Part shown: positions 1-64,000 of the stretch, piece by piece
Layout of the letters: every line of letters begins with the position of its first letter
Position numbering within the stretch: the first letter of the stretch is position 1
Source of the DNA: Paracrocinitomix mangrovi
GTDB taxonomy: Bacteria; Bacteroidota; Bacteroidia; Flavobacteriales_D; Crocinitomicaceae
Direction: 5' to 3'
Assembly: GCF_019740355.2 (NCBI RefSeq)
Contig: NZ_CP091819.1
Coordinates: 4,278,001-4,342,000, forward strand
Length of the DNA stretch: 64,000 nucleotides
Program-made: the position numbers and the translations under genes
Notes under the pieces: model-generated
Databases searched by the model: none
Told to the model about the DNA's origin: nothing
Seen by the model: only the letters and a program-made list of their open reading frames with translations

Positions 1-488
1 TATCTGTTAAAGACTTAATGAAGTATAAAGGAATTGGAGAGGCAAAGGCCATTACAATTGCTGCAGCTTTAGAAATGGGCAGGAGAAGAAAACCAGAGCA
101 GTTTGATGCTGAAAAATCAATCAAAGGAGCAAAGGATGTTTATGAAACCGTTAAACACCTTTTTCAAGATAAAGAACATGAAGAGTTTTATGCTGTTTTG
201 TTGAGTAGGGCAAACAAAATAAAGTCTATTGAAATGATATCAATGGGTGGGGTAAGTGGAACAGTCGCAGACGGAAAAATTATCTATAAAAAAGCCTTAG
301 AAAATACAGCTTCAGGAATTATTCTTTGTCACAATCATCCATCAGGAAACCTAAATCCAAGCCAATCAGATATTACTTTGACAAAAAAGTTGATTGAGTT
401 TGGAAAGTTCATTGATATTATGGTTTTAGACCATCTTATTGTCACTGATGCAGGTTATTATAGTTTTGCTGACGAAGGATTAATGTAA
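1..488 (+). CDS. radC: RadC family JAB-domain protein, 5'-truncated by window edge
   Basis: The gene begins before the window: the frame is open from base 3 and the first Met (base 18) is internal to the family's N-terminal helical region, which ends in the KGIGEAKA hairpin-like motif. The rest is a JAB/MPN metalloprotease-fold domain with the ligand set HNHPSGN...SQSD and the following VLDHLIV strand, so the putative zinc ligands (two His and an Asp) are intact. The name 'DNA repair protein RadC' is historical and a repair role is not established for the family; the fold predicts a metal-dependent hydrolase, possibly a nuclease or peptidase. It is followed after 63 bases by the epimerase gene on the same strand. 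The identity is secure; only about two thirds of the protein is visible. Confidence 0.93.
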   Translation, partial: SVKDLMKYKGIGEAKAITIAAALEMGRRRKPEQFDAEKSIKGAKDVYETVKHLFQDKEHEEFYAVLLSRANKIKSIEMISMGGVSGTVADGKIIYKKALENTASGIILCHNHPSGNLNPSQSDITLTKKLIEFGKFIDIMVLDHLIVTDAGYYSFADEGLM

Positions 489-551
489 AATCAATATCAA
501 ACTACTTTTCATTGATTATCTTTAGAGAGTAATTGGCCTTTTATCACGATT

Positions 552-1694
552 ATGAAAATTGTTTCTATCATTGGAGCTCGTCCGCAAATTATAAAATCTG
601 CTGCTATCACCAGGTATATTAATGAAAACCTGTCTGATGAAATTGAAGAGGTAGTATTGCATACAGGACAACACTATGACGAAAACATGTCTGGTCAGTT
701 TTTTAAAGAATTAAATTTACCACAGCCTGTACATAACCTCCATATAGGAGGGATGTCTAACGCCGATCAAGTTGCTGAAATGATGAACGGCATTTCAAAT
801 ATTTTAGAAAAAGAAAAACCTAATGCTGTCTTGGTTTATGGTGATACCAATTCTACTTTAGCCGGAAGCCTAGCAGCTAATTATGCTAAAATTCCATTGG
901 TTCATATTGAAGCAGGTTTAAGATCTTTTGATAAGGATATGCCTGAAGAGGTGAATCGGATAATAAGTGACCAAATGTCTACCCTTCTGTTTTCGCCAAC
1001 TCACGCCGGAATTTTAAATCTTAAAAATGAAGGCTTTTCTATAGAGATAAATGAAGATCCGGATGTAAATTATCCAAATGTGTACCATTGCGGTGATATA
1101 ATGTATGATAACGCCATTTATTATGGTGATAAGGCATCTGAAAGAGACGTAATAAGCCAATTTGGATTACATAATGACTTTATCTTGGCCACTGTTCATA
1201 GACCTCAGAATACTGATGATCCCAATAGATTAAACCATATTTTTAGAGCATTATACAGATTGGTGTCGGATAGAGATATGCAATTAGTGTTGCCGCTACA
1301 TCCAAGAACTTCTTCAGCATTAGAAGAGAGTTTGGATAAACAATTACTTGAGAAAATTAGAGCTCATGAAGAGTTCAAATTGGTAGAGCCTTTAGGATAC
1401 TTAGAAATGATCCAATTGCAAAAACGTGCCAGTTTGGTAATCACAGATAGCGGAGGTGTGCAAAAAGAAGCTTATTTCTTTAAAAATCCATGTCTAATTC
1501 TTCGTCCGGTAACTGAATGGAAAGAAATAGTTGAAAATGGTAATGCGGTTTTGTGTGATGCAGACGAAGATAAGATCATTAGATCTTATGATGTTTTAAA
1601 GAACAAAATAGATTTTACTTTTCCTTCATTATTTGGAGATGGTGATGCTGCCAAATTTATTTGTAATGAAATTCTATCTAAAATCAAATGCTAG
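552..1694 (+). CDS. wecB: UDP-N-acetylglucosamine 2-epimerase (non-hydrolysing)
   Basis: A cytoplasmic enzyme that interconverts UDP-GlcNAc and UDP-ManNAc, a precursor for surface polysaccharides. The 380-residue length is typical. Visible family motifs are GARPQIIK near residue 8, HTGQHYDENMS (37-47), GDTNST (97-102), HIEAGLRS (118-125), PEEVNR (131-136), HRPQNTD near 216 and TDSGGVQKEA near 295, which together form the two GT-B-like lobes and the UDP-binding cleft. Its last 7 bases overlap the next gene, so the two are probably translationally coupled. The context of a deacetylase-like gene suggests a role in glycan biosynthesis, but no glycosyltransferases are adjacent, so which polymer uses the ManNAc is unknown. 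Confidence 0.95.
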   Translation: MKIVSIIGARPQIIKSAAITRYINENLSDEIEEVVLHTGQHYDENMSGQFFKELNLPQPVHNLHIGGMSNADQVAEMMNGISNILEKEKPNAVLVYGDTNSTLAGSLAANYAKIPLVHIEAGLRSFDKDMPEEVNRIISDQMSTLLFSPTHAGILNLKNEGFSIEINEDPDVNYPNVYHCGDIMYDNAIYYGDKASERDVISQFGLHNDFILATVHRPQNTDDPNRLNHIFRALYRLVSDRDMQLVLPLHPRTSSALEESLDKQLLEKIRAHEEFKLVEPLGYLEMIQLQKRASLVITDSGGVQKEAYFFKNPCLILRPVTEWKEIVENGNAVLCDADEDKIIRSYDVLKNKIDFTFPSLFGDGDAAKFICNEILSKIKC

Positions 1695-2932
1695 CAGTAT
1701 TCTCTAAATCAATAACTGAACGACTTAAGTATGTTTTAAATTTCTGCTTCACAGATAAGGGTATTGAAGTGCAGTTGTTTGATGATCAAAAACAATTTGA
1801 AGATTATGATGGCGCCAGACTTAATTACTCTTCATTGCCTTTAGATACTGATTTTGCAATAGACCCATCAGGCTTACTTTTTGAAAATGATATAGATGAA
1901 GATCTGGAACTTATTGAAGATGAAGGTGAATTGACAATAAGAGAATCTGTAGATCCATTGTCTGTTATATTTTTCATTATTTCCAGGTATGAAGAGTATC
2001 TACCTCACGAAAAAGACCAGCATGGAAGGTATTTAGCCTCCAATAGTCAACTTTACAAACTTGATTTACTAAAACAACCGGTAGCTGATAAATTAACAAA
2101 GAAACTTTGGATCAAATTAAACCTGAGCTATGAACATGTTCAATCTAAATTTGAATTAGTTCCTTCATTTGATATTGATGTAGCCTGGGCATACAAGAAT
2201 AGACCCTTCTGGAGAAAATTAGGGGCCTTTTCAAAGGGTAAGATCGCAGAGCGTTTAAGCGTTTTACTTCATTTAAAAAAGGATCCATATGATACTTACT
2301 CTACCATAATGAAAATTGCTTCTGAATTGAACAGAATTATCTGTTTTGTTCCTTTAAGTGATTATGGTCCCAATGACAAAAATATTTCATGGAAAAATGA
2401 AGCGTATCGCTCTTTAATTAGAGGTTTAAATGCTTCAGGAGGAGTAGGCTTACACCCCGGTTATGCTTCACATCTTAATGAAGATAAATTACTAAATGAA
2501 AAAGAAAGATTAGAGGAAATTGTAGGACATGAAATGGTCAAATCCAGATTTCATTTTTTAAGATTTCAAATTCCTGATAATTATTTAATGATGTATTCAT
2601 TAGGTTTTACTAAAGACTATTCAATGGGATATGCAGAAGAGGTTGGATTCAGAGCCGGAACATCTTTTCCTTTTTACTTTTTTGATTTAAAAAATAATCA
2701 ACAAACAAACTACCTGATCTTTCCTTTTGCCTACATGGATAATACCTTTAAAGATTACCTAAAAGCTAGTCCCGAAGAGGCAATCGAAGAAATGAAATCA
2801 TTGATGGATGAAGTTAAAAATGTAGGTGGAGTATTCATGTGCATTTGGCATAATCATTCAATAAACAATAAAGGAGAATGGGCTGGTTGGTATCAACTGT
2901 TAGATGAAACTGTAAAATGGAGCAAAAAATAG
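1688..2932 (+). CDS. polysaccharide deacetylase-like protein
   Basis: A 414-residue protein without an obvious signal peptide. The N-terminal third has no motif I recognise and resembles the accessory region found before deacetylase-like domains in Bacteroidota. From about residue 158 there is a NodB-like beginning (VPSFDIDVAWAY, the Asp-x-Asp of the first deacetylase motif). GVGLHPGYAS supplies the His of the second motif, and a C-terminal CIWHNHSI segment could be the last motif. The expected product is a carbohydrate esterase family 4-type enzyme or a degenerate relative. It overlaps wecB by 7 bases and the next gene by 16, so it sits in a tightly coupled operon. The substrate is unknown. 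Family assignment is good, activity less certain. Confidence 0.75.
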   Translation: MLAVFSKSITERLKYVLNFCFTDKGIEVQLFDDQKQFEDYDGARLNYSSLPLDTDFAIDPSGLLFENDIDEDLELIEDEGELTIRESVDPLSVIFFIISRYEEYLPHEKDQHGRYLASNSQLYKLDLLKQPVADKLTKKLWIKLNLSYEHVQSKFELVPSFDIDVAWAYKNRPFWRKLGAFSKGKIAERLSVLLHLKKDPYDTYSTIMKIASELNRIICFVPLSDYGPNDKNISWKNEAYRSLIRGLNASGGVGLHPGYASHLNEDKLLNEKERLEEIVGHEMVKSRFHFLRFQIPDNYLMMYSLGFTKDYSMGYAEEVGFRAGTSFPFYFFDLKNNQQTNYLIFPFAYMDNTFKDYLKASPEEAIEEMKSLMDEVKNVGGVFMCIWHNHSINNKGEWAGWYQLLDETVKWSKK

Positions 2933-4041
2933 TTTTAGTACTTCTTGGCTTCTTGTTTTTTTCATGCGTTAACCATCAATCAGCAAATGAAAAAGAAAAT
3001 GAATTTTGGACATCTACTACTGATTCTATTCATTTTAAATACGCACAGGGAATTACAATTACTACTCGTTCAAATGGTTTTGATATAATTTCAAAAAGTC
3101 ATTCTGATAATACCTACTATAAAGATCACTTGTTTTTACCCTTCCATCATGAGCTAGAGTATCCTAAACTAGCAAAAGTGGTTTATGCAGATTTTGAAAA
3201 GGTTTGTTGTCAATCCAGTACTCACCTTTCATTTATCAATCAGTTAAATGAATTAGACAAAGTAAAGGGGGTATGTGGATTTCAATACATCATTAATCAA
3301 GAAATCAGGTCAAAATTAGAAGATAATGAAATTAAAGAACTGTGTTTAGGAGAAAGTACACAACTGGAAACTGTACTCTCGATTGATCCTGATATTTATT
3401 TCGTTTACCCTTTCAACGCGACAGAAGTTGAGGATTTGGAAGCTAAAAATGTCAATACTTTTATGATTGGCGAGTACCTAGAAAATGATCCATTGGCCAG
3501 ATTAGAGTGGATTAAATTTTTTGGATTAATTTTTAATAAACTAGATGATGCAGAAGCTTATTTTAAAACTACTGAGGATGCATACAATAAGTTAAAGATG
3601 GATAAAATTGATCCCGAAAAACAGTTCTTCATGAATTTACCTTACGGTGAAAATTGGGACGCTCCATCTGTAAATTCATTGATTGTGAAGTTAATAAATG
3701 ATGCCGGTTTAGATTATTGTTTTAAAGATGAAGTAGGAACAGAGAACATTGTCAAGTCTAAAGAAGAAATGTGGCAAACCGGTGCAAAAATGCCATATTG
3801 GATAATAATAGCCAGTCGTCCTTTGGATTATTCTTTAGCAGATTTAGTAGCTGAAGAAGAAGTTTATGGTACTTTCAAATCTGTCCAAGAAGGGAAAGTT
3901 ATTTTTTGCAACACCAGTAATTCAGAGTATTTTACAAAAGGTGTGTTAGAACCTCACATAATGCTGCAAGAAATCAAAGCTGCAGTGAATGGAGATGTTC
4001 AATTTGCAGAGAACTATCAGTATTTTACCTTGCTCAAATAA
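2917..4041 (+). CDS. ABC transporter substrate-binding lipoprotein (BtuF/FecB type)
   Basis: A 374-residue periplasm-facing lipoprotein. The N-terminus is a lipoprotein signal peptide ending in the lipobox FFSC, with Cys 17 as the predicted lipidated residue. The body has the class III (helical-backbone) binding-protein layout: a two-lobed Rossmann-like protein in which VVYADFEKVCC opens the first lobe and DPDIYFVYPF and NTFMIGEYLENDP follow. The partners are the FecCD-like permease and ATPase directly downstream. Families with this fold bind cobalamin, haem or ferric siderophores; nothing in the sequence discriminates between them. It overlaps the deacetylase-like gene by 16 bases. In Bacteroidota the outer-membrane step would need a TonB receptor, which is not in this window. 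Confidence 0.85.
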   Translation: MEQKIVLVLLGFLFFSCVNHQSANEKENEFWTSTTDSIHFKYAQGITITTRSNGFDIISKSHSDNTYYKDHLFLPFHHELEYPKLAKVVYADFEKVCCQSSTHLSFINQLNELDKVKGVCGFQYIINQEIRSKLEDNEIKELCLGESTQLETVLSIDPDIYFVYPFNATEVEDLEAKNVNTFMIGEYLENDPLARLEWIKFFGLIFNKLDDAEAYFKTTEDAYNKLKMDKIDPEKQFFMNLPYGENWDAPSVNSLIVKLINDAGLDYCFKDEVGTENIVKSKEEMWQTGAKMPYWIIIASRPLDYSLADLVAEEEVYGTFKSVQEGKVIFCNTSNSEYFTKGVLEPHIMLQEIKAAVNGDVQFAENYQYFTLLK

Positions 4042-4047
4042 TTAACT

Positions 4048-5076
4048 TTGGGCAAAAGTTTCAACTTGAATTTTAAAAGAGACATCATCATAATTGTAAC
4101 TGTAATTGTGCTTATTGTACTTTTATTTGTGTCCAATTTATATTTGGGTGATGCTGATATTCCCTTAGGAGATGTCTTTTCAATATTAAGTGGAGGAAAT
4201 GCAGAGAATGAAGCTTGGTCATACATTGTTGAGTATAGATTAAACAGATCAATTATTGCAGTTTTTGGAGGTGGTGCTTTAGCCATTTCAGGATTGATTT
4301 TGCAAGTTTTCTTTAGAAATCCATTAGCCGGACCTGGAGTTTTAGGAATTACATCAGGAGCCTCACTTGGTGTTGCCTTGGTAATTCTTGGAGGAGGAGC
4401 TTTTGTTAATGCTTTGGGCGGAACAGCTGTTTTATTGTTTGGCGCTTTAGGAGCAATAGGCGTTTTATTTCTATTGTTGTTTTTATCCAAGTACATAAAA
4501 AACCAGGTAACGCTACTCGTCATTGGTTTGATGATATCTTACTTTACTTCAGCATTTGTCAATATGTTGTATTTATGGTCTAACCAAGAACAAACAAGAG
4601 AATTTGTGATTTGGGGACTAGGAAGTTTTGAAGGACTAAGTTCTAATCAAGTGTTAGCCTTTACTTCAACAATTGTTGTCTTTTTAGCCTTATCAATTTT
4701 GATGATAAAAGGCCTCAATGCTTTGGTCTTAGGAGAAGATTATGCAAGATCATTGGGAATTGATCTTAAATTACAAAAGACTTTAATGATTGTGGTGACA
4801 AGTGTATTAGCTGCTGTAGTTACAACTTATTGCGGTCCCATTAGTTTTATAGGGATTGCTGTTCCTCAGCTAATCAGAATAGGTGTTAAAAATAACAACC
4901 ACGCATTTATGTTACCTGCTGCATTTTTAGGTGGAGCACTTTTGGGATTAACAGCTGATATTATTGTTAGAAGTGTAGGAAACGCATTACCACTAAATAC
5001 TGTAACTGCACTTATAGGGGCACCAATTATTATTTGGACAATAATTAAAATGAATAAGCGACTTGCTGGAATGTAA
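4048..5076 (+). CDS. FecCD/BtuC-family ABC transporter permease
   Basis: A 342-residue inner-membrane permease with about ten hydrophobic segments. Family landmarks are the FRNPLAGPGVLGITSGAS loop near residues 90-108, the ATP-coupling region GEDYARSLGIDL, and the CGPISFIGIAVPQLIR segment near 273. The only start that keeps the whole first membrane segment is TTG at 4048, six bases after the previous stop; no ATG lies between the two genes in frame, so a TTG start is likely. The last 14 bases overlap the ATPase gene. Together with its neighbours it forms an uptake system for cobalamin, haem or an iron chelate. Confidence 0.92.
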   Translation: MGKSFNLNFKRDIIIIVTVIVLIVLLFVSNLYLGDADIPLGDVFSILSGGNAENEAWSYIVEYRLNRSIIAVFGGGALAISGLILQVFFRNPLAGPGVLGITSGASLGVALVILGGGAFVNALGGTAVLLFGALGAIGVLFLLLFLSKYIKNQVTLLVIGLMISYFTSAFVNMLYLWSNQEQTREFVIWGLGSFEGLSSNQVLAFTSTIVVFLALSILMIKGLNALVLGEDYARSLGIDLKLQKTLMIVVTSVLAAVVTTYCGPISFIGIAVPQLIRIGVKNNNHAFMLPAAFLGGALLGLTADIIVRSVGNALPLNTVTALIGAPIIIWTIIKMNKRLAGM

Positions 5077-5767
5077 AAACATATCGTTAAAAGCAGGAGA
5101 TAAAGCTCTCTTTACAGCATCCGAATTATTGCTTAATGCCGGATTGTACGCACTTGTTGGGCGAAATGGAACAGGAAAATCTACCTTTTTAAGGACTATT
5201 GCAGGAGAGCTTAGCACGGATGGGACAATTTTATTGAATGGAAACAATATAGAGGAGATAGGGTTGAAGCAAATGGCATTTCAAATAAGTATTGTAAAAT
5301 CTCGTGCACAATTGTTTGGAGATTTTAATGTTCGAAATATTCTCATGTTAGGCCGATTACCTTATCAAAAAATGTTGGCCATTCCTTCAAAAGAGGATAA
5401 TCAAAAGGTGGATAAAGTAGCTAATGATTTAGGTCTTGTTGATCTTTTAGAAAAGAACTATAACCTTTTAAGTGACGGGGAAAAACAAATGGTGATGGTG
5501 GCTAGAGCATTTGTACAGGATACTCCCGTGATTTTGTTGGACGAGCCCGCAGCATTTCTGGATTTGGTGAATAGAAAGGAATTATTGGATCATTTGAAAA
5601 GATTGGCTGCACAAGAAAACAAGCTAATCATTTTTGCTACTCATCACATTGAGGTATTACCAAATTACTGTGATGGCGTGATGTTAATTCACAATAAAAA
5701 GTTATCTCTATTGAAGGATAAAAGTAAGTTTGTAGATACTATAAATCAGGCATTTGAATTAAATTGA
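5063..5767 (+). CDS. ABC transporter ATP-binding protein (BtuD/FecE type)
   Basis: A 234-residue nucleotide-binding subunit for the upstream permease. Walker A is GRNGTGKST (about 33-41), the signature is LLSDGEKQ (about 136-143, with SDGEK in place of the usual SGGQ), Walker B is VILLDEPAAFLD and the switch His is in FATHH. It starts inside the permease gene (14-base overlap). The usual signature glycine pair is changed to Asp-Gly, a common variation in this subgroup of Bacteroidota importers. Very likely functional. Confidence 0.92.
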   Translation: MLECKNISLKAGDKALFTASELLLNAGLYALVGRNGTGKSTFLRTIAGELSTDGTILLNGNNIEEIGLKQMAFQISIVKSRAQLFGDFNVRNILMLGRLPYQKMLAIPSKEDNQKVDKVANDLGLVDLLEKNYNLLSDGEKQMVMVARAFVQDTPVILLDEPAAFLDLVNRKELLDHLKRLAAQENKLIIFATHHIEVLPNYCDGVMLIHNKKLSLLKDKSKFVDTINQAFELN

Positions 5768-5771
5768 AACT

Positions 5772-6698
5772 ATGAAATGGAGAACCGAAGTACAAGTTGA
5801 AAATAACAATGGATACATTCGTTATAACCACAGTATGGTTGCTATAGGTTCATGTTTTGCTGACGAGATAGGGGGGAAGCTAAAAGATGGTGGAATGGAT
5901 ATTTCTGTCAATCCTTTTGGAGTGATTTTTAATCCTGTTTCAATCATGCAGCTTATTCAAAACACCTTAGACGGAAATTTGCTGGATTCCTTGATTTTAG
6001 AAAGGGATATGAAGTTTTTTCATTACGGGTTTCATTCTAAAGTATACGGTACAGATAAAAATGATCTCACTAAAAACATTGAGAGTATCCAATACAACAT
6101 TCAACGAAGACTTTTAGAGGGAGATAGGTTGTTTTTGACATTTGGAACGGCTTGGGTATATAGATTGATTGAACAAAATACCATTGTCGCCAATTGTCAT
6201 AAAATGCCGGCTAATTTGTTTAATAAAGAACTTATTGATCTGGATAAGTTGAAAGAGAGGTCGGTGCTTTTATTTGAAAGGATTTTTGAAGAGAACCCTA
6301 AGCTAAAAGTAATGATTACGGTAAGTCCGGTTCGTCATGTCAAGGATGGTTTGCATGAAAACAATATATCAAAGGGACTTTTACATCTGCTTTGCGCGCA
6401 TTTGGTAAATCATTTTAAACAGGTAACCTACTTTCCTGCCTTTGAAATGTTAGTAGATGATTTAAGAGATTACAGATTTTATAAAGAAGACCTGATACAT
6501 CCTAACAATCAGGCTGTAAATTATGTATTCGATCACTTTAAGCAATCACAATTTGATGATGAAACAATGGCCAAATTTAGTTTGCACGAGAAGTTAAAGA
6601 AGGCTAAAGATCACCACTTTATCAATGCTTCAATAGAGGAAGTTAGAAAGCACGAAGATTATATCAATAACTTGGAGGCTAAGCTGACTGAGCTTTAA
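5772..6698 (+). CDS. GSCFA domain protein
   Basis: A 308-residue protein that carries the family-defining AIGSCFADEIG motif at residues 26-36, followed by VNPFGVIFNPVSI. The GSCFA family belongs to the SGNH/GDSL hydrolase superfamily: the Ser in GSCF is the likely nucleophile and the DLIHPN motif near residue 240 supplies the Asp-x-x-His pair. A role in esterification or de-esterification of a glycan is therefore plausible but unproven. It has no signal peptide. It starts four bases after the ATPase gene and ends the operon that begins with wecB. A hairpin immediately follows. Confidence 0.9.
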   Translation: MKWRTEVQVENNNGYIRYNHSMVAIGSCFADEIGGKLKDGGMDISVNPFGVIFNPVSIMQLIQNTLDGNLLDSLILERDMKFFHYGFHSKVYGTDKNDLTKNIESIQYNIQRRLLEGDRLFLTFGTAWVYRLIEQNTIVANCHKMPANLFNKELIDLDKLKERSVLLFERIFEENPKLKVMITVSPVRHVKDGLHENNISKGLLHLLCAHLVNHFKQVTYFPAFEMLVDDLRDYRFYKEDLIHPNNQAVNYVFDHFKQSQFDDETMAKFSLHEKLKKAKDHHFINASIEEVRKHEDYINNLEAKLTEL

Positions 6699-6699
6699 T

Positions 6700-6726
6700 A
6701 AAAAAGGCTCCAAAAAAATTGGAGCC
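6700..6726 (-). terminator. intrinsic terminator of the GH16-like gene (may serve both strands)
   Basis: GGCTCCAA (6706-6713) and TTGGAGCC (6719-6726) form an 8-bp perfect stem with a five-base loop. On the minus strand the stem is followed by six T residues, a classical intrinsic terminator for the gene ending at 6753. In the plus direction the downstream tract is weaker, but the hairpin lies seven bases after the GSCFA stop and may also end that operon. Confidence 0.8.
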
Positions 6727-6752
6727 TAAATTCACTTCTTTTAATAAAATTG

Positions 6753-7946
6753 TTAATTGGCAGGACATGCATAAATTTCGGCTGAAAACTCTGCACCAGC
6801 TGGAACAGTAAAATTGCCATTTATCTGAATAAAATCAGTGGCTTTCATCCTAACAGGATTAGTTGTATTTACACTTGAAGCGCAAGATCCACTACTTCCA
6901 CCAAAACTGATACTTTTTTTAATCTTACCGTCATAGGTGTTTACATCATAAACACATGAATTAATTACGGAGTTACAATCATAGTATGTTGTATCAATGT
7001 GGTATGTTCTAATGTAATCGATATCCATATAATATGGTAACGAGTTAGAAAACAAAGTGTGGTTTTGTTCATTAAACTGATTGCCCATACTAGGTCCAAC
7101 TACCCACCCGAGATCAAGTAAGCCAGGTGTTCCTAGGGATTCTGTACCATTCACTAAAGTGCCATCAATATAAAAGTAAATCTTATTTGATAACCAGAGA
7201 CAAGAAATAATGTGCCAACCTGCGGATAATGTTGTATTACCATTGTCAATACCATATATGCTGAATTGTCCACTTGTATTATTTAAAGTGTAGTATGGAT
7301 TCGAATCGTTAATATCATCAAAATGAATATTACATTGTGATTGATTATAATCATTAGGATCATCATAATTACAAAAAATTTCTGCAAGATCTATTTCTGA
7401 GTAAATACCGACATTCGGATCTGTGTCAGGCCAAGAGTTCCATAACCAGGCATTTGAAGCGATACCGTAAAAATCATCATTAGTATTTGGTGAATCTGGT
7501 ATTCGAAACTTTATTTCATAGTATCCATATTGTTGCAAAACATTTTCTGCACTCCAAATATTTCCAGCTGTATAATCAAATTGCGACGTAGTATAAATAT
7601 CATTATCTGAGTCGTAGTATGCACAGGTTGTATTTGGGGTATATGTAAGGGCAAGTCTTAGAAATGTTGCGCTTAAATCTGATTGAATTGAAATATTTGT
7701 AGATGAATTGCTAGTGCAGTAGGAAGTACCTGGAATATTTGCATTTGTACTTTGAGAATATGGAGGAAGTGAAACGTGCCATTTGTTGGGGTTACATACC
7801 TCAGTTCCTGAATAAACACTATTAAATTCATCAGTCATAAGTGTAGTTGTTGTCCACATTGGGTCTCCACTATAACCTGGGATTTGTGAATAAATGATAT
7901 TTCTAGTAAATATCAATGATATAATTGTTAAAAATATAAATTTCAT
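6753..7946 (-). CDS. secreted GH16-like glycoside hydrolase
   Basis: A 397-residue exported protein. The signal peptide is about 20 residues and ends before QIPGY. The centre is a glycoside hydrolase family 16 (laminarinase/beta-glucanase) jelly-roll: YGYYEIKFRIP (140-150), AWLWNSWP (166-173) and the catalytic-type motif EIDLAE (184-189), whose two Glu residues match the nucleophile and acid/base spacing of GH16. AGWHIISCLWL, IYFYIDGTLV and the closing PYYMDIDYIRTY strand follow. The last ~80 residues (RMKATDFIQINGNFTVPAG) resemble the beta-rich repeat that ends many Bacteroidota secreted proteins; the usual T9SS type A tail is absent. It starts eight bases after the S74 protein gene and is co-transcribed with it. 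Substrate, presumably a beta-glucan, is inference. Confidence 0.83.
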   Translation of the reverse strand: MKFIFLTIISLIFTRNIIYSQIPGYSGDPMWTTTTLMTDEFNSVYSGTEVCNPNKWHVSLPPYSQSTNANIPGTSYCTSNSSTNISIQSDLSATFLRLALTYTPNTTCAYYDSDNDIYTTSQFDYTAGNIWSAENVLQQYGYYEIKFRIPDSPNTNDDFYGIASNAWLWNSWPDTDPNVGIYSEIDLAEIFCNYDDPNDYNQSQCNIHFDDINDSNPYYTLNNTSGQFSIYGIDNGNTTLSAGWHIISCLWLSNKIYFYIDGTLVNGTESLGTPGLLDLGWVVGPSMGNQFNEQNHTLFSNSLPYYMDIDYIRTYHIDTTYYDCNSVINSCVYDVNTYDGKIKKSISFGGSSGSCASSVNTTNPVRMKATDFIQINGNFTVPAGAEFSAEIYACPAN

Positions 7947-7954
7947 TTATTGAA

Positions 7955-8899
7955 TTATTTGTTAAGAATCATCTTCTTAGTATCTACTTCAATATCATCT
8001 ACTATTAGAGAATACAGATACATTCCGGGTTTAAATTGTCTGCCTTCAATTTTCAATTCACCTTGTTGTCTTGAGTCTAATGGAAATTCTTGCAGTAACT
8101 CTCCTGTCATATTAAATATCATAATAGAAGCTGAATTAAAGGATTCAGGAAGTTCATATTTAATTAAAGTACTTTCTCTAAATGGATTTGGCTTATTTTG
8201 AAATAAAACAGCACCATTAGAGATTTGATTTTGATCATTGATTTCAAAATCAGTATGATTAGCCAATTTAAATAGTAGATTTTCAATCTCAATTAATTTA
8301 TTTTCAAGGGTCAAAATTTTCTCATTTTGAGAGTTAATAATATTCTGTTGTTCTTGAATTCCTTTTACTAAAATTGGAATGATTTGATCGTATTCCATAC
8401 AAAGAACACCCATCATTTCATCTGTAATATCCGGTAAAACACTTTTTGCTTGTTGAGAAATGAAACCGTATTTTAATTTCTTTTCACCATTTTCTAAATC
8501 ACTTTTCAAATGATAAGTAAATGTTTCGAGTTCCATCAATATTTCAAGCCCATTTTCTAGTTTATTTATATCTGTCTTGATGTTTCTATCGGAAGGTTGA
8601 TATGAAGAGGCGTAAACTGTATTATAACTAGTATAGTAAAAAGCTAATTTTCCATTTGATGACCCGAGTATGGTATTAGTTGGGTTAACCGATAGTCTAA
8701 AAGAATGAGCTGGATTGTATTGAGGGTAGTTAACTAGAATTGCACCATTATAACCCGTTGGCTGATCAACAGTTAGTGAATAATAAGAATTGGCCGAAGT
8801 GGTTTTAACGGCGACATTTCCATTAGATTCTACTTTTAACTGTGCAAAGTTTATGGTTGCAACAAGAAAAGTACTTAAAGCGAAAATTATTTTTTTCAT
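7955..8899 (-). CDS. secreted S74 (endosialidase-type chaperone) protein with T9SS sorting domain
   Basis: A 314-residue protein: signal peptide 1-19; a short beta-rich head (20-100); an S74 intramolecular chaperone domain beginning SDRNIKTDI at 103-111 and containing YGFISQQAKSVLPD (144-157) and YDQIIPILVKGIQEQQ; a coiled coil (about 180-215); and a C-terminal T9SS type A sorting domain from FQNKPNPF (233-240) to the final IEVDTKKMILNK. In phage endosialidase the S74 domain trimerises the fibre and then cuts itself with a Ser-Lys pair five residues apart; here Ser103 and Lys108 keep that spacing. The gene is first in a two-gene operon with the GH16-like hydrolase. Whether it self-cleaves is unknown. 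Confidence 0.85.
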   Translation of the reverse strand: MKKIIFALSTFLVATINFAQLKVESNGNVAVKTTSANSYYSLTVDQPTGYNGAILVNYPQYNPAHSFRLSVNPTNTILGSSNGKLAFYYTSYNTVYASSYQPSDRNIKTDINKLENGLEILMELETFTYHLKSDLENGEKKLKYGFISQQAKSVLPDITDEMMGVLCMEYDQIIPILVKGIQEQQNIINSQNEKILTLENKLIEIENLLFKLANHTDFEINDQNQISNGAVLFQNKPNPFRESTLIKYELPESFNSASIMIFNMTGELLQEFPLDSRQQGELKIEGRQFKPGMYLYSLIVDDIEVDTKKMILNK

Positions 8900-8947
8900 A
8901 TTTTTTAGTTAAAATTTTGTTTGAAACTACACATAATTTCGCCGCGA

Positions 8948-8994
8948 CAATTACGCAAAAAAAACCGTATTAATACGGGTTTTTTGTGTAATTG
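8948..8994. repeat. 47-bp imperfect palindrome
   Basis: The arms CAATTACGC... and ...GTGTAATTG are reverse complements over about 23 bases with one extra base and two mismatches, centred on GTATTAATAC. The inner part is ACCCGTATTAATACGG followed by T8 when read on the minus strand, so it can act as a second, tandem terminator after 9001-9034. The outer arms, unusual for a plain terminator, make it 49 bases upstream of the S74 gene start. It could also be an operator. Confidence 0.7.
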
Positions 8995-9000
8995 AAATAA

Positions 9001-9034
9001 AAAAAACCACCCGCTTTTGGAGGGTGGTTTTTTT
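9001..9034 (-). terminator. intrinsic terminator of the sigma/PKD operon
   Basis: AACCACCC and GGGTGGTT form an 8-bp stem around a GCTTTTGGA-type loop, with A-runs on the left and T-runs on the right, so read on the minus strand a run of eight T follows the stem. It lies 53 bases beyond the stop of the PKD protein gene and fits termination of that transcript. Confidence 0.85.
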
Positions 9035-9086
9035 ATTTTTGCAAAGAAAATAAATCAATAATCAAACCTATTGATCTATCAAGATC

Positions 9087-10496
9087 TTAGTAGATGACAA
9101 ATACTTGTCCTTCATAAAACTCTTTTTCACCATTGTTGTTGATTAACTCAACTCTCCAGATAAATGATGATTGATTTGGAGCCAATGTATTGTCTTCTGT
9201 ATATTTTCCGTCCCAAGGCTCAAATGCATTTCTTGTCCAGTACACTTGTTTACCTGATTTGTCAAAAATTGTCATTGTAAAGTCGGCATCAAGAACTGTT
9301 AAAGCCAATGGAATAAAGTTATCATAGTTACCGTCTCCGTTTGGAGAGAATGCTGTTGGAGCTAACAAATTGTAGTCTTCTTTTACTTCAATTTTTCTAT
9401 TTCCTTTATTGATACATCCGTATTCGTTTTTAGCAGAAAGTTCAATAGCATAAGTACCTGCTTTTCTAAATGTGTACTCAAAGTCAGCATTATTAGATTG
9501 TTTCAATCCTTTGATGTTCCACATTACTACATCTCCATTATAAGTTGTGTTTTCAAACTTATATGTAGGGATAGCTTCTGTAGATTGTGACCAGCTAAAT
9601 TCAACTTCTGGTAATTTGTGTACAGTGATCATATCAGATTGAGTATCCAACAATTTGTTAGTTTTCGGATCTTTCACTTGAAGCGTTACCGTATATTCTC
9701 CTGCTTTTTTGTACTTATGAGTTGCATTGATTTGCTGAGCAACTTCTCCATCTCCAAAATTCCAGATGTAAATCAAATTCTCATTTGTTCTTTTAGGAGT
9801 GAATTCACATTTACCGTTTTGGCAAATCTCACTTTGACTCATGTTAAACTTAGCAGATGCTTTAATTACCAATTGATTTTGATCAAGACCTGAATTATCA
9901 TTTCCTACATTGATATCATCTGGTTTTACAGTATTAGTTTGAGTAGAACCGTCTTCTGATGTTTCTTGTGTGTTTAATGATGTTTCATTATCGTCAACAT
10001 CAACAGGATTTACCTGATAAGTGTTGTTATTATTTTCAGTATTGATCTGATTGTATTGATGATCAGTATTATTGCTATTGTCAACTATGTTATTGTCAGC
10101 AACAATCTCATTATTAACTGTATTATCATCATTCATAACAATAGTGTTGTTATTTTGATGATTAGGTTGATCTATAATTACTTCCTGAGAAGTGTAATTT
10201 GAAATTTCATTGTCAATTGAAGAATCACTATTTAAATAGCTAACTCCGGCAACGATAGTAATAACAGCAGCAGAACCACCGATCCATTTCCAAACATTGT
10301 TGGCAGGACCTAATTGGCTGTTAACTGCATCCCATGCAGCAGGATTATAAGGGGCTTGATAAGACTCAGCGGATTCTTTAACCATGTGTTCAAAAGAATC
10401 TCCCAGCTCTCCACTAATTTGATCCCAAGCCTGAGGATTAAAAGGTGCTTCGTACCCTTCAACCGTTTCCTTGATTAATTTTTCAAATTTGTCCAT
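9087..10496 (-). CDS. membrane-anchored PKD protein with gliding-motility-type C-terminal domain, candidate anti-sigma partner
   Basis: A 469-residue protein with no N-terminal signal peptide. Residues 1-67 should be cytoplasmic and hold two copies of a short motif (APFNPQAWDQI near 17 and APYNPAAWDAV near 47). One membrane segment follows (about 69-88, WIGGSAAVITIVAGVSYL). Next are an Asn/Asp/Thr-rich linker (90-205), a PKD domain (FGDGEVAQQINATHKY), a second Ig-like domain, and from about residue 375 a gliding-motility-associated C-terminal domain (APTAFSPNGDGNYDNF ... WDGKY ... YEGQVFVIY), usually a T9SS type B sorting signal. Its ATG touches the stop codon of the ECF sigma gene, so the two are co-translated. 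The layout resembles an anti-sigma factor with an external sensor; binding to sigma is not shown by any recognised domain. Confidence 0.8.
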   Translation of the reverse strand: MDKFEKLIKETVEGYEAPFNPQAWDQISGELGDSFEHMVKESAESYQAPYNPAAWDAVNSQLGPANNVWKWIGGSAAVITIVAGVSYLNSDSSIDNEISNYTSQEVIIDQPNHQNNNTIVMNDDNTVNNEIVADNNIVDNSNNTDHQYNQINTENNNNTYQVNPVDVDDNETSLNTQETSEDGSTQTNTVKPDDINVGNDNSGLDQNQLVIKASAKFNMSQSEICQNGKCEFTPKRTNENLIYIWNFGDGEVAQQINATHKYKKAGEYTVTLQVKDPKTNKLLDTQSDMITVHKLPEVEFSWSQSTEAIPTYKFENTTYNGDVVMWNIKGLKQSNNADFEYTFRKAGTYAIELSAKNEYGCINKGNRKIEVKEDYNLLAPTAFSPNGDGNYDNFIPLALTVLDADFTMTIFDKSGKQVYWTRNAFEPWDGKYTEDNTLAPNQSSFIWRVELINNNGEKEFYEGQVFVIY

Positions 10497-11069
10497 TTAT
10501 CTATCGTTCTTCTCAAACTTCAAAAGAAGTTCAGCTTTTAATTTTTGTTTGGCTTTTGCAAGGTTTGATTTGGAAGTTCCTTCACTGATACCCAAATACT
10601 CCGCAATTTCTTTGTGTGTAAATCCTTCCATCACATACATATTAAATACTGTACGATAGGCCGGAGACAAATTGCTAATAGCTTGTATTGCTACTTCTGC
10701 TTTGAGTCTGATTTCGTAATCATCTTCTTCTGAAAATGGTACGTCCTCTTCAATGTTTTGAACCTTATGGTCATCTTCAATCGAAAAAGGATCACGTTTG
10801 TTTTTCCTTATTTGGTCGATTGCAGTGTTGACCATGATTCTCCTAATCCATCCTTCCAAAGAACCTTCAAAATTGTAAACATCCAGTTTCTTAAATATTT
10901 TGATAAAACCATTTTGGACCATGTCCTGCGCTTCATCCTGATCTTTGGCGTAGCGCATACAAACCGCCATCATTTTACCATAATACAACTCAAATAACTT
11001 CTGCTGGTACTTGCGTTTCCCTTTGATGCAACCATCAACTATTTCTCGAAGTTCATTTTTAGTTTCCAC
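10497..11069 (-). CDS. ECF-type RNA polymerase sigma factor
   Basis: A 190-residue extracytoplasmic-function sigma factor. Region 2 includes YAKDQDEAQDMVQNGFIKIF and WIRRIMVNTAID; region 4 includes GFTHKEIAEYLGISEGTSKS, a helix-turn-helix for the -35 element. It has no regions 1 or 3, as usual for the group. The start is GTG at 11069: upstream of it in frame is a stop, and no ATG precedes it. It directs RNA polymerase to promoters of its regulon, probably including its own operon (see 11084-11113). The gene immediately downstream encodes the membrane PKD protein proposed as its partner. Confidence 0.93.
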   Translation of the reverse strand: METKNELREIVDGCIKGKRKYQQKLFELYYGKMMAVCMRYAKDQDEAQDMVQNGFIKIFKKLDVYNFEGSLEGWIRRIMVNTAIDQIRKNKRDPFSIEDDHKVQNIEEDVPFSEEDDYEIRLKAEVAIQAISNLSPAYRTVFNMYVMEGFTHKEIAEYLGISEGTSKSNLAKAKQKLKAELLLKFEKNDR

Positions 11070-11083
11070 TGGTTTTTACATTA

Positions 11084-11113
11084 GATAAACGAATACTAAT
11101 TTGGAGGGTTGCC
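11084..11113 (-). promoter_or_regulatory. candidate ECF-type autoregulatory promoter
   Basis: On the minus strand GGCAACC (complement of 11107-11113) is followed 16 bases after its AAC by CGTTTATC (complement of 11084-11091). ECF sigma factors commonly recognise an AAC-containing -35 and a CGT-containing -10 separated by 16-17 bases, and this pair sits 15 bases upstream of the GTG start of the ECF sigma gene. No TAnnTTTG box lies nearby. A single match of this degeneracy is suggestive only. Confidence 0.45.
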
Positions 11114-11270
11114 AGCAAAAGAAAAAATAATTAATCGATTTTTTTGACCTATTCTATTATTTCTTTTTCACTAGCAGTAAATAAGGGCGAAAAATTCTTA
11201 AATTCGTTGCCTGTCTATTTATTGAGACAAAAGAATTTATCGCTTATTAATCTTTAACATTTTAACCAGT

Positions 11271-12203
11271 ATGAAAGTTACAGTTGTAGGTGCAGGAGCA
11301 GTTGGAGCAAGTTGCGCAGAATATATCGCAATGAAAAACTTTGCTGCAGAAGTTGTACTATTAGATATTAAAGAAGGATACGCAGAAGGTAAAGCAATGG
11401 ACCTTATGCAAACTTCTTCATTGAATGGTTTTGATACCATGATTACGGGATCTACCAATGATTATTCAAAAACAGCTAATTCAGAAGTTGCTGTTATTAC
11501 ATCAGGTATTCCTAGAAAACCGGGAATGACTCGTGAAGAGTTAATCGGAATCAATGCAGGAATCGTAAAAGAGGTTTCTTCAAATTTGATTAAACACTCT
11601 CCAAATGTGATCATTATCGTTGTATCAAATCCTATGGATACAATGACTTATCTTGTACACAAATCAACTGGTCTTCCTAAAAACAGAATTATCGGAATGG
11701 GTGGAGCACTAGATTCAGCAAGATTTAAATATAGATTAGCTGAAGCTATTGGATGTCCAACTTCTGATGTTGACGGAATGGTAATCGGTGGACACTCTGA
11801 TGTTGGAATGGTTCCATTGATTGAAAAAGCAACAAGAAATTCTGTTAATGTATCAGAATTCCTTTCATCAGAAAGAATGCAACAAATTGTTGAAGACACT
11901 AAGGTTGGTGGAGCTACTTTGACTAAATTATTAGGAACTTCAGCTTGGTACGCACCAGGTGCTGCAGTATCTGAATTGGTTAAAGCTATTGCTTTAGATT
12001 CTCAAAAGATGTTCCCTTGTTCAGCTTTATTAGAAGGTGAGTATGGATTAAACGACTTGTCAATCGGTGTTCCATGTATTCTTGGAAAAAACGGAATTGA
12101 GAGAATCGTTGAAGTTTCTTTATCTGATGCTGAGAAAGCAAAAATGCAAGAAAGCGCAGAGGGAGTTAAGAAAACAAATGGTTTGCTTGAGGTAAACGCT
12201 TAA
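11271..12203 (+). CDS. mdh: malate dehydrogenase
   Basis: A 310-residue NAD-dependent dehydrogenase that interconverts malate and oxaloacetate in the TCA cycle. The Rossmann motif is GAGAVGASCAEY (7-18) and the coenzyme-discriminating acidic residue lies in VVLLDIKEG (Asp33). GIPRKPGMTREEL carries the substrate-binding arginines of the mobile loop, SNPMDTMTY the binding Asn, and GGHSDVGMVPL the catalytic His. This is the LDH-like, compact MDH type found in Bacteroidota. The gene stands alone, with a good terminator 23 bases after the stop. Confidence 0.96.
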   Translation: MKVTVVGAGAVGASCAEYIAMKNFAAEVVLLDIKEGYAEGKAMDLMQTSSLNGFDTMITGSTNDYSKTANSEVAVITSGIPRKPGMTREELIGINAGIVKEVSSNLIKHSPNVIIIVVSNPMDTMTYLVHKSTGLPKNRIIGMGGALDSARFKYRLAEAIGCPTSDVDGMVIGGHSDVGMVPLIEKATRNSVNVSEFLSSERMQQIVEDTKVGGATLTKLLGTSAWYAPGAAVSELVKAIALDSQKMFPCSALLEGEYGLNDLSIGVPCILGKNGIERIVEVSLSDAEKAKMQESAEGVKKTNGLLEVNA

Positions 12204-12226
12204 GTAAATTCTAAATATTGATAAAG

Positions 12227-12257
12227 CCGTCTCTAAATTATTAGGGACGGTTTTTTT
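12227..12257 (+). terminator. intrinsic terminator of mdh
   Basis: CCGTCTCTAA (12227-12236) pairs with TTAGGGACGG (12241-12250), a 10-bp stem with one G-U pair and a four-base loop, followed by seven T. It lies 23 bases after the mdh stop. Confidence 0.9.
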
Positions 12258-12341
12258 ATGGATGCATTTTGTCTAATTATCGAATAATAGGGCTTTTTTT
12301 TAATTTAAATATTAGTTTAGTTCTCAAAATCAAGCAGTTTT

Positions 12342-14138
12342 ATTAAGATTCTTTCATTCATATCAGTTCTTATTCTATTTCAATCATTTGGTCAAAATGA
12401 TCAAATAATCTTTACGCCTGAAGAACAAAAATGGATAGAAGAACATCCGATAATTCCACATGGATATGATCCTGAATGGAAACCTATAGGTTTTGCAAAT
12501 GATAAGGGAGAGTTTTCAGGGATTTCAGCTGACTACCTTCAGCTAATGGAAAAGAAGATAGGTGTAGATTTTGTTCCTTATGACGGGATTGAAAGTTGGA
12601 GTCAGTCACTAGAACTTTTACATAACCAAGAAATCTATTTTTTACCGGCACTTGCTCAAAATGAAGAAAGAAGCAAGTTTTTGGATTTTACAGAAGCTTA
12701 TTTGGCATATGATTTTGTAATTGTCACTAGAAAAGAAGGTGAATTCATAGGGCAATTAGAAGATTTGGAAGGAAAAAAAGTAGCTGCTCCTGAAAATTAT
12801 TATATCACAGGATTGTTAGAACAAGAGCAATTTAAAATGAACTTTGTGTATAAATCTGGGGTTCAAGAATGCTTGTGGGCGGTAGCAACTGAAGAAGTAG
12901 ACGCAACAGTGGCTAATCTTGGTGTAGTCAGTCATTATCTGAATTATAATGGCTTTGAAAATCTGAAAATCGCTGCACCTACTGACTATCCGAAAATTGA
13001 AGTAAAAATGGGGGTGGCAAAAGGAAATCCTGAACTCGTTAGTATTTTGCAAAAAGGAATCAATGCTATTTCTCCAAAAGAGAAAAATGAAATTGTCCAA
13101 AATTGGGTCTCAGTGCAATTTGAGCACGGAGTAGATATGGCTCGAATCTGGAGAATAGCTGGAATTTCAGCTGGGGTTATCTTGTTGATCTTTGGTAGTT
13201 TTATTTATTGGAATAGAAAACTTAAAAAAGAAGTTAGCTTAAGAAAAGAAGCAGAAGGTCAATTGAGATTGTCTTTTGACGAAATCTCCGAGCAAAAGAA
13301 AATTATTGAGCATAAGAATGAAGAGGTGTTGGATAGTATAAAGTATGCTAAGAGATTACAAGAAGCTATTTTACCTCCTACAGAGATGATTAACAATAAA
13401 TTTCCCAACAATTTTGTTTTGTATTTGCCAAAAGATATTGTGGCAGGTGATTTCTATTGGATGGAATCTGTTGAAGCAAACGAGGAACATGGAGAAATCA
13501 ATTTAATTGCAGCTGCTGATTGCACGGGACATGGTGTGCCTGGAGCAATGGTTTCAGTAGTTTGTTCCAATGCGCTTAATCAATCTGTATTGTCTCACAA
13601 CCTAATTAAGCCGGGTCAAATTTTAGACAAAACCACTGAGCTGGTTGTTGAACGATTTGAAAGAAGTATAGAGGAAGTTAAGGATGGAATGGATATTAGC
13701 TTGATTAGTGTCGAATATAAATCTGAAGGGAAGGCTGTTGTGTGTTTTTCAGGAGCACATAATAATGCATGGATTGTTACAAAGAGGTCAAGTATAGGGG
13801 TGGAATCTAATGTATTGAATCAGGGAGATTTTTATTTACATGAAATCAAAGCAAACAAACAACCTGTTGGGAAGTATGAAAACTTGAAGCCTTTTGATAC
13901 AACCGAAATTGAGTTAGAAAAAGGGGATACAGTTTATTTATATTCTGATGGATATGCAGATCAATTTGGAGGTGAACAAGGTAAAAAATTCAAGAATAAG
14001 AGTTTTAAAAACCTGATTTTAGATGTGGTGGACAAACCACTTAATGAACAGAAAAGTATTTTAGAAAAAACACATGTAGATTGGAAAGGAGCAATGGAAC
14101 AGTTAGATGATGTTTGCGTAATTGGTGTGAGAATATAA
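12342..14138 (+). CDS. periplasmic solute-binding sensor / SpoIIE-type serine phosphatase, apparent ATT start
   Basis: A 598-residue membrane signalling protein if read from 12342. The first canonical start in frame (ATG 12546) falls inside the sensor domain. Upstream of it the frame is open back to a TAG at 12318 and encodes a clear signal peptide (KILSFISVLILFQSFGQ) and the start of a bacterial extracellular solute-binding domain (family 3). No ATG, GTG or TTG occurs in that stretch; ATT at 12342 fits the signal peptide best. Domains: signal 1-18, solute-binding about 20-265, membrane segment about 271-292, coiled coil to 340, SpoIIE PP2C-like phosphatase 350-598 with KDIVAGDFYW, AADCTGHGVPGAMVS, KDGMDISL and LYSDGYADQF. 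It should dephosphorylate a Ser/Thr-phosphorylated partner when its ligand state changes; neither is known. Its tail is part of a 110-bp repeat. Confidence 0.85.
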   Translation: MKILSFISVLILFQSFGQNDQIIFTPEEQKWIEEHPIIPHGYDPEWKPIGFANDKGEFSGISADYLQLMEKKIGVDFVPYDGIESWSQSLELLHNQEIYFLPALAQNEERSKFLDFTEAYLAYDFVIVTRKEGEFIGQLEDLEGKKVAAPENYYITGLLEQEQFKMNFVYKSGVQECLWAVATEEVDATVANLGVVSHYLNYNGFENLKIAAPTDYPKIEVKMGVAKGNPELVSILQKGINAISPKEKNEIVQNWVSVQFEHGVDMARIWRIAGISAGVILLIFGSFIYWNRKLKKEVSLRKEAEGQLRLSFDEISEQKKIIEHKNEEVLDSIKYAKRLQEAILPPTEMINNKFPNNFVLYLPKDIVAGDFYWMESVEANEEHGEINLIAAADCTGHGVPGAMVSVVCSNALNQSVLSHNLIKPGQILDKTTELVVERFERSIEEVKDGMDISLISVEYKSEGKAVVCFSGAHNNAWIVTKRSSIGVESNVLNQGDFYLHEIKANKQPVGKYENLKPFDTTEIELEKGDTVYLYSDGYADQFGGEQGKKFKNKSFKNLILDVVDKPLNEQKSILEKTHVDWKGAMEQLDDVCVIGVRI

Positions 14139-14221
14139 TTCGAACATCAATTTAAGCAGTTTATCCTGACCGCGTGTCGCAAAAGCTTTAGCGGTGGCGC
14201 AGCCTGTCGAAGGGTAATTGG
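14112..14221 (+). repeat. 110-bp perfect repeat, copy 1 (gene tail plus REP-like sequence)
   Basis: Identical base for base to 23590-23699. It covers the last codons and stop of the SpoIIE gene (VCVIGVRI) and about 80 bases beyond. The 3' part is richer in GC than its surroundings and contains a near-palindrome CGCAAAAGCTTTAGCG (14178-14193) flanked by ACCGC and GCGGT, ending CAGCCTGTCGAAGGG. A 17-base direct repeat, GTAATTGGTGTGAGAAT, occurs at 14118-14134 and again at 14214-14230. The second copy continues CTAA, i.e. a second in-frame-looking VIGVRI-stop tail, which probably is the gene's original end. Confidence 0.95.
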
Positions 14222-14230
14222 TGTGAGAAT

Positions 14231-16129
14231 CTAAAGACATTCAGAAATCATATTCTTTAGAATCCCAATATTTATAGGTTTAGAAATATAATTACTAGCA
14301 CCTTCATTTAACGCTTTCTGTTCTTCTTCCCTCATTGCATATCCCGTTTGAATAATAATCGGTAGATCAGGTTTGAAAGTTTTAATTTGCTTCATGGCTT
14401 CATAACCGTCAATCCCTTTCATATTTACATCCATTAATACAACGTCATAATCATTACTTTTGCATTCTTCAATTGCCGCTTCACCTGAATGAACTTTTTT
14501 AGGTTTCATTCCATTTCTGCTCAATACTTCATATAAATACAAGCAATTAATATGATTGTCATCCACTATTAAAATCCTTTTATCGGTAAGCTCTTTGTCT
14601 AAGTCTGCTTTTTTAGGATCCAATACAATTCGGTTTATAACTCGTAGAGGAATACGGAAAGTGAAATTGGTTCCTTTTCCAACTTCTGAGGACACATTAA
14701 TTCTTCCTCCCATCATTTCTACCAAAGACTTTGAAATAGATAATCCTAAACCTGTGCCGATTCCTCCTTTAGGTTTAACTTGAGCAAAACGCTTAAATAT
14801 TCTTTCTAAATCTTGTTCACTTATACCAATACCACTATCATTCACATAAAATTGTATGGTATTCTGATCCTGATTAGTTCTATATCCAAAATTTATAGTA
14901 CCTACATCTGTAAATTTAACGGCATTAGAAAGTAGATTGAGTAATACTTGTTGAATTCGCAATGGATCTGATTCAATAAAAAACTCTTTCTGTTCATTTG
15001 CAAATTCAAGTTCAATATCTATTTTTTTGTCTCCAACACTTTGTAGGATTATTAGTTTGATGTTGTTTAAAAGCTGATGGAGATCAAAAACTTGAACTTG
15101 AATACTTAATTGATTGGACTCAATTTTGGAGATGTCAATAATATCATTGATAATGTTCAACAAATTATCTCCACTAGATTTAATTATCTCTAAATACTGC
15201 TGACGTGATTTGTTATCCAAAGAGCTATCTTTCAATAAGAGATCAGCAAATCCTAAAATACCATTTAAAGGCGTTCTGATTTCGTGACTAACATTGGCTA
15301 GAAATGCTGTTTTTAATTGATTGCTTTCTTCCGCTTTTTTTCTTGCTTCCTCTAGTGCAATACCCATTTCCATCATTTGAGTAACATCTTCTGTAACACC
15401 AATACAACGGACCGCATTTCCTTCTTTATTGTATTCAAATTCGGCTTTCTCTTTTAGCCATTTCAATTTTTCATTGACTACAATTCTGTAAACTATATCG
15501 TAAGGTTCTCCTTCTAGCGCTTTTTCCCAGCTATCAATTACCCTGTCTTTGTCTTCAGGATGAATAAACTCTTCAATTGTGCCATCTACGATTTTGACAC
15601 TTTCATCCAATTCAAAAATTTTATACGTCTGTTTGGTCCAGCTTATTTCTTTTGTGACCAAGTCCTCATCCCAGGTTCCAATGTTTCCAATTTCCTGAGC
15701 TTTTTCTAAATAATACTGATTTACTTTTAACGATTCTTCAATTCTTTTTTGCTCAGTAATATCTTGTGATACTCCTACTGCTCTTACTGCAATTCCATCC
15801 TCATTAAACTCAAATTCACATTTTTCCTTCACCCATTTCACCTTGCCATCAATTAGAAGTCTGTGTTCAATGTTGTAATTGGATTTTCTTTCTAGGGCTT
15901 CTGTCCATTTTTCATTGACAAAATCTTTGTCATCCGGATGTACTTTTTCTAGAAAGAGTTCATAAGTTAGTTCAGTATCAGGATCTACATTAAATATGAT
16001 GTAGTTTTGCTTGGTCCAATACAACTGATTGTTGAGCAGATCTAAATCCCACGTTCCTATTTTTCCTATTTCTTGCGCTTTTTCAAGATAATAGGCTGTA
16101 TTAATAGAGTGTTTTTCGGCTAAAGACAT
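14231..16129 (-). CDS. hybrid sensor histidine kinase (PAS-PAS-HisKA-HATPase-REC)
   Basis: A 632-residue soluble kinase with no membrane segment. Two PAS/PAC modules that resemble one another occupy about 14-130 and 138-255 (each has EKAQEIGxIGTWD and ends GVSQDITEQ or GVTEDVTQM). The HisKA domain has the phospho-acceptor His282 in NVSHEIRTPLNG; the ATPase domain has the N box LLSNAVKFTD, G1 DSGIG, and G2 GTGLGLSI. A receiver domain covers 516-632 with Asp567 in VLMDVNMKG. It therefore passes phosphate internally, but no separate response regulator or phosphotransfer protein is adjacent. Its stop codon abuts the direct repeat that ends at 14230 and converges with the SpoIIE gene. Confidence 0.93.
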   Translation of the reverse strand: MSLAEKHSINTAYYLEKAQEIGKIGTWDLDLLNNQLYWTKQNYIIFNVDPDTELTYELFLEKVHPDDKDFVNEKWTEALERKSNYNIEHRLLIDGKVKWVKEKCEFEFNEDGIAVRAVGVSQDITEQKRIEESLKVNQYYLEKAQEIGNIGTWDEDLVTKEISWTKQTYKIFELDESVKIVDGTIEEFIHPEDKDRVIDSWEKALEGEPYDIVYRIVVNEKLKWLKEKAEFEYNKEGNAVRCIGVTEDVTQMMEMGIALEEARKKAEESNQLKTAFLANVSHEIRTPLNGILGFADLLLKDSSLDNKSRQQYLEIIKSSGDNLLNIINDIIDISKIESNQLSIQVQVFDLHQLLNNIKLIILQSVGDKKIDIELEFANEQKEFFIESDPLRIQQVLLNLLSNAVKFTDVGTINFGYRTNQDQNTIQFYVNDSGIGISEQDLERIFKRFAQVKPKGGIGTGLGLSISKSLVEMMGGRINVSSEVGKGTNFTFRIPLRVINRIVLDPKKADLDKELTDKRILIVDDNHINCLYLYEVLSRNGMKPKKVHSGEAAIEECKSNDYDVVLMDVNMKGIDGYEAMKQIKTFKPDLPIIIQTGYAMREEEQKALNEGASNYISKPINIGILKNMISECL

Positions 16130-16290
16130 TTATAGAATAGTAGCGTTTGATTTTCCTATGTTTAAATATAGAACATTCAGCTTGAAAAATATTAATAATT
16201 AATTCATTATTTGTTTGATTTTCAAAAAGTAATTGGCTGTTTGTTAAGCGATTTTTCTATAAAAACTTCTTTTTGTTTTAATGAAAAGCT

Positions 16291-16298
16291 TATTTTTG
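16291..16298 (+). promoter_or_regulatory. -7 type promoter box before the PhoX-like gene
   Basis: TATTTTTG matches the Bacteroidota -7 element TAnnTTTG and lies 16 bases before the ATG at 16315. A TTG at 16273-16275 is only 15 bases upstream, shorter than the usual 19-base spacing, so the -33 element is uncertain. Confidence 0.45.
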
Positions 16299-16314
16299 GC
16301 CTCCCCAAATTGAA

Positions 16315-17817
16315 ATGAAAAAATTAGCTTTTTTAATACCTGCAATGCTTATGCTGTCTTGTGGTGGTAAAAACCAGCAAGACGAAAGTCAAATTACGGA
16401 AGATACTCTTGTTAAAGAGGAAATAGTGGATACTACACCGCTTTTTAACTCAATAGCTTCTAATTTCAATTCTACAGATCTTCTTTTGCCTGAGGGGTTT
16501 ACATACACTGTGCTTTTTAGAGAGAAACATGATTTGGTGACAAGAGCTGATGGTCAAAAATTTCCCGCAAAAGGAAAACATGACCTTTCTGTTTTTATTC
16601 CCTCTGAGGATGATCCTGAAAATAAAGGGATTTTATATATCTCTCATGAAACCAATGAACCACATGCAGATTTAGGTGATGGCGGTGGAGCCACAGTAAT
16701 GGATATTGAAAAAATAGATGGTCATTGGAAAATAACATCTGAGTTTCATCACATAGATTTTGGAAGTGTTGGGTTTACAGATAGAAATTGCGGTGGAAGC
16801 TTAGGTCCAAACGGAAATGTTTTTTCTTGTGAAGAAACTTGGGGTTACGACAACGAGTATTTCACCAAAAGAGGATTAAAAGAATATGATTTTGGAAATG
16901 GAAGGCCAATGTGGCAAAACATGGGGTATGTTGTAGAGGTAGATCCAAGAGAAAGAAAAGTGGTGAAAAGACATCTAACCATGGGTAAATTAGTACATGA
17001 AGATGTTGCTATTACTGCTGATGGAAAAACATGTTATATAACAGATGACTACGATCCGGGAGTGTTTATGAAACTAGAGATGGAGCAGGCAAATGATTTT
17101 GATCACGGACAACTTTATGCCTATAAACAATCTGAAGATGGGCAAAGTGGAGAATGGTTGAAGTTGCCAATGGATACAACTTCATTGGCTAATTGTAGAA
17201 AGATTGCGGTGGAAATGGGAGCAACAATGATTGTAAGACATGAATGGATAGAAGAAATTAACGGTAAATATTATATCTCAGAAACAGGTAAAGATTACAT
17301 GGACTGGGACGCTTCAATTAGTAGAGGAGGAACCATACCTTATTGGGTGAAAAATTCTCTTACTGATGAAAATGGCCAAATGGATGATCCTTTTGGAAGA
17401 ATTTTAGAGTTTGATCCGTCGAATAATAAGATGGTTTCATACCTTGAAGGAGGGATGTTTAGCGATTCTTTAGGATGTTTCTCCAACCCGGACTGTAATA
17501 CTTCCGTTTCTTTTGGTAACAAGACCTATTTGGTGATCAGTGAAGATATCAATGGTTACGACAGAGGTAGAGTAGATGCGTTAGCCGAAGAAGATAGACA
17601 GTATTATAATGAAGTCTATTTTTTGGATATGAGCATTGAAAATCCTACTGTTGAAGACTTACTGAGATTTGCAATTGCTCCAAAAGGTGCTGAGACAACA
17701 GGTGTAATATTTTTACCTGACGGATCCATGATCATGAATGTTCAACATCCATCACCGAGAAATCCGGCTCCTTTTAATGTGTCTTGTACAGTTTTAATTG
17801 AAGGTTTTAAAAAGTAA
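16315..17817 (+). CDS. PhoX-like (DUF839) lipoprotein
   Basis: A 500-residue lipoprotein. The signal peptide ends in the lipobox MLSC, Cys16. The mature part matches the DUF839/PhoX beta-propeller family: PEGFTYTVLF near the start, a long acidic stretch DLSVFIPSEDDPEN, then LYISHETNEP, GGSLGPNGNVFSCEETWG, YVVEVDPRERKV, KLVHEDVAITADGKTCYITD and the C-terminal GVIFLPDGSMIMNVQHPSPRN. In PhoX proper this family binds calcium and iron and acts as an alkaline phosphatase; many Bacteroidota relatives are of unknown activity. I cannot confirm the Cys iron ligand from sequence alone. The next gene starts directly after the stop. Confidence 0.8.
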   Translation: MKKLAFLIPAMLMLSCGGKNQQDESQITEDTLVKEEIVDTTPLFNSIASNFNSTDLLLPEGFTYTVLFREKHDLVTRADGQKFPAKGKHDLSVFIPSEDDPENKGILYISHETNEPHADLGDGGGATVMDIEKIDGHWKITSEFHHIDFGSVGFTDRNCGGSLGPNGNVFSCEETWGYDNEYFTKRGLKEYDFGNGRPMWQNMGYVVEVDPRERKVVKRHLTMGKLVHEDVAITADGKTCYITDDYDPGVFMKLEMEQANDFDHGQLYAYKQSEDGQSGEWLKLPMDTTSLANCRKIAVEMGATMIVRHEWIEEINGKYYISETGKDYMDWDASISRGGTIPYWVKNSLTDENGQMDDPFGRILEFDPSNNKMVSYLEGGMFSDSLGCFSNPDCNTSVSFGNKTYLVISEDINGYDRGRVDALAEEDRQYYNEVYFLDMSIENPTVEDLLRFAIAPKGAETTGVIFLPDGSMIMNVQHPSPRNPAPFNVSCTVLIEGFKK

Positions 17818-18213
17818 ATGAAGAAGGTTTTATTTGGGATATTGACAATGATGGTTTTTGCAGTTACAAGCTGTGAATTAGGAGGGAATAAACCTTGTCT
17901 TGAAGAAAAGGCCACTGCAACTGTAATTGGAGAGTTTCCTGATAGTGTTAAGGTAGGTGATAATCAAAAAGTTGGCGTTAAATTTTTGGCTGAAAATTCT
18001 TGTGGAGAATTCAAGCGTTTTGATATTACTCAATCTGACAATTCTTTTGAAGTGAAATTGATTACAGAGTACGAAGGATGTAACTGTAATTTAGTATTTA
18101 CTGAAAGAGAGGTGGAATTTGAAATTGATATCGACTTTCCAGGAGAATACCAGTTTAAATTCTGGCAATCTGACGGTGATTACGATACCCACCTGGTCAG
18201 AATCTACGAATAG
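17818..18213 (+). CDS. small hypothetical lipoprotein
   Basis: 131 residues with a lipoprotein signal peptide (MKKVLFGILTMMVFAVTSC, Cys19). The rest is an acidic, beta-strand-rich domain with four further Cys residues (CLEEKAT, ENSCGEF, EGCNCNL), suggesting a compact immunoglobulin-like domain. No family recognised. Its ATG follows the PhoX-like stop codon without a gap, so the two are co-translated and perhaps co-localised at the membrane. About 80 bases of non-coding sequence follow, with a promoter box for the next gene. Confidence 0.75.
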   Translation: MKKVLFGILTMMVFAVTSCELGGNKPCLEEKATATVIGEFPDSVKVGDNQKVGVKFLAENSCGEFKRFDITQSDNSFEVKLITEYEGCNCNLVFTEREVEFEIDIDFPGEYQFKFWQSDGDYDTHLVRIYE

Positions 18214-18276
18214 ATTTCCCATTTTTCATGTGAATAAGTAATTAATGTCCTTTCAATTTAAAGGATGGTTCGGCTG

Positions 18277-18284
18277 TATCTTTG
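18277..18284 (+). promoter_or_regulatory. -7 promoter box before the ABC ATPase gene
   Basis: TATCTTTG is a full match to TAnnTTTG and ends ten bases before the ATG at 18295, so the transcript would have a leader of about five bases. The -33 position holds only a T-rich sequence. Confidence 0.5.
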
Positions 18285-18294
18285 AATTTGAGAT

Positions 18295-19248
18295 ATGTCA
18301 TCAATCCTTTCTATAAAAAACCTTTCTGTAGGTTATGATAAAAACAAGGTTGTAAAAAAATGCAACTTTGAACTTCAAGCAGGTGAAATTGCCGTTATTC
18401 TCGGTGCATCCGGGGATGGTAAAACAACTTTACTGAAAGCAATTGCCGGTTTTTTACCACATCAAGAAGGAGAAGTAACTTTTAAAGGAGAAAAGATCAA
18501 AGATTCAACTCAGAAGCTGATTCCGGGAAATGAAGAAATTCGTTTAGTTAATCAAGATTTTGAACTGGATGTCTACCATACAGTAGAAGAGAATATTAAA
18601 AACCGCTTGTTGAGGTTTGATGGTGATTATCAAGAGCAGAGGGTGAAGAGTATGTTGCGAATTACCAAGTTAACAAGGTTCAGAAACTATAAAGCACTTG
18701 AGATTTCGGGAGGTCAACAGCAGAGATTAGCTATTGCAAGAGCCTTGGCAGATGAACCTGAATTATTGTTACTGGATGAACCTTTTAATCAATTAGACTT
18801 TCAAACAAAGAGTAAGATCTCAAATCATATCAGAAAATACCTTAAGAAAAACAATATTGCTGCTCTAATGGTTACTCATAATGGAATTGAGGCAATGGAA
18901 TGGGCAGATAAAATCATTTATATGGAAAAAGGAAAGATTAAACGTATAGATGAGCCTCAGGCTTTTTTTGAACAGCCTAGTAGCAAAAGAGAGGCTAGCT
19001 TTTTTGGTGAATTAAATAGGCTAAAAATAGGAGAGGAAGAATTGTATTTCAGACCCAGCTTTTTCTCGTCTGAAAAAACTAAATCCTTTTCTAAAGCCCT
19101 TCAAGTTGACTTTGTTCAAAAGCAAAATTTAGGTTGGTACTCAATTTTTACTTTCGTTTTTAAAGGACAAGAATTTAACCTCTTTTCAACTGAAGATATT
19201 TCCGGATTAAGTAAAATTTTTATTAAGCCGATTAACTTTATTGATTAA
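18295..19248 (+). CDS. ABC transporter ATP-binding protein, PotA/FbpC-like
   Basis: A 317-residue ABC ATPase. Walker A is GASGDGKTT (about 36-44), the Q-loop is in VNQDFELDV, the signature is EISGGQQQRLAIARAL, Walker B is LLLLDEPFNQLD and the switch is VTHNG. After the ATPase (about 230 residues) a C-terminal extension (230-317) is the size of the TOBE-like regulatory domain of anion, iron and polyamine importers. No permease or binding protein gene is next to it, so either its partners are elsewhere or it acts as a stand-alone ATPase. Substrate unknown. Confidence 0.85.
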   Translation: MSSILSIKNLSVGYDKNKVVKKCNFELQAGEIAVILGASGDGKTTLLKAIAGFLPHQEGEVTFKGEKIKDSTQKLIPGNEEIRLVNQDFELDVYHTVEENIKNRLLRFDGDYQEQRVKSMLRITKLTRFRNYKALEISGGQQQRLAIARALADEPELLLLDEPFNQLDFQTKSKISNHIRKYLKKNNIAALMVTHNGIEAMEWADKIIYMEKGKIKRIDEPQAFFEQPSSKREASFFGELNRLKIGEEELYFRPSFFSSEKTKSFSKALQVDFVQKQNLGWYSIFTFVFKGQEFNLFSTEDISGLSKIFIKPINFID

Positions 19249-19266
19249 AAATTCGTCTTTTTTATT

Positions 19267-19300
19267 TATATTTGACTAATTTATTGTCAATTAGTATCAA
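19267..19300 (+). promoter_or_regulatory. promoter box with overlapping inverted repeat before the XRE-S24 gene
   Basis: TATATTTG (19267-19274) matches the -7 element. The inverted repeat TTGACTAATT (19272-19281) / AATTAGTATCAA (19289-19300), with a two-base insertion in the right arm, starts inside this box and ends two bases before the ATG at 19303. Such a placement is what a self-repressing regulator would use. The spacing to the nearest TTG (19241) is longer than usual. Confidence 0.45.
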
Positions 19301-19302
19301 TT

Positions 19303-20109
19303 ATGATAGGTGAAAATCTGAAATTATTAAGAAAAAGAAGAAAACTTTCTCAAGAAGAAATTGCTATTGAGCTTGGTTTAACGCGTTCATCATATAGCGG
19401 ATATGAAAATGGAGTTGCTGAGCCCAATCTTTCAACACTCATCAAATTCAGTTCATTTTATAATATCTCATTGGATAAGTTGATTAAACGAGATCTAGGA
19501 AAGGTTTCTGAAAATGAGTGGGATAAAATTGATAAAGGTATTGAAGCTGATGTGGAAGGAAAGAATCTTCGTGTCTTAGCAATGACTGTTGACAATGATA
19601 ATAATGACAATATTGAATTGGTTCCTGAAAAAGCTCGTGCAGGATATACTTCAGGTTTTTCAGATCCTGACTTTATTTCTGTCCTGCCTACTTTTCAATT
19701 ACCTTTCTTAAAAAAGGATAGAAAATATAGAACTTTTCCAATCAAAGGTGATTCCATGCCTCCTGTTAGTGATGGCTCTTTTGTAGTAGCTGAGTATGTT
19801 GAGAATTGGAGTAACATCAAAGATGGATATCCGTATATAGTAGTAACATTGGATGACGGAATCGTATTTAAAAATGTTTATAAGCGTTTATCAGACAGCC
19901 AAAGTTTCCAATTGTGCAGTACAAATCCTGCGTATGAACCTTACGAAGTGCATGCAAATGAGATAGTTGAGATTTGGAAATTCGTTAATTACATCTCCTC
20001 AGACCTTCCAACTTCAGAATTTAAAGAAAGTGAGCTCACTAAAGCTATTTTGGAACTTCAAAAAGATGTAAAACATCTCAAAAACGTGTATATACCTAAA
20101 AAGGGATAA
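19303..20109 (+). CDS. XRE-family regulator with LexA/S24-type C-terminal domain
   Basis: A 268-residue repressor-like protein. Residues 1-65 form an XRE helix-turn-helix (LRKRRKLSQEEIAIELGLTR and a following recognition helix SSYSGYENG). The C-terminal half is an S24 peptidase-like domain: an AG-type cleavage region (EKARAGYTSG, about 107-116), the nucleophile motif GDSMPPVSDG (Ser in GDSM, about 151) and a Lys candidate in IVFKNVYKR. All parts of a self-cleaving repressor are therefore present, as in LexA and phage CI, although many Bacteroidota homologues are constitutively intact. No SOS genes adjoin it. The signal it reads is unknown. Confidence 0.88.
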   Translation: MIGENLKLLRKRRKLSQEEIAIELGLTRSSYSGYENGVAEPNLSTLIKFSSFYNISLDKLIKRDLGKVSENEWDKIDKGIEADVEGKNLRVLAMTVDNDNNDNIELVPEKARAGYTSGFSDPDFISVLPTFQLPFLKKDRKYRTFPIKGDSMPPVSDGSFVVAEYVENWSNIKDGYPYIVVTLDDGIVFKNVYKRLSDSQSFQLCSTNPAYEPYEVHANEIVEIWKFVNYISSDLPTSEFKESELTKAILELQKDVKHLKNVYIPKKG

Positions 20110-20172
20110 TTAACGTTAATAATACACTTCCCAGAGTAAGATTTAGTTGAAAACCAATATCTTTACCCTGTT

Positions 20173-23100
20173 ATGATATTGCGTTTTTCACTCACCTTGA
20201 TATTGTTATTGAGCTTTTTCGGTTTTGCTCAACAGCATAGGTATGTGAATTTCAAAAATATTGATACTGAAGTTTTTGGTACAAAAGAATTTACCTATCA
20301 AACCTGGCTAGAAGATGGTAGCTTTTTAGGTAAAACTGAATTCGGTCTATTACATCATAATGGTTATTCAGGAAAAACATTTATTCCTTCAAAAGATGGA
20401 GGAAACACAATCCTTTCACAAGACATAGTTTCTATCTCAAACATCAGAGAAGATGAAATTTGGATTGGTTATTTAGATACCTGTGCCGTTACTAAAATCA
20501 ACACACATTCCTGGCAATTTGAACACTTTTATATTGATGAATTAAATCTTGATACTGTGCAAGTAGGTGCTGTTGTGAGATTTAAAGTGGACAAAAATGA
20601 TCAAATGTGGTTATGCACCTGGGGAAGAGGACTTATTAAATTCAATGAAGGTAAAGGTGATAATAAGATGTACATTTTTAATAGCGATATTGAAAATGGA
20701 GAGCAGCCAAAAGAAGAGGCCGCCTGGTATATTAAGGATTTAGCCATTTTAGAAGACAATCAATTCTTTGTTACTTTTTTTAAAGGAGGCGGGGGTTCTT
20801 ATTCTTATCCAGGATTTTTTAATCCGGAAACAGAAGAATTCAGTAGGATTGATATCAAAAGTTTTATAAAAGACGAACCAAAGGATTTTCAAAACAAAAT
20901 TGAAATAGCCATTAAAATTATCCATTGGGTTCATAGAGATAATAATGGAAAGTATTGGTTAGGATCTTATAGTGGTGTGCTATTATTGGATTTGGAGAAT
21001 GAAAAGATTGAAAGAGTATATAAAGCTGATGCAGATAGAAAATTGCAAAATCAAGTCAACCCTTTAAATTATGTTGTTTCTGGGAATCAACTTTGGATTT
21101 CAACATTGAATCAAGGTGTGATGGTAGTTAATATGGATAATAAGAAAGTGAATTTCTATTATTCTGATCCTGTTAACTCCAATAGTATTAAAGAAAATAA
21201 AATACTCTTTATAAGTAAGGACCCTGAAGGTAATGTCTGGATTTTAAATGGTGCCCATAACGCCAGTGTCTATGTTCCTTTTATCCACAACTTTAGAGTA
21301 ATGTATTGGATCAATATGGATCTAAAATACACTAATAGTTCTGCACAAAATATTCCTGTGAATCAGCTATATGTTAGAGATTCTGACGAGATCTTTATTT
21401 CAAGTGGAGCAGGCTTGATGATATATGATTATGAAGATATGGCCATGAGGGATTTTATCGATAATGATGAAATGTCCTATGTGCATGACGTTCAAAGAGG
21501 AGTTGAAAATTTTAAACTGGTTGAAGATACTATTTTCATGTGTGCCGAATTACGTCCCACTTTTTATGATTTTAAAAACAGAAGAAAGATTCAGTATTTT
21601 GATCAAAAAGGTCGATTTATTGTCGCTTTTAGACATGATGAAAGTGTAAACAGGTATTTAGGGATTTTTAGTTCTAGAATGGGGGATAGAATAGTAGAGT
21701 TTTTTCCTGAAACTAAAACCAAAAAAGTTGTAATGCAATTCCCGGATGATTTCAAAATCAACGAAATATTCTCCTTCAAGACCAATCAAAATAATTGGAT
21801 CTTTTCTGAGGCTAATGGTCGTTTTGTGATAGTGAATCCACAAGACAGTTCATATTTATTATTTAGTCCCTCAAGAGCCGAATCATATTTTCCGGATAGT
21901 ACAGTGACATCTGTTTTGATCAATGATAATGATATGATGTATGTAGGAACAAAACAAGGTTTCTACACTTTTAATGAGTTGACGCATGAATATGAAGATA
22001 TCTCATCAAGTGTCGGATTAAAAGAAGGGGAGGGAGTGAGTTCCATGGTGAAAGATAACCTTGGTAGAGTTTGGATAGCCCTTCAAACTGAACTTGTATG
22101 TTGGGATCCGGTGAGTGGAGGCTATTATAGATATGGAAAAAATTTAGGAGTAGAAGTTTCTAATTTTTTACCTGCAATTGGTCAAAAAGATGAGCAGGGT
22201 AATTTGTACTTCGCCTCTATGTATGGAGTTTTAATGTTTAACCCTAAGGATGTTATTGTTCCGCATAAGGAGTTGTTGATTGAATTAGATGAAGTAAAAA
22301 TCAATAGCGAATCGTTGAATAATAATGAGATTAGGTCATTAATGGAAGGGGAAAAACAGTTTCATTGGGATCAAAATTACATGGAGTTTAAATTTTACAC
22401 CAATCAAGTTTTTCAGCTTTCTCCACATCAATTTGATTACATGCTGGAGGGATTAAATATTGATTGGATATCAAATGGAGCAAATAACGTAATCAGGTTT
22501 GACAATCTACAATATGGAAAGTATAAGCTGCTGGTAAAAGTGAAAAATGCTTATAACGTTGAGAGTAAAATTTTGGAGATCCCTTTTGTAGTTAAAAAGC
22601 CATTTTGGTTTGAATGGTGGTTTTATGTTTTAGCTATTCTAGCATTTTCAGGAGTTGTTTATTTACTCGTTAAAGGTAGAATTAACGCCCTTAGAAAACG
22701 AAGTGAATTACTTGAGAAAACTGTTGAGGAAAGAACTGCAGAGGTAGTAGAACAAAAGAAAGAGGCAGAACGCCAAAAAGCAGATGCAGAGCATCAAAAG
22801 GAGATCGTAGAAGAAAAGCAAAAAGAAATTACAGATAGTATTACTTATGCTAAAAGAATTCAGGATGCCATTATGCCTTCTGATGAACAATTTAAAACCA
22901 GCTTGCCAAATTCATTTGTTATGTATCGTCCAAAAGATATTGTGGCGGGTGATTTTTATTGGTTGGTTCCTTTAAATGAAAACAATGTTGTTTTTGCTGC
23001 TGCAGATTGTACTGGGCACGGTGTTCCTGGAGCAATGGTATCTGTAGTTTGTAATAATGCGTTGAATAGATCTGTTAGAGAGTTTAAAATCACGGATCCG

Positions 23101-23616
23101 GGTAAAATATTGGATAGTACCAGAGAATTGGTAATTGATCAATTTGAGCAGACAGCTACAGAAATACATAATAATCATCCTCAAGAAGAATCAGAAAGTT
23201 CAGAAACCATTAAAGATGGAATGGATATCTCCATTTGTAAATGGGATAAGATGTCGAATAAACTTTTGTGGGCCGGTGCAAACAATCCTATCTGGTTAAT
23301 TAGAGATAATGAATTACAAGAAATAAAGGGAAATAAGCAACCCGTAGGAAAATTTGATCCTTCTGAACCGTTTACCACTCATGAACTGCAGTTGCAGGAA
23401 GGTGATAGGTTTTATTTGTTTTCTGATGGTTATGCTGATCAATTTGGTGGAGATAAAGGAAAGAAATTTAAATCTTCTTCTTTGAAAAAATTATTGATGG
23501 ATATTCATCAGTTACCAATGAATGAGCAGCTAATTAAGCTTGAAAAAGAATTTGATCTTTGGAAAGGTGATTATGAGCAATTAGATGACGTTTGCGTAAT
23601 TGGTGTGAGAATATAA
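20173..23616 (+). CDS. two-component-regulator-propeller / Y_Y_Y sensor with SpoIIE-type phosphatase
   Basis: A 1147-residue membrane sensor. Signal peptide 1-20 (ends FGFAQ); a long periplasmic region of beta-propeller repeats (for instance MWLCTWGRGLIKFNEG, VWIALQTELVCWDP) to about 700; a Y_Y_Y-like domain to about 805 (FDYMLEGLNIDWI); one membrane segment about 812-834; a charged coiled coil (KKEAERQKADAEHQKEIVEE); and a SpoIIE phosphatase domain 905-1147 with KDIVAGDFYW (Asp near 927), AADCTGHGVPGAMVS, KDGMDISI and LFSDGYADQFGG. The propeller/Y_Y_Y front is familiar from hybrid two-component sensors that detect glycans, but here it is joined to a Ser/Thr phosphatase instead of a kinase. 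Phosphatase domain closely related to the gene at 12342. The 3' end carries repeat copy 2. Confidence 0.93.
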   Translation: MILRFSLTLILLLSFFGFAQQHRYVNFKNIDTEVFGTKEFTYQTWLEDGSFLGKTEFGLLHHNGYSGKTFIPSKDGGNTILSQDIVSISNIREDEIWIGYLDTCAVTKINTHSWQFEHFYIDELNLDTVQVGAVVRFKVDKNDQMWLCTWGRGLIKFNEGKGDNKMYIFNSDIENGEQPKEEAAWYIKDLAILEDNQFFVTFFKGGGGSYSYPGFFNPETEEFSRIDIKSFIKDEPKDFQNKIEIAIKIIHWVHRDNNGKYWLGSYSGVLLLDLENEKIERVYKADADRKLQNQVNPLNYVVSGNQLWISTLNQGVMVVNMDNKKVNFYYSDPVNSNSIKENKILFISKDPEGNVWILNGAHNASVYVPFIHNFRVMYWINMDLKYTNSSAQNIPVNQLYVRDSDEIFISSGAGLMIYDYEDMAMRDFIDNDEMSYVHDVQRGVENFKLVEDTIFMCAELRPTFYDFKNRRKIQYFDQKGRFIVAFRHDESVNRYLGIFSSRMGDRIVEFFPETKTKKVVMQFPDDFKINEIFSFKTNQNNWIFSEANGRFVIVNPQDSSYLLFSPSRAESYFPDSTVTSVLINDNDMMYVGTKQGFYTFNELTHEYEDISSSVGLKEGEGVSSMVKDNLGRVWIALQTELVCWDPVSGGYYRYGKNLGVEVSNFLPAIGQKDEQGNLYFASMYGVLMFNPKDVIVPHKELLIELDEVKINSESLNNNEIRSLMEGEKQFHWDQNYMEFKFYTNQVFQLSPHQFDYMLEGLNIDWISNGANNVIRFDNLQYGKYKLLVKVKNAYNVESKILEIPFVVKKPFWFEWWFYVLAILAFSGVVYLLVKGRINALRKRSELLEKTVEERTAEVVEQKKEAERQKADAEHQKEIVEEKQKEITDSITYAKRIQDAIMPSDEQFKTSLPNSFVMYRPKDIVAGDFYWLVPLNENNVVFAAADCTGHGVPGAMVSVVCNNALNRSVREFKITDPGKILDSTRELVIDQFEQTATEIHNNHPQEESESSETIKDGMDISICKWDKMSNKLLWAGANNPIWLIRDNELQEIKGNKQPVGKFDPSEPFTTHELQLQEGDRFYLFSDGYADQFGGDKGKKFKSSSLKKLLMDIHQLPMNEQLIKLEKEFDLWKGDYEQLDDVCVIGVRI

Positions 23617-23699
23617 TTCGAACATCAATTTAAGCAGTTTATCCTGACCGCGTGTCGCAAAAGCTTTAGCGGTGGCGCAGCCTGTCGAAGGGTAATTGG
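23590..23699 (+). repeat. 110-bp perfect repeat, copy 2
   Basis: Identical to 14112-14221 in all 110 positions. Covers the last codons and stop (23614-23616) of the sensor phosphatase gene plus the same REP-like tail. It is followed by GTAATTGGAGTACGAGTATAA (split as 23692-23712), which reads VIGVRV-stop and looks like the gene's displaced original end. The identical part of the two genes starts abruptly at a synonymous difference (GAT versus GAC at codon end 14111/23589). Confidence 0.95.
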
Positions 23700-23726
23700 A
23701 GTACGAGTATAATCTATAAAGCAATC

Positions 23727-23754
23727 AAAAAAAAGCAGGATGATTTCACCCTGC
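23727..23754 (-). terminator. intrinsic terminator of the choice-of-anchor-B gene
   Basis: On the minus strand GCAGGGTGA and TCATCCTGC form a nine-pair stem with a two-base loop (one G-U pair), followed by eight T (complement of 23727-23734). It lies 25 bases past the stop at 23780. Confidence 0.85.
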
Positions 23755-23779
23755 CTTCTCCTATAATTTTTTAATCAAC

Positions 23780-26131
23780 TTATTTAATTTGCTGCTTTTG
23801 AGTAAAGATTGGATTTCCAAGCTGATCATATACAACAATCACATACATTCCTGTTTGAACATTTGAAACATCTAAGCTATTTTGAACTGTTTCTTCTTTT
23901 ACCACTCGTCCACTCATATCTAATAATTTAACTGTCCCTTTTTCAATACCTGAAATATTGATGCTTTCAGATGCCGGGTTAGGGAAGATTTTAATGTCTT
24001 GAGTAAATTCAGCAATTCCTGCACCGCTTAATTCTGTGATGTAAAAATCATCTACTCCGGCCTTCATTACGTGACCTGGTGAAAAGTCTGTTGCTAAGAA
24101 AGTTATTTGCATTAAATCTGTTACTGCCATATAATCAGTCACCTTAATGCTCATGTTTGTCCAATTACTTACAACAGCATTGTTCAATCCAAGAGATGCT
24201 ACTTGAATCACACCTTGTCCATTTGATATGTAAATGGCTAATGAATCATTTGCACCACCACTACCAAATCCATTAAAGAACCAGTAGTCAAAGTTGATTT
24301 CAGGATTCATATATCCGCTCAAATCCATAATTGGAGATTTTAATTCAACAGATCCTCCGTCAACATCATCTCCACCAACTGTTCCTGAACCGTTTCCAGT
24401 TAAATAGGCAAAACCTGAACAATCATCAATTACATCTGAAAAAGGATTGGCTACTTCACCACTTGCCTGTGCTCCAACCGGAACTTCTCTCACCCAATGG
24501 CCTGCTGTAGCGCTTCCAAATGTGGTCCATCCAAAGTCAAACGTAAAATCATCTTGAATTCCTGTACCAACTTGAAGTTCATGTGAATTGTTTGCAATTG
24601 TCAATGAAACTCCTGCATCACAATCATTTGTTCTTAACCACTTACCTGCAGTAATGTTGTAGTTGTCTTCGTAAAACAAATCAAAACTCACTTCACCGTT
24701 TGCATCTGTAATTCCTTCAAAGTTTTGTAAAGTATGTTCAACCAATACGCTTGCTCCTGCAACCGGATCAGAAGTTTGATCATCAACAACAGTAATTGTT
24801 GCCGTAAATAAAGGAATTTGCTCTAAAGCTACATTTTCATTCAATATCGTTCCGCTTACAAAATCAATATCAAGCGTATCTGCATAAAATCCACTGGCTG
24901 AATATCTCACTTGATACATTCCGGTATTAGTGGTTCCAATACTGTAATCTCCTAAAACATCTGTATTGTCTGTAGTTGCAGTTGTCAAAATTTCAATTAA
25001 TGCATTGTTGATTGGTTGTCCTGTTCCTGCATTAGTAACGTTTCCTTGCAAATAGCAACTTGGAGTAGGGTTAAATCCTAATACATAAAGTCCTTCTTCA
25101 ATATCAGAAGCAATAATGTTTCCTGAAGCAAAGAATGGATATACTCCCCAGCATCCGTTAAAAGTTCCGCCACTATAGTTTGGTGAAGTATCATAAAATC
25201 CAACTTCTACCATGTTATTTGGATCACTAATATCATGAATAACAACGCCATCTGTATAATATGAGGTTACTAAATAGTTGTTCAGAACGTGCGAATTATG
25301 CGGAATTATATTGTTCCCGGGTGAAGATTGAATATTATCTAAAAATATTGGATTCGCTGGGTTTGAGATATCGTATGAATCAATAAAACCATTTGAAACT
25401 TCATCTGTGGTGAACAATGTTTGTCCATCATCAGATGGCCAGCAGTTATGTGTAAAGTTATTTGATGTAGCTAGTGTTCCTATTATGTCTGTTACGCCAA
25501 CATTTGCTTTATCAGTTAGATCAACAATAGAGAAGAAGCCATCATTTACGTGAGAAAAATATCCTGTATCATTTCTTACAAATCCATCATGAACATACCA
25601 TTGCTCAAATGAACCTACTTCTATAGGGTTCATAGGGTCTGTAGCGACATCTAAAATAATTACACCTCCATTATCTCTATCTGCTCCAAAAATGTAAACA
25701 TAACCATCTGCTTGATAAAGGTTGTGAGCTGATGACCATTGATTTCCCATTGGTCCGTTATAATGAGTAGTGGGTAAAGTTGTGCTAGACGGTAGCGGAG
25801 ATAAGTCAATAATTAAAAGACCCTCACTAGCTTCAGTTGTAACGTAAGCATAGTCTCCATAAACTTTGATATCTCTCCAAATAGAGTTCATACCCGGAAT
25901 CCAGGCAATTTCAACAAGGTTTGATGGGTCTGTAACGTCAACAATTGAGGTGCCGTCCATAGTTCCAACCAGGGCGTATTCATTGTTTAATTCATCCGTA
26001 TATCCCCAAATGTCATTTAAATCAGTACTATGCATTGTAGCAATATCCATGTATCCTAGGGAATCCATGTTTATTTGGGAAAATGAATTGAAAGTAAAGG
26101 CCGTTAAAGCCAGGAGTAGTAAATTTTTCAT
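23780..26131 (-). CDS. choice-of-anchor B family secreted protein with T9SS tail
   Basis: A 783-residue exported protein when started at the ATG at 26131, which gives a clean signal peptide (MKNLLLLALTAFTFNSFSQ). An open frame extends 51 bases upstream but adds a charged, non-signal stretch. Residues 20 to ~370 are LVIVD-type propeller repeats of the choice-of-anchor B family (DVTDPSNLVEIAWIPG, LLIIDLSPLP, VIILDVATDPMNPIEVG, IHDISDPNNMVEVGFYD). Two carboxypeptidase-regulatory-like Ig domains follow (PTPSCYLQGNVTNAGTGQPI; TVVDDQTSDPVAGASV), then a jelly-roll-like region (LNFDYWFFNGFG-like) and a T9SS type A sorting domain (IKIFPNPASESINI ... GMYVIVVYD). Likely cell-surface or released; function unknown. 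Confidence 0.88.
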   Translation of the reverse strand: MKNLLLLALTAFTFNSFSQINMDSLGYMDIATMHSTDLNDIWGYTDELNNEYALVGTMDGTSIVDVTDPSNLVEIAWIPGMNSIWRDIKVYGDYAYVTTEASEGLLIIDLSPLPSSTTLPTTHYNGPMGNQWSSAHNLYQADGYVYIFGADRDNGGVIILDVATDPMNPIEVGSFEQWYVHDGFVRNDTGYFSHVNDGFFSIVDLTDKANVGVTDIIGTLATSNNFTHNCWPSDDGQTLFTTDEVSNGFIDSYDISNPANPIFLDNIQSSPGNNIIPHNSHVLNNYLVTSYYTDGVVIHDISDPNNMVEVGFYDTSPNYSGGTFNGCWGVYPFFASGNIIASDIEEGLYVLGFNPTPSCYLQGNVTNAGTGQPINNALIEILTTATTDNTDVLGDYSIGTTNTGMYQVRYSASGFYADTLDIDFVSGTILNENVALEQIPLFTATITVVDDQTSDPVAGASVLVEHTLQNFEGITDANGEVSFDLFYEDNYNITAGKWLRTNDCDAGVSLTIANNSHELQVGTGIQDDFTFDFGWTTFGSATAGHWVREVPVGAQASGEVANPFSDVIDDCSGFAYLTGNGSGTVGGDDVDGGSVELKSPIMDLSGYMNPEINFDYWFFNGFGSGGANDSLAIYISNGQGVIQVASLGLNNAVVSNWTNMSIKVTDYMAVTDLMQITFLATDFSPGHVMKAGVDDFYITELSGAGIAEFTQDIKIFPNPASESINISGIEKGTVKLLDMSGRVVKEETVQNSLDVSNVQTGMYVIVVYDQLGNPIFTQKQQIK

Positions 26132-26157
26132 GTGTAGATTATGTGTATTGAGATTAC

Positions 26158-26165
26158 CAAATTTA
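26158..26165 (-). promoter_or_regulatory. -7 promoter box of the choice-of-anchor-B gene
   Basis: TAAATTTG on the minus strand, 26 bases upstream of the ATG at 26131. At the -33 spacing stands CTG, one base from the usual TTG. Its place supports the start at 26131, since a start at 26182 would lie upstream of the promoter. Confidence 0.5.
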
Positions 26166-26232
26166 CTACTTTTATACCACATTACAGTTCAGATCGCTAA
26201 AACAGGTCTACAGTTCAATAAACCCTTATCAA

Positions 26233-27318
26233 ATGAAACGCAGTCTTTTAACAGCAATATCAGTATTTTCAGTCGTTTTATCAATAGCTTGTCTTAATGA
26301 CTATTACAGCGTAGATAAAGATGGTGAATTACACGAAGCCAATCCATATGAGTACGAAAGAACGCTGCATAAAAATTTTTACGTAGAAGGAATTGCATCA
26401 AGATTACCGGAAATTCATGAAAAATTGGAGGAATCAGGAAGTTATATGGATTTGTCTGATTATGCAACAAATTTGATGCGATTGGGGAAATATGAACTTT
26501 CAAAAGATATATTAAAAGCACTTTATGAATTGCATCCTGATGAATACCAATTGGCTGCTAATTTGGGAACTGCCTATGAATTGTGCGGTGAAGTAGATAG
26601 TGCTCTCAAATATATCAATAGAGGAATTGAATTAAATCCTGAATCACATCAAGGAAGTGAATGGGTTCATGTAAAAATTTTGGAAGCAAAAAAGGAGATT
26701 GAAAAGAATAAAAACTGGTTAAAGCACAATACAATTTTAGGTTTAACAGAGGAACAGGAATCTGATGATGATGTTAGAAGTCAACTTTGGATTCAGTTAG
26801 TTGAGCGTTTTCCATTTACTCCGGCAAATGATCCAATGATGGCAGATTTGCTGGTTGACTTGGGAGATTGTTTCTCTAGTACTATCTCAGTAGAATATGG
26901 CCTGGCTTATTATGAAGTGTCTAAGTTTTATCATGGAAATTCAAGCGCAGCAATTGATGAAAAAATTAAACATGCCAATGAATTGATTGAGGAATATAAA
27001 AACGCAAAGCCTAATGAGAAATCAAGTCACGGAATTGTGGAAAGATTTGATCCTATTGATTACAAGGATATAATGGATGAGCATGATCAAGAACCTGAAG
27101 TGGAAATTGCATGGGATAAAATTAATCTAGATTTAGATTCACTTCTGGGTATGATTGATGAGCGTCCAGCTCCGGTTAAAATAGTTGAAGAAACTATTGA
27201 AGGGCCTTCATTAGGGGAGGGTAGAAAACGCGTTAAAAATCCATATGTTAAATGGATATTGTTAGCGGGAGGAGTAATACTTGTAATTGTATTGTACAAC
27301 TGGGTCAGAAAGAAGTAA
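26233..27318 (+). CDS. TPR-repeat lipoprotein-like membrane protein
   Basis: A 361-residue protein. The N-terminus (LLTAISVFSVVLSIAC) looks like a lipoprotein or Sec signal with Cys20. Tetratricopeptide repeats are seen at about 75-150 (YATNLMRLGKYELSKDILKA; LGTAYELCGEVDSALKYINRGIELNP), followed by a charged helical region. A C-terminal membrane segment (WILLAGGVILVIVLYNW) with a KK end follows. A protein held at both ends in membranes is implied if the N-terminus is lipidated. Function not recognised; TPRs suggest a scaffold. Its 3' end overlaps trmN6 by 14 bases convergently. Confidence 0.8.
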   Translation: MKRSLLTAISVFSVVLSIACLNDYYSVDKDGELHEANPYEYERTLHKNFYVEGIASRLPEIHEKLEESGSYMDLSDYATNLMRLGKYELSKDILKALYELHPDEYQLAANLGTAYELCGEVDSALKYINRGIELNPESHQGSEWVHVKILEAKKEIEKNKNWLKHNTILGLTEEQESDDDVRSQLWIQLVERFPFTPANDPMMADLLVDLGDCFSSTISVEYGLAYYEVSKFYHGNSSAAIDEKIKHANELIEEYKNAKPNEKSSHGIVERFDPIDYKDIMDEHDQEPEVEIAWDKINLDLDSLLGMIDERPAPVKIVEETIEGPSLGEGRKRVKNPYVKWILLAGGVILVIVLYNWVRKK

Positions 27319-28036
27319 GATCTGTACCGTGAAACTCTTTTGTTAATTCAACATATTCGGCAGAATATTGATTCTGATCGTTCTTAATAAGTAAAGTTGA
27401 TTCAATGGGATCTATGTCTTGTTTCCCCAAGCATATAAATGCACGTTTTTTATTGCCAGAAGGTGAAACGCTGTGTAAAATGTGATGCAGATACAAATCG
27501 TTATCAAAAGCTCTTTCAAGATGTTCAGTAATCAAATCATGAGGAATAACTATAAAACAGCTTCCATCTTCATTTAATAATTCGTCAATACCTTCATAAA
27601 GTTCAAAAGTCTCTAGAGTTGTATTGTGTCTTGCATTGTTTTTAGTGAGGTTGTCACTCAAATAGGTTCCGTTAAAATAAGGTGGATTACAAATAATGAG
27701 GTCAAACTTATCCATTGAGCCAAATTGTTGTAAGCTGGATTTGATTCCTAAAATTCGGTTTTTGTATTTGGATTGAGCAAAATTGTGCTGCGCTTCATTA
27801 AAGGAAATTGTCTCGGGTTCAATAGCTGTAATATCTGCTTGTTCAAATGATTGAGCCATCATCAACGCCAATACTCCGGTTCCTGTTCCAATGTCTAAGA
27901 TTCTTTTCGGTTCTTTTTGGAGTTTTGAAATGGTTTTTGCGGTCCATGATCCTAAAACCATGGCGTCTGTTCCTACTTTAAGTGGATTTTCATCCTGAAC
28001 AATTTCAAAATGCTTGAATTTAAAAGGTTTTGACAT
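27305..28036 (-). CDS. trmN6: tRNA1(Val) (adenine(37)-N6)-methyltransferase-like
   Basis: A 243-residue SAM-dependent methyltransferase. The SAM motif is LDIGTGTGVLALMMAQ (about 46-61), the acidic residue lies in ITAIEPET, and the N6-adenine motif is CNPPYF (about 118-123). The N-terminal FKFKHFEIVQDENPLKVGTD matches YfiC/TrmN6, which methylates A37 of tRNA(Val). It is the last gene of the rpsP-rimM operon, starting 11 bases after rimM, so it sits with translation genes. Assignment is strong; substrate tRNA is inferred from the family. Confidence 0.9.
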   Translation of the reverse strand: MSKPFKFKHFEIVQDENPLKVGTDAMVLGSWTAKTISKLQKEPKRILDIGTGTGVLALMMAQSFEQADITAIEPETISFNEAQHNFAQSKYKNRILGIKSSLQQFGSMDKFDLIICNPPYFNGTYLSDNLTKNNARHNTTLETFELYEGIDELLNEDGSCFIVIPHDLITEHLERAFDNDLYLHHILHSVSPSGNKKRAFICLGKQDIDPIESTLLIKNDQNQYSAEYVELTKEFHGTDLTSF

Positions 28037-28047
28037 GCCTTTAGAAT

Positions 28048-28578
28048 TTACTCCAGGTACATTTCAATCAAACCGGGAGGAGCGCTAATGTGGAGAATTT
28101 GATTTTCACGATCAACCTCTTCTATAAACTCATCTTGTTTGGGGATTAGAATTTCTTTTCCATCAGCATCAATTTGAATGATGGGATTTCCACTCAAATC
28201 AATTATACCAAGGACAGTTCCTATTTCACCATGTTCTTTATCTACCACAGTGTATCCTTCAATTTCAAAGTAATAGAATTGATTTCCTTCTGTCTCCGGT
28301 AAAACTTCAAGTGGTAAAAACAAATCCTTTCTCAGGATCAGATTGACTTGTTTTTCAGTGTCAACAAGTTCGAATTTTACAACAGCATATCCATTATTTC
28401 TCATTCGGATATACTCCAAAAAAAAAGGAATCAGTTTTCCATCTATTTCAATGAAAACTGATTCCAGTTCTTTATAATCATAAGGATCGTCTACATCAAG
28501 AAAAATTGAAACTTCTCCTTTGTAACCGTGAGCTTTTGAAACATGCCCTAATCGGAAACAATCCTCTTTTAGAAACAT
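28048..28578 (-). CDS. rimM: ribosome maturation factor RimM
   Basis: A 176-residue 16S rRNA processing/30S maturation factor that binds ribosomal protein S19. The N-terminal half is the RimM barrel (LGHVSKAHGYKGEVSIFLD near residues 11-29) and the C-terminal PRC barrel includes YTVVDKEHGEIGTV and PGLIEMYLE at the end. It starts 23 bases after rpsP, the usual order in bacteria, although trmD and rplS are missing here. Confidence 0.95.
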   Translation of the reverse strand: MFLKEDCFRLGHVSKAHGYKGEVSIFLDVDDPYDYKELESVFIEIDGKLIPFFLEYIRMRNNGYAVVKFELVDTEKQVNLILRKDLFLPLEVLPETEGNQFYYFEIEGYTVVDKEHGEIGTVLGIIDLSGNPIIQIDADGKEILIPKQDEFIEEVDRENQILHISAPPGLIEMYLE

Positions 28579-28601
28579 TATTGCTAATTAAAGGGAGGTT
28601 A

Positions 28602-29246
28602 TTATTCCTCTTCTTTAGCTGCTTCCTCTTCAGCTGGAGCTTCCTCAGCAGCAGGTGCCTCTTCAGTAGCCTCAGCAGCAGGTGCCTCTTCAGTAGCCTC
28701 AGCAGCCGGAGCTTCTTCAGTTGCTTCTGCAACCGGAGCCTCTTCAGTAGCTTCTCCTTCTTCAGCAGCAGGTGCTTCTTCAACAGCCGGAGCTTCTTTA
28801 GCAGCAATAGCAGCAGCTTTCGCAGCGTTTTGCTCAGCTTCAGCTTTCAATCTCTCAGCTTTTTCTGTTTCTTTTGCTTTTGCAATAGAATCAGCTTTAC
28901 CTTCAATCTTAGCATCTTTATCTTTCATCCAAGCTTCAAACTTTTTAGAAGCGTCAGCATCAGATATAGCACCTTTTTGTACTCCTTTGTCTAAGTGATT
29001 TTTTAACAAAACACCTTTGTACGACAAAATTGCTCTAGCAGTATCAGTAGGTTGTGCACCAACTTTTACCCAGTGTAAAGCTCTATCAAAGTCCAAGTCA
29101 ATAGTAGCAGGATCTGTATTTGGATTGTAAGTTCCGATTTTTTCAATGAAACGACCGTCTCTTTTTGCTCTTTCATCAGCAATTACAATGTGATAAAATG
29201 CTGCTCTTTTCTTTCCGTGTCTTTGTAATCTAATTTTTGTTGCCAT
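28602..29246 (-). CDS. rpsP: 30S ribosomal protein S16 with long acidic C-terminal extension
   Basis: The first ~80 residues are ordinary S16 ([50 protein letters not shown]). The protein then continues to 214 residues, more than double the length of Escherichia coli S16 (82). The extension has a charged helical part ([32 protein letters not shown]) and a repetitive tail with the nine-residue unit ATEEAPAAE in about four copies, encoded by 27-bp tandem repeats at roughly 28650-28757. Extended S16 proteins are common in Bacteroidota but the tail length varies. First gene of the rpsP-rimM-trmN6 operon. Confidence 0.95.
28640..28757 (-). repeat. 27-bp tandem repeats encoding the S16 tail
   Basis: About four in-frame units encode ATEEAPAAE (one unit has Val for Ala). 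The two units at 28650-28703 are nearly identical, while those at 28704-28757 have diverged at third positions, which suggests continuing slippage-type expansion. Confidence 0.8.
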
Positions 29247-29261
29247 TAAGCGTTATAATTT

Positions 29262-29276
29262 GGAGTGCGAAACTCC
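29262..29276 (-). promoter_or_regulatory. leader hairpin before rpsP
   Basis: On the minus-strand RNA GGAGU-UUCGC-ACUCC forms a five-pair stem, 15 bases upstream of the rpsP ATG. A further palindrome (GGTTTCGGCCGAAAACC, 29307-29323) lies higher in the same ~100-base leader. Both may be regulatory structures of the ribosomal protein operon. Confidence 0.4.
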
Positions 29277-29352
29277 GGTTAATAATTAATTTTCCTCCAC
29301 CTCACAGGTTTCGGCCGAAAACCCTTCTGTTTTATTAGGTATTTCGAGGGCG

Positions 29353-29383
29353 CAAAGATAGTTAGAATATTATAATAAACAAA
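29353..29383 (-). promoter_or_regulatory. promoter of the rpsP-rimM-trmN6 operon
   Basis: On the minus strand TTTG (complement of 29380-29383) and TATCTTTG (complement of 29353-29360) are separated by exactly 19 bases, a full match to the Bacteroidota -33/-7 consensus. A transcript from here has a leader of about 100 bases, much longer than others in this window, and containing the hairpins noted above. Confidence 0.75.
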
Positions 29384-29476
29384 GATTGAGAACTTTTTAT
29401 CAGCAAATGTAAATCCTTGAAAATAAATGAACTGAAAAATAGGTGTTTTTTCTGTGGATTTTAATCATTAAATTAA

Positions 29477-29968
29477 ATGCAACAGTTACCTATAAAAAGT
29501 ATGAAAATGAAACTATTCCCATTAGCCTTGGGCGTGATATTCGCCCTCTTGTTGCAATCTTGTGCATTTCTGAATGATACCCTTGGATCCGGTAATGGAG
29601 ACGAAGGTGGAGGAGGAACCAGAGGTCAATCCAATGGTGGAACTTATGAATCATATAAAGTATTGAAAATACCCTATGGCCACATTCCACCTTCTGGTCA
29701 ATGTAGAGTCTGGGTTCCGGGAAAACCACCTGGAAAGCAAGCTTCTTCAACCTCTTGTAGTCAGGCTAAAAAAGATTGTCCCGCTAATGCCTGGATAATT
29801 AGTAGAACAGGCTCAGATAATAAGCTACTTAAAGTCCAAAAGTGTGGATCTATTCCTGGAAAAGTTGTCTCCACTGAGACATACATTATTGATAATGATG
29901 CCCAGAACGACAATAATAACGGAAAGGGAAACAGTAATGGAAAAGGAAATGGAAACGGAAAAAAATAA
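29477..29968 (+). CDS. hypothetical small lipoprotein with Gly/Asn/Lys-rich tail
   Basis: Up to 163 residues. A lipoprotein signal peptide (LFPLALGVIFALLLQSC) is clear; starts at 29477, 29501 or 29507 all retain it. After the Cys comes a Gly-rich linker (GSGNGDEGGGG), then a compact Cys-containing domain (PSGQCRVWVPGKPPGKQ, KKDCPANAWII, QKCGSIPGKV) and a low-complexity GKGNSNGKGNGNGKK tail. The motif around PYGHxPPxGQCRVW-PG is familiar from small bacterial surface proteins of unknown role. Followed by a weak terminator. Confidence 0.7.
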   Translation: MQQLPIKSMKMKLFPLALGVIFALLLQSCAFLNDTLGSGNGDEGGGGTRGQSNGGTYESYKVLKIPYGHIPPSGQCRVWVPGKPPGKQASSTSCSQAKKDCPANAWIISRTGSDNKLLKVQKCGSIPGKVVSTETYIIDNDAQNDNNNGKGNSNGKGNGNGKK

Positions 29969-29972
29969 GTTT

Positions 29973-30000
29973 AGAAGGGAGGCAGTGGTCTCTCTTTTTT
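29973..30000 (+). terminator. probable terminator after the small lipoprotein gene
   Basis: AGGGAG (near 29976) pairs with CTCTCT (near 29989) with one G-U pair, followed by six T. Weak stem, but the place, just after the stop and at the convergent end of mltF, fits. Confidence 0.5.
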
Positions 30001-31408
30001 AATCTCCCGGTTCAGGAAAAGCAGATTTGTATTCTTCAAATCGCTGTAAAACTTCTATGACATACTCATATGTTTCGACACCTCTACAATATCCATTTTT
30101 AACCACTTCGTCTCTATAATATTTGGGCTTAGATAGGTTTAAAAGCATTTTGTTGACATTGTCATCCCAAACATTTTGATCCTTTTCATATTTTTCACAA
30201 AGTGCTCTGGCGTCATCAATGTGTGCCCTCCCTGTATTGAAGGTGGCCAGGGTAAATTTCATTGCTTCAGTTGAATCAGGAATTTCTTCAAGCCATTGCT
30301 GGAAGTTTTTATTCAGTTTTTTAACACCGGCTTTAATTTGTGCATCTGCTGACGAATTTCTACTTATACCGTATGCAGATGCTGTTGATGGCATGAATTG
30401 AAATATCCCAAAAGCTCCGGCCCATGAAGTTTTCCATGTTTCAAATTTTGATTCCTGATAAATAATTGCCGAGATCAACCTCCAATCCCAACCAATTTTG
30501 GCCGCTTCTTCTTTGATGATTTCATCATATGGTGATAATTGACCTTCAGGCACTAAGGAAGAATAGGGTTGTTGTGCCTTGGAAGTGAGGTTTTTACGAT
30601 CAAAATATTTGCGTTTTACTTCGCCTATTGTTGAGCGATTAGATCGGTCATTTAACCAAAAGTTTAATGTGTCTAAAAGCCTTCCACTTCCTTTTCTCAA
30701 TGCGAATGCAATTTCTCTGTCTTCAGAGAGTTTCAACGAAATATCTAAGTTGCTGTAATAATTCAAGTCAATTTTTGCAACATTCTCATCAGCAATTGTG
30801 TAATCAATTTCACCATCACTTACTTGCCTAATAAGTTCTTCTGTAATCAATTCTCCACTGGTTGGAACAATGGTAAGGTTTAAATTTAGTTTGTCATTAA
30901 TCAACACAATTTGCTCATAAAACGAGGAGTTTTTCCAAACATGAATGGTCTTTCCATACAATTGTTCTATTTCAGTAACCAATTGATTAACTGTATCAGT
31001 ATCCGCAGGAATTCTTTGAATTAAAACGTCATGCGTTAAAATATGAGGTGTTGAAAAGTCAACATACCTTTTGCGGTTTTCTGTTATTGTAAGATTACAG
31101 GCCACTATATCACCCTCACAATTGGCCAAAAGTTCATACATCTCGTCCAGGTCGTTCACCATTCTTACCTGAAGTCTGATATTCATGTCTTTACAAAATT
31201 CATGGAGCAATTCATATTCAAAGCCCATGTTTCTACCTCTGTAAATAAAATAGGATGCAGGTCCATTTTCAGCTAAAATGGTCAGTACCGAATCTTTTTG
31301 TACTTCTTCCCAGTCTCTGTGACAACGCTCAATTTCTACTGTTTCTTCCTCTTCTTCCTGACAGGAACATAGTAAACATAAAAGAAATAAAGGGAGTAGG
31401 CGAATCAT
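29999..31408 (-). CDS. mltF: membrane-bound lytic murein transglycosylase F
   Basis: A 469-residue lipoprotein (signal peptide ends LLCSC, Cys15). Residues about 40-270 are a solute-binding family 3 domain (ILAENGPASYFIYRGRNMGF; ENRKRYVDFSTPH). Residues about 290-460 are the SLT lysozyme-like domain: the catalytic Glu is in IIYQESKFE, followed by AGAFGIFQFMPSTASAYG and LATFNTGRAHIDDA. This is the MltF architecture: cleavage of peptidoglycan glycan strands under control of a ligand-sensing domain. It is 18 bases downstream of the AcpH-like gene and co-directional with it. Confidence 0.92.
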   Translation of the reverse strand: MIRLLPLFLLCLLCSCQEEEEETVEIERCHRDWEEVQKDSVLTILAENGPASYFIYRGRNMGFEYELLHEFCKDMNIRLQVRMVNDLDEMYELLANCEGDIVACNLTITENRKRYVDFSTPHILTHDVLIQRIPADTDTVNQLVTEIEQLYGKTIHVWKNSSFYEQIVLINDKLNLNLTIVPTSGELITEELIRQVSDGEIDYTIADENVAKIDLNYYSNLDISLKLSEDREIAFALRKGSGRLLDTLNFWLNDRSNRSTIGEVKRKYFDRKNLTSKAQQPYSSLVPEGQLSPYDEIIKEEAAKIGWDWRLISAIIYQESKFETWKTSWAGAFGIFQFMPSTASAYGISRNSSADAQIKAGVKKLNKNFQQWLEEIPDSTEAMKFTLATFNTGRAHIDDARALCEKYEKDQNVWDDNVNKMLLNLSKPKYYRDEVVKNGYCRGVETYEYVIEVLQRFEEYKSAFPEPGD

Positions 31409-31426
31409 TGCTACAATTTATAAAAA

Positions 31427-32023
31427 TTATGCAGATAAACCTTCAATAAATTGTCTTGACTGTTCTTTGATATCCAAAATGAAAGTGCCAAAGAGTTCAT
31501 CAAATTGACCTTTATTTTCAACATAAATATCCATGCATTTTGGAAGATCATTTTCAAAATTTATTCTTTTGGAAAATTGCCATAAGATCTTTCTGATTCC
31601 TTCTTCTGTTGAGTAGTCAAAGAACCAACCGTAATGCTTCAAGTTATTATACATGCGAATAAAACCCGGGTCAAGATCTGTTAAGTATTGATCTGTTTTT
31701 TGATATACCTGATCAATGAATATATTGAAGTCTTTTTTTGAGTATGAATTCCACTCCCTGGCAAGAAAATGATCCATGATAATATCTGTTGCGATATAGG
31801 TTATTTTCTTTATTCCTTTAGATTGGAAGATATGTCCGGCTTCAAGAATATAAGGGGAGTGATCTGTGTAATCATCTATAAACCTATGCAGTTTGACACC
31901 ATTTATAATATTCTTGGGTAAATCAAAATGTTCAAGATTTCCTTTATAGGCATCTCCTGCAAAATTTCCTGCAATTAATTCAGGATTGTTTCTAGCGATA
32001 TATGCGTGTCCTAAAAAATTCAA
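31427..32023 (-). CDS. acpH: acyl carrier protein phosphodiesterase-like (AcpH/DUF479)
   Basis: A 198-residue soluble protein of the HD-like AcpH family, which removes the 4'-phosphopantetheine arm from acyl carrier protein. It opens with the family signature MNFLGHAYIA and GNFAGDAYKGN, then VKLHRFIDDYTDHSP, and the ATDIIMDHFLAREW metal-site region is also present, so active-site His and Asp residues are retained. Upstream of mltF and in the same direction. Family assignment is good; in vivo substrate in this phylum is not tested. Confidence 0.87.
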   Translation of the reverse strand: MNFLGHAYIARNNPELIAGNFAGDAYKGNLEHFDLPKNIINGVKLHRFIDDYTDHSPYILEAGHIFQSKGIKKITYIATDIIMDHFLAREWNSYSKKDFNIFIDQVYQKTDQYLTDLDPGFIRMYNNLKHYGWFFDYSTEEGIRKILWQFSKRINFENDLPKCMDIYVENKGQFDELFGTFILDIKEQSRQFIEGLSA

Positions 32024-32096
32024 TTGACTAAAAATAAACTAAAAAATACATTCATCTATAATCACGCAGAAGTTTATTAGAAAGTTGAAGTCATCT

Positions 32097-32104
32097 TAAT
32101 TTTG
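32097..32104 (+). promoter_or_regulatory. -7 box before the Crp/Fnr-like gene
   Basis: TAATTTTG matches TAnnTTTG, 26 bases upstream of the ATG at 32131. Only a TTTA is found near the -33 position. Confidence 0.4.
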
Positions 32105-32130
32105 TAATTTCAATATCAGTTAAAAATTGC

Positions 32131-32664
32131 ATGAATCAACTTCAAATAATAGAAGATTTAATTGAAAGACACGGTACACCAAGAATGATTGAATTAGATC
32201 GTGGAGATCTGCTTTGTTCTGCAGGTAAAATTGATACTAATATTTATTTAATTCAAAGTGGATGTCTCATAGCTTATGTGACTGATGAGGATGAAGAAAG
32301 AATAATTCGATTCGGTTATCAAAACAATATTTTTGTCTTGATTGATTCATTTTTATCTGAAAAACCAACCGATTTGTATGTAACTGCGATTAAAAAATCA
32401 AAGGCATTGGTTTTTTCTAAAGAGCATTTTATGCAATTGATTGGTGAGCAGCCAACGTATCAAAAAATTTGGAATGAAATTTTAGCGGATTTGGTAGTTC
32501 AACAATTGGAAAGAGAAATTGATTTATTGACTAATTCGCCGCAGGAAAGATATCATAGAGTTTTGAAAAGAAGTCCTCAATTATTTCAAGAGGTTCCAAA
32601 TAAGTATATCGCTAATTATTTAAGAATGACTGCAGAAACATTTTCAAGAATTCAAAACTCTTGA
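32131..32664 (+). CDS. Crp/Fnr-family cyclic-nucleotide-binding-type regulator
   Basis: 177 residues. The N-terminal part is a cNMP-binding beta roll (IELDRGDLLCSAGKIDTNIYLIQSG) without the Arg/Ser phosphate cassette of true cAMP binders, so the ligand is unknown. A dimer helix follows (WNEILADLVVQQLEREIDLL), then a short C-terminal winged HTH of the Bacteroidota type (YIANYLRMTAETFSRI). It ends right after the recognition helix and is therefore a few residues shorter than typical. The DinB-like gene follows after 53 bases. Confidence 0.82.
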   Translation: MNQLQIIEDLIERHGTPRMIELDRGDLLCSAGKIDTNIYLIQSGCLIAYVTDEDEERIIRFGYQNNIFVLIDSFLSEKPTDLYVTAIKKSKALVFSKEHFMQLIGEQPTYQKIWNEILADLVVQQLEREIDLLTNSPQERYHRVLKRSPQLFQEVPNKYIANYLRMTAETFSRIQNS

Positions 32665-32717
32665 TTTGGATCAAGATTTAAGTGCGCAAGAGAGGCGACC
32701 TTTGAAAATAAAAAATC

Positions 32718-33293
32718 ATGAAGTTTGAATCAAAAGTATTGATCAGTGAATTAGAGCAAATGACACAAAATCATCTTGCCAAACTTAAAGAATGGAAAAA
32801 TCTAGATTTTGATGAGCTCAATTATAAGCCAACTCAAGATAGTTGGAGCGCTTTAGAATGTGTTGAGCACCTTAACAGATACGCCGAATTTTATATGCCG
32901 GAGATTGGGAATAGAATAAAGGAAAGTCAAACTCAACCTAATTCTTATTTCAGTTCAGGTGTTTTAGGTAACTATTTTGCCAAGAGCATGGAACCAAAAC
33001 CTAAACTCAATAAAATGAAGACTTTTAAATCAATGAATCCCAATAACAGTGATTTAGACTTAGCTGTTTTGGACAAATTGATAAAGTTTGAAGAAACCTT
33101 ATTGCAGCATCTGAATGTGGCAAAAACTGTTGATTTAAAAAAGGTGAAAACATCTATTACCATTTCAAAATTGATAAAACTAAGGTTAGGCGACACATTT
33201 AGATTTTATATAAACCACATTGAAAGACACTTTTTACAAGCTGAACGTGCAATGGCACACGCCACAACTCAGACAAGTATAAATATGGCATAA
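32718..33293 (+). CDS. DinB/YfiT-superfamily protein
   Basis: A 191-residue four-helix-bundle protein: WSALECVEHLNRYAEFYM (with the first metal-ligand His) and a C-terminal RFYINHIERHFLQAER (second His cluster). DinB-like proteins bind a divalent metal and often act as thiol-dependent transferases (bacillithiol or similar). The neighbouring Crp-like regulator is probably co-transcribed. Specific reaction unknown. Confidence 0.85.
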   Translation: MKFESKVLISELEQMTQNHLAKLKEWKNLDFDELNYKPTQDSWSALECVEHLNRYAEFYMPEIGNRIKESQTQPNSYFSSGVLGNYFAKSMEPKPKLNKMKTFKSMNPNNSDLDLAVLDKLIKFEETLLQHLNVAKTVDLKKVKTSITISKLIKLRLGDTFRFYINHIERHFLQAERAMAHATTQTSINMA

Positions 33294-33383
33294 GTTTATT
33301 TAAGCAATAGATAAATTGTGACTATTTAATTAGTTGGTTTTAAGTAGTTTTCTTAATTTGCGCCAAACTTAAAAACTACTACA

Positions 33384-34427
33384 ATGTTGAAATTTTCCTT
33401 TTTATCGCTAATTCTATTTATTAGCTTTTATTCAAATGCCACAATCGTAACTATAATCAATAGTGGGTTTACTTTTAGTCCTGACGCAGTGACAATAACT
33501 GAAGGGGATACTGTTCAGTTCACAATTGGTGGAGCTCATTTTGTTGTTGAAACCAATCAAACTACCTGGAATGCAAATGGCAACACACCATTAGGTGGTG
33601 GATTTACAACTCCAAATGGAGGAGGTATGGTATTACCTTCATTTTTAACAGTTGGAACCCATTATTATGTTTGTTCTCCTCATGCATCAGTGGGAATGAA
33701 AGGTACAATTACTGTTGAAGCTTGTGTAGCTCCAGGAGCTCCTGCAAGTGTTACAGGAGATTTGAGTGTATGTCCAAATACATCTTATACCTATACTGCA
33801 GCAGCAGTTACCGGAGCGTCTGCATATAATTGGACATTACCAAGTGGTTGGACCGGAACATCAACAACTGCCACTATTAATGCAATTCCGTCGCTTACAA
33901 ATGGGGACATTTCAGTTGAAGCTGTAAATAATTGTGGAACTTCTTCTGCTACTACAATTACAGTTTCAGTAACTCAATTACAAAACTCTGTTACAATTTC
34001 TGGATTGACAATTACTGCTGATGATGCAGATGCAACTTACCAATGGTTCAATTGCGGAACTCAATCAAATATTACGGGTGAAACAGCTCAATCTTTGGTT
34101 GTATCAAGTACCGGTAATTATGCTGTGATACTGAATGAAGGTGCATGCACTGATACTTCAATTTGCGAATTGGTTACTGTTGTTGGTTTAGAAGATTTGA
34201 ATGACTCTTATAAAGTTTATCCAAATCCGGTTGATGAACACATCCAGTTTTTTGGAGATGACCTAAGCGCTAGTACGGTTCACTTAATTGACTTAAACGG
34301 AAAAGTTGTGTTAAGTCAACATGGAATTGAGAACGGTGTTGATGTATCAAACATTAAAGCAGGTAAATACATTTTATACCTTGCTTCTCCAACTAGTACA
34401 ATGCAACATTCAATAGTGATTAGATAA
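33384..34427 (+). CDS. secreted plastocyanin-like copper protein with T9SS tail
   Basis: 347 residues. Signal peptide 1-19 (ends YSNA). Residues 20-113 are a cupredoxin domain: ligands His52 (GGAHFVV), Cys97, His100 and Met105 (YYVCSPHASVGMKG), the complete type 1 copper set. Then comes a PKD/Ig-like region (PGAPASVTGDLSVCPNTSY, about 115-200), a second Ig-like stretch, and a T9SS type A sorting domain (YKVYPNPVDEHIQFF ... GKYILYLAS). A copper electron carrier placed on the cell surface by T9SS is the natural reading. Nothing nearby identifies its redox partner. The short gap before prfC (1 base) is convergent. Confidence 0.88.
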   Translation: MLKFSFLSLILFISFYSNATIVTIINSGFTFSPDAVTITEGDTVQFTIGGAHFVVETNQTTWNANGNTPLGGGFTTPNGGGMVLPSFLTVGTHYYVCSPHASVGMKGTITVEACVAPGAPASVTGDLSVCPNTSYTYTAAAVTGASAYNWTLPSGWTGTSTTATINAIPSLTNGDISVEAVNNCGTSSATTITVSVTQLQNSVTISGLTITADDADATYQWFNCGTQSNITGETAQSLVVSSTGNYAVILNEGACTDTSICELVTVVGLEDLNDSYKVYPNPVDEHIQFFGDDLSASTVHLIDLNGKVVLSQHGIENGVDVSNIKAGKYILYLASPTSTMQHSIVIR

Positions 34428-34428
34428 G

Positions 34429-36018
34429 TTATTTTACTTTGAAATCACTTGTAAAGTGGAATGTAATATCAGGATAGTCTTGTTGAGCCATATCTAATAA
34501 GAACTTTGTTTCTGCTAGAAAAACGTAATTGTCATCTTTGTCTTTGGCTATGTATGATGCTTTAGCTTTGACAAATTGATCTAATTGATCTCTGTTGTCT
34601 GTGGTCATCCAACAAGCTTTATAGAATCGGCGTGGAGTGAAATCACATTTTGCTCCATACTCATTCTCTAAACGATATTTGATTACTTCAAATTGAAGTT
34701 GACCAACTGTTCCTACTATTTTTCTGTTTCCCGGTTGTTGAATAAACAACTGGGCAACACCTTCATCTGTCAACTGTTGAATACCTTTTTCTAATTGTTT
34801 AGATTTCATTGGATCCTTGTTTTCAAGTTCCATGAAAATTTCAGGTGAAAAACTCGGTATACCTTTAAAACTGAAAGTAACTCCCTCCGTTAATGTGTCT
34901 CCGATCTTAAAATTACCTGTGTCATATAATCCTACTACATCACCCGGATAAGCTTCATCAATTACCGATTTGTCTTGCGCCATAAATGAGGTAGGGTTGG
35001 GGAATTTTAACTTTTTATCCAATCTTACGTGATTGTAAAATTTATTGCGTTCAAATTTTCCTGATACAATTCTTAAAAAGGCAATTCTATCTCGGTGATT
35101 AGGATCCAGATTGGCGTGTATCTTAAATACAAATCCTGAAAAATCTTTGTCTTCAGGTTCTACATATCCTTCGCTAGACTCTCTTCCAATTGGAGAAGGA
35201 GAAATATCAAGAAATGTTTCTAAAAGTTCTTTAACCCCAAAATTATTGATTGCTGATCCAAAAAATACGGGGGCAACTTCACCCTTTAGATAATCTTCTG
35301 AATTAAAATCATCATAAACTCCTTCTACTAATTCTAACTCCTCTTTTAACTCAGCTGTCGCATCTTCACCAATTATTTTCTCCAATTGAGGATCTTCCAG
35401 GTCTGCAATCTTTACAATTTCTTCAGAAATTTTGGTTTTATTGGCTGCAAATAAATTCAGGTTTTTATTGTAGATACTATATACTCCCTGAAAAGTAGCT
35501 CCAATTCCAATTGGCCATGAAAGCGGACGAACTCTGATATCCAACATATCTTCTAATTCATCTAAAAGATCAAAAGGATCCCTTCCTTCACGGTCCATTT
35601 TATTAATAAAAATGATTACAGGTGTATTTCTCATTCTACAAACCTCCATTAATCGCTTGGTTTGTTCCTCCACACCATTAGCACAGTCAATTATCAAAAT
35701 TACCGAGTCAACTGCGGTTAATGTTCTATAGGTATCTTCGGCAAAATCTTTATGTCCAGGAGTATCCAGAATGTTAATTTGCTTGCCTTGATATTGAAAA
35801 GCCATTACTGAAGTAGCTACCGAAATCCCTCTTTGTTTCTCAATTTCCATGAAATCTGAAGTGGCTGTTTTTTTAATTTTATTGCTCTTTACAGCACCAG
35901 CAGTTTGAATAGCTCCCCCAAATAAAAGTAGCTTTTCAGTAAGAGTTGTTTTTCCGGCATCCGGGTGAGAAATGATAGCAAATGTTCTTCTTTTCTCAAT
36001 CTCGTCAGTAATCTTCAT
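34429..36018 (-). CDS. prfC: peptide chain release factor 3
   Basis: A 529-residue translational GTPase that recycles RF1/RF2 from the ribosome. G1 is [10 protein letters not shown]2 region [12 protein letters not shown]3 DTPGHKDF, G4 NKMDREG; the RF3-type domains II and III follow ([39 protein letters not shown]). I place the start at ATG 36018 ([11 protein letters not shown]); the longer frame needs TTG at 36027 and adds only three residues. Confidence 0.95.
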
Positions 36019-36107
36019 TAATTGCAATATGTTATGCGTTCATAGTAAAATAAACCGTATTAGGCGAATAATACAGGCTTTCGGGTAACAAAAGTATTCA
36101 TTTTTCG

Positions 36108-36115
36108 TATCTTTG
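36108..36115 (+). promoter_or_regulatory. -7 box directly before the L,D-transpeptidase gene
   Basis: TATCTTTG matches TAnnTTTG and ends three bases before the ATG at 36119, so transcription should start at or on the start codon (leaderless mRNA). No TTG lies at the -33 distance; the sequence there is TCGGGTAACA. Confidence 0.5.
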
Positions 36116-36118
36116 TAT

Positions 36119-36904
36119 ATGATGCGTGCAAGTAAAAGAATATTATTCTTAATCTTGCCAGCCCTTTTGACCCTTGTATCAATTAGTTCGTTTGGTTACA
36201 CTCCTCCGGGAAGTGGGCAACCATCTGTTAGTGAACTATTGCAACAAGATTCTATTGTACAAAAGGCAAAGGCAGATTTTGAAACATATGCTGAGTATGT
36301 CTATACGGCTATTGATGAACCAGATCTAAGCTATGAGGCATTCAGGCAAGGTTTAATTGGTTATCACAATCTTGAAAAAAGAGGTGAGATAGAGAGGTTA
36401 GACACTTTAACAATCATTGATTTTAGTAAACCTTCAAGCGAACCAAGAATGTTTATTATCGATTTGTGTCACCAAAAAGTTTTTCATAAATCTCTTTGTT
36501 CTCACGGAGTAAATTCAGGACGATTGTATCCTAAATCATTCTCAAACGAAAACAATTCTCACAAGAGTTCAATTGGCTTTTATGTTACTACCAGTACTTA
36601 TTCAGGTAAGTTTGATTTGGCATTGAGATTAAAAGGAATGGAATATTCAAATTCTCATGCTAGTAGTAGAGGTGTTGTTATGCACGGAGCAGATTATGCT
36701 TCTTATGAATTTCTTGATAAAAATGATTGTCAACTAGGTAGATCATATGGATGTCCGGCTTTACCTCACAAAGATTTTGATCAGGTTGTCAGTTGGATAA
36801 AAGAAGGAAGCTGTTTGTTTATCTATTATCCAAGTAAAAGCTACAAGAAATACTCAAAGTACTTGAGTAGAAAAGATTATCTGGTAGACTTTGTTGAATA
36901 CTAG
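36119..36904 (+). CDS. murein L,D-transpeptidase catalytic domain family protein
   Basis: 261 residues from ATG 36119 (an in-frame TTG at 36113 gives two extra). N-terminal signal peptide (ILFLILPALLTLVSISSFG). The catalytic domain has FIIDLCHQKVFHKSLCSHGVNSG, the FYVTTSTYSG strand, MHGADYA and the nucleophile motif GRSYGCPALP (Cys near residue 213). This matches the Bacteroidota L,D-transpeptidase-like group, which could cross-link peptidoglycan or attach proteins to it. Convergent with, and overlapping by four bases, the next gene. Confidence 0.88.
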   Translation: MMRASKRILFLILPALLTLVSISSFGYTPPGSGQPSVSELLQQDSIVQKAKADFETYAEYVYTAIDEPDLSYEAFRQGLIGYHNLEKRGEIERLDTLTIIDFSKPSSEPRMFIIDLCHQKVFHKSLCSHGVNSGRLYPKSFSNENNSHKSSIGFYVTTSTYSGKFDLALRLKGMEYSNSHASSRGVVMHGADYASYEFLDKNDCQLGRSYGCPALPHKDFDQVVSWIKEGSCLFIYYPSKSYKKYSKYLSRKDYLVDFVEY

Positions 36905-39102
36905 TCTTTAATCAATCGTTGAACTTCCAATAAAATGTCATTCTTGTATAACTTAACAAGGTAAATTCCCTGAGCATAATTATTCAGTTCAAGTTCAGTT
37001 TGTTTTGATTCAACAACAATAGTTTCAATTCTATTTCCTTTTGCATCCTCAATAATAATGTAGCTGTTAGCTACAGTTCCTTCAGTGATAATAAAGTTTA
37101 CTTTATCATTGGCAGGATTAGGATAGATTTCAAGGTCATTTTTAAAATTAACACTGATTACTTCTGAATACTCAGGTTCCAGATTCTCCTTGACTTGGAT
37201 AATTCTGTAATAATTAACTCCTATGTTTGGAGTAACATCTGTGAAATTATATTCAGATTTGGCACCTTTGTTTTTGGCCTCAACTTTTCCAATTTCTCTC
37301 CATTCTTCCCCATCATTTGATTTTTCTAAAATGTATTCAGTAATATCGATTTCGTCTTTAATACTCCATTCTAATAGCACAAAGTCATCAATTTTTTTAC
37401 CATCAAAAGAAATCAAATTTTCAAATAGCGGACAACCAATATCAAATGTTGCAGTTACCGTTGTGCCGCAGGCATCAGTAACATTGCAAGTATAAGTTCC
37501 AACTGTTCCCGGAACAATTTCTGTGGCACCGCTTCCTCCGGTACTCCAGTTGTATGTATAAGGCCCAACACCATATAGAGGAGTAGGGTCAAGTGTTTGT
37601 GTACCTGCGCAATCTGAATCATATATATTGGCAGAGCCGTTTCCAGTTACCGTGTTACCTAAGGTTTCAACTGATTTTCCTTGCACTGTTACACTCCATT
37701 GATCCAAAGCCTGACACCAGGCAGTTCCCCAATTACAAACATCATATGCCCCCCATGAATTACACCATGATCTGTTTAAGTTGATGGTAAAAGTTAAATT
37801 TTGATTACTACATGAAGGAGAATAACATTGCACTAATGATTGAGTTCCGCTACTGTTAAATGGTACGGTTGGCGTCCAGTCACCAGGTGTACTACATCCT
37901 AGACAGGTCCATATTATTCCTGGTGAACCTACCGGAGATGCCCCTCCACAACTGCTATTTATCCAAACTTGAGCCTCCGACATCCAACAGCTAAATCCAT
38001 TTCCAACGCAGTAATCTGTATAAACATCAAAATATATCTGGGTATCCCAAGGAGTAGATCCGCCTGGGAAGTTGACAACCAAATTTGAGCTGCAAAAAGA
38101 TGGCGATAATAAGGAACCGATTAATCCAAAACCTGAAGCAACTGGACCCACAGCAACAAAAGTAGGATCTACCGTAATAGGATAGGTGTAAGCGTTACTA
38201 TTTAGATGAGCCGAATCACAGATGATATATAAATCTTCACCATGAATTTCCATATCGCTGTACCAGGCATCTTTAGCTTGAAGTAGATCAAAGGTTCTTG
38301 CAGGTTTTGCAATCATCTCAACTTCATGGGTTTCAGAATCTTTTATTTCTAGCATGTCGACATATAGCTGCTCATGCTCTTTAATACTTGCTTCCAAGTT
38401 GCCCTCTAATTCAAGATGATCTATAAAAATCAGTGTTTTTACATTTAAATTTTGTTTGATTATAAATTCTGATTTTATCTCAGATTGTCCAAATTTCAGT
38501 CTTAAATCTATTTGCGGAAAAATATCAGTTACATAAGCACTAAAATTGGTCATATACACTTGTGACCAATTTGCTTGTAGCGTTTCTTCACTATTGTCTA
38601 AATGAACGATTTTAAGTTCAAATTGATTATTAGTGATGGTTTTGTTTTGATAGCTAAATTGAGTGAAGCCATCAACTGTGTTAATCATAGTTTGAACCGG
38701 TTGAATGCCTGAACTAAAAACACCTCCGGATTTGGCATGTAAACTTGGATCAATAGCTCGCCATTTACCGTCAACAAACATATTAATAGGCATGGCTGCT
38801 TTTTCAATATAAAAAAAGGTAGGATCATCTAAATCAATATAAAACCTTTCATCTATTGTTCTTTTTTCCAAAACTTCAACAACATTTCTATTAATTGGGG
38901 CCTTGAATGTTAACTTACCAAAGTCAGGATGATTGAAAAATTCAGGAGAATTGTATTCTTTGCCATCTTCTGCACTATAAGAAGGGGGATCCATAAATTC
39001 GTTCAAATCAGTTCTATAAATTAGAGAATCGCTCTGCGCCAATGAAATGGACAGATTTAATATGATCGCGATAGCCATTATATGCCTACCAAAATTACTC
39101 AT
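36901..39102 (-). CDS. large secreted Cys-rich protein with T9SS tail
   Basis: 733 residues with a signal peptide (IMAIAIILNLSISLAQ). The front (30-320) carries beta-strands ending in the motif NAYTYPITVDPTF, a sequence often found at the front of RHS/YD-repeat and other large bacterial surface proteins. Residues 320-480 are Cys- and Trp-rich (CVGNGFSCWMSEAQVW; SCGGASPVGSPGIIWTCLGC; NRSWCNSWGAYDVCNWGTAWC), probably disulphide-linked. A PKD/SprB-like repeat (GVGPYTYNWSTGG) precedes a fibronectin-like domain and a T9SS type A domain (LEIYPNPANDKVNF ... GIYLVKLYK). Function unknown; surface adhesin or enzyme partner are both possible. Confidence 0.8.
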   Translation of the reverse strand: MSNFGRHIMAIAIILNLSISLAQSDSLIYRTDLNEFMDPPSYSAEDGKEYNSPEFFNHPDFGKLTFKAPINRNVVEVLEKRTIDERFYIDLDDPTFFYIEKAAMPINMFVDGKWRAIDPSLHAKSGGVFSSGIQPVQTMINTVDGFTQFSYQNKTITNNQFELKIVHLDNSEETLQANWSQVYMTNFSAYVTDIFPQIDLRLKFGQSEIKSEFIIKQNLNVKTLIFIDHLELEGNLEASIKEHEQLYVDMLEIKDSETHEVEMIAKPARTFDLLQAKDAWYSDMEIHGEDLYIICDSAHLNSNAYTYPITVDPTFVAVGPVASGFGLIGSLLSPSFCSSNLVVNFPGGSTPWDTQIYFDVYTDYCVGNGFSCWMSEAQVWINSSCGGASPVGSPGIIWTCLGCSTPGDWTPTVPFNSSGTQSLVQCYSPSCSNQNLTFTINLNRSWCNSWGAYDVCNWGTAWCQALDQWSVTVQGKSVETLGNTVTGNGSANIYDSDCAGTQTLDPTPLYGVGPYTYNWSTGGSGATEIVPGTVGTYTCNVTDACGTTVTATFDIGCPLFENLISFDGKKIDDFVLLEWSIKDEIDITEYILEKSNDGEEWREIGKVEAKNKGAKSEYNFTDVTPNIGVNYYRIIQVKENLEPEYSEVISVNFKNDLEIYPNPANDKVNFIITEGTVANSYIIIEDAKGNRIETIVVESKQTELELNNYAQGIYLVKLYKNDILLEVQRLIKD

Positions 39103-39252
39103 GTTTAACTAAATTAATTGTAAAACACTATCTATCAATTAATTATAGTAAGTAGTAGATAAAATCAATAGATAATACAGTTTAACCTTAATAAAGAAAC
39201 ATAAAATTTGATAAAAAGGTTGCTTTGAGAGATTAAATTTTTGGTTTTTTGA

Positions 39253-39282
39253 TTGTTATGCCATCTTCTTTAAATAACTTTG
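39253..39282 (+). promoter_or_regulatory. promoter of the dapF-mltG operon
   Basis: TTG (39253-39255) and TAACTTTG (39275-39282) are separated by exactly 19 bases, a full consensus match, 14 bases before the ATG at 39297. Confidence 0.75.
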
Positions 39283-39296
39283 CGGCGAAATAGCCA

Positions 39297-39920
39297 ATGA
39301 AGTACCTGGTTTACATAGGTTTATTAGCAGTAGGAATTGTATTGGGATACGTGCTAGGAAATCAGCAAAATAATGAAATAGCTGAGGACACAACCACAAC
39401 CGAATACATTACTGAAACGCGCACGGTGCATGATACTGTGGTGCAAACTAATACTATTAAGGTAACTGAAGAAGAGGAAGAGTTAGATTCATTAGAAGAG
39501 GTTATAGATACCATAAAAACCGAAGTTGATACAACACTTGTTGTGAATATGGTGGATGATACCACTGAAGATGTATCTATTTCAAGGGAAAAAATGATCA
39601 AGAAAGATTGGCTTCGCGTAAATGTTGTTGAAGAGATTGCTGATGATGACTCACTTTTAAATGAGATGATGGGAATTTCTAAAACCATGCCTGATAAGTT
39701 AATGGTTGAATTTTGGGAATCTCCGCTCCATTTTTCGGGATATAAATTATCAAAATCTAAGCTGATTCTATACGGTATGGAACCCGGAAATGAGTATAAA
39801 CTGTATAGAAATAGAAAAGATTATTTTTTATCGACCAAAACTTTTTATTATTCGTTGAAAGAAACGGAGCAATTCTTGCCATATTTGGAGGTGAAAAAAG
39901 AGGTAGTATTCAATGATTGA
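39297..39920 (+). CDS. hypothetical membrane-anchored protein
   Basis: 207 residues. One N-terminal membrane segment (YLVYIGLLAVGIVLGYVLG) followed by a Thr/Glu/Asp-rich linker (about 28-90: TTTTEYITETRTVHDTVV, then EEEEELDSLEEV) and a small C-terminal domain (LMVEFWESPLHFSGYKLSKS, LYGMEPGNEYKLYR, FLPYLEV). No family recognised. First gene of a five-gene run (with dapF, a hypothetical, GNAT, mltG) and overlapping dapF by eight bases, hence possibly linked to cell-wall assembly. Confidence 0.75.
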   Translation: MKYLVYIGLLAVGIVLGYVLGNQQNNEIAEDTTTTEYITETRTVHDTVVQTNTIKVTEEEEELDSLEEVIDTIKTEVDTTLVVNMVDDTTEDVSISREKMIKKDWLRVNVVEEIADDDSLLNEMMGISKTMPDKLMVEFWESPLHFSGYKLSKSKLILYGMEPGNEYKLYRNRKDYFLSTKTFYYSLKETEQFLPYLEVKKEVVFND

Positions 39921-40686
39921 GTTTTACAAGTTTCACGGAGCCGGAAATGACTTTATTTTAATTGATAATCGATCACTTCAATTTAATGGAGATAAGGTTG
40001 CATTTGCTCAAAAATGGTGCAGTAGAAGATTTGGAGTAGGTTCAGATGGAATCATCTTTATTGAAAATCAAGAAGGTGTGGATTTTAATATGGATTTTTA
40101 CAATCCTGATGGAAGTCAAAGTTTTTGTGGTAATGGTTCAAGATGTGCTGTAGCTTTTGCAAAGTTGATTGGAGTTGGGGATGGTAATTTCACTTTTAAA
40201 GCAATAGATGGAATACATCAATCAAAATTCAAAGATAATTTATATCACATTTTGATGTCTGATGTAAACGGCATTGAAAAAATTGGAAATGATTATTTCA
40301 TGCATACCGGCTCACCTCATTATATATCTTATTGTGGATCAAGTGATCAAAGAGATATTGTTGAATTTGGAAGGGAAATTCGTTATTCAGATAAATATAA
40401 AGCTGCCGGAACAAACGTAAATCTTGTTAAATTTATCAGTGATAATAAAATTGATTTACGCACCTATGAACGAGGTGTAGAAGATGAAACTTTTGCTTGT
40501 GGAACCGGTGCAACTGCTGCTGCTTTAGTGTCTGCATTTGTTAAACAATTGAATGACGGTGAAATTGCTGTAAAAGTTAAAGGTGGAGATTTAAAAGTGC
40601 AGTTTGAAAGGAACAATGATACCTTCAAAAACGTTTGGTTAATTGGTCCGGCACAATTTGTTTTTAAAGGAATCATTAATGACTAA
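39913..40686 (+). CDS. dapF: diaminopimelate epimerase
   Basis: 257 residues. Converts LL- to meso-diaminopimelate for lysine and peptidoglycan synthesis. The two catalytic Cys lie in FCGNGSRCA (about 73-81) and FACGTGATAAA (about 193-203), in the mirrored half-domains; FHGAGNDFILID opens the chain. Slightly shorter than the E. coli enzyme (274) but complete. Overlaps both neighbours by a few bases (translational coupling). Confidence 0.96.
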   Translation: MIEFYKFHGAGNDFILIDNRSLQFNGDKVAFAQKWCSRRFGVGSDGIIFIENQEGVDFNMDFYNPDGSQSFCGNGSRCAVAFAKLIGVGDGNFTFKAIDGIHQSKFKDNLYHILMSDVNGIEKIGNDYFMHTGSPHYISYCGSSDQRDIVEFGREIRYSDKYKAAGTNVNLVKFISDNKIDLRTYERGVEDETFACGTGATAAALVSAFVKQLNDGEIAVKVKGGDLKVQFERNNDTFKNVWLIGPAQFVFKGIIND

Positions 40687-41182
40687 AATAAGGAATATAA
40701 AATCTGTTTTACCTGAATTTACTTCTGGTACATATCTGGTTTTAGTCAATCCTGAAAACATTCCTCATTTAGTTTTGTTGCATCAAGGAAAATATTATTC
40801 CCTTACCTATGAAGGTGTTGAGGTAGGTAAAGACTTTGGTCCTTATTTTGAAAAGTTAAAGAGGTTAAATAAAAAAATCTTGTTTGTCACTATTGATGGA
40901 TTAAAAAAAGATCCTGAAAATGTATTTAGTAAATATCTCTTCGCATCAAAAGAAGAAGCTAGCTGTTTATCTCCTATTAAAGAGCTTTTATTGGAAGATA
41001 GTAATGCCAATTTAATCTTTGAATTAATGCCTGAATTGTATGCTCAAAAGATGATTGGTGATACATTTCAAATAGGGATGCATGATCTAATTGAAGATGG
41101 GCAATTTAATATGAGCAAATACAGCAAAACGGACGTTGACAATTATATTCAATCCTTGAGAAATAAGTATGTTGAGCGGTAA
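40679..41182 (+). CDS. hypothetical protein in the dapF-mltG operon
   Basis: 167 residues from ATG 40679 (the frame extends upstream, but those codons lie inside dapF and do not form a recognisable protein). No signal peptide or membrane segment. Beta-rich start (SGTYLVLVNPENIPHLVLLH) and a charged helical end. No family recognised. The dapF stop overlaps its start by eight bases, and its own stop overlaps the GNAT gene by 14 bases. Confidence 0.75.
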   Translation: MTKIRNIKSVLPEFTSGTYLVLVNPENIPHLVLLHQGKYYSLTYEGVEVGKDFGPYFEKLKRLNKKILFVTIDGLKKDPENVFSKYLFASKEEASCLSPIKELLLEDSNANLIFELMPELYAQKMIGDTFQIGMHDLIEDGQFNMSKYSKTDVDNYIQSLRNKYVER

Positions 41183-41684
41183 CAAAATAAGATTACGCGC
41201 AGTTGAGCCATGGGATGTAGATAAAATCCTGGAATGGGAAAACGATCGCAAAAACTGGCGTGTTAGCAATACCATGGTTCCTTTTTCAAAAGAATTAATC
41301 ATGCGTTATATTGAAAATGCGCAAGATATTTATACTGCCAAACAAATACGTCTTATCATGACTTTGCAGGATAAGTTGACAGCTGTAGGTGCAATTGATC
41401 TTTTTGATTATGAACCGCATCACCAAAGAGCGGGAGTAGGGATTCTGGTAGAAAAGGAATACAGAGCACAGGGGTTTGCTTCTGAAGCATTAGAGATTAT
41501 TGAAGAATATGCCCTTAATGTGATTGGAATTAGAAACTTGTATTGTAATATTTTAGAAGATAATGAACAAAGCATTCGCTTATTTGAAAAAGCCGGTTAC
41601 GTTCAAGTTGGTAGAAAAATTAAATGGTTCAATGATCATATAGATTGGTTGGATGAATTGATGTATCAAAAAGTATTAGTGTGA
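41169..41684 (+). CDS. GNAT family N-acetyltransferase, SpeG/RimJ-like
   Basis: 171 residues. Acetyl-CoA site VGILVEKEYRAQGFASEALE (motif A, R/Q-x-x-G-x-A), a conserved C-terminal NIEDNEQSI-like segment (ILEDNEQSIRLFEKAGY) and the opening LRAVEPWDVDKILEWENDR typical of the RimJ/SpeG (Acetyltransf_3) group. Substrate is an amine on a protein, polyamine or antibiotic and cannot be told from sequence. Middle of an operon with cell-wall genes. Confidence 0.88.
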   Translation: MLSGNKIRLRAVEPWDVDKILEWENDRKNWRVSNTMVPFSKELIMRYIENAQDIYTAKQIRLIMTLQDKLTAVGAIDLFDYEPHHQRAGVGILVEKEYRAQGFASEALEIIEEYALNVIGIRNLYCNILEDNEQSIRLFEKAGYVQVGRKIKWFNDHIDWLDELMYQKVLV

Positions 41685-42727
41685 TTAAAAAAATCGTTTT
41701 AATAGGAGGGTTAATTGTTATTGTTTTAGGAGTGATTTTTGGGCTTCCTCTTTACAATTTACACTATTCAAAAATTGATGGTTCAGAAGACCAAATCATA
41801 TATATTCCAACAGGTAGTAGTTTGGCAGATGTAGCAGCTATTATTGATGAAACGGGAGTTATAGAAGAATCTACTTTTTTAGATTACGCGGGTAAATTAG
41901 ATTTTACAGATGAGAAAGTAGAGCCCGGTAAATATCAGATTACCGGCGGAATGAAAGTGAAGGAGTTAGTGTATGCATTGAAAAATGGGAACCAGGAAAT
42001 AAAAGATACTCGTATTACATTCAGTTTTTGTAGAGATGTATATGAAATGGCCGGTGAAGTAGCACCTGCTATTGAGGCTGATTCTGCCGAAATTGCGGAT
42101 TACATAATGAGCTCAGAAACAATTTCAAAATATGGTTTTAAAGAAGAAACCATTTGCGCCATGTTTTTACCTGATACCTATGAGGTTGGCGAATGGGATA
42201 TGTCCGCAGAAGAATTTGTTCAATTCATGGCTGATCAATTCAAAGAATTCTGGAGTAATGAAGGTGAGGGGAGAGGAAACAAGTTAAAAGAGCTTAATCT
42301 AAGTCAATCTCAAGTTTCAACTTTGGCGTCAATTTTAGAAGCGGAGCAAGGTTTAGTAACTGATGAATGGCCAAAAATAGCAGGTCTTTACTTAAACAGG
42401 GTGAAAGACGGATGGAAATTGCAGTCTGATCCAACAGCAAAATTTTGTTGGGGAGATTCGTTAAAAGGTGTTCAAAGATTGTTGGACGAGCACATGAAAA
42501 AAGATTGCCCATACAACACATATATCTATCCGGGACTTCCTCCGGGGCCAATAAGAATTCCTAGTAAAAAAGCCATAGATGCGGTTTTAAATGCAGAAAA
42601 GCATAATTACTACTATATGTGTGCGGCACCAAACAATACCGGATTACACAATTTTGCCGAAACCTATTCTCAACACATGGCCAATGCAAGGTTGTGGTGG
42701 AAATATGCAGATGAAAGAGGGTATTAG
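41681..42727 (+). CDS. mltG: endolytic murein transglycosylase
   Basis: 348 residues with one N-terminal membrane anchor (IVLIGGLIVIVLGVIFGLPLY). The family ends nascent glycan strands in the periplasm. Motifs: IYIPTGSSLADVAAII (LysM-like start), the catalytic region LASILEAEQGLVTDEWPKIAGLYLNR and SDPTAKFCWGDS, and NTYIYPGLPPGPIRIPS. The catalytic Glu is in ILEAEQ. Start is GTG at 41681, overlapping the GNAT stop by four bases (GTGA). Confidence 0.95.
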   Translation: MIKKIVLIGGLIVIVLGVIFGLPLYNLHYSKIDGSEDQIIYIPTGSSLADVAAIIDETGVIEESTFLDYAGKLDFTDEKVEPGKYQITGGMKVKELVYALKNGNQEIKDTRITFSFCRDVYEMAGEVAPAIEADSAEIADYIMSSETISKYGFKEETICAMFLPDTYEVGEWDMSAEEFVQFMADQFKEFWSNEGEGRGNKLKELNLSQSQVSTLASILEAEQGLVTDEWPKIAGLYLNRVKDGWKLQSDPTAKFCWGDSLKGVQRLLDEHMKKDCPYNTYIYPGLPPGPIRIPSKKAIDAVLNAEKHNYYYMCAAPNNTGLHNFAETYSQHMANARLWWKYADERGY

Positions 42728-42731
42728 AAGA

Positions 42732-43187
42732 CTAAACTATATCGTCATCTAAAATTTCAGGATTTTCATTTACTCGGTTGTATCTGACACTTTGAACCAG
42801 ATAGACAATACTAAAAGCCATCATCATAATTCCGGCCAACATAAATACCTGTCCACCTTCATCAAAAGAAGTGTGTGTTGGCTGAGCCATCATGATCAAG
42901 TTGAACATGAAACTTACTCCTAACAATGATAAGCCTACAATGGATAAAACTTTGACTGTTCCTGTTTTTATTTTTACAAGATTCGCAATGTTCTGTATGA
43001 TAAAAAATAAGTGAATTAAAATAAAAATGAGAGCTGCTTCAGCTGTGATTTCTGCTGCTGAAGGTCCGTAATAATCCAAAAAATCCCAGGAGCCCCAGTG
43101 AGCTCTATTCACAGATTCAATGTAATAGACCGTTGCAGGTACTGTTCCTAATCCCACAATGATGCCGACTATGTTAAAAAATTTCAT
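42732..43187 (-). CDS. hypothetical four-helix membrane protein
   Basis: 151 residues with about four membrane segments (IVGIIVGLGTVPATVYYIE; AALIFILIHLFFIIQNIA; VLSIVGLSLLGVSFMFNLIMM; VFMLAGIMMMAFSIVYLV). No family recognised. It follows the FGE-like gene by six bases, probably in its operon. Confidence 0.7.
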   Translation of the reverse strand: MKFFNIVGIIVGLGTVPATVYYIESVNRAHWGSWDFLDYYGPSAAEITAEAALIFILIHLFFIIQNIANLVKIKTGTVKVLSIVGLSLLGVSFMFNLIMMAQPTHTSFDEGGQVFMLAGIMMMAFSIVYLVQSVRYNRVNENPEILDDDIV

Positions 43188-43193
43188 ATTGTA

Positions 43194-45113
43194 TTATTTG
43201 GGATAAAAATGAATTACATACCTGAACCAAGGATCTGGAAAGTCTAATTTTTGAGACTTTGTATATACTTTTTCTCCTTTTTGAATTTTATCAAACTCTT
43301 CCTTTGATGGAACTAAATCATCATAAAGTGGATCATCCATCTCTGCTTTACCGTTGTGATATTTCCAATTATAATAGGCTAATGCTTGAGCATAATTAAT
43401 ATCTTTTACCAAAGCCTCCGGATTGGTCCAAAAGTCATATGCTTTAATATTTTCTTTGTATCCTGAACTGCAAGTAGGGCAAAACTCAATGTACTCGTAA
43501 TCAGCTAAATTAAATGCATCATTTTTATATGCCCAGTTTTTATTACAAATTTCACATTCAGCTCCGGGATATAAGTTTATGCTTTCGACAATAATAAAAT
43601 CACTTAGATCTGAATGTGCCCTCATCCCACTATTTGCTCTTTGAATTTTTTCATTACTGTCAAAATTTAAGTCTTTACCGTACCATGGGTTTGCAACGTC
43701 ATATAATTTAGTTTTATCGTCCCATACCAGTTCCCCAAGCTGACTTTTTCTACCTAGATCTTGCCAATAATATTTATAGAAATAATGTTCAATTTTAAAG
43801 TCTCTATAATTTATATTTCCCTTATCATTTAATACCTCATTTTGATTGTTGTATAAATCTTGAATTAAAGAAGCGTATTGCTGCGGTTCAATTCTCTTTT
43901 TCCAACTTCCATTATAATTAAAAAAGAACTTCTCTCTATTTCTAAATCGATCAGACGGATCCATTTCTCTCCATGACAGGTTAGCTTCATCATAGTATAC
44001 ATCCTCATAGTCTAACATATCAAGAACATCTTCATGATCAAAAAGATACTTGCCGGTTGCTGGATTTTTACCAAAATAAATTCGTTCCATAATTACAGAG
44101 TCTTGCACCCAAATAAGGAATTCCCAGTAATCTTCATTGGTAATTTGCCAGTGTTTGGTCATGTCTACACTATCAATGAGATAAGTCATTTTACAATCAC
44201 AATCACTTGTATCTGCTAATTTGATTTCTTCTTCTGTTGGTAAAGAAAGATGTACCCTGTAATTGTATCCTTTTTCATTTAACTCTTTCTGAAGATATTT
44301 TTCTTTATAATGAAGAAAAGCCTTAATCTGTCGGCCAGTTAAACCAATTACCGGATAGTATTTGCAACTTTCAGCATTTGAATAATGATTCCCTAAATTG
44401 TAGTAAAAATCAAAAGGATAAGAAGAGTTACTGGCCCAGATATTTCTATACGGAGCGGCATAAATTGCATCAAGTAAATTTTTGGAGTAAGAATACCAGA
44501 ACTTTCTTTCATCAAATACTTTAGCGCTGTAAAAACGCTCATGGGGATAGACATATAAATCATTAATCAGAGGAATTATTTGTTCATCTCTAATGCCTTT
44601 CATTTCCCATTTTAAATCAAATAATCCGCGGTTGATAAAAGGTTGCGAGGGATCAAATTCATTCCAATATAAATTCACAGAATCATAATACACATTTGGA
44701 TGAATTAACATTTCCCCAATGAGTTCTTCATCAATGGCATTGTTGCCGGTTGGATCATCATTTGCATAAACGCTCTCCAATGTAAGCGAGTCTTGGATCC
44801 ATTTCATAAAGTAATTGTACTCCATATTTGAAACCCAGCTCAATCTGAAAATTTTGAAAAGCTCTCCTTTCTGATTGACGATATCGTCCTGAAACATTAA
44901 AAACTCACCTTCATTACTTGCTCCGGTGGTATCATCTTTAAGCGTATTGGAAGGATAAAATATAACATTTCCTTCGGGTGTCCATTTGTAATTATCTGTA
45001 GCCTCTAACTCAACGAGATCTTTCAGGCCAATTACTTTCTTCAGCTTTTTATCAAGCTGAGCAACAGTGAATAAGGAAAAGAGAAAAGATAAAGAGAGGA
45101 ATAAAACTTTCAT
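43194..45113 (-). CDS. secreted degenerate FGE-sulfatase/GldK-like protein with duplicated module
   Basis: 639 residues with signal peptide (ends FTVAQ). Two copies of an about 115-residue module (about 92-200 and 325-435) begin WVSNMEYNYFMKWIQDSL and WQITNEDYWEFLIWVQDSV, resembling the EVTNAEYRxFVxWVRDS start of GldJ/GldK lipoproteins. The segment KYYPVIGLTGRQIKAFLHYK (about 256-275) followed by LSLPTEEEIKL resembles the FGE-sulfatase fold (YPVVGVSWxQA...LPTEAEWE), with the usual Cys pair absent. Near 555-590 a CEIC...CPTC pair of Cys dyads could bind zinc. It probably has no enzyme activity and may be a structural relative of gliding/T9SS components. Lies after the M49 peptidase gene on the same strand. 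Confidence 0.7.
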   Translation of the reverse strand: MKVLFLSLSFLFSLFTVAQLDKKLKKVIGLKDLVELEATDNYKWTPEGNVIFYPSNTLKDDTTGASNEGEFLMFQDDIVNQKGELFKIFRLSWVSNMEYNYFMKWIQDSLTLESVYANDDPTGNNAIDEELIGEMLIHPNVYYDSVNLYWNEFDPSQPFINRGLFDLKWEMKGIRDEQIIPLINDLYVYPHERFYSAKVFDERKFWYSYSKNLLDAIYAAPYRNIWASNSSYPFDFYYNLGNHYSNAESCKYYPVIGLTGRQIKAFLHYKEKYLQKELNEKGYNYRVHLSLPTEEEIKLADTSDCDCKMTYLIDSVDMTKHWQITNEDYWEFLIWVQDSVIMERIYFGKNPATGKYLFDHEDVLDMLDYEDVYYDEANLSWREMDPSDRFRNREKFFFNYNGSWKKRIEPQQYASLIQDLYNNQNEVLNDKGNINYRDFKIEHYFYKYYWQDLGRKSQLGELVWDDKTKLYDVANPWYGKDLNFDSNEKIQRANSGMRAHSDLSDFIIVESINLYPGAECEICNKNWAYKNDAFNLADYEYIEFCPTCSSGYKENIKAYDFWTNPEALVKDINYAQALAYYNWKYHNGKAEMDDPLYDDLVPSKEEFDKIQKGEKVYTKSQKLDFPDPWFRYVIHFYPK

Positions 45114-45157
45114 AGGAACTAAAATATATTTTTATTTCATTCCTCTCTTAATAAATT

Positions 45158-47209
45158 TTATTTTGCCAAATGGCCGTATTGTTTTGAGTAACTTAACATT
45201 TGAGCCTCAAAGCTCTCTGGTTGTTTTAATTCAAATCCAACAATTTCTCCATTTTCATCTTTAATAGGAGTAATTACAGGATTAACAAATCCATTATAAG
45301 GAGCAATATCCAAAGTTGCAACTCTATCTAGTACTTCTTTATGAATAGCTTGATCTACTTTTACCCCGTAATCTTCAACCAATGCTTTTCCTGCAGCAAA
45401 GTCACCCTCTGATTTAATGCGTTGGATTTCTCTCAATAAATCACCAAAAATCACTCTCAGTTTTTCGTAATCGTGAATTTCAAAATAAGTTTTACCGTCA
45501 CGTTTTACTTTCTCAATAACGTTTTCTTTTTGACCTTTTTCAAAAGCCCATGCAGCAACTAATTGACGGTTTCTCATATGCGCCTCTTCAATGTCTGCAC
45601 CAGGTTCCAATCTTCTTAATTGAACCATTAAACCATTTCTGATATAATCATCATATTCTGCTTTACCAACTTCTGTAGATTCAATTAATCCCAATTCAAC
45701 TAATTTCTCGTCTAATAAGAAATAAAGTGCAACCAAATCAGCTCGGGCTTCTTCTAAGGTAGAAGCGTAGTTCTTTAAAGTTTCTTTTGGTGTTCCAATT
45801 CCTTCATTGATTTTTCCTGAAGCGTGTCCAATAACTTCGTGCATAGCAGTATGCATTTTTGAACCTATTTTACCGTGAGCAATTGTTCTGTCAATTTCTT
45901 CTTGATCGTGTGCAAATTCAGTTAAAATTCCTTCGCCTCCAACATTGTTGTATGCTTCAACTATATTACCTAAGCTTACAGATTTTGAACCATGTTCAGC
46001 TCTGATCCAGTTGTTATTTGGAAGGTTAACTCCAATCGGTGTTGAAGGAGATGAATCTCCTGATTCACCAGCAACGTTTACAACTTTGTATGAAACTCCA
46101 ACTACATCTGCTTTTTTGTGCTCATCCATTATTGATGAATTGTCTTCAAACCACTGTGCATTTTCTGCTAAAACAGCCATTCTGTCTGAAGCTTCAAAAT
46201 CATTGATCTGAACAATAGATTCATAGGATCCTCTCATTCCTACAGGATCTCCGTATACTTCAACAAATCCTTGGATATAGTCAATATCACCTTCAGTAGC
46301 TTGTGACCAGGTGATATTATAATCAACCCATTTTTGCAAATCTCCAGTTTGATAATACTCGATCAATAATCCAAGCGCTTTTCCTTGTTCTTCATTTTCA
46401 GCAACCCCTTTGGCTAGTTCTAACCATTTTACCACTTCTACTATGGCATCATTGTACATTCCACCAACTTTCCAAACACGCTCCTCAACAGTTCCGTCAT
46501 CATTTTTAACCAATTGAGAATTTAATCCAAATTCAACTGGATGAGCTCCGGCATTTGCCATCTTCTCAGCATAGAATCCGTCAACATCTGCCTGCGTAAC
46601 ATTTTCTCCATAAAAGTTAGTAGCAGAATTTAAAATAAGATCTTTTGAGTCATCAAGACTTACTCTTTTCTTATCCGCTTTTGGATCAAACATGATGTCT
46701 CTGATAGCTACATCTAATTCAGCACCTGAATCTGCAATTAATTGATCAAAATATTCTCTTGAGAATTTAGGAAGGAACTTGTCCATTGAGTAATGATGGT
46801 GAATTCCGTTTGAAAACCAAACTCTTTTTGTATAAACCATAAAGTTGTTCCATTCTTCACCTGACTTATCACCTTCATAATTTTCTACGATATGCTCTAG
46901 ACAATTTCTAATCGCCAAATTATGACGGTAGTTTTGATCCCAGATAATATCTCTTCCGGCTAATCCTGCTTCGTATAAGTAGTACACCAATTTTTGTTGG
47001 TCCAAGCTCAATTCATAAAAACCTGGAATATCATATTGCAATACTTGAACGTCAGCAAAACGATCAATTACGCCAGTTTCTAATGGCGTTTTGTCAATTG
47101 CGATTGTGTCTTTTCCATCTGAACCAGAAGAATCACCTGATCCTCCACACGCAGTTAAAATGGTAGTAGACATTAAAAAAATGGGTAGTACTTTCTTTAT
47201 AGATTTCAT
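45158..47209 (-). CDS. dipeptidyl peptidase III-like (M49) lipoprotein
   Basis: 683 residues. A lipoprotein signal peptide ends TILTAC (Cys21). The zinc-binding motif HEVIGH (HExxGH, the M49 signature) occurs with GKINEGIG after it, and the second zinc Glu is in EEARADLVALY. Flanking family segments: YKVVNVAGESGDSSPSTPIG, VSLGNIVEAYNN. Peptidase M49 removes dipeptides from the N-terminus of peptides; export as a lipoprotein points to peptide digestion in the periplasm or on the surface. The downstream FGE-like gene may be in the same transcript. Confidence 0.9.
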   Translation of the reverse strand: MKSIKKVLPIFLMSTTILTACGGSGDSSGSDGKDTIAIDKTPLETGVIDRFADVQVLQYDIPGFYELSLDQQKLVYYLYEAGLAGRDIIWDQNYRHNLAIRNCLEHIVENYEGDKSGEEWNNFMVYTKRVWFSNGIHHHYSMDKFLPKFSREYFDQLIADSGAELDVAIRDIMFDPKADKKRVSLDDSKDLILNSATNFYGENVTQADVDGFYAEKMANAGAHPVEFGLNSQLVKNDDGTVEERVWKVGGMYNDAIVEVVKWLELAKGVAENEEQGKALGLLIEYYQTGDLQKWVDYNITWSQATEGDIDYIQGFVEVYGDPVGMRGSYESIVQINDFEASDRMAVLAENAQWFEDNSSIMDEHKKADVVGVSYKVVNVAGESGDSSPSTPIGVNLPNNNWIRAEHGSKSVSLGNIVEAYNNVGGEGILTEFAHDQEEIDRTIAHGKIGSKMHTAMHEVIGHASGKINEGIGTPKETLKNYASTLEEARADLVALYFLLDEKLVELGLIESTEVGKAEYDDYIRNGLMVQLRRLEPGADIEEAHMRNRQLVAAWAFEKGQKENVIEKVKRDGKTYFEIHDYEKLRVIFGDLLREIQRIKSEGDFAAGKALVEDYGVKVDQAIHKEVLDRVATLDIAPYNGFVNPVITPIKDENGEIVGFELKQPESFEAQMLSYSKQYGHLAK

Positions 47210-47319
47210 AAATGCGGAATTTTTAAGAGGTCTAAAAATAAAAATACTTTCTGATTCATCAACTATTTGTGAATTCTTTGCGTTTCCTTTGTAAGAGTTT
47301 TATGTATCTTAATGGGGTT

Positions 47320-49563
47320 ATGTTAAAATCAATTACTACTACTTTTTTATTCGCTATTTCAATCGTGTCTAATGCCCAATTTGGCTTTGAGAGAATTGAC
47401 ACAATAAATGTTATCAATGGAACTGCACAGACAATGCCCTGGGCAGGAGGAATTGATTTTCCTCAATTCTCCAATATTGATTTAAACTGGGATGGGGTAG
47501 AGGATTTATTCATTTTTGATAGAACTTGTGATAAAGTGCTAACTTTTTTACACACTGGTGCACCCAATTCAACTCAATATGTTTATGCTCCGGAGTACGA
47601 ATCTTTGTTTCCAAAAATGCAGAACTGGTGCTTATTGGTAGATTATAATTGTGATGGAAAGAAAGATATTTACACACACACAATTGGAGGAGGAAGAGTA
47701 TTTAAAAATATTGGTAATTCAGGAACAGGTCACCAGTTTGAATTGGCTAAAGCAAATTTAAAAGCTTGGCTTTGGGGAAGCGAAGGTTATATGTATATTT
47801 CTTCGGTTGATTTACCTGCTATTTTAGACATTGATGGTGATTCGGATATTGACATTTTAAGTTTTGGGGTTAGTGGTCAAACCATTGAATATCACAAAAA
47901 CTTGAGTATGGAAATGTATGGTACTTGTGACTCTATCTACTACGAAACTAAAAATTTATGCTGGGGAAGATTTAGAGAAAGTTCTTCTACTAATACTGTT
48001 ACGCTTTATGATACCCTGACATATCCTTGCAATGGTTCAATTACTAATGAAGAGTTTGTTGTTCCTCAATTAAAAAGTGCAAAACATGCCGGTTCTACAA
48101 TTATGGCTTTGGATATGAATGATAATGGTGTGATGGATATCGTTTTAGGAGATATTGCCTATCCAAATATGACCTTATTAATGAATGAGGGTACAGCACC
48201 AAATCAAAATTCAGGAATGATGTCTCAAGATCCGGCTTTTCCTTCAAATTCAATTCCTGTTAATATAGACATTCACCCCGGTGGATTTCATGTAGATGTG
48301 AATAATGATGGCAAAAGAGATTTCATTGCTGCGCCTAATTCAAAAGTAGGTTCTGAAAACAGAGAGAGTGTTTGGTACTATCAAAATACAGGGACAGATT
48401 TAGCACCTGTTTTTGAACATGTTTATTATGATTTTCTGCAACAAGATATGATAGAAGTTGGTTCGGGTAGTTTACCTGTTTATTTTGATCACAATGGGGA
48501 TGGTTTAAAAGATCTTTTAGTGTCACAACATGGAAGATACGATTCAGTTAGTAATAGCTTGACTTCGCACATTTATTATTATCAAAATACAGGAACTCAG
48601 GCTTCACCTGAATTTACTTTTGTAACAGAGGATTATCAGAACATTGCTCAAATGGGCTTAGGGAACAATCTTGTATTTTACCCTGCTTTTGGAGATTTAG
48701 ATGGTGATGGAGATGAGGATATGATTTTGGGCGAATACACGGGGTATTTGTACTTCTTAGAAAATACAGGTGGTGCGGGAAATCCGGCAATATTTAACAC
48801 ATTCATTATTGTTAATGATAATACGGCCAATCCTATCTTTGAAGGCACGCATGCATACCCAACTTTGGTTGACATTGATAGAGACAATGATCTTGATTTG
48901 ATTTTAGGTAAAAGAAATGGTAAATTATCTTTCTATGAAAATACCGGAAATTCTTCAAATCACATCTTCACACAAGTTACTACTGAATTGGGAATGGTAG
49001 ATGTATCCGAATACTGGACAACAGAAGGACATTCAGTTCCACAGTTTATTGATATTGATAATGAATATCACCTGATATTAGGCTCAAAAGTTGGATCATT
49101 ACATTACTACGATAACATTGATGGTAATTTGGCCGGTAGCTGGAATTTAGTTGATTCAACTTTGGAAGATATTAATATTGGAACGTACAGTGCTCCTGCC
49201 ATTTATGATTTAACCAGCGATAATAGGGTAGAGATGATACTTGGAAATCAAAGAGGTGGACTAGGACTTTATAAGTCTGCTCCATTAACTGATGTAGGTT
49301 TCAAAGAAGAAGTTTTAAATGACATTAAGGTTTATCCAAATCCTACTAATGGTCAGCTTACAATTGATCTTGGAACAATGCCTTATGAGCAGTTGAGTAA
49401 AACAACTTTACAGCTGAGAGACCTAAGTGGTAGGATGATTCTTGAGGTGAATCCTAAACAATATCAAACTACACTTAGCCTTGATCAATTTGCTCAAGGA
49501 ACATATTTATTGACCGTAATTAACGGATCAGGAAAATTTACTAAGAAAATCTTACTCCAATAA
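47320..49563 (+). CDS. FG-GAP/VCBS-repeat surface protein with T9SS tail
   Basis: 747 residues starting at ATG 47320, which gives a clean signal peptide (LKSITTTFLFAISIVSNAQ); the longer frame adds 17 residues that are not signal-like. The body holds repeats of the type DLDGDGDEDMILGEYTGYLY and VDIDRDNDLDLILGKRNGKL, i.e. Ca-binding DxDxDGxxD propeller blades. The last ~85 residues form a T9SS type A sorting domain (VYPNPTNGQLTIDL ... GTYLLTVIN). A large calcium-binding surface or matrix protein is likely; ligand unknown. Confidence 0.9.
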   Translation: MLKSITTTFLFAISIVSNAQFGFERIDTINVINGTAQTMPWAGGIDFPQFSNIDLNWDGVEDLFIFDRTCDKVLTFLHTGAPNSTQYVYAPEYESLFPKMQNWCLLVDYNCDGKKDIYTHTIGGGRVFKNIGNSGTGHQFELAKANLKAWLWGSEGYMYISSVDLPAILDIDGDSDIDILSFGVSGQTIEYHKNLSMEMYGTCDSIYYETKNLCWGRFRESSSTNTVTLYDTLTYPCNGSITNEEFVVPQLKSAKHAGSTIMALDMNDNGVMDIVLGDIAYPNMTLLMNEGTAPNQNSGMMSQDPAFPSNSIPVNIDIHPGGFHVDVNNDGKRDFIAAPNSKVGSENRESVWYYQNTGTDLAPVFEHVYYDFLQQDMIEVGSGSLPVYFDHNGDGLKDLLVSQHGRYDSVSNSLTSHIYYYQNTGTQASPEFTFVTEDYQNIAQMGLGNNLVFYPAFGDLDGDGDEDMILGEYTGYLYFLENTGGAGNPAIFNTFIIVNDNTANPIFEGTHAYPTLVDIDRDNDLDLILGKRNGKLSFYENTGNSSNHIFTQVTTELGMVDVSEYWTTEGHSVPQFIDIDNEYHLILGSKVGSLHYYDNIDGNLAGSWNLVDSTLEDINIGTYSAPAIYDLTSDNRVEMILGNQRGGLGLYKSAPLTDVGFKEEVLNDIKVYPNPTNGQLTIDLGTMPYEQLSKTTLQLRDLSGRMILEVNPKQYQTTLSLDQFAQGTYLLTVINGSGKFTKKILLQ

Positions 49564-50235
49564 GATGTCGAAGAGTTCTTGAACTTCTTCTTCGTATGTA
49601 GCAAAGCTAACCGGACTTAATTCAGCTGGTCTTTCAAATTCTGAGTCTTTCACTTTACGTTTAACAAAGCTAGTGGCTTTCACTCTCATCATAAGTCCAT
49701 ATCTTTCTACGTCATAAACAACTGGAAGACCTGTAACTGAACTATAGGCGGAAAACCAGGCCCCATTTTGAACGGCCATGTCTTCTGTAAACCAGGCATC
49801 ACCAGGTTGTAAAGTGTCAGAAGACAATGATTTTACTGTGTATTTTCTACAATACATTCCTGCAACGCTATCTTGCTCTTCAGTCTCCTTTATTTCATAA
49901 TTAGGAGCACTTTCCTTTAATTTTTTAATCTCATCTTTGGTTAACTCTGAGTAGTAGAGTTTATCTCCAAAATCCAACCTCATTTCCATGTATTCGTTGG
50001 ATTCATCAGTAATAACATCAGTTGAAAAAATAGTACCTCTGGCAATTGTTGTTTTCATTTTGGATCCTTTGAATACAATTGTCATCTCCTTGGGTAAGAT
50101 GGCCTGCATAAATCCTTCCACTTTCATGTATGGATAAGTGATTTCATAAGTCACTTCTCCCTCTTCAATAAGTTTCTTTCCACAACTTGCAAAGATGAAA
50201 GGGAAAATTAATACTAATGGTAACAGTTTTTTCAT
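49552..50235 (-). CDS. hypothetical lipoprotein (DUF-like, conserved)
   Basis: 227 residues with lipobox FASC (Cys18). Beta-rich body: VTYEITYPYMKVEGFMQAI, MTIVFKGSKMKTTIARG, GMYCRKYTVKS, AWFSAYSSVTGLPVVYD, MMRVKATSFVKRKV. It resembles DUF4412/GLPGLI-type outer-membrane lipoproteins of Bacteroidota, but I cannot assign a family with confidence. The 3' end overlaps the FG-GAP gene by 12 bases convergently. Confidence 0.75.
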   Translation of the reverse strand: MKKLLPLVLIFPFIFASCGKKLIEEGEVTYEITYPYMKVEGFMQAILPKEMTIVFKGSKMKTTIARGTIFSTDVITDESNEYMEMRLDFGDKLYYSELTKDEIKKLKESAPNYEIKETEEQDSVAGMYCRKYTVKSLSSDTLQPGDAWFTEDMAVQNGAWFSAYSSVTGLPVVYDVERYGLMMRVKATSFVKRKVKDSEFERPAELSPVSFATYEEEVQELFDILLE

Positions 50236-50322
50236 GTGATATATTGAAAATTAAACGGTAACAAATATATCATTTTCTGTAAAGGATTAACCTTAAATTT
50301 CGACGAGCCAACACAAAAAGAT

Positions 50323-50330
50323 TAAATTTG
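50323..50330 (+). promoter_or_regulatory. -7 box before the arginase-argS operon
   Basis: TAAATTTG matches TAnnTTTG, 19 bases before the ATG at 50350. The -33 area holds TTTCG instead of TTG. Confidence 0.45.
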
Positions 50331-50349
50331 CAGTCCAAATAATTTAGGT

Positions 50350-51309
50350 ATGCCGACAATTAAAATTATTGAAAACTCTTCTGAACTGGGAGCTGGAACA
50401 AGAGGAGCAGGTTTAGGAATTGGTGCTTTAAAAGTAGCAGCACAAAATAAAAAATCGACATATTTCACTCAATATGAGAGATTTGAATTAGAGAATGAGA
50501 ACGATTTATTACACATTCCTTCAGATTTTGATTGGGGTAAATACATAGATGGGATACTTAGAATTTATCAGCAGACAGCAGATGTAGTGGCTCATGTGTT
50601 AGGTGAAGGTGATTTCCCTTTGGTGTTGGCAGGAGATCATTCCAGTGCAGGAGGAACAATTGCAGGTATTAAAAAACAGTTTCCTAACAAACGTTTAGGT
50701 GTTGTTTGGATTGATGCGCATGCTGATTTACACTCGCCGTATACTTCACCTTCAGGTAATGTTCACGGTATGCCTTTGGCCACTGCACTTGCTATGGACA
50801 ATAAAGAGTGTCAAAGAAATGAACCGCAAATTGAGACAAAAGAAAACTGGGAAGCTTTAAAAAATCTTTCAGCTGCCGCTCCAAATGTAAAGCCGGAGGA
50901 TCTTGTGTTTATTGCAGTTAGAGATACAGAAAAGCCTGAAGACGAATTGATGGCTAGAAACAATATTACAAATCATACAGTTGAAGAAGTCAGGCAAAAA
51001 GGAGTTGATGCCATTGCAGCGCTGGTGAAAGATCAATTAAAAGATTGTGATATGGTTTACATCTCTTTTGATGTTGATTCTATGGATTGTGACATTGTAT
51101 CTCGCGGTACAGGAACACCGGTTGAAAATGGATTAACTCCTGAAGAAGCAGCAGCTTTTATGAACATTTTTGCCAATTGGAACAAAGTTAATTGCATTGA
51201 GGTAGTGGAGGTCAATCCATGCCTGGATGACAAGATTAACAAGATGGCTGAAACAACATTTGATATAATAGAAGAATTTACCAAAATACTTGAAAACAGA
51301 ATTCAATGA
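50350..51309 (+). CDS. arginase family protein
   Basis: 319 residues of the ureohydrolase superfamily. Manganese ligands: GDHSSAGGT (His, first site), WIDAHADLH (Asp-x-His-x-Asp) and SFDVDSMD (Asp-x-Asp). The loop SPSGNVHGMPLA is characteristic of arginases as opposed to agmatinases. Expected reaction: arginine to ornithine and urea. No urease or ornithine genes are nearby. Its last bases overlap argS (ATGA), so the two are translationally coupled. Confidence 0.87.
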   Translation: MPTIKIIENSSELGAGTRGAGLGIGALKVAAQNKKSTYFTQYERFELENENDLLHIPSDFDWGKYIDGILRIYQQTADVVAHVLGEGDFPLVLAGDHSSAGGTIAGIKKQFPNKRLGVVWIDAHADLHSPYTSPSGNVHGMPLATALAMDNKECQRNEPQIETKENWEALKNLSAAAPNVKPEDLVFIAVRDTEKPEDELMARNNITNHTVEEVRQKGVDAIAALVKDQLKDCDMVYISFDVDSMDCDIVSRGTGTPVENGLTPEEAAAFMNIFANWNKVNCIEVVEVNPCLDDKINKMAETTFDIIEEFTKILENRIQ

Positions 51310-53174
51310 GTCTTGAACAAATATTAATGCCTGAGGTTGAAAAATGCCTTGCGCAATTGTACGATCAAAAAATTGACAACAATCAAATTCAACTTCAAAA
51401 AACAAGGACTGAATTTGTTGGAGACATCACACTAGTAGTATTTCCGTTTTTAAGGATATCAAAAAAAGGCCCTGAGCAAACTGCAGAGGAAATTGGTGCC
51501 CTTTTGATTGATCAAATAGAACTAATAAAAGGTTACAATGTAGTTAAGGGATTTCTAAACCTGGAAATTGCTAATTCATATTGGTTAACACAATTGAATG
51601 GAATTGAAGCTAACCAAAAATTTGGAGTAGACGCAACTAGTAGTGACACAGTGTTAGTAGAGTTTAGCTCACCAAATACTAACAAACCACTGCATTTGGG
51701 GCATTTGAGAAATATTTTCTTAGGAGATTCTGTATCTTCTGTATTGCAGGCAAATGGCAAGAAAGTAGTTCGAACTCAGATAATAAATGACAGAGGAATT
51801 CATATTTGTAAAAGTATGTATGCCTGGAAGAATTTTGGAAATACTGAAACGCCTGAATCAGCAGGAATGAAAGGTGATAAATTGGTGGGTAAATATTACG
51901 TTGAGTTTGATAAAGCAATGCGTGAGCAGGCCAAAGCATTGTTGGAAGAGTGGAATAAAGGAAACTTTGGAGATGTAGATGAAAAAACAATTGAAACATT
52001 CAAATCACTAAAAGAAAAAGAGGCAGATGGTAAAATCAAAGAATTGATTAATAACCAGACACCAATAATGGCTGAGGTGAAAGAAATGTTGCTAAAATGG
52101 GAACAAAAAGATCCAGAAGTTTATCAGTTATGGGAAAAGATGAACGGCTGGGTTTACAATGGTTTTGACCAAACATACAAAACAATGGGCGTAGGTTTTG
52201 ACCATTTATATTATGAGTCAGACACTTTTATAACTGGAAAAGAACTGGTAGAAGAAGGCCTGGCTAAAGGGATTTTTTATAAGCGAGAAGATGGTTCTGT
52301 TTGGGTTGATTTAACTGATGAAGGATTAGATGAAAAATTATTACTGCGTTCAGATGGAACTGCCGTTTACATGACCCAGGATATTGGAACAGCTTATCAA
52401 AGATTTAAAGATTATCCATCAATGACAGGTATGGTATATACTGTGGGTAATGAGCAAGATTATCACTTTAAGGTCTTGTTTTTAATTCTTCAAAAATTGG
52501 GATTTGAGTGGGCCAAAAACTGTTTTCACTTGTCTTACGGAATGGTAGAATTACGTAACAATGAAGGTGAAGTAGGGAAGATGAAATCAAGAGAGGGAAC
52601 TGTTGTTGATGCAGATGATTTGATGGCTGAAGTAATTGATTCTGCTAAAGAAATGACTCAAGAACGTGGTCAGTTGGAAGGAATGAGCAATGAAGAAAAA
52701 GAAGATTTGTATCGCATAATTGGCTTGGGAGGATTAAAATATTATCTCTTAAAGGTTGATCCTAAAAAGAACATGGCATTTAACCCTGAAGAATCTGTTG
52801 ATTTAAATGGAAATACCGGACCATTTATTCAGTATGCGCATGCACGTATTTCTTCTTTGTTAAGAAAAGCAGGCACATTAAATGGAGTGGAAACTTCAAC
52901 TGAAATGGTTGATGCTGAACGAGAAATTATCAAATATTTGACAGCTTATCCAGATACTGTTAAACAAGCTGGAGATGAGCATTCACCTGCTTTGTTAGCT
53001 AATTATACTTATGATTTGGTGAAAATGTATAATTCATTTTATCAAAGTGTAAGTATCTTCAAAGAAGAGGACGAAAAAAAGGTCAACCTTAGATTGACCT
53101 TGAGTAAAAATGTCGGTAAAGTAATTCAGTCTTCAATGGCCATGTTAGGAATTGAAGTTCCTGAAAGGATGTAA
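51306..53174 (+). CDS. argS: arginyl-tRNA synthetase
   Basis: 622 residues, class I synthetase. The HIGH-type motif is PLHLGHLRN (about 129-137) in SSPNTNKPLHLGHLRN, and the KMSKS-type motif is GKMKSREGT (about 424-432). The N-terminal tRNA-recognition domain and the C-terminal DALR anticodon-binding helices (FIQYAHARISSLLRKAG...) are intact. Starts within arginase at a 4-base overlap. Confidence 0.97.
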   Translation: MSLEQILMPEVEKCLAQLYDQKIDNNQIQLQKTRTEFVGDITLVVFPFLRISKKGPEQTAEEIGALLIDQIELIKGYNVVKGFLNLEIANSYWLTQLNGIEANQKFGVDATSSDTVLVEFSSPNTNKPLHLGHLRNIFLGDSVSSVLQANGKKVVRTQIINDRGIHICKSMYAWKNFGNTETPESAGMKGDKLVGKYYVEFDKAMREQAKALLEEWNKGNFGDVDEKTIETFKSLKEKEADGKIKELINNQTPIMAEVKEMLLKWEQKDPEVYQLWEKMNGWVYNGFDQTYKTMGVGFDHLYYESDTFITGKELVEEGLAKGIFYKREDGSVWVDLTDEGLDEKLLLRSDGTAVYMTQDIGTAYQRFKDYPSMTGMVYTVGNEQDYHFKVLFLILQKLGFEWAKNCFHLSYGMVELRNNEGEVGKMKSREGTVVDADDLMAEVIDSAKEMTQERGQLEGMSNEEKEDLYRIIGLGGLKYYLLKVDPKKNMAFNPEESVDLNGNTGPFIQYAHARISSLLRKAGTLNGVETSTEMVDAEREIIKYLTAYPDTVKQAGDEHSPALLANYTYDLVKMYNSFYQSVSIFKEEDEKKVNLRLTLSKNVGKVIQSSMAMLGIEVPERM

Positions 53175-53178
53175 AGAA

Positions 53179-53553
53179 CTATTGTTTAGTTCCTGTATAA
53201 TGAGTTGAATCTCCGTCTTTGTAGTATTTAAATGAAAGCTCATTTAAATTTCCTTGATAGAGAAAATAAAATACTTCATCATCAGTTGAAACCGGTTCAA
53301 CATTGATTCCTTTTGTTGTAACTAATACCTCAAAAGCAGGGAATAAGTCTCCGTCAATTTTAACTTTGTTTTTACTTACAACAGTAGCCAATACAGGAAC
53401 ATTTCCAGCCAGTGTATCTACCCCATTGTAAACTCCGCTTAAAACTCCAGAATAGTTTCCGGCAATCGTCTCTGCAGGTTGTTCTTTTTCACAAGAACCA
53501 ACTATTAATCCAATGATTAAAGCTGTAACAGGTAATGCAAGATATTTTTTCAT
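53179..53553 (-). CDS. hypothetical small lipoprotein
   Basis: 124 residues starting at ATG 53553 (the reading frame extends upstream, but only from here does a signal peptide occur: LALPVTALIIGLIVGSC, Cys21). A beta-rich body contains ETIAGNYSGVLSGVYNGVD, VVSKNKVKIDGDLFPAFEV and SFKYYKDGDSTHYTGTK. The layout resembles small Bacteroidota lipocalin-like proteins. No function recognised. Convergent with argS, four bases between stops. Confidence 0.75.
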   Translation of the reverse strand: MKKYLALPVTALIIGLIVGSCEKEQPAETIAGNYSGVLSGVYNGVDTLAGNVPVLATVVSKNKVKIDGDLFPAFEVLVTTKGINVEPVSTDDEVFYFLYQGNLNELSFKYYKDGDSTHYTGTKQ

Positions 53554-53658
53554 TTCACATAGATTTGGAGCAAAAATACGAATTAGATCATCAATTTTAT
53601 TTATTGTGTAAAATTTTAATGATTTATTCGTAACTTCATGCATATACAAATGAGGCTT

Positions 53659-53958
53659 ATGAATATCGAAATTCAATTCATACATGCGGTTCAAAACGAT
53701 ACATTAGAATCGCAAGTGACAACTAAATTAGAAGCATTATCAAAAAGATATGATTGGATAACAAATGCTGCTGTATTCTTTAAAACGGAAAAGCATCCTA
53801 ATGAAGAAAACTACGTTTGTGAAATCAGGTTATCTGTTCCTGGACCTCAGATTTTTGCTAGCTCAAATGAAGTAAATTTCAATAAAGCAATTAATACTAC
53901 TATACAACAAATAAGTGTTCAGTTGGAAAAGCAAAAGGCAAAAATGTTGGCTCATTAG
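53659..53958 (+). CDS. HPF/RaiA-family ribosome-associated protein
   Basis: 99 residues starting at ATG 53659 (the frame extends seven codons further, but the start at MNIEIQFIHAV fits the family). A beta-alpha-beta-beta-beta-alpha fold of the hibernation-factor type: IEIQFIHAVQNDTLESQV, then KLEALSKRYDWITNAAVFFK and CEIRLSVPGPQIFASS. Short, single-domain HPF proteins of this kind silence or store ribosomes in stationary phase. The next gene starts 24 bases later. Confidence 0.82.
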   Translation: MNIEIQFIHAVQNDTLESQVTTKLEALSKRYDWITNAAVFFKTEKHPNEENYVCEIRLSVPGPQIFASSNEVNFNKAINTTIQQISVQLEKQKAKMLAH

Positions 53959-53975
53959 ATTCTTTGTTATTTTTG
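53947..53975 (+). promoter_or_regulatory. promoter of the Crp-DUF983-rhodanese operon
   Basis: TTG (53947-53949) and TATTTTTG (53968-53975) are 18 bases apart. The -7 box ends seven bases before the ATG at 53983, so transcription should start within two or three bases of the start codon. The -33 element lies inside the 3' end of the HPF gene. Confidence 0.6.
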
Positions 53976-53982
53976 TTCTGTA

Positions 53983-54615
53983 ATGAGCAATATTGTAGAG
54001 GAACTAACCAAGACATTTCCGGAGTTTTCAACGGAATTAAAAAGTGAAATTGTAAAGCAAGGGCGATTAATGCATCTCAAAGCAGGAGAGGTGTTAATGT
54101 CTATTGGTGGAGAATTTAGAACGATCCCTCTTATCACAAGTGGTGCTATTAAAGTGATGCGTGAAGATGAAGATGGTCGTGAGCTATTTCTTTACTATCT
54201 AAGACCCGGTCAAACATGTGCCATGTCACTTAATTGCTTTATGCTCTCAAAACCCAGTGAAGTTTATGCTGTAGCAGAAGAGGAAACAACTATAATAGCT
54301 TTAAAGGCAGAGAATATTGGTAGTTGGCTCGAGAAATTTCCTGATTGGAGAGCATTTGTTATTGGAACCTTTCAATTGAGGTTTCATGAAATGTTGAGCA
54401 CGATTGATGGGATCGCTTTCAGACAACTTGATGCAAGACTTTTAGAATTTTTAAAAGAAAAAGCGGCAGTAATGGGCACTAAAACAATCATTACCACTCA
54501 TCAAGATTTAGCCGATCACCTCAATTCAACTCGTGAAGTTATTTCCAGACTTTTAAAAATCCTTGAAAAGAAAGGTGAGATTGAACTTGGGCGCAATAAG
54601 ATTACGCTTGTGTGA
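53983..54615 (+). CDS. Crp/Fnr-family transcription regulator
   Basis: 210 residues. cNMP-like sensor domain (RLMHLKAGEVLMSIGGEFRTIPLITSG; RPGQTCAMSLNCFM) with Cys residues in the loop CAMSLNC but without the N-terminal four-Cys cluster of FNR. The C-terminal winged helix has the recognition helix TTHQDLADHLNSTREVISRLL. It probably reads redox or heme/NO-type signals and is likely to control the next two genes, transcribed from the same direction. Confidence 0.88.
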   Translation: MSNIVEELTKTFPEFSTELKSEIVKQGRLMHLKAGEVLMSIGGEFRTIPLITSGAIKVMREDEDGRELFLYYLRPGQTCAMSLNCFMLSKPSEVYAVAEEETTIIALKAENIGSWLEKFPDWRAFVIGTFQLRFHEMLSTIDGIAFRQLDARLLEFLKEKAAVMGTKTIITTHQDLADHLNSTREVISRLLKILEKKGEIELGRNKITLV

Positions 54616-54673
54616 CAATGGTCACAACACAATCCTTAATATCTAACGAACTTTGTACTGTAAACCTTAAGAA

Positions 54674-55075
54674 ATGAAGAAGGGAACAAAATTATACAGC
54701 ATTTTCAGAAACAGATGTCCTAGATGTCACGAAGGTCAGTTTTTTGAATCTAAGAATCCTTACGATTTAAAAAATATGACTAAGATGCCTGAGGAATGTC
54801 CTGTATGTAGTCAAAAATATACACCTGAAACAGGTTTTTACTACGGCGCAATGTACGTAAGTTATGCGCTTGGAGTAGCAATTTGGGTGACTATTTGGGT
54901 AGCTACTTCTGTATTGTTTCCGAACATAACAACGTTTCAATTGCTAGGTGCAGTACTTACCGCATTATTGCTAATGTTTCCGGTTACGTTCAGAGCAGCT
55001 CGTTTAATTTGGGCCAATATCTTCATTAAATACACAGGTAAAGAAGAGTATTTAAAACAAAAACAAAGCAAATAA
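54674..55075 (+). CDS. DUF983 membrane protein
   Basis: 133 residues. Two Cys pairs near the N-terminus (CPRCHEGQF, CPVCSQKY) form a zinc-ribbon-like unit, followed by TGFYYGAMYVSYALG and two membrane segments (ALGVAIWVTIWVATSVLF; LLGAVLTALLLMFPVTF). DUF983 proteins are found in many Bacteroidota and alphaproteobacteria, with cytochrome-oxidase genes in the latter; function is unknown. Between a Crp-like regulator and a rhodanese. Confidence 0.88.
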   Translation: MKKGTKLYSIFRNRCPRCHEGQFFESKNPYDLKNMTKMPEECPVCSQKYTPETGFYYGAMYVSYALGVAIWVTIWVATSVLFPNITTFQLLGAVLTALLLMFPVTFRAARLIWANIFIKYTGKEEYLKQKQSK

Positions 55076-55076
55076 C

Positions 55077-55382
55077 ATGGGATTATTAGGAAGTTTATTA
55101 GGAAGAGGCTCTGGAGCCGCAGCAGAATTATTAAAAGATGGAGCTGTAATTATTGATGTAAGAACTCCAGGAGAGTTTCAAGGAGGACACGTAAAGGGAG
55201 CAAAAAATATTCCTTTACAGGAAATTCAAAAAAGAGAAAACGAAATTATGAATATTGGGAAACCGGTAGTGTTTTGTTGCGCTAGTGGTGGAAGAAGTGG
55301 ACAAGCAACGTCTTACTTCAAAAGCAAAGGCTTGAACTGTGAGAACGGTGGCGGATGGATGCAAGTGAACGGAATGGTTTAA
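55077..55382 (+). CDS. rhodanese-like domain protein
   Basis: 101 residues, a single rhodanese domain. The catalytic Cys is in VFCCASGGRSGQA (about 62-74); IIDVRTPGEFQGGHVKGAKN is the classical start. It should move sulfane sulfur between thiols. One base separates it from the DUF983 gene, and a terminator follows. Confidence 0.92.
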   Translation: MGLLGSLLGRGSGAAAELLKDGAVIIDVRTPGEFQGGHVKGAKNIPLQEIQKRENEIMNIGKPVVFCCASGGRSGQATSYFKSKGLNCENGGGWMQVNGMV

Positions 55383-55404
55383 GTGTTAATAATAGTTGTT
55401 GTTA

Positions 55405-55433
55405 AAGCGTCTCTGATTAGAGGCGCTTTTTTT
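55405..55433 (+). terminator. intrinsic terminator of the Crp-DUF983-rhodanese operon
   Basis: AGCGTCTCT (55406-55414) pairs with AGAGGCGCT (55419-55427) with one G-U pair around a four-base loop and is followed by six T. It stands 24 bases after the rhodanese stop. Confidence 0.88.
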
Positions 55434-55482
55434 GTTTACAATAACAAGGCATTTTTTAAAGCAAATTTTACGTTCGGTATAA

Positions 55483-55490
55483 TACTTTTG
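55483..55490 (+). promoter_or_regulatory. -7 box before porP/sprF-like gene
   Basis: TACTTTTG matches TAnnTTTG, 72 bases before the ATG at 55563; no TTG is seen at -33. Confidence 0.35.
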
Positions 55491-55562
55491 AATTTATCAA
55501 GTTATTAAACTGTAACTAATTGACCCTGTCAGTTGTTTTTATAATAACCCAAACACCTCATA

Positions 55563-56450
55563 ATGAAAAAGTTTAATCTTCTTCTATTAGCTTTTGTGCC
55601 TTTTCACCTGTTTTGTCAAGATCCTTTAATGATTTCTGCCGGACTTCAGCAACCGTATGTCCACAATCCTGCTTCGTTTGGAGCTTTTAATAAGTTCTCA
55701 TTTAATGCAGCTGGAAGTTTCCAAGACCAAAATGTGATCATAGGTTATACAACCGAATCTACATTAAATATGGAGTATGGAGGCGTTATTAACACCAAGA
55801 ATAATACGCGTATTCCATTTGGTATTGGTCTCAATGGCTTTTATCAAAATTATTACCAAAGAATTGCATTCAACGCTAATATTCCCTTTGCATATCATTT
55901 GGATTTTGATGACACTAAATTGTCTTTTGGATTGGCTCCCGGAATTCATTATTTAAAAATGGGACAACCCTGGATTGGAACAGGTGATCCCGAAATAGAA
56001 AAGTTGTTTTTTGATTTATCAGCAGGTTTTATGTGGTCTGGCGAGAATTTTTATGCGGGATTAAGTACTACTCATTTTACAGGTCCAGAAGTTCCTGAAT
56101 TGCCATTTTCTGTGATTGATAGAAACATTCATGCTCATGGTGGATACCGATTCAAAATAAAGGAACACAGTATTTATCCGGTTTCCTCAATTGCCGTATC
56201 AATAAGACAAAGATCAAGAGCCCAATTGATGGTGTACTACATGACTCCAAGGGATATTTTTTCAGTAGGCTTGGGGTATTGTACAGATAGAATTTATTCG
56301 GGTACCGTAGGTATACAATTAAAAGGGATTCGGGCAAATTATTACTTGAATTACATGCCTTTCTTTTCGGGAATATACTTTTTTAAACACCAAGTAAAAC
56401 TGAGCTATACTTTACCGTTTAAAGATAAATCAACGGGCAACAGCAAATAA
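55563..56450 (+). CDS. PorP/SprF family type IX secretion membrane protein
   Basis: 295 residues, signal peptide 1-19 (ends FHLFCQ). The mature protein is the PorP/SprF outer-membrane barrel: DPLMISAGLQQPYVHNPASFG near the start, repeated glycine-aromatic strands (GIGLNGFYQNYYQRI, SFGLAPGIHYLKMG, LSAGFMWSGENFYAGLSTTHF, VGLGYCTDRIYSG) and a C-terminal strand HQVKLSYTLPF. SprF/PorP proteins are needed for outer-membrane placement of specific T9SS cargo, usually large neighbouring adhesins; no adhesin gene is adjacent here. Convergent overlap of 21 bases with the following gene. Confidence 0.88.
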   Translation: MKKFNLLLLAFVPFHLFCQDPLMISAGLQQPYVHNPASFGAFNKFSFNAAGSFQDQNVIIGYTTESTLNMEYGGVINTKNNTRIPFGIGLNGFYQNYYQRIAFNANIPFAYHLDFDDTKLSFGLAPGIHYLKMGQPWIGTGDPEIEKLFFDLSAGFMWSGENFYAGLSTTHFTGPEVPELPFSVIDRNIHAHGGYRFKIKEHSIYPVSSIAVSIRQRSRAQLMVYYMTPRDIFSVGLGYCTDRIYSGTVGIQLKGIRANYYLNYMPFFSGIYFFKHQVKLSYTLPFKDKSTGNSK

Positions 56451-56825
56451 CTCACCTATCAACATTTCCTCTTCTCTTTTTTGAAATGGAAGATAAAAAA
56501 CTGGAAGTTCTTCTTCAGGATTTTTAATGTCAATGGCAATACAGTCTTGTGTTTCGTCTTCTGAAATGTCTACTTTAACTTCGTAAGTAACGGCATAGGC
56601 GCGAATTCTGTCATGAGACAACTCTTCATTTCCAAATTTTGAGAGTGTTTGCACCACTTTACCTATGTTGGGAACATTTTTGTTGTCAATCTCCATCTCC
56701 ATTGGGTGTACCTGACCAACAGAGTCAATAAATCCGCCAAATGGATAAGCTTCACCGGTTTCGTTTAATAAATCTGTTGCGTATTCAACGCAGTGGTCCA
56801 GAAGATTTTGATTGTCTTGGTTCAT
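56430..56825 (-). CDS. conserved hypothetical protein
   Basis: 131 residues, acidic, soluble. Segments YPFGGFIDSVGQVHPMEMEI and AYAVTYEVKVDISEDETQDC resemble bacterial small proteins of unknown role found across Bacteroidota. No domain named. Next to uvrB on the same strand (49 bases) and may share its transcript. Confidence 0.7.
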   Translation of the reverse strand: MNQDNQNLLDHCVEYATDLLNETGEAYPFGGFIDSVGQVHPMEMEIDNKNVPNIGKVVQTLSKFGNEELSHDRIRAYAVTYEVKVDISEDETQDCIAIDIKNPEEELPVFYLPFQKREEEMLIGELFAVAR

Positions 56826-56874
56826 TGTAATTGAATTTGTTTTTACAAAGTTCGCATTTATACTTTGATTAATA

Positions 56875-58899
56875 TTATTCTTCTATAGATTTTAACCTTT
56901 TCTGCAATACAAACATTTCATCTCTTAATCTTGCTGCTTCAATAAAGTCGAGTTCTTTTGCGGCAGCTTCCATGTCTTTTTGTGATTTTTTGATGGCTTT
57001 TTCCAATTGATCCTTACTCATGTATTCAATCACCGGATCTGCCGCCATTTGCATTTCTGTTTCAGTTTCGTAAATGGCTGTTACATTATCACCATCTGCC
57101 ACTTTTGTTTGCTTAAGGATGCTCTCTCTACTTTTCTTAATTTGTTGTGGTGTGATGTTATGATCTTTATTGTATTCCTCTTGAATCGTTCTTCTTCTGT
57201 TGGTCTCGTCAATGGTTTTACGCATTGAGTCTGTTATCTTGTCTGCGTACATGATCACTCGCCCGTTAACATTTCTTGCGGCTCTACCTACGGTTTGAAC
57301 CAGGGCTCTTTCAGATCTTAAGAATCCTTCCTTATCTGCATCAATAATAGCTACTAAAGAAACTTCAGGTAAATCCAATCCCTCTCGCAATAAGTTAACA
57401 CCAATCAAAACATCAAATTCTCCCAAGCGCAATTGACGCAATATTTCCACTCTTTCCAGGGTATCAACATCCGAATGGATATACCTACAAGGAATAGACA
57501 TTTTGTCAAGATATTTTTGAAGTTCTTCGGCCATTCTCTTTGTCAGAGTAGTCACCAATACACGCTCATCCTTTTCTTTTCGAATGTGTATTTCTTCAAT
57601 TAGATCATCAATTTGATTTTTACTTGGGCGTATTTCTATAATTGGATCTAACAAACCTGTTGGACGAATAATTTGTTCAACGTAAATACCTTCAGATTTT
57701 TCCAATTCATAATCAGCCGGAGTTGCTGAAACGTAGAGCGTTTGACCTGTAACTGATTCAAATTCTTCAAATTTCAGTGGTCTGTTGTCCATGGCAGCAG
57801 GCAATCTAAATCCAAACTCTACAAGATTTTGTTTTCTAGATCTATCTCCTCCATACATGGCCCTAATTTGTGGAATCGTTACGTGACTTTCATCTATCAT
57901 CAAAACAAAGTCATCAGGAAAATAATCTATTAAACAGAAAGGTCTTGATCCTGGAGGCCTTCCGTCAAAATATCTTGAATAGTTCTCAATACCTGAGCAA
58001 TAACCCAGTTCACGAATCATTTCTAAGTCGTAATTAACACGATCCTCAATTCTCTTAGCTTCCAAAACTTTTCCTTCTCCCCTTAAAAATTCAAGGTGCT
58101 TACCAAGATCCAGTTCAATTTCTCCAATGGCAGAATTTATGGTTGATTGACTGGTAACAAAAATGTTTGCAGGGAAAATATTGATTTCTGTAAAGTCTTC
58201 TATTTTACTGTTGTTAATAGGGTCAAAAGTGTAGATTTCTTCAATTTCATCACCCCAAAATATGATACGCAATGCATAGTCAACATAAGCCAAAAATACA
58301 TCTATGGTGTCTCCTTTAACCCTAAAATTTCCTCGTTCAGGTGCTGTATCATTCCTTGAATATAGATTCTCTACAAGTTTCAGTAAAAACTTGTTTCTGG
58401 AAACGTTCATTCCCTTGGTAACATGGATAATAGACTCCTCAAATTCCTTGGGATTTCCGATACCATAAATACATGAAACTGAAGCTACAATTAACACATC
58501 TCTTCTTCCTGAAAGTAGGGCAGAGGTGGCTGAAAGGCGCAACTTCTCAATTTCATCATTGATAGACATGTCCTTTTCAATGAAAGTATCTGTTACAGGC
58601 AAATATGCCTCTGGTTGATAGTAGTCATAATACGAAACAAAGTATTCTACAGCATTATCAGGAAAAAACTGTTTAAACTCACCATATAGCTGTGCGGCTA
58701 ATGTTTTGTTGTGAGATAAAACAAGTGTAGGGCGATTCAGTTTTTCCACCACATTAGCCATGGTGAATGTTTTTCCACTTCCCGTTACTCCTAAAAGTGT
58801 TTGAAATTGCTCGCCATTTTCAAATCCCTGAACAATTTGCTCAATTGCCTGAGGTTGATCTCCTGTTGGTTTATAATCTGCTTGTATTTTAAAGTCCAT
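56875..58899 (-). CDS. uvrB: excinuclease ABC subunit B
   Basis: 674 residues. Nucleotide excision repair helicase-like subunit that verifies damage. Walker A GVTGSGKTFT (about 40-49), DEAD-like box MIDESHVT, the beta-hairpin region YYDYYQPEAYLP, motif VI QTVGRAARN, and a UvrB/UvrC interaction motif at the C-terminus (AAKELDFIEAARLRDEM). Start at 58899 (DFKIQADYKPTGDQPQAI follows, as usual for the family). Overlaps ispH by 11 bases. Confidence 0.97.
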   Translation of the reverse strand: MDFKIQADYKPTGDQPQAIEQIVQGFENGEQFQTLLGVTGSGKTFTMANVVEKLNRPTLVLSHNKTLAAQLYGEFKQFFPDNAVEYFVSYYDYYQPEAYLPVTDTFIEKDMSINDEIEKLRLSATSALLSGRRDVLIVASVSCIYGIGNPKEFEESIIHVTKGMNVSRNKFLLKLVENLYSRNDTAPERGNFRVKGDTIDVFLAYVDYALRIIFWGDEIEEIYTFDPINNSKIEDFTEINIFPANIFVTSQSTINSAIGEIELDLGKHLEFLRGEGKVLEAKRIEDRVNYDLEMIRELGYCSGIENYSRYFDGRPPGSRPFCLIDYFPDDFVLMIDESHVTIPQIRAMYGGDRSRKQNLVEFGFRLPAAMDNRPLKFEEFESVTGQTLYVSATPADYELEKSEGIYVEQIIRPTGLLDPIIEIRPSKNQIDDLIEEIHIRKEKDERVLVTTLTKRMAEELQKYLDKMSIPCRYIHSDVDTLERVEILRQLRLGEFDVLIGVNLLREGLDLPEVSLVAIIDADKEGFLRSERALVQTVGRAARNVNGRVIMYADKITDSMRKTIDETNRRRTIQEEYNKDHNITPQQIKKSRESILKQTKVADGDNVTAIYETETEMQMAADPVIEYMSKDQLEKAIKKSQKDMEAAAKELDFIEAARLRDEMFVLQKRLKSIEE

Positions 58900-60124
58900 T
58901 GTATTTTGCTGCTACTTTGTTAACTGCACTGTCTAACAGTTGGTTTTGTTTTTTAAATAATAGTATTTTTTGAATCAATTCTTCCACCAGAACATCAGGA
59001 CATGAAGCACCTGTAGTTATTCCAATTCTAATGTTTTTCTTGCCCAAATCAATTGAATCAACTACCTCTTTAGACGTTTCTATATTAAAATGCTTTATTT
59101 CCTTTTCGTTTAATAGTTTGTCAGCATCTTCAATGAAATAAGTAGGACAAAAATTATTCAAAATTTTAACCAGTTTAGTTGTGTTTGAGCTGTTGTATCC
59201 ACCAATTACAAAAGCTATATCTGGTTTAGTTTGAGCCATAGTTATTGTTGCAGATTGATTTTCATTGGTTGCATAACAAAGAGTATCTCTAGTGCTTCCA
59301 AAGTGCTTATCTACTTGTTCTACTCCATATTTCATCACCATTTCCTCCCTTAGGTAGTCTGAAATTTGCTGAGTTTCTTCTGCAAGCATGGTAGTTTGGT
59401 TCACAACGGCAATTTTTTGAAGATCTTTGGTATAATTAAATCCGGCTGATTTAATAGGCTTAACTTTTACTTCAAATTCTTCTTTTTGAATTTCTTGCTT
59501 AATCAAAAGTCCTAGCAACTTAGCCTCCTCCAGATTATATATAATCATTGCTGGTCCATATCTTTCTATCCTTTTAAAGGTAGCTCTAGTTTCCTCATGA
59601 GTTGGTTTACCGTGAACGATAATGGTATATCCGTCTTTTGCTAATTTTTCACCTTTGTTCCATACTCTTTCAACAAAAGGACAAGTTGTGTCATATTCTT
59701 CTATTTGAATTCCCTTTTCATTCAGTTTTTGTTCCAATTCGGGAGTTGTACCAAAGGCGGGAATAATGACAATGTCCTCTTTTTTTAAATTATCAAAAGG
59801 TATTTTCACATTTCCGTAGGTGTCCATTATAAAACGCATTCCCTTTTTCTGTAAATCTGTATTTACATGCGGATTATGAATTATTTCGCTTAAGAGATAA
59901 ATGTCCTTTTCAGGATATTTTTTGAGTATTTGATATGCTTTTTCAACTGCATTTTGAACACCAAAACAAAATCCAAAATGCCTTGCTAATGCAATTTCAA
60001 CATTTTCAAATTCCAATATTGTAGGTACCAAGTCTTTCTTAAGCTTATCTGCTTCTTGACGGATATTCTTCAATTGAGAAATAAAACCTGATTGATATTG
60101 ATGTGGAATGTTGAATTGCTTCAT
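58889..60124 (-). CDS. ispH: 4-hydroxy-3-methylbut-2-enyl diphosphate reductase
   Basis: 411 residues from ATG 60124. Last enzyme of the MEP isoprenoid pathway, with a [4Fe-4S] cluster held by three Cys: HFGFCFGVQNA (first), the TCPFVERVW region (second) and GASCPDVLVEE (third). The conserved TGASCPD and SSNTTKLV segments are present. About 95 residues longer than E. coli IspH, with an N-terminal extension typical of Bacteroidota. An upstream in-frame start at 60163 lies before the promoter box and is unlikely. It shares its 3' end with uvrB by 11 bases. Confidence 0.93.
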   Translation of the reverse strand: MKQFNIPHQYQSGFISQLKNIRQEADKLKKDLVPTILEFENVEIALARHFGFCFGVQNAVEKAYQILKKYPEKDIYLLSEIIHNPHVNTDLQKKGMRFIMDTYGNVKIPFDNLKKEDIVIIPAFGTTPELEQKLNEKGIQIEEYDTTCPFVERVWNKGEKLAKDGYTIIVHGKPTHEETRATFKRIERYGPAMIIYNLEEAKLLGLLIKQEIQKEEFEVKVKPIKSAGFNYTKDLQKIAVVNQTTMLAEETQQISDYLREEMVMKYGVEQVDKHFGSTRDTLCYATNENQSATITMAQTKPDIAFVIGGYNSSNTTKLVKILNNFCPTYFIEDADKLLNEKEIKHFNIETSKEVVDSIDLGKKNIRIGITTGASCPDVLVEELIQKILLFKKQNQLLDSAVNKVAAKYNGL

Positions 60125-60129
60125 TACAT

Positions 60130-60137
60130 CAAAAATA
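60130..60137 (-). promoter_or_regulatory. -7 box directly before ispH
   Basis: TATTTTTG on the minus strand ends five bases upstream of the ATG at 60124, so the ispH-uvrB transcript should be leaderless or nearly so. TTG-type sequences are found at 13 and 23 bases, not at 19. Confidence 0.45.
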
Positions 60138-60236
60138 CGTCCTTCTGTGACAATATTTACCAAAAAATAAAAGAAGGCCCCATGAAAAACCTCCTTTTAC
60201 CTATTGAATTGAAACGTGAATTAAATTTTGTCTTTT

Positions 60237-60255
60237 CTGAAACACTTGGTTTCAG
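60237..60255. other. perfect 7-bp hairpin in the gap before ispH
   Basis: CTGAAAC (60237-60243) and GTTTCAG (60249-60255) around a five-base loop. No T-run follows on either strand, so it is not a standard terminator. It lies in the 234-base gap between ispH and the thioredoxin-like gene, which otherwise has only a weak TTAAGT/ACTTAA stem (60340-60357) and nothing coding. Confidence 0.4.
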
Positions 60256-60358
60256 GCATTACAAATAATATACAATCCAAAAATAAGGGCTAAGAAATGA
60301 GAAGAAAAGAGTATTAAAACGGAGAAAAACGACTTTTTATTAAGTATAAAAACTTAAC

Positions 60359-61054
60359 CTAAGGTTCAAGGCTCATAATATAGTCAAGGGCTGTGTAGTT
60401 CAATTCTCCCGACCAATGCTTCATGGTAGATTGGTCTTTATCAAGCAAAAATACTGAGGGCATGTCAATACCTGCAATTTCAATCATAAATCTCATATCC
60501 CCTAAGAGGTAGGAGTCAAAGTTTTCACCTCGGTTGTTTTTTAAAAAGTTCAAAACATCCTCTTTGGTGTCGATAAAAAAGGCATGAATTTCCATTTCCA
60601 TTCCTGCGGATTTGCAAATTCCAAGTTTAGCTGAAGTGTTCATGCAATGCCCACAGTTGGTGTCAAAAAATACTACCAAATGCCTGTGGTCTTTAGGGGT
60701 ATAATTTTCGCCGGAAGCTACACTAAGTGTATTAGCAGATTCCAATGTCATTTCATCACTGAAATCACCATAATCTGTGTTCCAAATTGGACTGATAAAA
60801 GAAATTCCAAATCCCGGTAACATTCCTATTAAAAACACCCAAATGAATTTGATTTTTCGGGTTTTTTCAAAAAATGAAAATGTAAGATTTAGGGCAATTA
60901 CGAAAAATACAATCACCAAAAATCTAAGGAAAAATGTAGTGAAAACCCATCCTGAGTTGAGGTTGATAATTGACCAGGTAATTAGCTTATAATAAAACAA
61001 CGGAATTGTAAAAGCTATACCTAAAAAAACAAGGATGGAAATTATTCGTGCCAT
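60359..61054 (-). CDS. membrane protein with thioredoxin-like domain
   Basis: 231 residues from ATG 61054 (the longer frame begins inside a terminator hairpin). Three N-terminal membrane segments (ISILVFLGIAFTIPLFYY; FLRFLVIVFFVIALNLTF; FIWVFLIGMLPGFGISF) and then a thioredoxin-fold domain with a CxxC site (VVFFDTNCGHCMNTSAKLG) and the cis-Pro region IDMPSVFLLDKD. The active site CGHC is that of protein disulphide isomerases. An extracytoplasmic thiol-disulphide exchange role is likely. Confidence 0.8.
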   Translation of the reverse strand: MARIISILVFLGIAFTIPLFYYKLITWSIINLNSGWVFTTFFLRFLVIVFFVIALNLTFSFFEKTRKIKFIWVFLIGMLPGFGISFISPIWNTDYGDFSDEMTLESANTLSVASGENYTPKDHRHLVVFFDTNCGHCMNTSAKLGICKSAGMEMEIHAFFIDTKEDVLNFLKNNRGENFDSYLLGDMRFMIEIAGIDMPSVFLLDKDQSTMKHWSGELNYTALDYIMSLEP

Positions 61055-61062
61055 GATTATAA

Positions 61063-61070
61063 CAAAGATA
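61063..61070 (-). promoter_or_regulatory. -7 box before the thioredoxin-like gene
   Basis: TATCTTTG on the minus strand ends eight bases before the ATG at 61054. The nearest TTTG (complement of 61094-61097) lies 23 bases upstream, inside the loop of the preceding terminator. Confidence 0.45.
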
Positions 61071-61079
61071 AAAATAGGC

Positions 61080-61104
61080 AAAAAAAAAGGGGGCAAATGC
61101 CCCC
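61080..61104 (-). terminator. terminator of the first lipoprotein gene
   Basis: GGGGGC (61089-61094) and GCCCCC (61099-61104) form a six-pair GC stem with a four-base loop; read on the minus strand it is followed by eight T. It lies 22 bases after the stop at 61127 and directly upstream of the next gene's promoter. Confidence 0.9.
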
Positions 61105-61126
61105 TGAATATTATATAATATTCTAA

Positions 61127-61552
61127 TTATTGCTTTTCAGCTTTAGTAGTAGTTACACCACCATTTGTGTCAGTTTGCTCGAATGTAGCGTTAGTTTTTG
61201 ACAACTCAACGATAGTCATTGAGAAAACATCTGAAGTATCATCAGCTTTTGACTCAAGAACTGTACCGTCTCCAGTAACTCTGAACAACATGTTTTCAGT
61301 GAATGAAGCACCACCCCAAGTTACAGTTTGGCTTCCAGTACACCACTCATCAGTTTTCAATTTACAAGAATTGAAAGTCATTGAGATCTCAGTACCACCA
61401 TCTAATAAGTTAGTAGTAGTTCCGCTAATTGCGTAAGTAGCTTCAGTAGCTTTCCAAGTACCGTCTAATTTTTTAACAGCAGCTTGATCTTTGTTACATG
61501 AAACCAAAGTTAAACCTGCGAAGGCAATTGCTACAAATAATAGCTTTTTCAT
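61127..61552 (-). CDS. lipocalin-like small lipoprotein, paralogue A
   Basis: 141 residues. Lipoprotein signal (LLFVAIAFAGLTLVSC, Cys19). Beta-strand-rich body with LDGTWKATEATYAISG at the start of the mature part, then MTFNSCKLKTDEWCTGSQTV, LFRVTGDGTVLESKADD and VELSKTNATFEQTD. The architecture resembles lipocalin-like Bacteroidota lipoproteins. It is the same length as the gene at 61709 and about half identical to it (both begin with the same CNKDQAAVKKLDG run), a recent tandem duplication. Ligand unknown. Confidence 0.82.
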   Translation of the reverse strand: MKKLLFVAIAFAGLTLVSCNKDQAAVKKLDGTWKATEATYAISGTTTNLLDGGTEISMTFNSCKLKTDEWCTGSQTVTWGGASFTENMLFRVTGDGTVLESKADDTSDVFSMTIVELSKTNATFEQTDTNGGVTTTKAEKQ

Positions 61553-61658
61553 AATTCAAATTTTTAAGTTTACAAATTGCGACCCTAAATTAACTAATAT
61601 ATTGGAATAACAAAGGATAATTGGCAATAAGTTTATAAGATTAGATTGTTAAAAGAAA

Positions 61659-61688
61659 AAGCCGTTAATGAATGAACATCAACGGCTT
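61659..61688 (-). terminator. terminator of the second lipoprotein gene
   Basis: AAGCCGTTGATG and CATTAACGGCTT (complement of 61659-61688) form a 12-pair stem with one G-U pair, followed by a T-rich run (TTTCTTTT) on the minus strand. Confidence 0.85.
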
Positions 61689-61708
61689 ATAAAAAAAAAT
61701 AGTTTTTT

Positions 61709-62134
61709 TTATTTTTTCTCTAATTCTATATCTGTTGTAGAGTCACCATCTACTTGTTTAAGTACACAGTTTGATTTAGTTAATTCTATAATTTGTATTG
61801 AGCTTACGTCAGTAGAATCAGCATGTTCTTTTGTTTCTAATGTTGTACCATCTCCAGTTACTCTGAAAACGTAATTTTCTGTATCAGTATCTCCTAAAAA
61901 ATTAAGAGTTGCCGAACCTGTACACCACTCATCATTTTTTAATTTACAACTGTTGAATGTCCATTCAGCGCTTCCACCTGCACCAATAATGTCAATTGTG
62001 AAACCTCCGCCTGAAGCAACCATTTTTGTTGCATTCCAACTACCGTCTAATTTTTTAACAGCAGCTTGATCTTTGTTACATGACACCAATGTTACTCCAA
62101 CAAATGCCAATGCAATTAAAGTTAATTTTCTCAT
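61709..62134 (-). CDS. lipocalin-like small lipoprotein, paralogue B
   Basis: 141 residues, lipoprotein signal (LTLIALAFVGVTLVSC). Shares CNKDQAAVKKLDGxW, FNSCKLKxDEWCTGS, FRVTGDGTxLE and ELxKxN with paralogue A, while the central loop (MVASGGGFTIDIIGAGGS) is unlike it. All four Cys of the mature parts are shared. Has its own terminator, so the two copies are separate transcripts. Confidence 0.82.
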   Translation of the reverse strand: MRKLTLIALAFVGVTLVSCNKDQAAVKKLDGSWNATKMVASGGGFTIDIIGAGGSAEWTFNSCKLKNDEWCTGSATLNFLGDTDTENYVFRVTGDGTTLETKEHADSTDVSSIQIIELTKSNCVLKQVDGDSTTDIELEKK

Positions 62135-62158
62135 TATTTATAAGTTTTAATTCGGCGG

Positions 62159-62166
62159 CAAAACTA
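62159..62166 (-). promoter_or_regulatory. -7 box before paralogue B lipoprotein gene
   Basis: TAGTTTTG on the minus strand, 24 bases before the ATG at 62134; no clear -33. Confidence 0.4.
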
Positions 62167-62211
62167 AGTAAAAAGTTTTTAATTAACTTGAGTTTAAAAG
62201 CTTAAAATAAG

Positions 62212-63384
62212 TTAAAGTAAAATCTGCGCCAGTAGCGTTTGGATACCTGTTTGCATAGCAGTTTCATCAATGTCAAACTTGGCATTATGCACCGGATGAA
62301 TAATACCCTTAGATTCATTTCGAACACCAATTCGAATAAAAGTAGCTGGTATTTCCTGTGAAAAATAGGCGAAATCTTCTGCCGTAAGTCTCAAAGGAAG
62401 ATCAGTTACATTTTCTGACCCAAGTACTTCAGTCGCTTTTTGTCTGGCCTTTTTAGTTAACTCAGGATTGTTTTCCAAAAATGGATATCCTCTCCTAATT
62501 TCAACATCAACTTTGCCTCCCATGGCTTCAACCAACTGTATAGAATGATTTTTAATGAGCGTATGTGCCTTGTCCCTCCATGATTCATCCATGGTTCTAA
62601 AAGTTCCTTGCAAATCAACTTTATCAGGAATTACGTTTGTTGCCCCAAGACCTTCGATTCTTCCAAATGACAATACACATGGTATTTGAGGAGGGCAATT
62701 CCTGCTCACAATTTGCTGCAAAGAAGTTAAAAGATGTGCACTAATTAAAATAGGATCAATATTTTGATGTGGCATGGCTCCATGACCACCTTTCCCATGA
62801 ACAGTAATGTAAATTTCATCTGTGGACGCCATGTACATACCTTCTTTTAGTCCAATTTTACCGGCTTCTAGCTCAGGGAAAACATGTAGGGCGTAAATTT
62901 CATCTACTTTAGGGTTCTGCAAAACACCCTCTTTGATCATTAAACTAGCACCTCCAGGTAATTTTTCTTCTCCGGGTTGAAATATCAATTTAACTGAGCA
63001 ATGAAGCTTGTCTCTATTTTCTTGTAAAATTTTGGCTGTTCCCAACAATATTGCCGTGTGAACATCATGACCGCAGGCGTGCATAATTCCTTCATTGCAT
63101 GATTTATACGCAACATCATTTTCTTCTTTGATAGGTAAGGCATCTAAATCTGCTCGTAAGCCAATGCACTTATTAGAAGGGGACTCTGGTTTAATGAGTG
63201 CTACAATACCTGTTTCAACAATTCCACTTTTAAAATCAATACCCCAATCACTCAATTTTGAAGCAACAAACTTTGAGGTCTCATATTCATGAAACGACAA
63301 TTCAGGATGTTGATGAATATGCCTTCTGATGGCTATTACCTCATCAAGTATCTGTTTCGATTGTTGTTGAATGAGTTGTATCAT
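62212..63384 (-). CDS. M20-family amidohydrolase (IAA-amino-acid hydrolase / N-acyl amino acid type)
   Basis: 390 residues. M20D subfamily metallohydrolase: RRHIHQHPELSFHEYETSKF, GLRADLDALPI, HACGHDVHTAILLGTA (metal ligands), GEEKLPGGASLMIKEG, YALHVFPELEAGKIG, GKGGHGAMPHQNIDPI (dimerisation-domain His) and the C-terminal HNAKFDIDE. It removes acyl groups from N-acyl amino acids or amidated substrates; specificity open. Overlaps the TauE gene by 41 bases. Confidence 0.93.
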   Translation of the reverse strand: MIQLIQQQSKQILDEVIAIRRHIHQHPELSFHEYETSKFVASKLSDWGIDFKSGIVETGIVALIKPESPSNKCIGLRADLDALPIKEENDVAYKSCNEGIMHACGHDVHTAILLGTAKILQENRDKLHCSVKLIFQPGEEKLPGGASLMIKEGVLQNPKVDEIYALHVFPELEAGKIGLKEGMYMASTDEIYITVHGKGGHGAMPHQNIDPILISAHLLTSLQQIVSRNCPPQIPCVLSFGRIEGLGATNVIPDKVDLQGTFRTMDESWRDKAHTLIKNHSIQLVEAMGGKVDVEIRRGYPFLENNPELTKKARQKATEVLGSENVTDLPLRLTAEDFAYFSQEIPATFIRIGVRNESKGIIHPVHNAKFDIDETAMQTGIQTLLAQILL

Positions 63385-63775
63385 TTTTCTTTAATCCTCC
63401 TCCTTTATATCCAGAATATATCATTCGTACGGAAATGTACAGCATTAAGATACCAAATATCATTTTCACCAATGCAGGAGATAGTTTAAGCGATAGTTTA
63501 GATCCAAAGTATCCTCCTACAACAAATGTGACAGCAATGATGGCTCCAAATTTCCAATTCAATTCACCAGCTTTGGCGTAGTTCATTACAGCCAAAATCC
63601 CAATAGGAGGAAGCATGAGTAATAGTGAAGTTCCTTGCGCCTCATGTTGAGACATCCCCATAATATAAATCAAGGCCGGTACAATAATAACACCACCACC
63701 AATACCAACAAATCCACTCATGGCGCCTGCCACAAGTCCAATAAAAGAAAGCATTAAAATGGTTTGTAATGTCAT
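63344..63775 (-). CDS. half-size TauE/SafE family permease
   Basis: 143 residues with four membrane segments (FIGLVAGAMSGFVGIGGGVIIV, TSLLLMLPPIGILAVMNY, AIIAVTFVVGGYFG, MIFGILMLYISVRMIY) and a GGG motif in the first loop of the TauE/SafE fold. Full-length members have two such halves; the short form is frequent in this phylum and would work as a dimer. Proposed export of sulfite or other organosulfur anions. It overlaps the hydrolase gene downstream by 41 bases and the barrel gene by three bases (ATGA overlap at 63772-63775). Confidence 0.85.
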   Translation of the reverse strand: MTLQTILMLSFIGLVAGAMSGFVGIGGGVIIVPALIYIMGMSQHEAQGTSLLLMLPPIGILAVMNYAKAGELNWKFGAIIAVTFVVGGYFGSKLSLKLSPALVKMIFGILMLYISVRMIYSGYKGGGLKKNDTTHSTTIETDT

Positions 63776-64000
63776 ATGTCTTTAGTTAACGACAAATATG
63801 GTAAAGGTTTTTGGATTTCAAAATCTTCAACACCCCAAGCCAGATCAAACCTTATAAAGTATCCCCAGATTTTTGTTCTGGCGCCAAACCCAAATCCACC
63901 AATGATAGGTTCTCTTAAATTCTCTACGTTGATCGTAACCGGTTTGTCTACAATTACCTGAGTATTAAAGTAGTTTTCAGGACTAAAAGGGTGAGGACCG
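63772..64000 (-). CDS. outer-membrane beta-barrel protein, C-terminal end (cut by window edge)
   Basis: A 75-residue reading frame on the minus strand enters from the window end and stops at TGA 63772-63774. It ends with alternating beta-strands: VIVDKPVTINVENLREPIIG, GFGFGARTKIWGYFIRFDLA and WGVEDFEIQKPLPYLSLTK. The pattern of a C-terminal barrel strand pair with WG-turns resembles Omp85/TolB-linked barrel proteins of Bacteroidota. The rest of the gene lies beyond the window, so no family can be named safely. Translationally coupled to the TauE gene by the overlapping ATGA. Confidence 0.6.
   Translation of the reverse strand, partial: GPHPFSPENYFNTQVIVDKPVTINVENLREPIIGGFGFGARTKIWGYFIRFDLAWGVEDFEIQKPLPYLSLTKDI

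Follow-up and report, generated by a model that had tools for sequence, protein, structure and literature searches.

Taken together, comparisons within Paracrocinitomix mangrovi and across related genomes reveal short palindromic units at the 3′ ends of SpoIIE-phosphatase genes, which supply the last codons and stop of the host gene and leave its former tail downstream as a relic. These units are tentatively interpreted, at somewhat under an even chance, as mobile gene-tail cassettes that spread by a two-step mechanism.

The window, a stretch of 64,000 nucleotides (4,278,001 to 4,342,000, forward strand) of the 4.37-Mb genome (GCF_019740355.2, contig NZ_CP091819.1), contains two such loci (Table 1). 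Both phosphatases match PF07228, with E values of 2.5e-17 for gene 1 and 4.5e-19 for gene 2. Sequence comparison bore out the initial annotation of these loci: 14112-14221 and 23590-23699 are identical at 110/110 bases (100%); the relic tails GTAATTGGTGTGAGAATCTAA (14214-14234) and GTAATTGGAGTACGAGTATAA (23692-23712) are present; and the first relic stop, at 14232-14234, overlaps the stop codon of the convergent kinase gene.

Table 1. Features of the two unit-bearing loci, in window coordinates.
Feature	Coordinates	Strand	Details
SpoIIE phosphatase gene 1	12546..14138	+	530 aa; solute-binding domain + SpoIIE; final codons and stop within unit
Unit copy 1, 96 bp	14118..14213	+	between two GTAATTGG boxes
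Replacement tail T1, locus 1	14118..14138	+	VIGVRI, stop; 5′ arm of hairpin 1
Inverted tail copy T′, locus 1	14144..14152	+	ACATCAATT; 3′ arm of hairpin 1
REP-like hairpin 2, 5′ half, locus 1	14160..14169	+	TTTATCCTGA
Nested 32-bp palindromic repeat, locus 1	14170..14201	+	missing in this genome's two short copies
Hairpin 2, 3′ half, locus 1	14202..14217	+	GCCTGTCGAAGGGTAA; runs into relic tail
Displaced (relic) tail T2, locus 1	14214..14234	+	VIGVRI, stop
Convergent hybrid histidine kinase	14231..16129	-	own stop overlaps relic stop
SpoIIE phosphatase gene 2	20173..23616	+	1147 aa; Reg_prop/Y_Y_Y + SpoIIE
Unit copy 2, 96 bp	23596..23691	+	
Replacement tail T1, locus 2	23596..23616	+	VIGVRI, stop
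Inverted tail copy T′, locus 2	23622..23630	+	
Hairpin 2, 5′ half, locus 2	23638..23647	+	
Nested 32-bp repeat, locus 2	23648..23679	+	
Hairpin 2, 3′ half, locus 2	23680..23695	+	runs into relic tail
Displaced tail T2, locus 2	23692..23712	+	VIGVRV, stop

Copies of the 96-bp unit, which is too small to hold a gene, occur beyond the two window loci as anticipated: there are ten in the whole genome, all at the 3′ ends of SpoIIE-phosphatase genes and with tail sequence on both sides. Eight are long (92-100% identity) and two are short, lacking the inner 32 bp. Every copy provides the final codons and stop of its host gene, the displaced tail lies downstream in 10/10, and orientation relative to the host gene is fixed. 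Pairwise identity is not uniform across the tails: the values are 0.96 for T1, 0.73 for T2 and 0.63 for the other SpoIIE tails of the genome (n=31), so that the new tails are near-identical and the displaced tails diverse. The proposal that the homologous site of paralogues received a 96-bp unit, by insertion or by copying, with a new end and stop for the gene and the old tail left behind, is thereby supported. The initial annotation was right about unit and relics; it missed the several unrelated units, the spread over four genera, the mixed arrays and the inverted tail copy. An assembly artefact is excluded by ten copies in distinct flanks on one contig and by analogous units at orthologous loci of other assemblies, and chance identity by the eight long and two short copies in different flanks of one contig. 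No match that would point to a carrier mobile element was found in the phage and plasmid collections searched.

Nested inside the unit, the inner 32 bp form a repeat in their own right. They had been described as interrupting a CTTCGACAGGCTCAGGATAA core, and the core is indeed uninterrupted in the two short copies; family genomes contain kin of this 32-bp stretch, several of them at sites read as outside SpoIIE genes (e.g. G002 C167, G068, G065). Searched in two spellings, the hairpin core has four exact copies in the genome, three of them within SpoIIE units and the fourth outside these, at 3798111.

The anatomy of the cassettes is solid. Unrelated sequences in seven genomes and four genera (units are lettered A-F as labels of the present analysis) share one plan: a tail with its stop, followed in most cases by the same tail inverted, then another hairpin and an older tail. 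These units are gene-free, measure about 57-150 bp and also form mixed and tandem arrays. A tail repeat, by score or motif, lies downstream of 55/274 SpoIIE genes in ten genomes, versus 7/271 in a control stretch 400-650 farther downstream, and is absent from the other 219. These mechanical counts started from 275 tails chosen by a DD..stop motif, which places SpoIIE genes with other endings outside them, and one tail with too little downstream sequence was dropped; they are preferred over hand lists of units (15/53, 17/39, 5/39, 8/50), in which a few entries have no definable relic. A direct tail repeat scoring at least 15 follows 21/181 SpoIIE genes versus 2/184 other ORFs, one of those two within a unit, which excludes a general property of gene ends. 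The seven genomes with at least four hits have 35-57 SpoIIE matches each; in the three with 7-22 matches, 1/24 sampled tails was positive. A general property of the REP core was likewise rejected: among the matches listed from named genomes (80 loci, 85 sites, 84 usable), repeats across the core are mostly at control level. The best 14 sites of the REP-core scan were read, and four adjoin tRNA-Pro.

Comparison of loci between genomes relied on synteny, called from one-way matches of the downstream gene at 60 bits or more. In G002 and G003, the orthologues of both window loci bear units that are their own, with local tails. Gene 2 may also have an orthologue in G001, where no unit is present; the downstream gene there is only 45% identical over 74 aa. 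At other loci, syntenic orthologues without a unit represent empty sites. Relatives ending exactly at the window's relic tails, as the initial annotation had envisaged, were not found.

Analysis of 27 units suggests that the inverted arm is related to the local tail. The arm pairs better with its own tail than with the tails of other units (mean score 10.4 versus 7.0); own-tail and cross-tail scoring was used because MAFFT placed the inverted arms in two registers. The own tail is strictly best in 11/27 units, and in the other 16 another unit's tail scored equal or higher. Arm scores of at least 10 occur in 16/27 units versus 10/136 unit-less SpoIIE genes (U test, p 1.3e-6), and five of the 27 score low: two of family B (5 and 6), G003 C2:23918 (5), G002 C214 (5) and G003 C16:113937 (6). 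Predicted folding is also stronger, with z < -2 in 14/27 units versus 11/135 unit-less SpoIIE genes (medians -2.04 versus -0.17, p 4.8e-6). The hairpin loop falls at the stop codon in 22/27 units versus 53/135 unit-less genes (p 8e-5); such loops are frequent without units too. The second hairpin was judged by eye from the predicted structures of the 27 units.

Known elements resemble the units in part. PATE-like elements, which are IS200/IS605 derivatives, serve as one comparator: they too have no terminal inverted repeats and no short fixed target duplication, and their hairpin toward each end may be a further likeness. The unit's sites, however, share a long coding tail rather than a tetranucleotide, the insert restores the gene end, and genome-wide insertion 3′ of a short motif is not seen, all ten copies lying at SpoIIE tails. 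A further comparator is the class of large, integrase-encoding integrative elements that rebuild the 3′ end of the gene they enter. The units likewise bring a replacement gene end and displace the original, but at about 57-150 bp they contain no gene and thus no integrase. REP/REPIN sequences with RAYT (TnpA-REP) are short, palindromic and non-coding like the units, and the CTGAGC..GTCGAA core in hairpin 2 of unit A recurs in genomes of many phyla among the matches listed. In contrast to REPs, the unit carries the final codons and stop of its host gene and an inverted copy of them, and instead of many dispersed extragenic copies there are ten, all at one paralogous family. The suggested kinship with REPs stands for the hairpin core only; the two spellings of that core have four exact copies, and a different palindrome lies beside the resident RAYT-like gene. 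REPs bear a tag, GTAG/GGAG or CGTC, at one of their ends (PMC3733652, PMC6006769); by eye, no such tag is present in alignment A1 (16 sequences), where the foot is GCAGTTTA or similar. REP ends supplying stop codons to ORFs, a related yet different case, are reported in PMC3733652. Quasipalindrome template switching, as far as the consulted portions of PMC7202029 and PMC8604942 describe it, occurs between existing inverted repeats and makes their arms alike, an outcome to which the match of arm and local tail points here as well; these accounts treat it as mutation, not as part of a spreading cassette. No description of gene-tail cassettes appeared in the titles and opening lines of abstracts of the literature searched.

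The borders of the shared tract bear on how the units arrived. The tract begins abruptly within the tail; counted from the DD codons, its start lies at about +6 to +12 nt in the 10 genes with unit A, near 0 in the 5 with E and at -6 in the 6 with D. Borders are thus sharp and differ by unit. Upstream identity is modestly over background at -42 to -25 (unit A, 0.54-0.63 versus 0.40-0.56; D and E likewise) and again between -84 and -67; the tracts may therefore be longer, or the kinship closer. The unit A joins all fall within about 14 nt and are equally expected from a site-specific enzyme. Plain inheritance with gene duplication is rejected by the tract border. Inheritance at SpoIIE gene duplication followed by retention under selection is scarcely credible: the units at both window loci in G002 and G003 orthologues mean that presence at a locus can be old, but identity is 92-100% among the long copies and close to background in the gene bodies, relics differ, and orthologous sites at other loci are empty. 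An improbable reading treats the stop-codon hairpins as functional 3′ RNA elements, which would be selected for a role in mRNA stability, termination or ribosome release and, being useful, would spread by ordinary gene conversion. The loop position and the stronger folding are consistent with such a role, and REPs are said to raise mRNA stability (PMC6006769); yet 219/274 SpoIIE genes do without a tail repeat, some orthologues lack the unit, a scan of window positions 12000-25000 gave zero Rfam matches, and the role requires neither relic tails nor tandem arrays.

Two further readings invoke enzymatic movement of the units. In single-strand transposition of the IS200/IS605-REP type, hairpin 1 would be the left end and hairpin 2 the right end, and a Y1 HUH enzyme would excise the unit and insert it 3′ of a short SpoIIE-tail motif, turning the recipient tail into a relic without target duplication. 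The two predicted hairpins, the fixed orientation and the fact that no terminal inverted repeats were seen in the units agree with this, as do Y1 genes in 4/5 examined genomes and 81/120 family genomes. In founder-like cases, a Y1 gene lies between two copies of the host gene end, of 60 bp in G000 and 121 bp in G025. Flanking direct repeats were found at at least 15/33 Y1 loci with the low-complexity filter on, an undercount because the known 60-bp case was missed; in 4/6 such loci that were read, the repeat is not the host gene end, and gene-end duplication around Y1 genes is rare among the loci examined. Single-strand transposition is unlikely: a short-target Y1 enzyme should scatter copies, yet 10/10 are at SpoIIE tails; borders vary by unit; the palindrome on the flanks of the RAYT-like Y1 gene (G000 138085) is a different one, CGCGCGAT..ATCGCGTG (flanks of the other two were compared by self-BLAST); and G002 has units but no Y1 match. 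An integron-like system, in which a tyrosine recombinase acts on folded recombination sites, would fit the array logic, the hairpin sites and a tail behaving like an attachment site. It is very improbable, as the units share no common border and contain no gene.

The mobile gene-tail cassette model draws on comparison of copies. A cassette combines the final codons and stop of a SpoIIE gene with a second hairpin, REP-like in unit A; in most cases it also holds these codons in inverted form, which puts the stop codon at the tip of hairpin 1 or close to it. The first step may be the landing of a palindromic element at a gene 3′ end, giving tail - hairpin - tail; the mover is plausibly a Y1 (HUH) transposase of REP/IS200 type. 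The founder-like Y1 loci of G000 and G025 speak for this step, the rarity of such gene-end duplications and the missing Y1 match in G002 against it. Next, a replication fork stalled at the hairpins could switch template between paralogues and copy the cassette in, using roughly 8-30 nt of tail homology among some 35 to 55 paralogues with similar tails. On this model, the incoming cassette joins inside the conserved tail of another SpoIIE gene. The recipient reads the cassette tail and stop, so that its protein remains complete, and its own tail lies downstream as a relic, an arrangement documented by the anatomy, the copies, the relics and the empty sites. Fold-back (quasipalindrome) template switching may create or mend the inverted arm, whose tendency to match the local tail would then be explained.

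It is possible, though doubtful, that these paralogue-tail cassettes represent a new class of selfish DNA with no enzyme of its own: hairpins would induce template switching, the carried gene end would make insertion harmless, and a large family with near-identical tails would be the habitat. Unrelated cassettes would then have arisen repeatedly in one bacterial family rich in SpoIIE genes, rewriting host C-termini. On the cassette model, interspersed elements carry the end of the gene that they enter and can thus settle in coding genes while leaving them intact; the unit of the window is confined to a single paralogous family. A natural record of the origin and movement of short palindromic repeats, a question that REP-type repeats also pose, is preserved in the relic tails, arrays and empty sites. 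The C-terminal residues of these phosphatases need not be inherited but can be replaced with those of other genes, and gene trees can therefore mislead.

In the genome that contains the window (G000), the unit that closes genes 1 and 2 is one of several copies. The 110-base identity between the two gene ends described in the initial annotation is borne out without a mismatch, and the relic tails reported behind both units are present as stated. The proposed search for further copies of the 96-bp unit, covering the whole genome (4,365,762 bases, one contig), located it at ten places, each a SpoIIE gene end. Eight of these are long copies at 92-100% identity; the other two are short copies without the inner 32 bases. 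Read in frame, all ten supply the ending ..DD[VI]CVIGVRI-stop, and behind each stands a further tail that has a stop of its own, the relic of the copy at 3523404 lying ~22 bases further on. The remaining matches include SpoIIE tails without a unit and 14-24-base pieces with E values of 1.4 or worse.

Coordinates of the window genes with units, Y1-type genes and other repeats
Feature	Position	Description
Gene 1	window 12546-14138 (+)	SpoIIE phosphatase with unit
Gene 2	window 20173-23616 (+)	SpoIIE phosphatase with unit
Palindromic stretch	G000:C1:567335 (L014:1501 onward)	78% match to nested palindrome, also from the unit search; repeated; contains the motifs GTGGATAGTATCCAC and GAAGCTCTCCTTCGC; bears a distant resemblance to the nested 32-bp repeat
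Core copy	G000:C1:3798111-3798125	one TGAGCNNAGTCGAAG core (second spelling) outside the listed SpoIIE tails
Y1/RAYT-like gene	G000:C1 ~137701-138520 (L232:1202-2021)	has a 60-bp copy of the 3' end of the adjacent gene on either side (copies 92% identical)
RAYT-like unit	G000:C1 ~1581200-1583200 (L231:1720-3713)	two 684-bp copies, 97%; one begins 7 bases past a gene stop codon, the other ends 22 bases from one
IS200-like Y1 gene	G025, L471:1030-2104	between two 121-base copies (96%) of the host gene end
Tandem repeats	window 28616-28831	imperfect; code the Ala/Glu-rich C-terminal extension of an ORF, presumably an S16-like ribosomal protein
Direct repeats	window 61335-62152	two, diverged (77-84%), 582 bases apart

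The tails indicate a direction of change. Mean pairwise identity is 0.96 among the replacement tails as against 0.73 among the displaced ones; other SpoIIE tails of the genome (n=31) stand at 0.63. Because the replacement tails are near-uniform and the displaced ones are not, the latter look, by sequence comparison, like the old endings of genes that had already diverged. Upstream, identity among the ten unit genes stays near the level seen in 26 genes without a unit and modestly exceeds it at -42 to -25 and -84 to -67; it climbs only 6-12 bases past the DD codons, and from +18 onward it is 1.00. The borders of the shared tract vary with the unit: +6 to +12, 0 or -6.

Comparison with relatives separates occupied from empty sites. 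In G003, the gene 1 orthologue (L106, full-length, 65%) lies 7.5 kb from the gene 2 orthologue (L135), which adjoins the conserved downstream gene. In G002 the genes with ends at positions 178 and 7146 on contig C25 are the likely counterparts, that of gene 1 appearing split between contigs C275 and C25. Each of the four counterparts has a REP-like unit whose tails are local (VIGIEI; VIGFKI or VIGFEI), so occupation of both window loci is probably old; the nested insert has a relative at the matching position in the G002 counterpart of gene 2 (L024). The sequence that now occupies them in G000 is a uniform version common to ten loci. Elsewhere, with synteny judged by one-way matches of the downstream gene, none of G001, G002 and G003 has a unit at the site that matches G000 663694; the site at 10237 is empty in G003, and that at 257014 is empty in G001 and occupied in G002 and G003. 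Five G001 units (C38, C42, C7:9990, C2:16092, C109) have empty counterpart sites in G000.

The same plan recurs with other sequences. Tails were collected from G000 (53) and three genomes of its genus (39, 39 and 50), and samples were added from six further genera (94). A tail repeat, called by score or motif ≤250 bases downstream, follows 55 of 274 SpoIIE genes in these ten genomes, compared with 7/271 in a control stretch 400-650 bases downstream. Within the genus the counts are 13/53 (G000), 14/38 (G001), 5/39 (G002) and 7/50 (G003); outside it, 4/17 (G065), 5/26 (G067), 6/27 (G070) and 1/14 (G064), the last of which looks like chance, and no tail repeat was found among the sampled SpoIIE tails of G011 or G132 (0/5 each). 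By direct-repeat score alone, 21/181 SpoIIE genes of G000 to G003 are marked versus 2/184 other ORFs. The units comprise several unlike sequences. Some stand in tandem (for example G000 10237, G002 C226, G001 C75 and C62, G067 C20, G070 C45), and different units are mixed within one array at G001 C44:15166, C58:18052 and C124:21172.

Most units also contain an inverted tail copy 3' of the stop codon, and this arm tends to match its own tail. Across 27 units picked as non-redundant, pairing scored 10.4 with the own tail and 7.0 with other units' tails, the own tail being strictly the best partner in 11. Scores of at least 10 occur in 16/27 units and 10/136 unit-less genes (p 1.3e-6). Examples are ATTGGAATCGA with TCGATTCCAAT in the G003 gene 1 orthologue, and ATGGGTGTTA with TAACACCCAT at G000 257014; among the G000 copies, GTAATTGG pairs with CAATT and GTAATAGG with CTATT. 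The arm is not universal: five of the 27 units, including both of family B, score ≤6. Folding gives a median z of -2.04 for units versus -0.17 for unit-less genes (n=135), and the stop codon coincides with a hairpin loop in 22/27 versus 53/135 (p 8e-5).

Among the matches listed, the REP-like core turns up in many phyla, and tRNA-Pro loci of four Flavobacteriaceae-type genomes (L293, Aequorivita; L245, uncultured Croceitalea; L292, Dokdonia MAG; L304, Flavobacteriaceae NBU2977) resemble the tail units in layout, with a gene end followed by an inverted piece, the core and another gene end. In the first three, ~70 bases separate the core from the tRNA-Pro(GGG) downstream of it; in L304 the annotated tRNA is ~370 bases off, with a further tRNA-end copy in between. 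At the tRNA-Pro(GGG) loci the tRNA 5' end is repeated beyond the core, the inverted piece lying between (57-base repeat in L293). An Oscillatoriales cyanobacterium (L256, REAP01000200.1) has five REP-like cores arrayed at a spacing of 99-116 bases.

Y1 genes occur in four of the five genomes examined. The Y1/RAYT-like gene of L232 has its own flanking palindromes (CGCGCGAT..ATCGCG), unlike the tail units. In G025 the duplicated host gene end spans ~37 last codons with the stop, and G022 has a related, rearranged counterpart (L475). These Y1 genes between duplicated gene ends, though few, hint at how a founder cassette arises. A flanking repeat of some kind was found at 15 of 33 scanned Y1 loci under a low-complexity filter, through which the known 60-base case was missed; at four of the six loci read, the repeats are not host gene ends.

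Cassette anatomy, copies, relics, empty sites and the tendency of the inverted arm to match its own tail are directly observed, and two routes to the cassettes may be weighed. Single-strand transposition of the units themselves would fit the short exact joins and the two hairpins, and we consider it a serious rival but the less likely of the two. Copying through tail homology is favoured over a fixed-site enzyme because units are restricted to SpoIIE tails, their borders differ by unit, and they occur in genomes with many SpoIIE genes. Tentatively, then, the cassette may have spread in two steps: a founder would derive from Y1 activity, and copies would pass between SpoIIE genes through the homology of their tails, possibly by replication fork stalling and template switching.

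Follow-up and report, generated by a model that had tools for sequence, protein, structure and literature searches.

The thioredoxin-like gene described here most likely has its own sigma-A promoter, nearly leaderless, in an ordinary overlap with the terminator of the small lipoprotein gene preceding it; readthrough of that terminator is the main rival. We regard it as probable that the two genes form two head-to-tail units, in which a strong terminator is followed by a promoter that needs no -33 element and would produce a leader of about 4 nt. The original prediction, which placed a -33 element in the loop of the terminator, was probably right that the promoter of the thioredoxin-like gene overlaps the preceding terminator, and this layout recurs in relatives, but its choice of the loop TTTG as the -33 element is not upheld. 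Because promoter and terminator probably overlap, termination, readthrough and initiation would use the same DNA.

Gene order and intergenic features

The window is a stretch of 64,000 nucleotides from a genome of 4.37 Mb in one contig. The features referred to below are listed in the direction of transcription, with promoter positions set by the rule for Flavobacterium psychrophilum, in which the box occupies -12 to -5 (PMC9723704; this and the other published work is cited from excerpts).

63384-62212, minus strand: M20 peptidase gene (list of open reading frames, Pfam)
62134-61709, minus strand: first lipocalin-like lipoprotein gene (list of open reading frames; label by eye)
61127..61552, minus strand: second lipocalin-like lipoprotein gene, the upstream neighbour, 141 aa (list of open reading frames)
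61088..61105, minus strand: putative intrinsic terminator hairpin AGGGGGC-ATTT-GCCCCCT, stem of 7 bp (6 GC), tetraloop ATTT, -14.1 kcal/mol
61094..61097, minus strand: TTTG chosen in the original prediction, predicted positions -39 to -36, judged incidental
61080..61087, minus strand: run of eight T (nine with the last stem base), predicted positions -29 to -22 (-30 to -22 with the stem base)
61063..61070, minus strand: TATCTTTG, a match to the Bacteroidota -7 box TAHHTTTG (consensus from excerpts of PMC6847099 and PMC9723704)
61058, minus strand: A, predicted transcription start from the box rule (excerpts of PMC9723704), leader 4 nt
60359..61054, minus strand: thioredoxin-like (thioredoxin-fold) gene, 231 aa, ATG at 61054-61052 (list of open reading frames)
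Next after the thioredoxin-like gene, minus strand: ispH/LytB (LytB by Pfam)
After ispH/LytB, minus strand: UvrB-like reading frame (label by eye)

The product of 61127..61552 has a signal peptide and the lipobox LVSCNKDQ, both recognized by eye, and no Pfam match; its residues 1-33 align with a PG1828-family lipoprotein at 26.4 bits, below the cut-off of 50. The name lipocalin-like is our own label for it, and the last reading frame of the row is presumably UvrB-like, as judged by eye. The two adjacent 141-aa lipoproteins (window 61127-62134) have SCNKDQAAVKKLDG in common, and each of the two genes is followed by a separate terminator-like hairpin (61105-61088 and 61688-61659).

The thioredoxin-like protein carries a CGHC motif, and its N-terminal half appears hydrophobic by eye, from which it is probably membrane-bound. 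It has no match in Pfam or NCBIfam; compared with the PDB, a profile built from nine homologs hit ResA-type thiol-disulfide oxidoreductases over its positions 120-228 with a best E of 7.9e-6. Among named loci, the neighbouring M20 peptidase is closest to that of a Crocinitomicaceae MAG (79% identity), with Crocinitomix algicola at 71%, so the window very probably comes from a member of the Crocinitomicaceae. Rfam gave no match at gathering scores in the entire window.

The predicted terminator

The hairpin begins 21 nt after the end of the lipoprotein stop codon (61127 to 61105), and the T-run follows it directly, with a G at 61079 immediately after the eighth T. A GC-rich hairpin with a T-run straight after it, just 3' of a gene, is the form of an intrinsic terminator. 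The fold of the 87-nt stretch has a z score of -2.71, and equal stability was reached in 3 of 200 shuffled sequences. Given the seven pairs, six of them GC, the T-run and the fold z score, it is plausible that the hairpin acts as a terminator. Terminator-like sites in 58000-64000 are not clearly more frequent than in shuffled sequence (five compared with 3.4, sd 1.7), and three of these five are variants of the 61105-61088 hairpin. The limits of the hairpin had been given as 61104-61089, one base short at either end of those found here. The transcript of the small lipoprotein gene would end at this hairpin and its T-run, down to 61080.

The -7 box

TATCTTTG starts 9 nt past the T-run, ends 8 nt before the ATG and agrees with the Bacteroidota sigma-A consensus TAHHTTTG. 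How such boxes are distributed in this genome was examined in a sample of 864 kb, consisting of the window and 40 spaced 20-kb stretches, in which 612 genes were called, giving 609 upstream regions; the gene caller was a simple dicodon method (78% coding) that places the start of the thioredoxin-like gene wrongly at 60823. Of the 256 words of the form TAnnNNNN, the one most in excess in the 40 nt before the 609 starts is TAnnTTTG, followed by TAnnTTTA. The counts of TAnnTTTG in successive 10-nt bins before the starts are 26, 29, 32 and 17, falling to 2-10 further upstream, and no peak of this kind is seen with five rearranged control words (0-13 per bin). The same ranking of TAnnTTTG and TAnnTTTA displays a class located 4-8 nt before the ATG. 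At a distance of exactly 4 nt from the ATG, the sample has eight cases of TAnnTTTA and six of TAnnTTTG, which would predict leaderless mRNAs.

The combination of a hairpin and a following box is also found elsewhere in the sample, where 3 of 9 other gene pairs with at most 60 nt between hairpin and ATG have a box (0.8 expected, P 0.03); the target is absent from these nine because its start is miscalled at 60823. In the whole genome, seven T followed within 2-20 nt by TAnnTTTG gave 48 raw matches, compared with 28 for the reversed pattern, but both counts are inflated by overlapping matches and were left out of the evidence. A sigma-70 style scan of 58000-64000 found 20 sites with 22.2 expected from shuffles, as expected for this phylum.

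We infer that the thioredoxin-like gene is transcribed from TATCTTTG, with a start near the A at 61058. The predicted 4-nt leader would be uncommon: excerpts of the published maps give 5.5% leaderless in F. psychrophilum (PMC9723704) and 3.7% leaders under 10 nt in Bacteroides thetaiotaomicron (PMC7366714). The hairpin and T-run span -47 to -22 of the predicted promoter, so that the terminator would lie within the region occupied by the promoter. It is our suggestion that the T-run, at -30 to -22 in the target, may act as the AT-rich DNA upstream of the box. In F. johnsoniae, AT-rich motifs at -18 and -28 are reported (excerpts of PMC6847099, restated in PMC7366714), with the -33 motif described as 'much less evident' than these. 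No clear AT-rich -18/-28 motif of this kind appears in the profile of 110 boxes from this genome.

The TTTG in the hairpin loop

The TTTG does stand at the tip of the hairpin, 23 nt (61093-61071) before TATCTTTG, and its letters, place and spacing are all as originally described. Only the three T are loop bases; the G already lies in the stem, where it starts the 3' arm and forms the closing pair with C. As a -33 element it is unsupported on three grounds: it is predicted to be off position, the genome has no such signal, and its letters are not kept in homologs. With the box at -12 to -5, position -33 falls on a C in the stem, and no TTTG is centred near it.

For the 110 TAnnTTTG boxes of the sample, neither TTG nor TTTG peaks at any of the spacings between 8 and 44 nt; TTTG occurs exactly 23 nt before the box in three of them, within the range of 0-3 seen at every spacing. 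Likewise, all spacer windows before 117 boxes are free of a TTG or TTTG excess, the numbers of boxes with TTG being 23 (10-16), 20 (17-23), 15 (24-30), 20 (31-37), 16 (38-44) and 23 (45-51). Among 55 gene-end hairpins of the sample, loop plus closing pair holds TTG in 12 and TTTG in 6, the target hairpin probably being one of these six, as the sample includes the window. Twelve homologous hairpins, the target included, contain TTTG once, in the target itself (G000), and TTG in two (G000, G002). The loop TTTG appears to be an incidental by-product of T-rich loops closed by a C-G pair. The -33 element is hardly defining for sigma-A promoters in this group, since the genome sample shows no signal and the motif is weak in F. 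johnsoniae. What signal is visible lies in the -7 box, here as in F. johnsoniae, and therefore a -33 box would not be needed.

Homologous loci

The thioredoxin-like gene was found in 23 of 240 genomes, in 26 rows of genes. Eighteen rows were used, 12 in which the gene lies behind a small lipoprotein gene (type B, including the target) and six in which it lies behind an M20 peptidase gene (type A). Eight were left out: three are cut by contig ends (G001, G091, G093:C82), three had a start that the script did not find (G174, G159, G154), and in two the neighbour was not recognized as lipoprotein or M20 by the text pattern (G066, G087). In G087 there are boxes upstream of the called start. The lipoprotein of G025 was missed by the same pattern, and this locus was assigned to type B separately.

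All 12 type B loci, the target and 11 others, have a hairpin with a T-rich tail between the two genes, with stems that differ in sequence, stabilities of -8.9 to -18.0 kcal/mol and distances to the ATG of 9-90 nt; in nine, the hairpin is followed by at least 8 T in a row. The hairpin finder used for these loci was loose, allowing one mismatch and reporting the best hairpin, and the P values below cover the box only; they also take the loci as independent, G095 and G090b being close kin. In 7 of the 12 (6 of 11 without the target), TAnnTTT[GA] stands between the hairpin and the ATG, whereas dinucleotide-shuffled copies of these stretches would give 1.4 (P 5e-5). TTTA was accepted beside TTTG for the 12 loci only after inspection; the choice is supported by the full ranking in the genome sample and by a partial count. 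TAnnTTTG alone is present in three of the loci (0.42 expected, P 0.005). Four loci have TAnnTTT[GA] 3-8 nt from the ATG (0.37 expected), and in G025, G002 and G140 the box lies exactly 4 nt before the ATG, with a predicted leader of 0. As the stems have different sequences, mere inheritance of the box along with the hairpin is unlikely.

An own promoter for the thioredoxin-like gene is not universal among type B homologs, five of which (G013a, G022, G095, G090b and G124) lack TAnnTTT[GA] downstream of the hairpin. In G022 (L099) a TAATTTTG box is located just before the hairpin, 37 nt upstream of the ATG used; a transcript from it would start with the hairpin, and a second in-frame ATG lies inside the hairpin. 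The six type A loci, whose gap to the M20 peptidase gene is -4 to 2 nt, have no box within 70 nt upstream; as these upstream stretches are coding DNA, they make a weak control. The position of the T-run varies among the seven box-bearing loci: it lies at -25 to -16 in G025, G002 and G089, and away from -18 to -28 in three, namely G010 and G003, where it is further up, and G140, in which the box begins within the T-rich tail.

Ten of the 12 type B loci have a short, cysteine-rich lipoprotein of a 'CKK' kind, and two (G000, G003) a lipocalin-like one. These very short lipoproteins (about 65-90 aa, with several cysteines, 'CKKDYTCEC...' and similar; L003, L005-L008, L103, L104, L106, L109 and L113), some of them in tandem copies, stand beside a CxxC thioredoxin-fold protein. 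That they are dedicated thiol partners of the thioredoxin-like protein is a guess. A single row of G090 (L104, L118) contains an M20 peptidase, a type A thioredoxin, a CKKD lipoprotein, a hairpin and a type B thioredoxin. We also considered that an M20-thioredoxin operon was split by an inserted lipoprotein gene and that the promoter was gained later; in its simple form, this scenario is not favoured. The six M20-linked and the 12 lipoprotein-linked genes separate across one branch of the tree (support 71/99), which recurs in 70% of 200 bootstrap trees, with only 2 of 15 inner branches well supported, and G090 and G013 hold both kinds of gene, so the two kinds look more like paralogs in different contexts.

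Alternative explanations

The two genes could instead form one operon with a partial terminator, in which the lipoprotein is made in excess, the thioredoxin-like gene is expressed by readthrough and the hairpin sets the ratio. We consider this possible, if clearly the less likely account. The order of lipoprotein, hairpin and thioredoxin-like gene is constant in all 12 type B homologs; the pair and its hairpin occur together in G013 without an M20 gene in the approximately 1.5 kb examined upstream; and the case is strongest for the five homologs without a box, where the 9-29 nt to the ATG leave scant space for a promoter. Against it stand the stability of the hairpins and the long T-runs after nine of them, and the boxes in 7 of the 12 loci exceed chance.

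Two other readings concern the letters themselves, and both are improbable. A working -33 element in the loop with a 23-nt spacer, as originally proposed, would have the published consensus on its side, since TTTG is the -33 motif in the excerpts of PMC6847099, and TTG is present at a spacing of 17-23 in three of the seven box-bearing homologs (23 in the target, 22 in G010, as TTTG, and 20 in G002). This share is greater than the 20 of 117 in the genome sample, but comprises seven cases only; the other four homologs have no TTG at that spacing, and the predicted position of -39 to -36 together with the lack of such a signal in the sample makes this reading very doubtful. Hardly more credible is that TATCTTTG arose by chance in T-rich DNA, with transcription of the gene coming from an unrecognized promoter elsewhere. 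Such a box does turn up in roughly 12% of shuffled T-rich stretches (1.4 of 12), but neither the excess of boxes in homologs nor the genome-wide peak near the ATG agrees with chance.

Relation to known systems

The locus is an ordinary example of the known terminator-promoter overlap. At tufB-secE in Salmonella, an inter-operon overlap of this type has been termed 'operon concatenation' (excerpts of PMC7055797); there the promoter of a unit overlaps the terminator of the codirectional unit before it, as would be the case here. The tufB-secE overlap was shown experimentally to matter for expression and fitness (same excerpts), whereas the present locus is known from sequence alone and has another promoter class and unrelated genes. 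Comparable wording on overlap was present only in PMC7055797 among the matches listed, most subscription journals lying outside the coverage, and no priority is claimed. The predicted promoter resembles the sigma-A (sigma-ABfr) promoters described in excerpts for F. johnsoniae (PMC6847099), F. psychrophilum (PMC9723704) and B. thetaiotaomicron (PMC7366714) in its TAHHTTTG box and a start predicted 4-5 nt downstream; it differs in having no visible -33 element and a very short predicted leader.

Excerpts of two further studies describe the recycling and reinitiation of RNA polymerase after termination, with single molecules in vitro (PMC6978380, PMC6978322), and RNA-seq evidence for antisense restarts in live cells (PMC6978322). 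The present locus shares with these systems, at the level of its geometry, a promoter right after a terminator, where a retained polymerase could reinitiate.

A hairpin sequence in duplex DNA is no obstacle to polymerase binding, and a polymerase paused at the T-run would cover the -7 box; therefore, transcription from upstream could occlude the second promoter or feed it by way of retained polymerase. It is a long shot that the lipoprotein-terminator-thioredoxin layout has been kept since released polymerase reinitiates on an adjoining leaderless promoter free of a -33 element, with the T-run serving both as terminator tail and as AT-rich element. If this were true, the thioredoxin-like gene would be coupled to the lipoprotein gene by polymerase recycling and not by readthrough.

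As a caution, promoter calling in this genome should not rely on a -33 element, while TAnnTTT[GA] near the ATG can serve for it. The hairpin-then-box layout with unrelated stems, present in 7 of the 12 homologs, offers a compact natural set for studying the effects of terminators and abutting promoters on one another in Bacteroidota.
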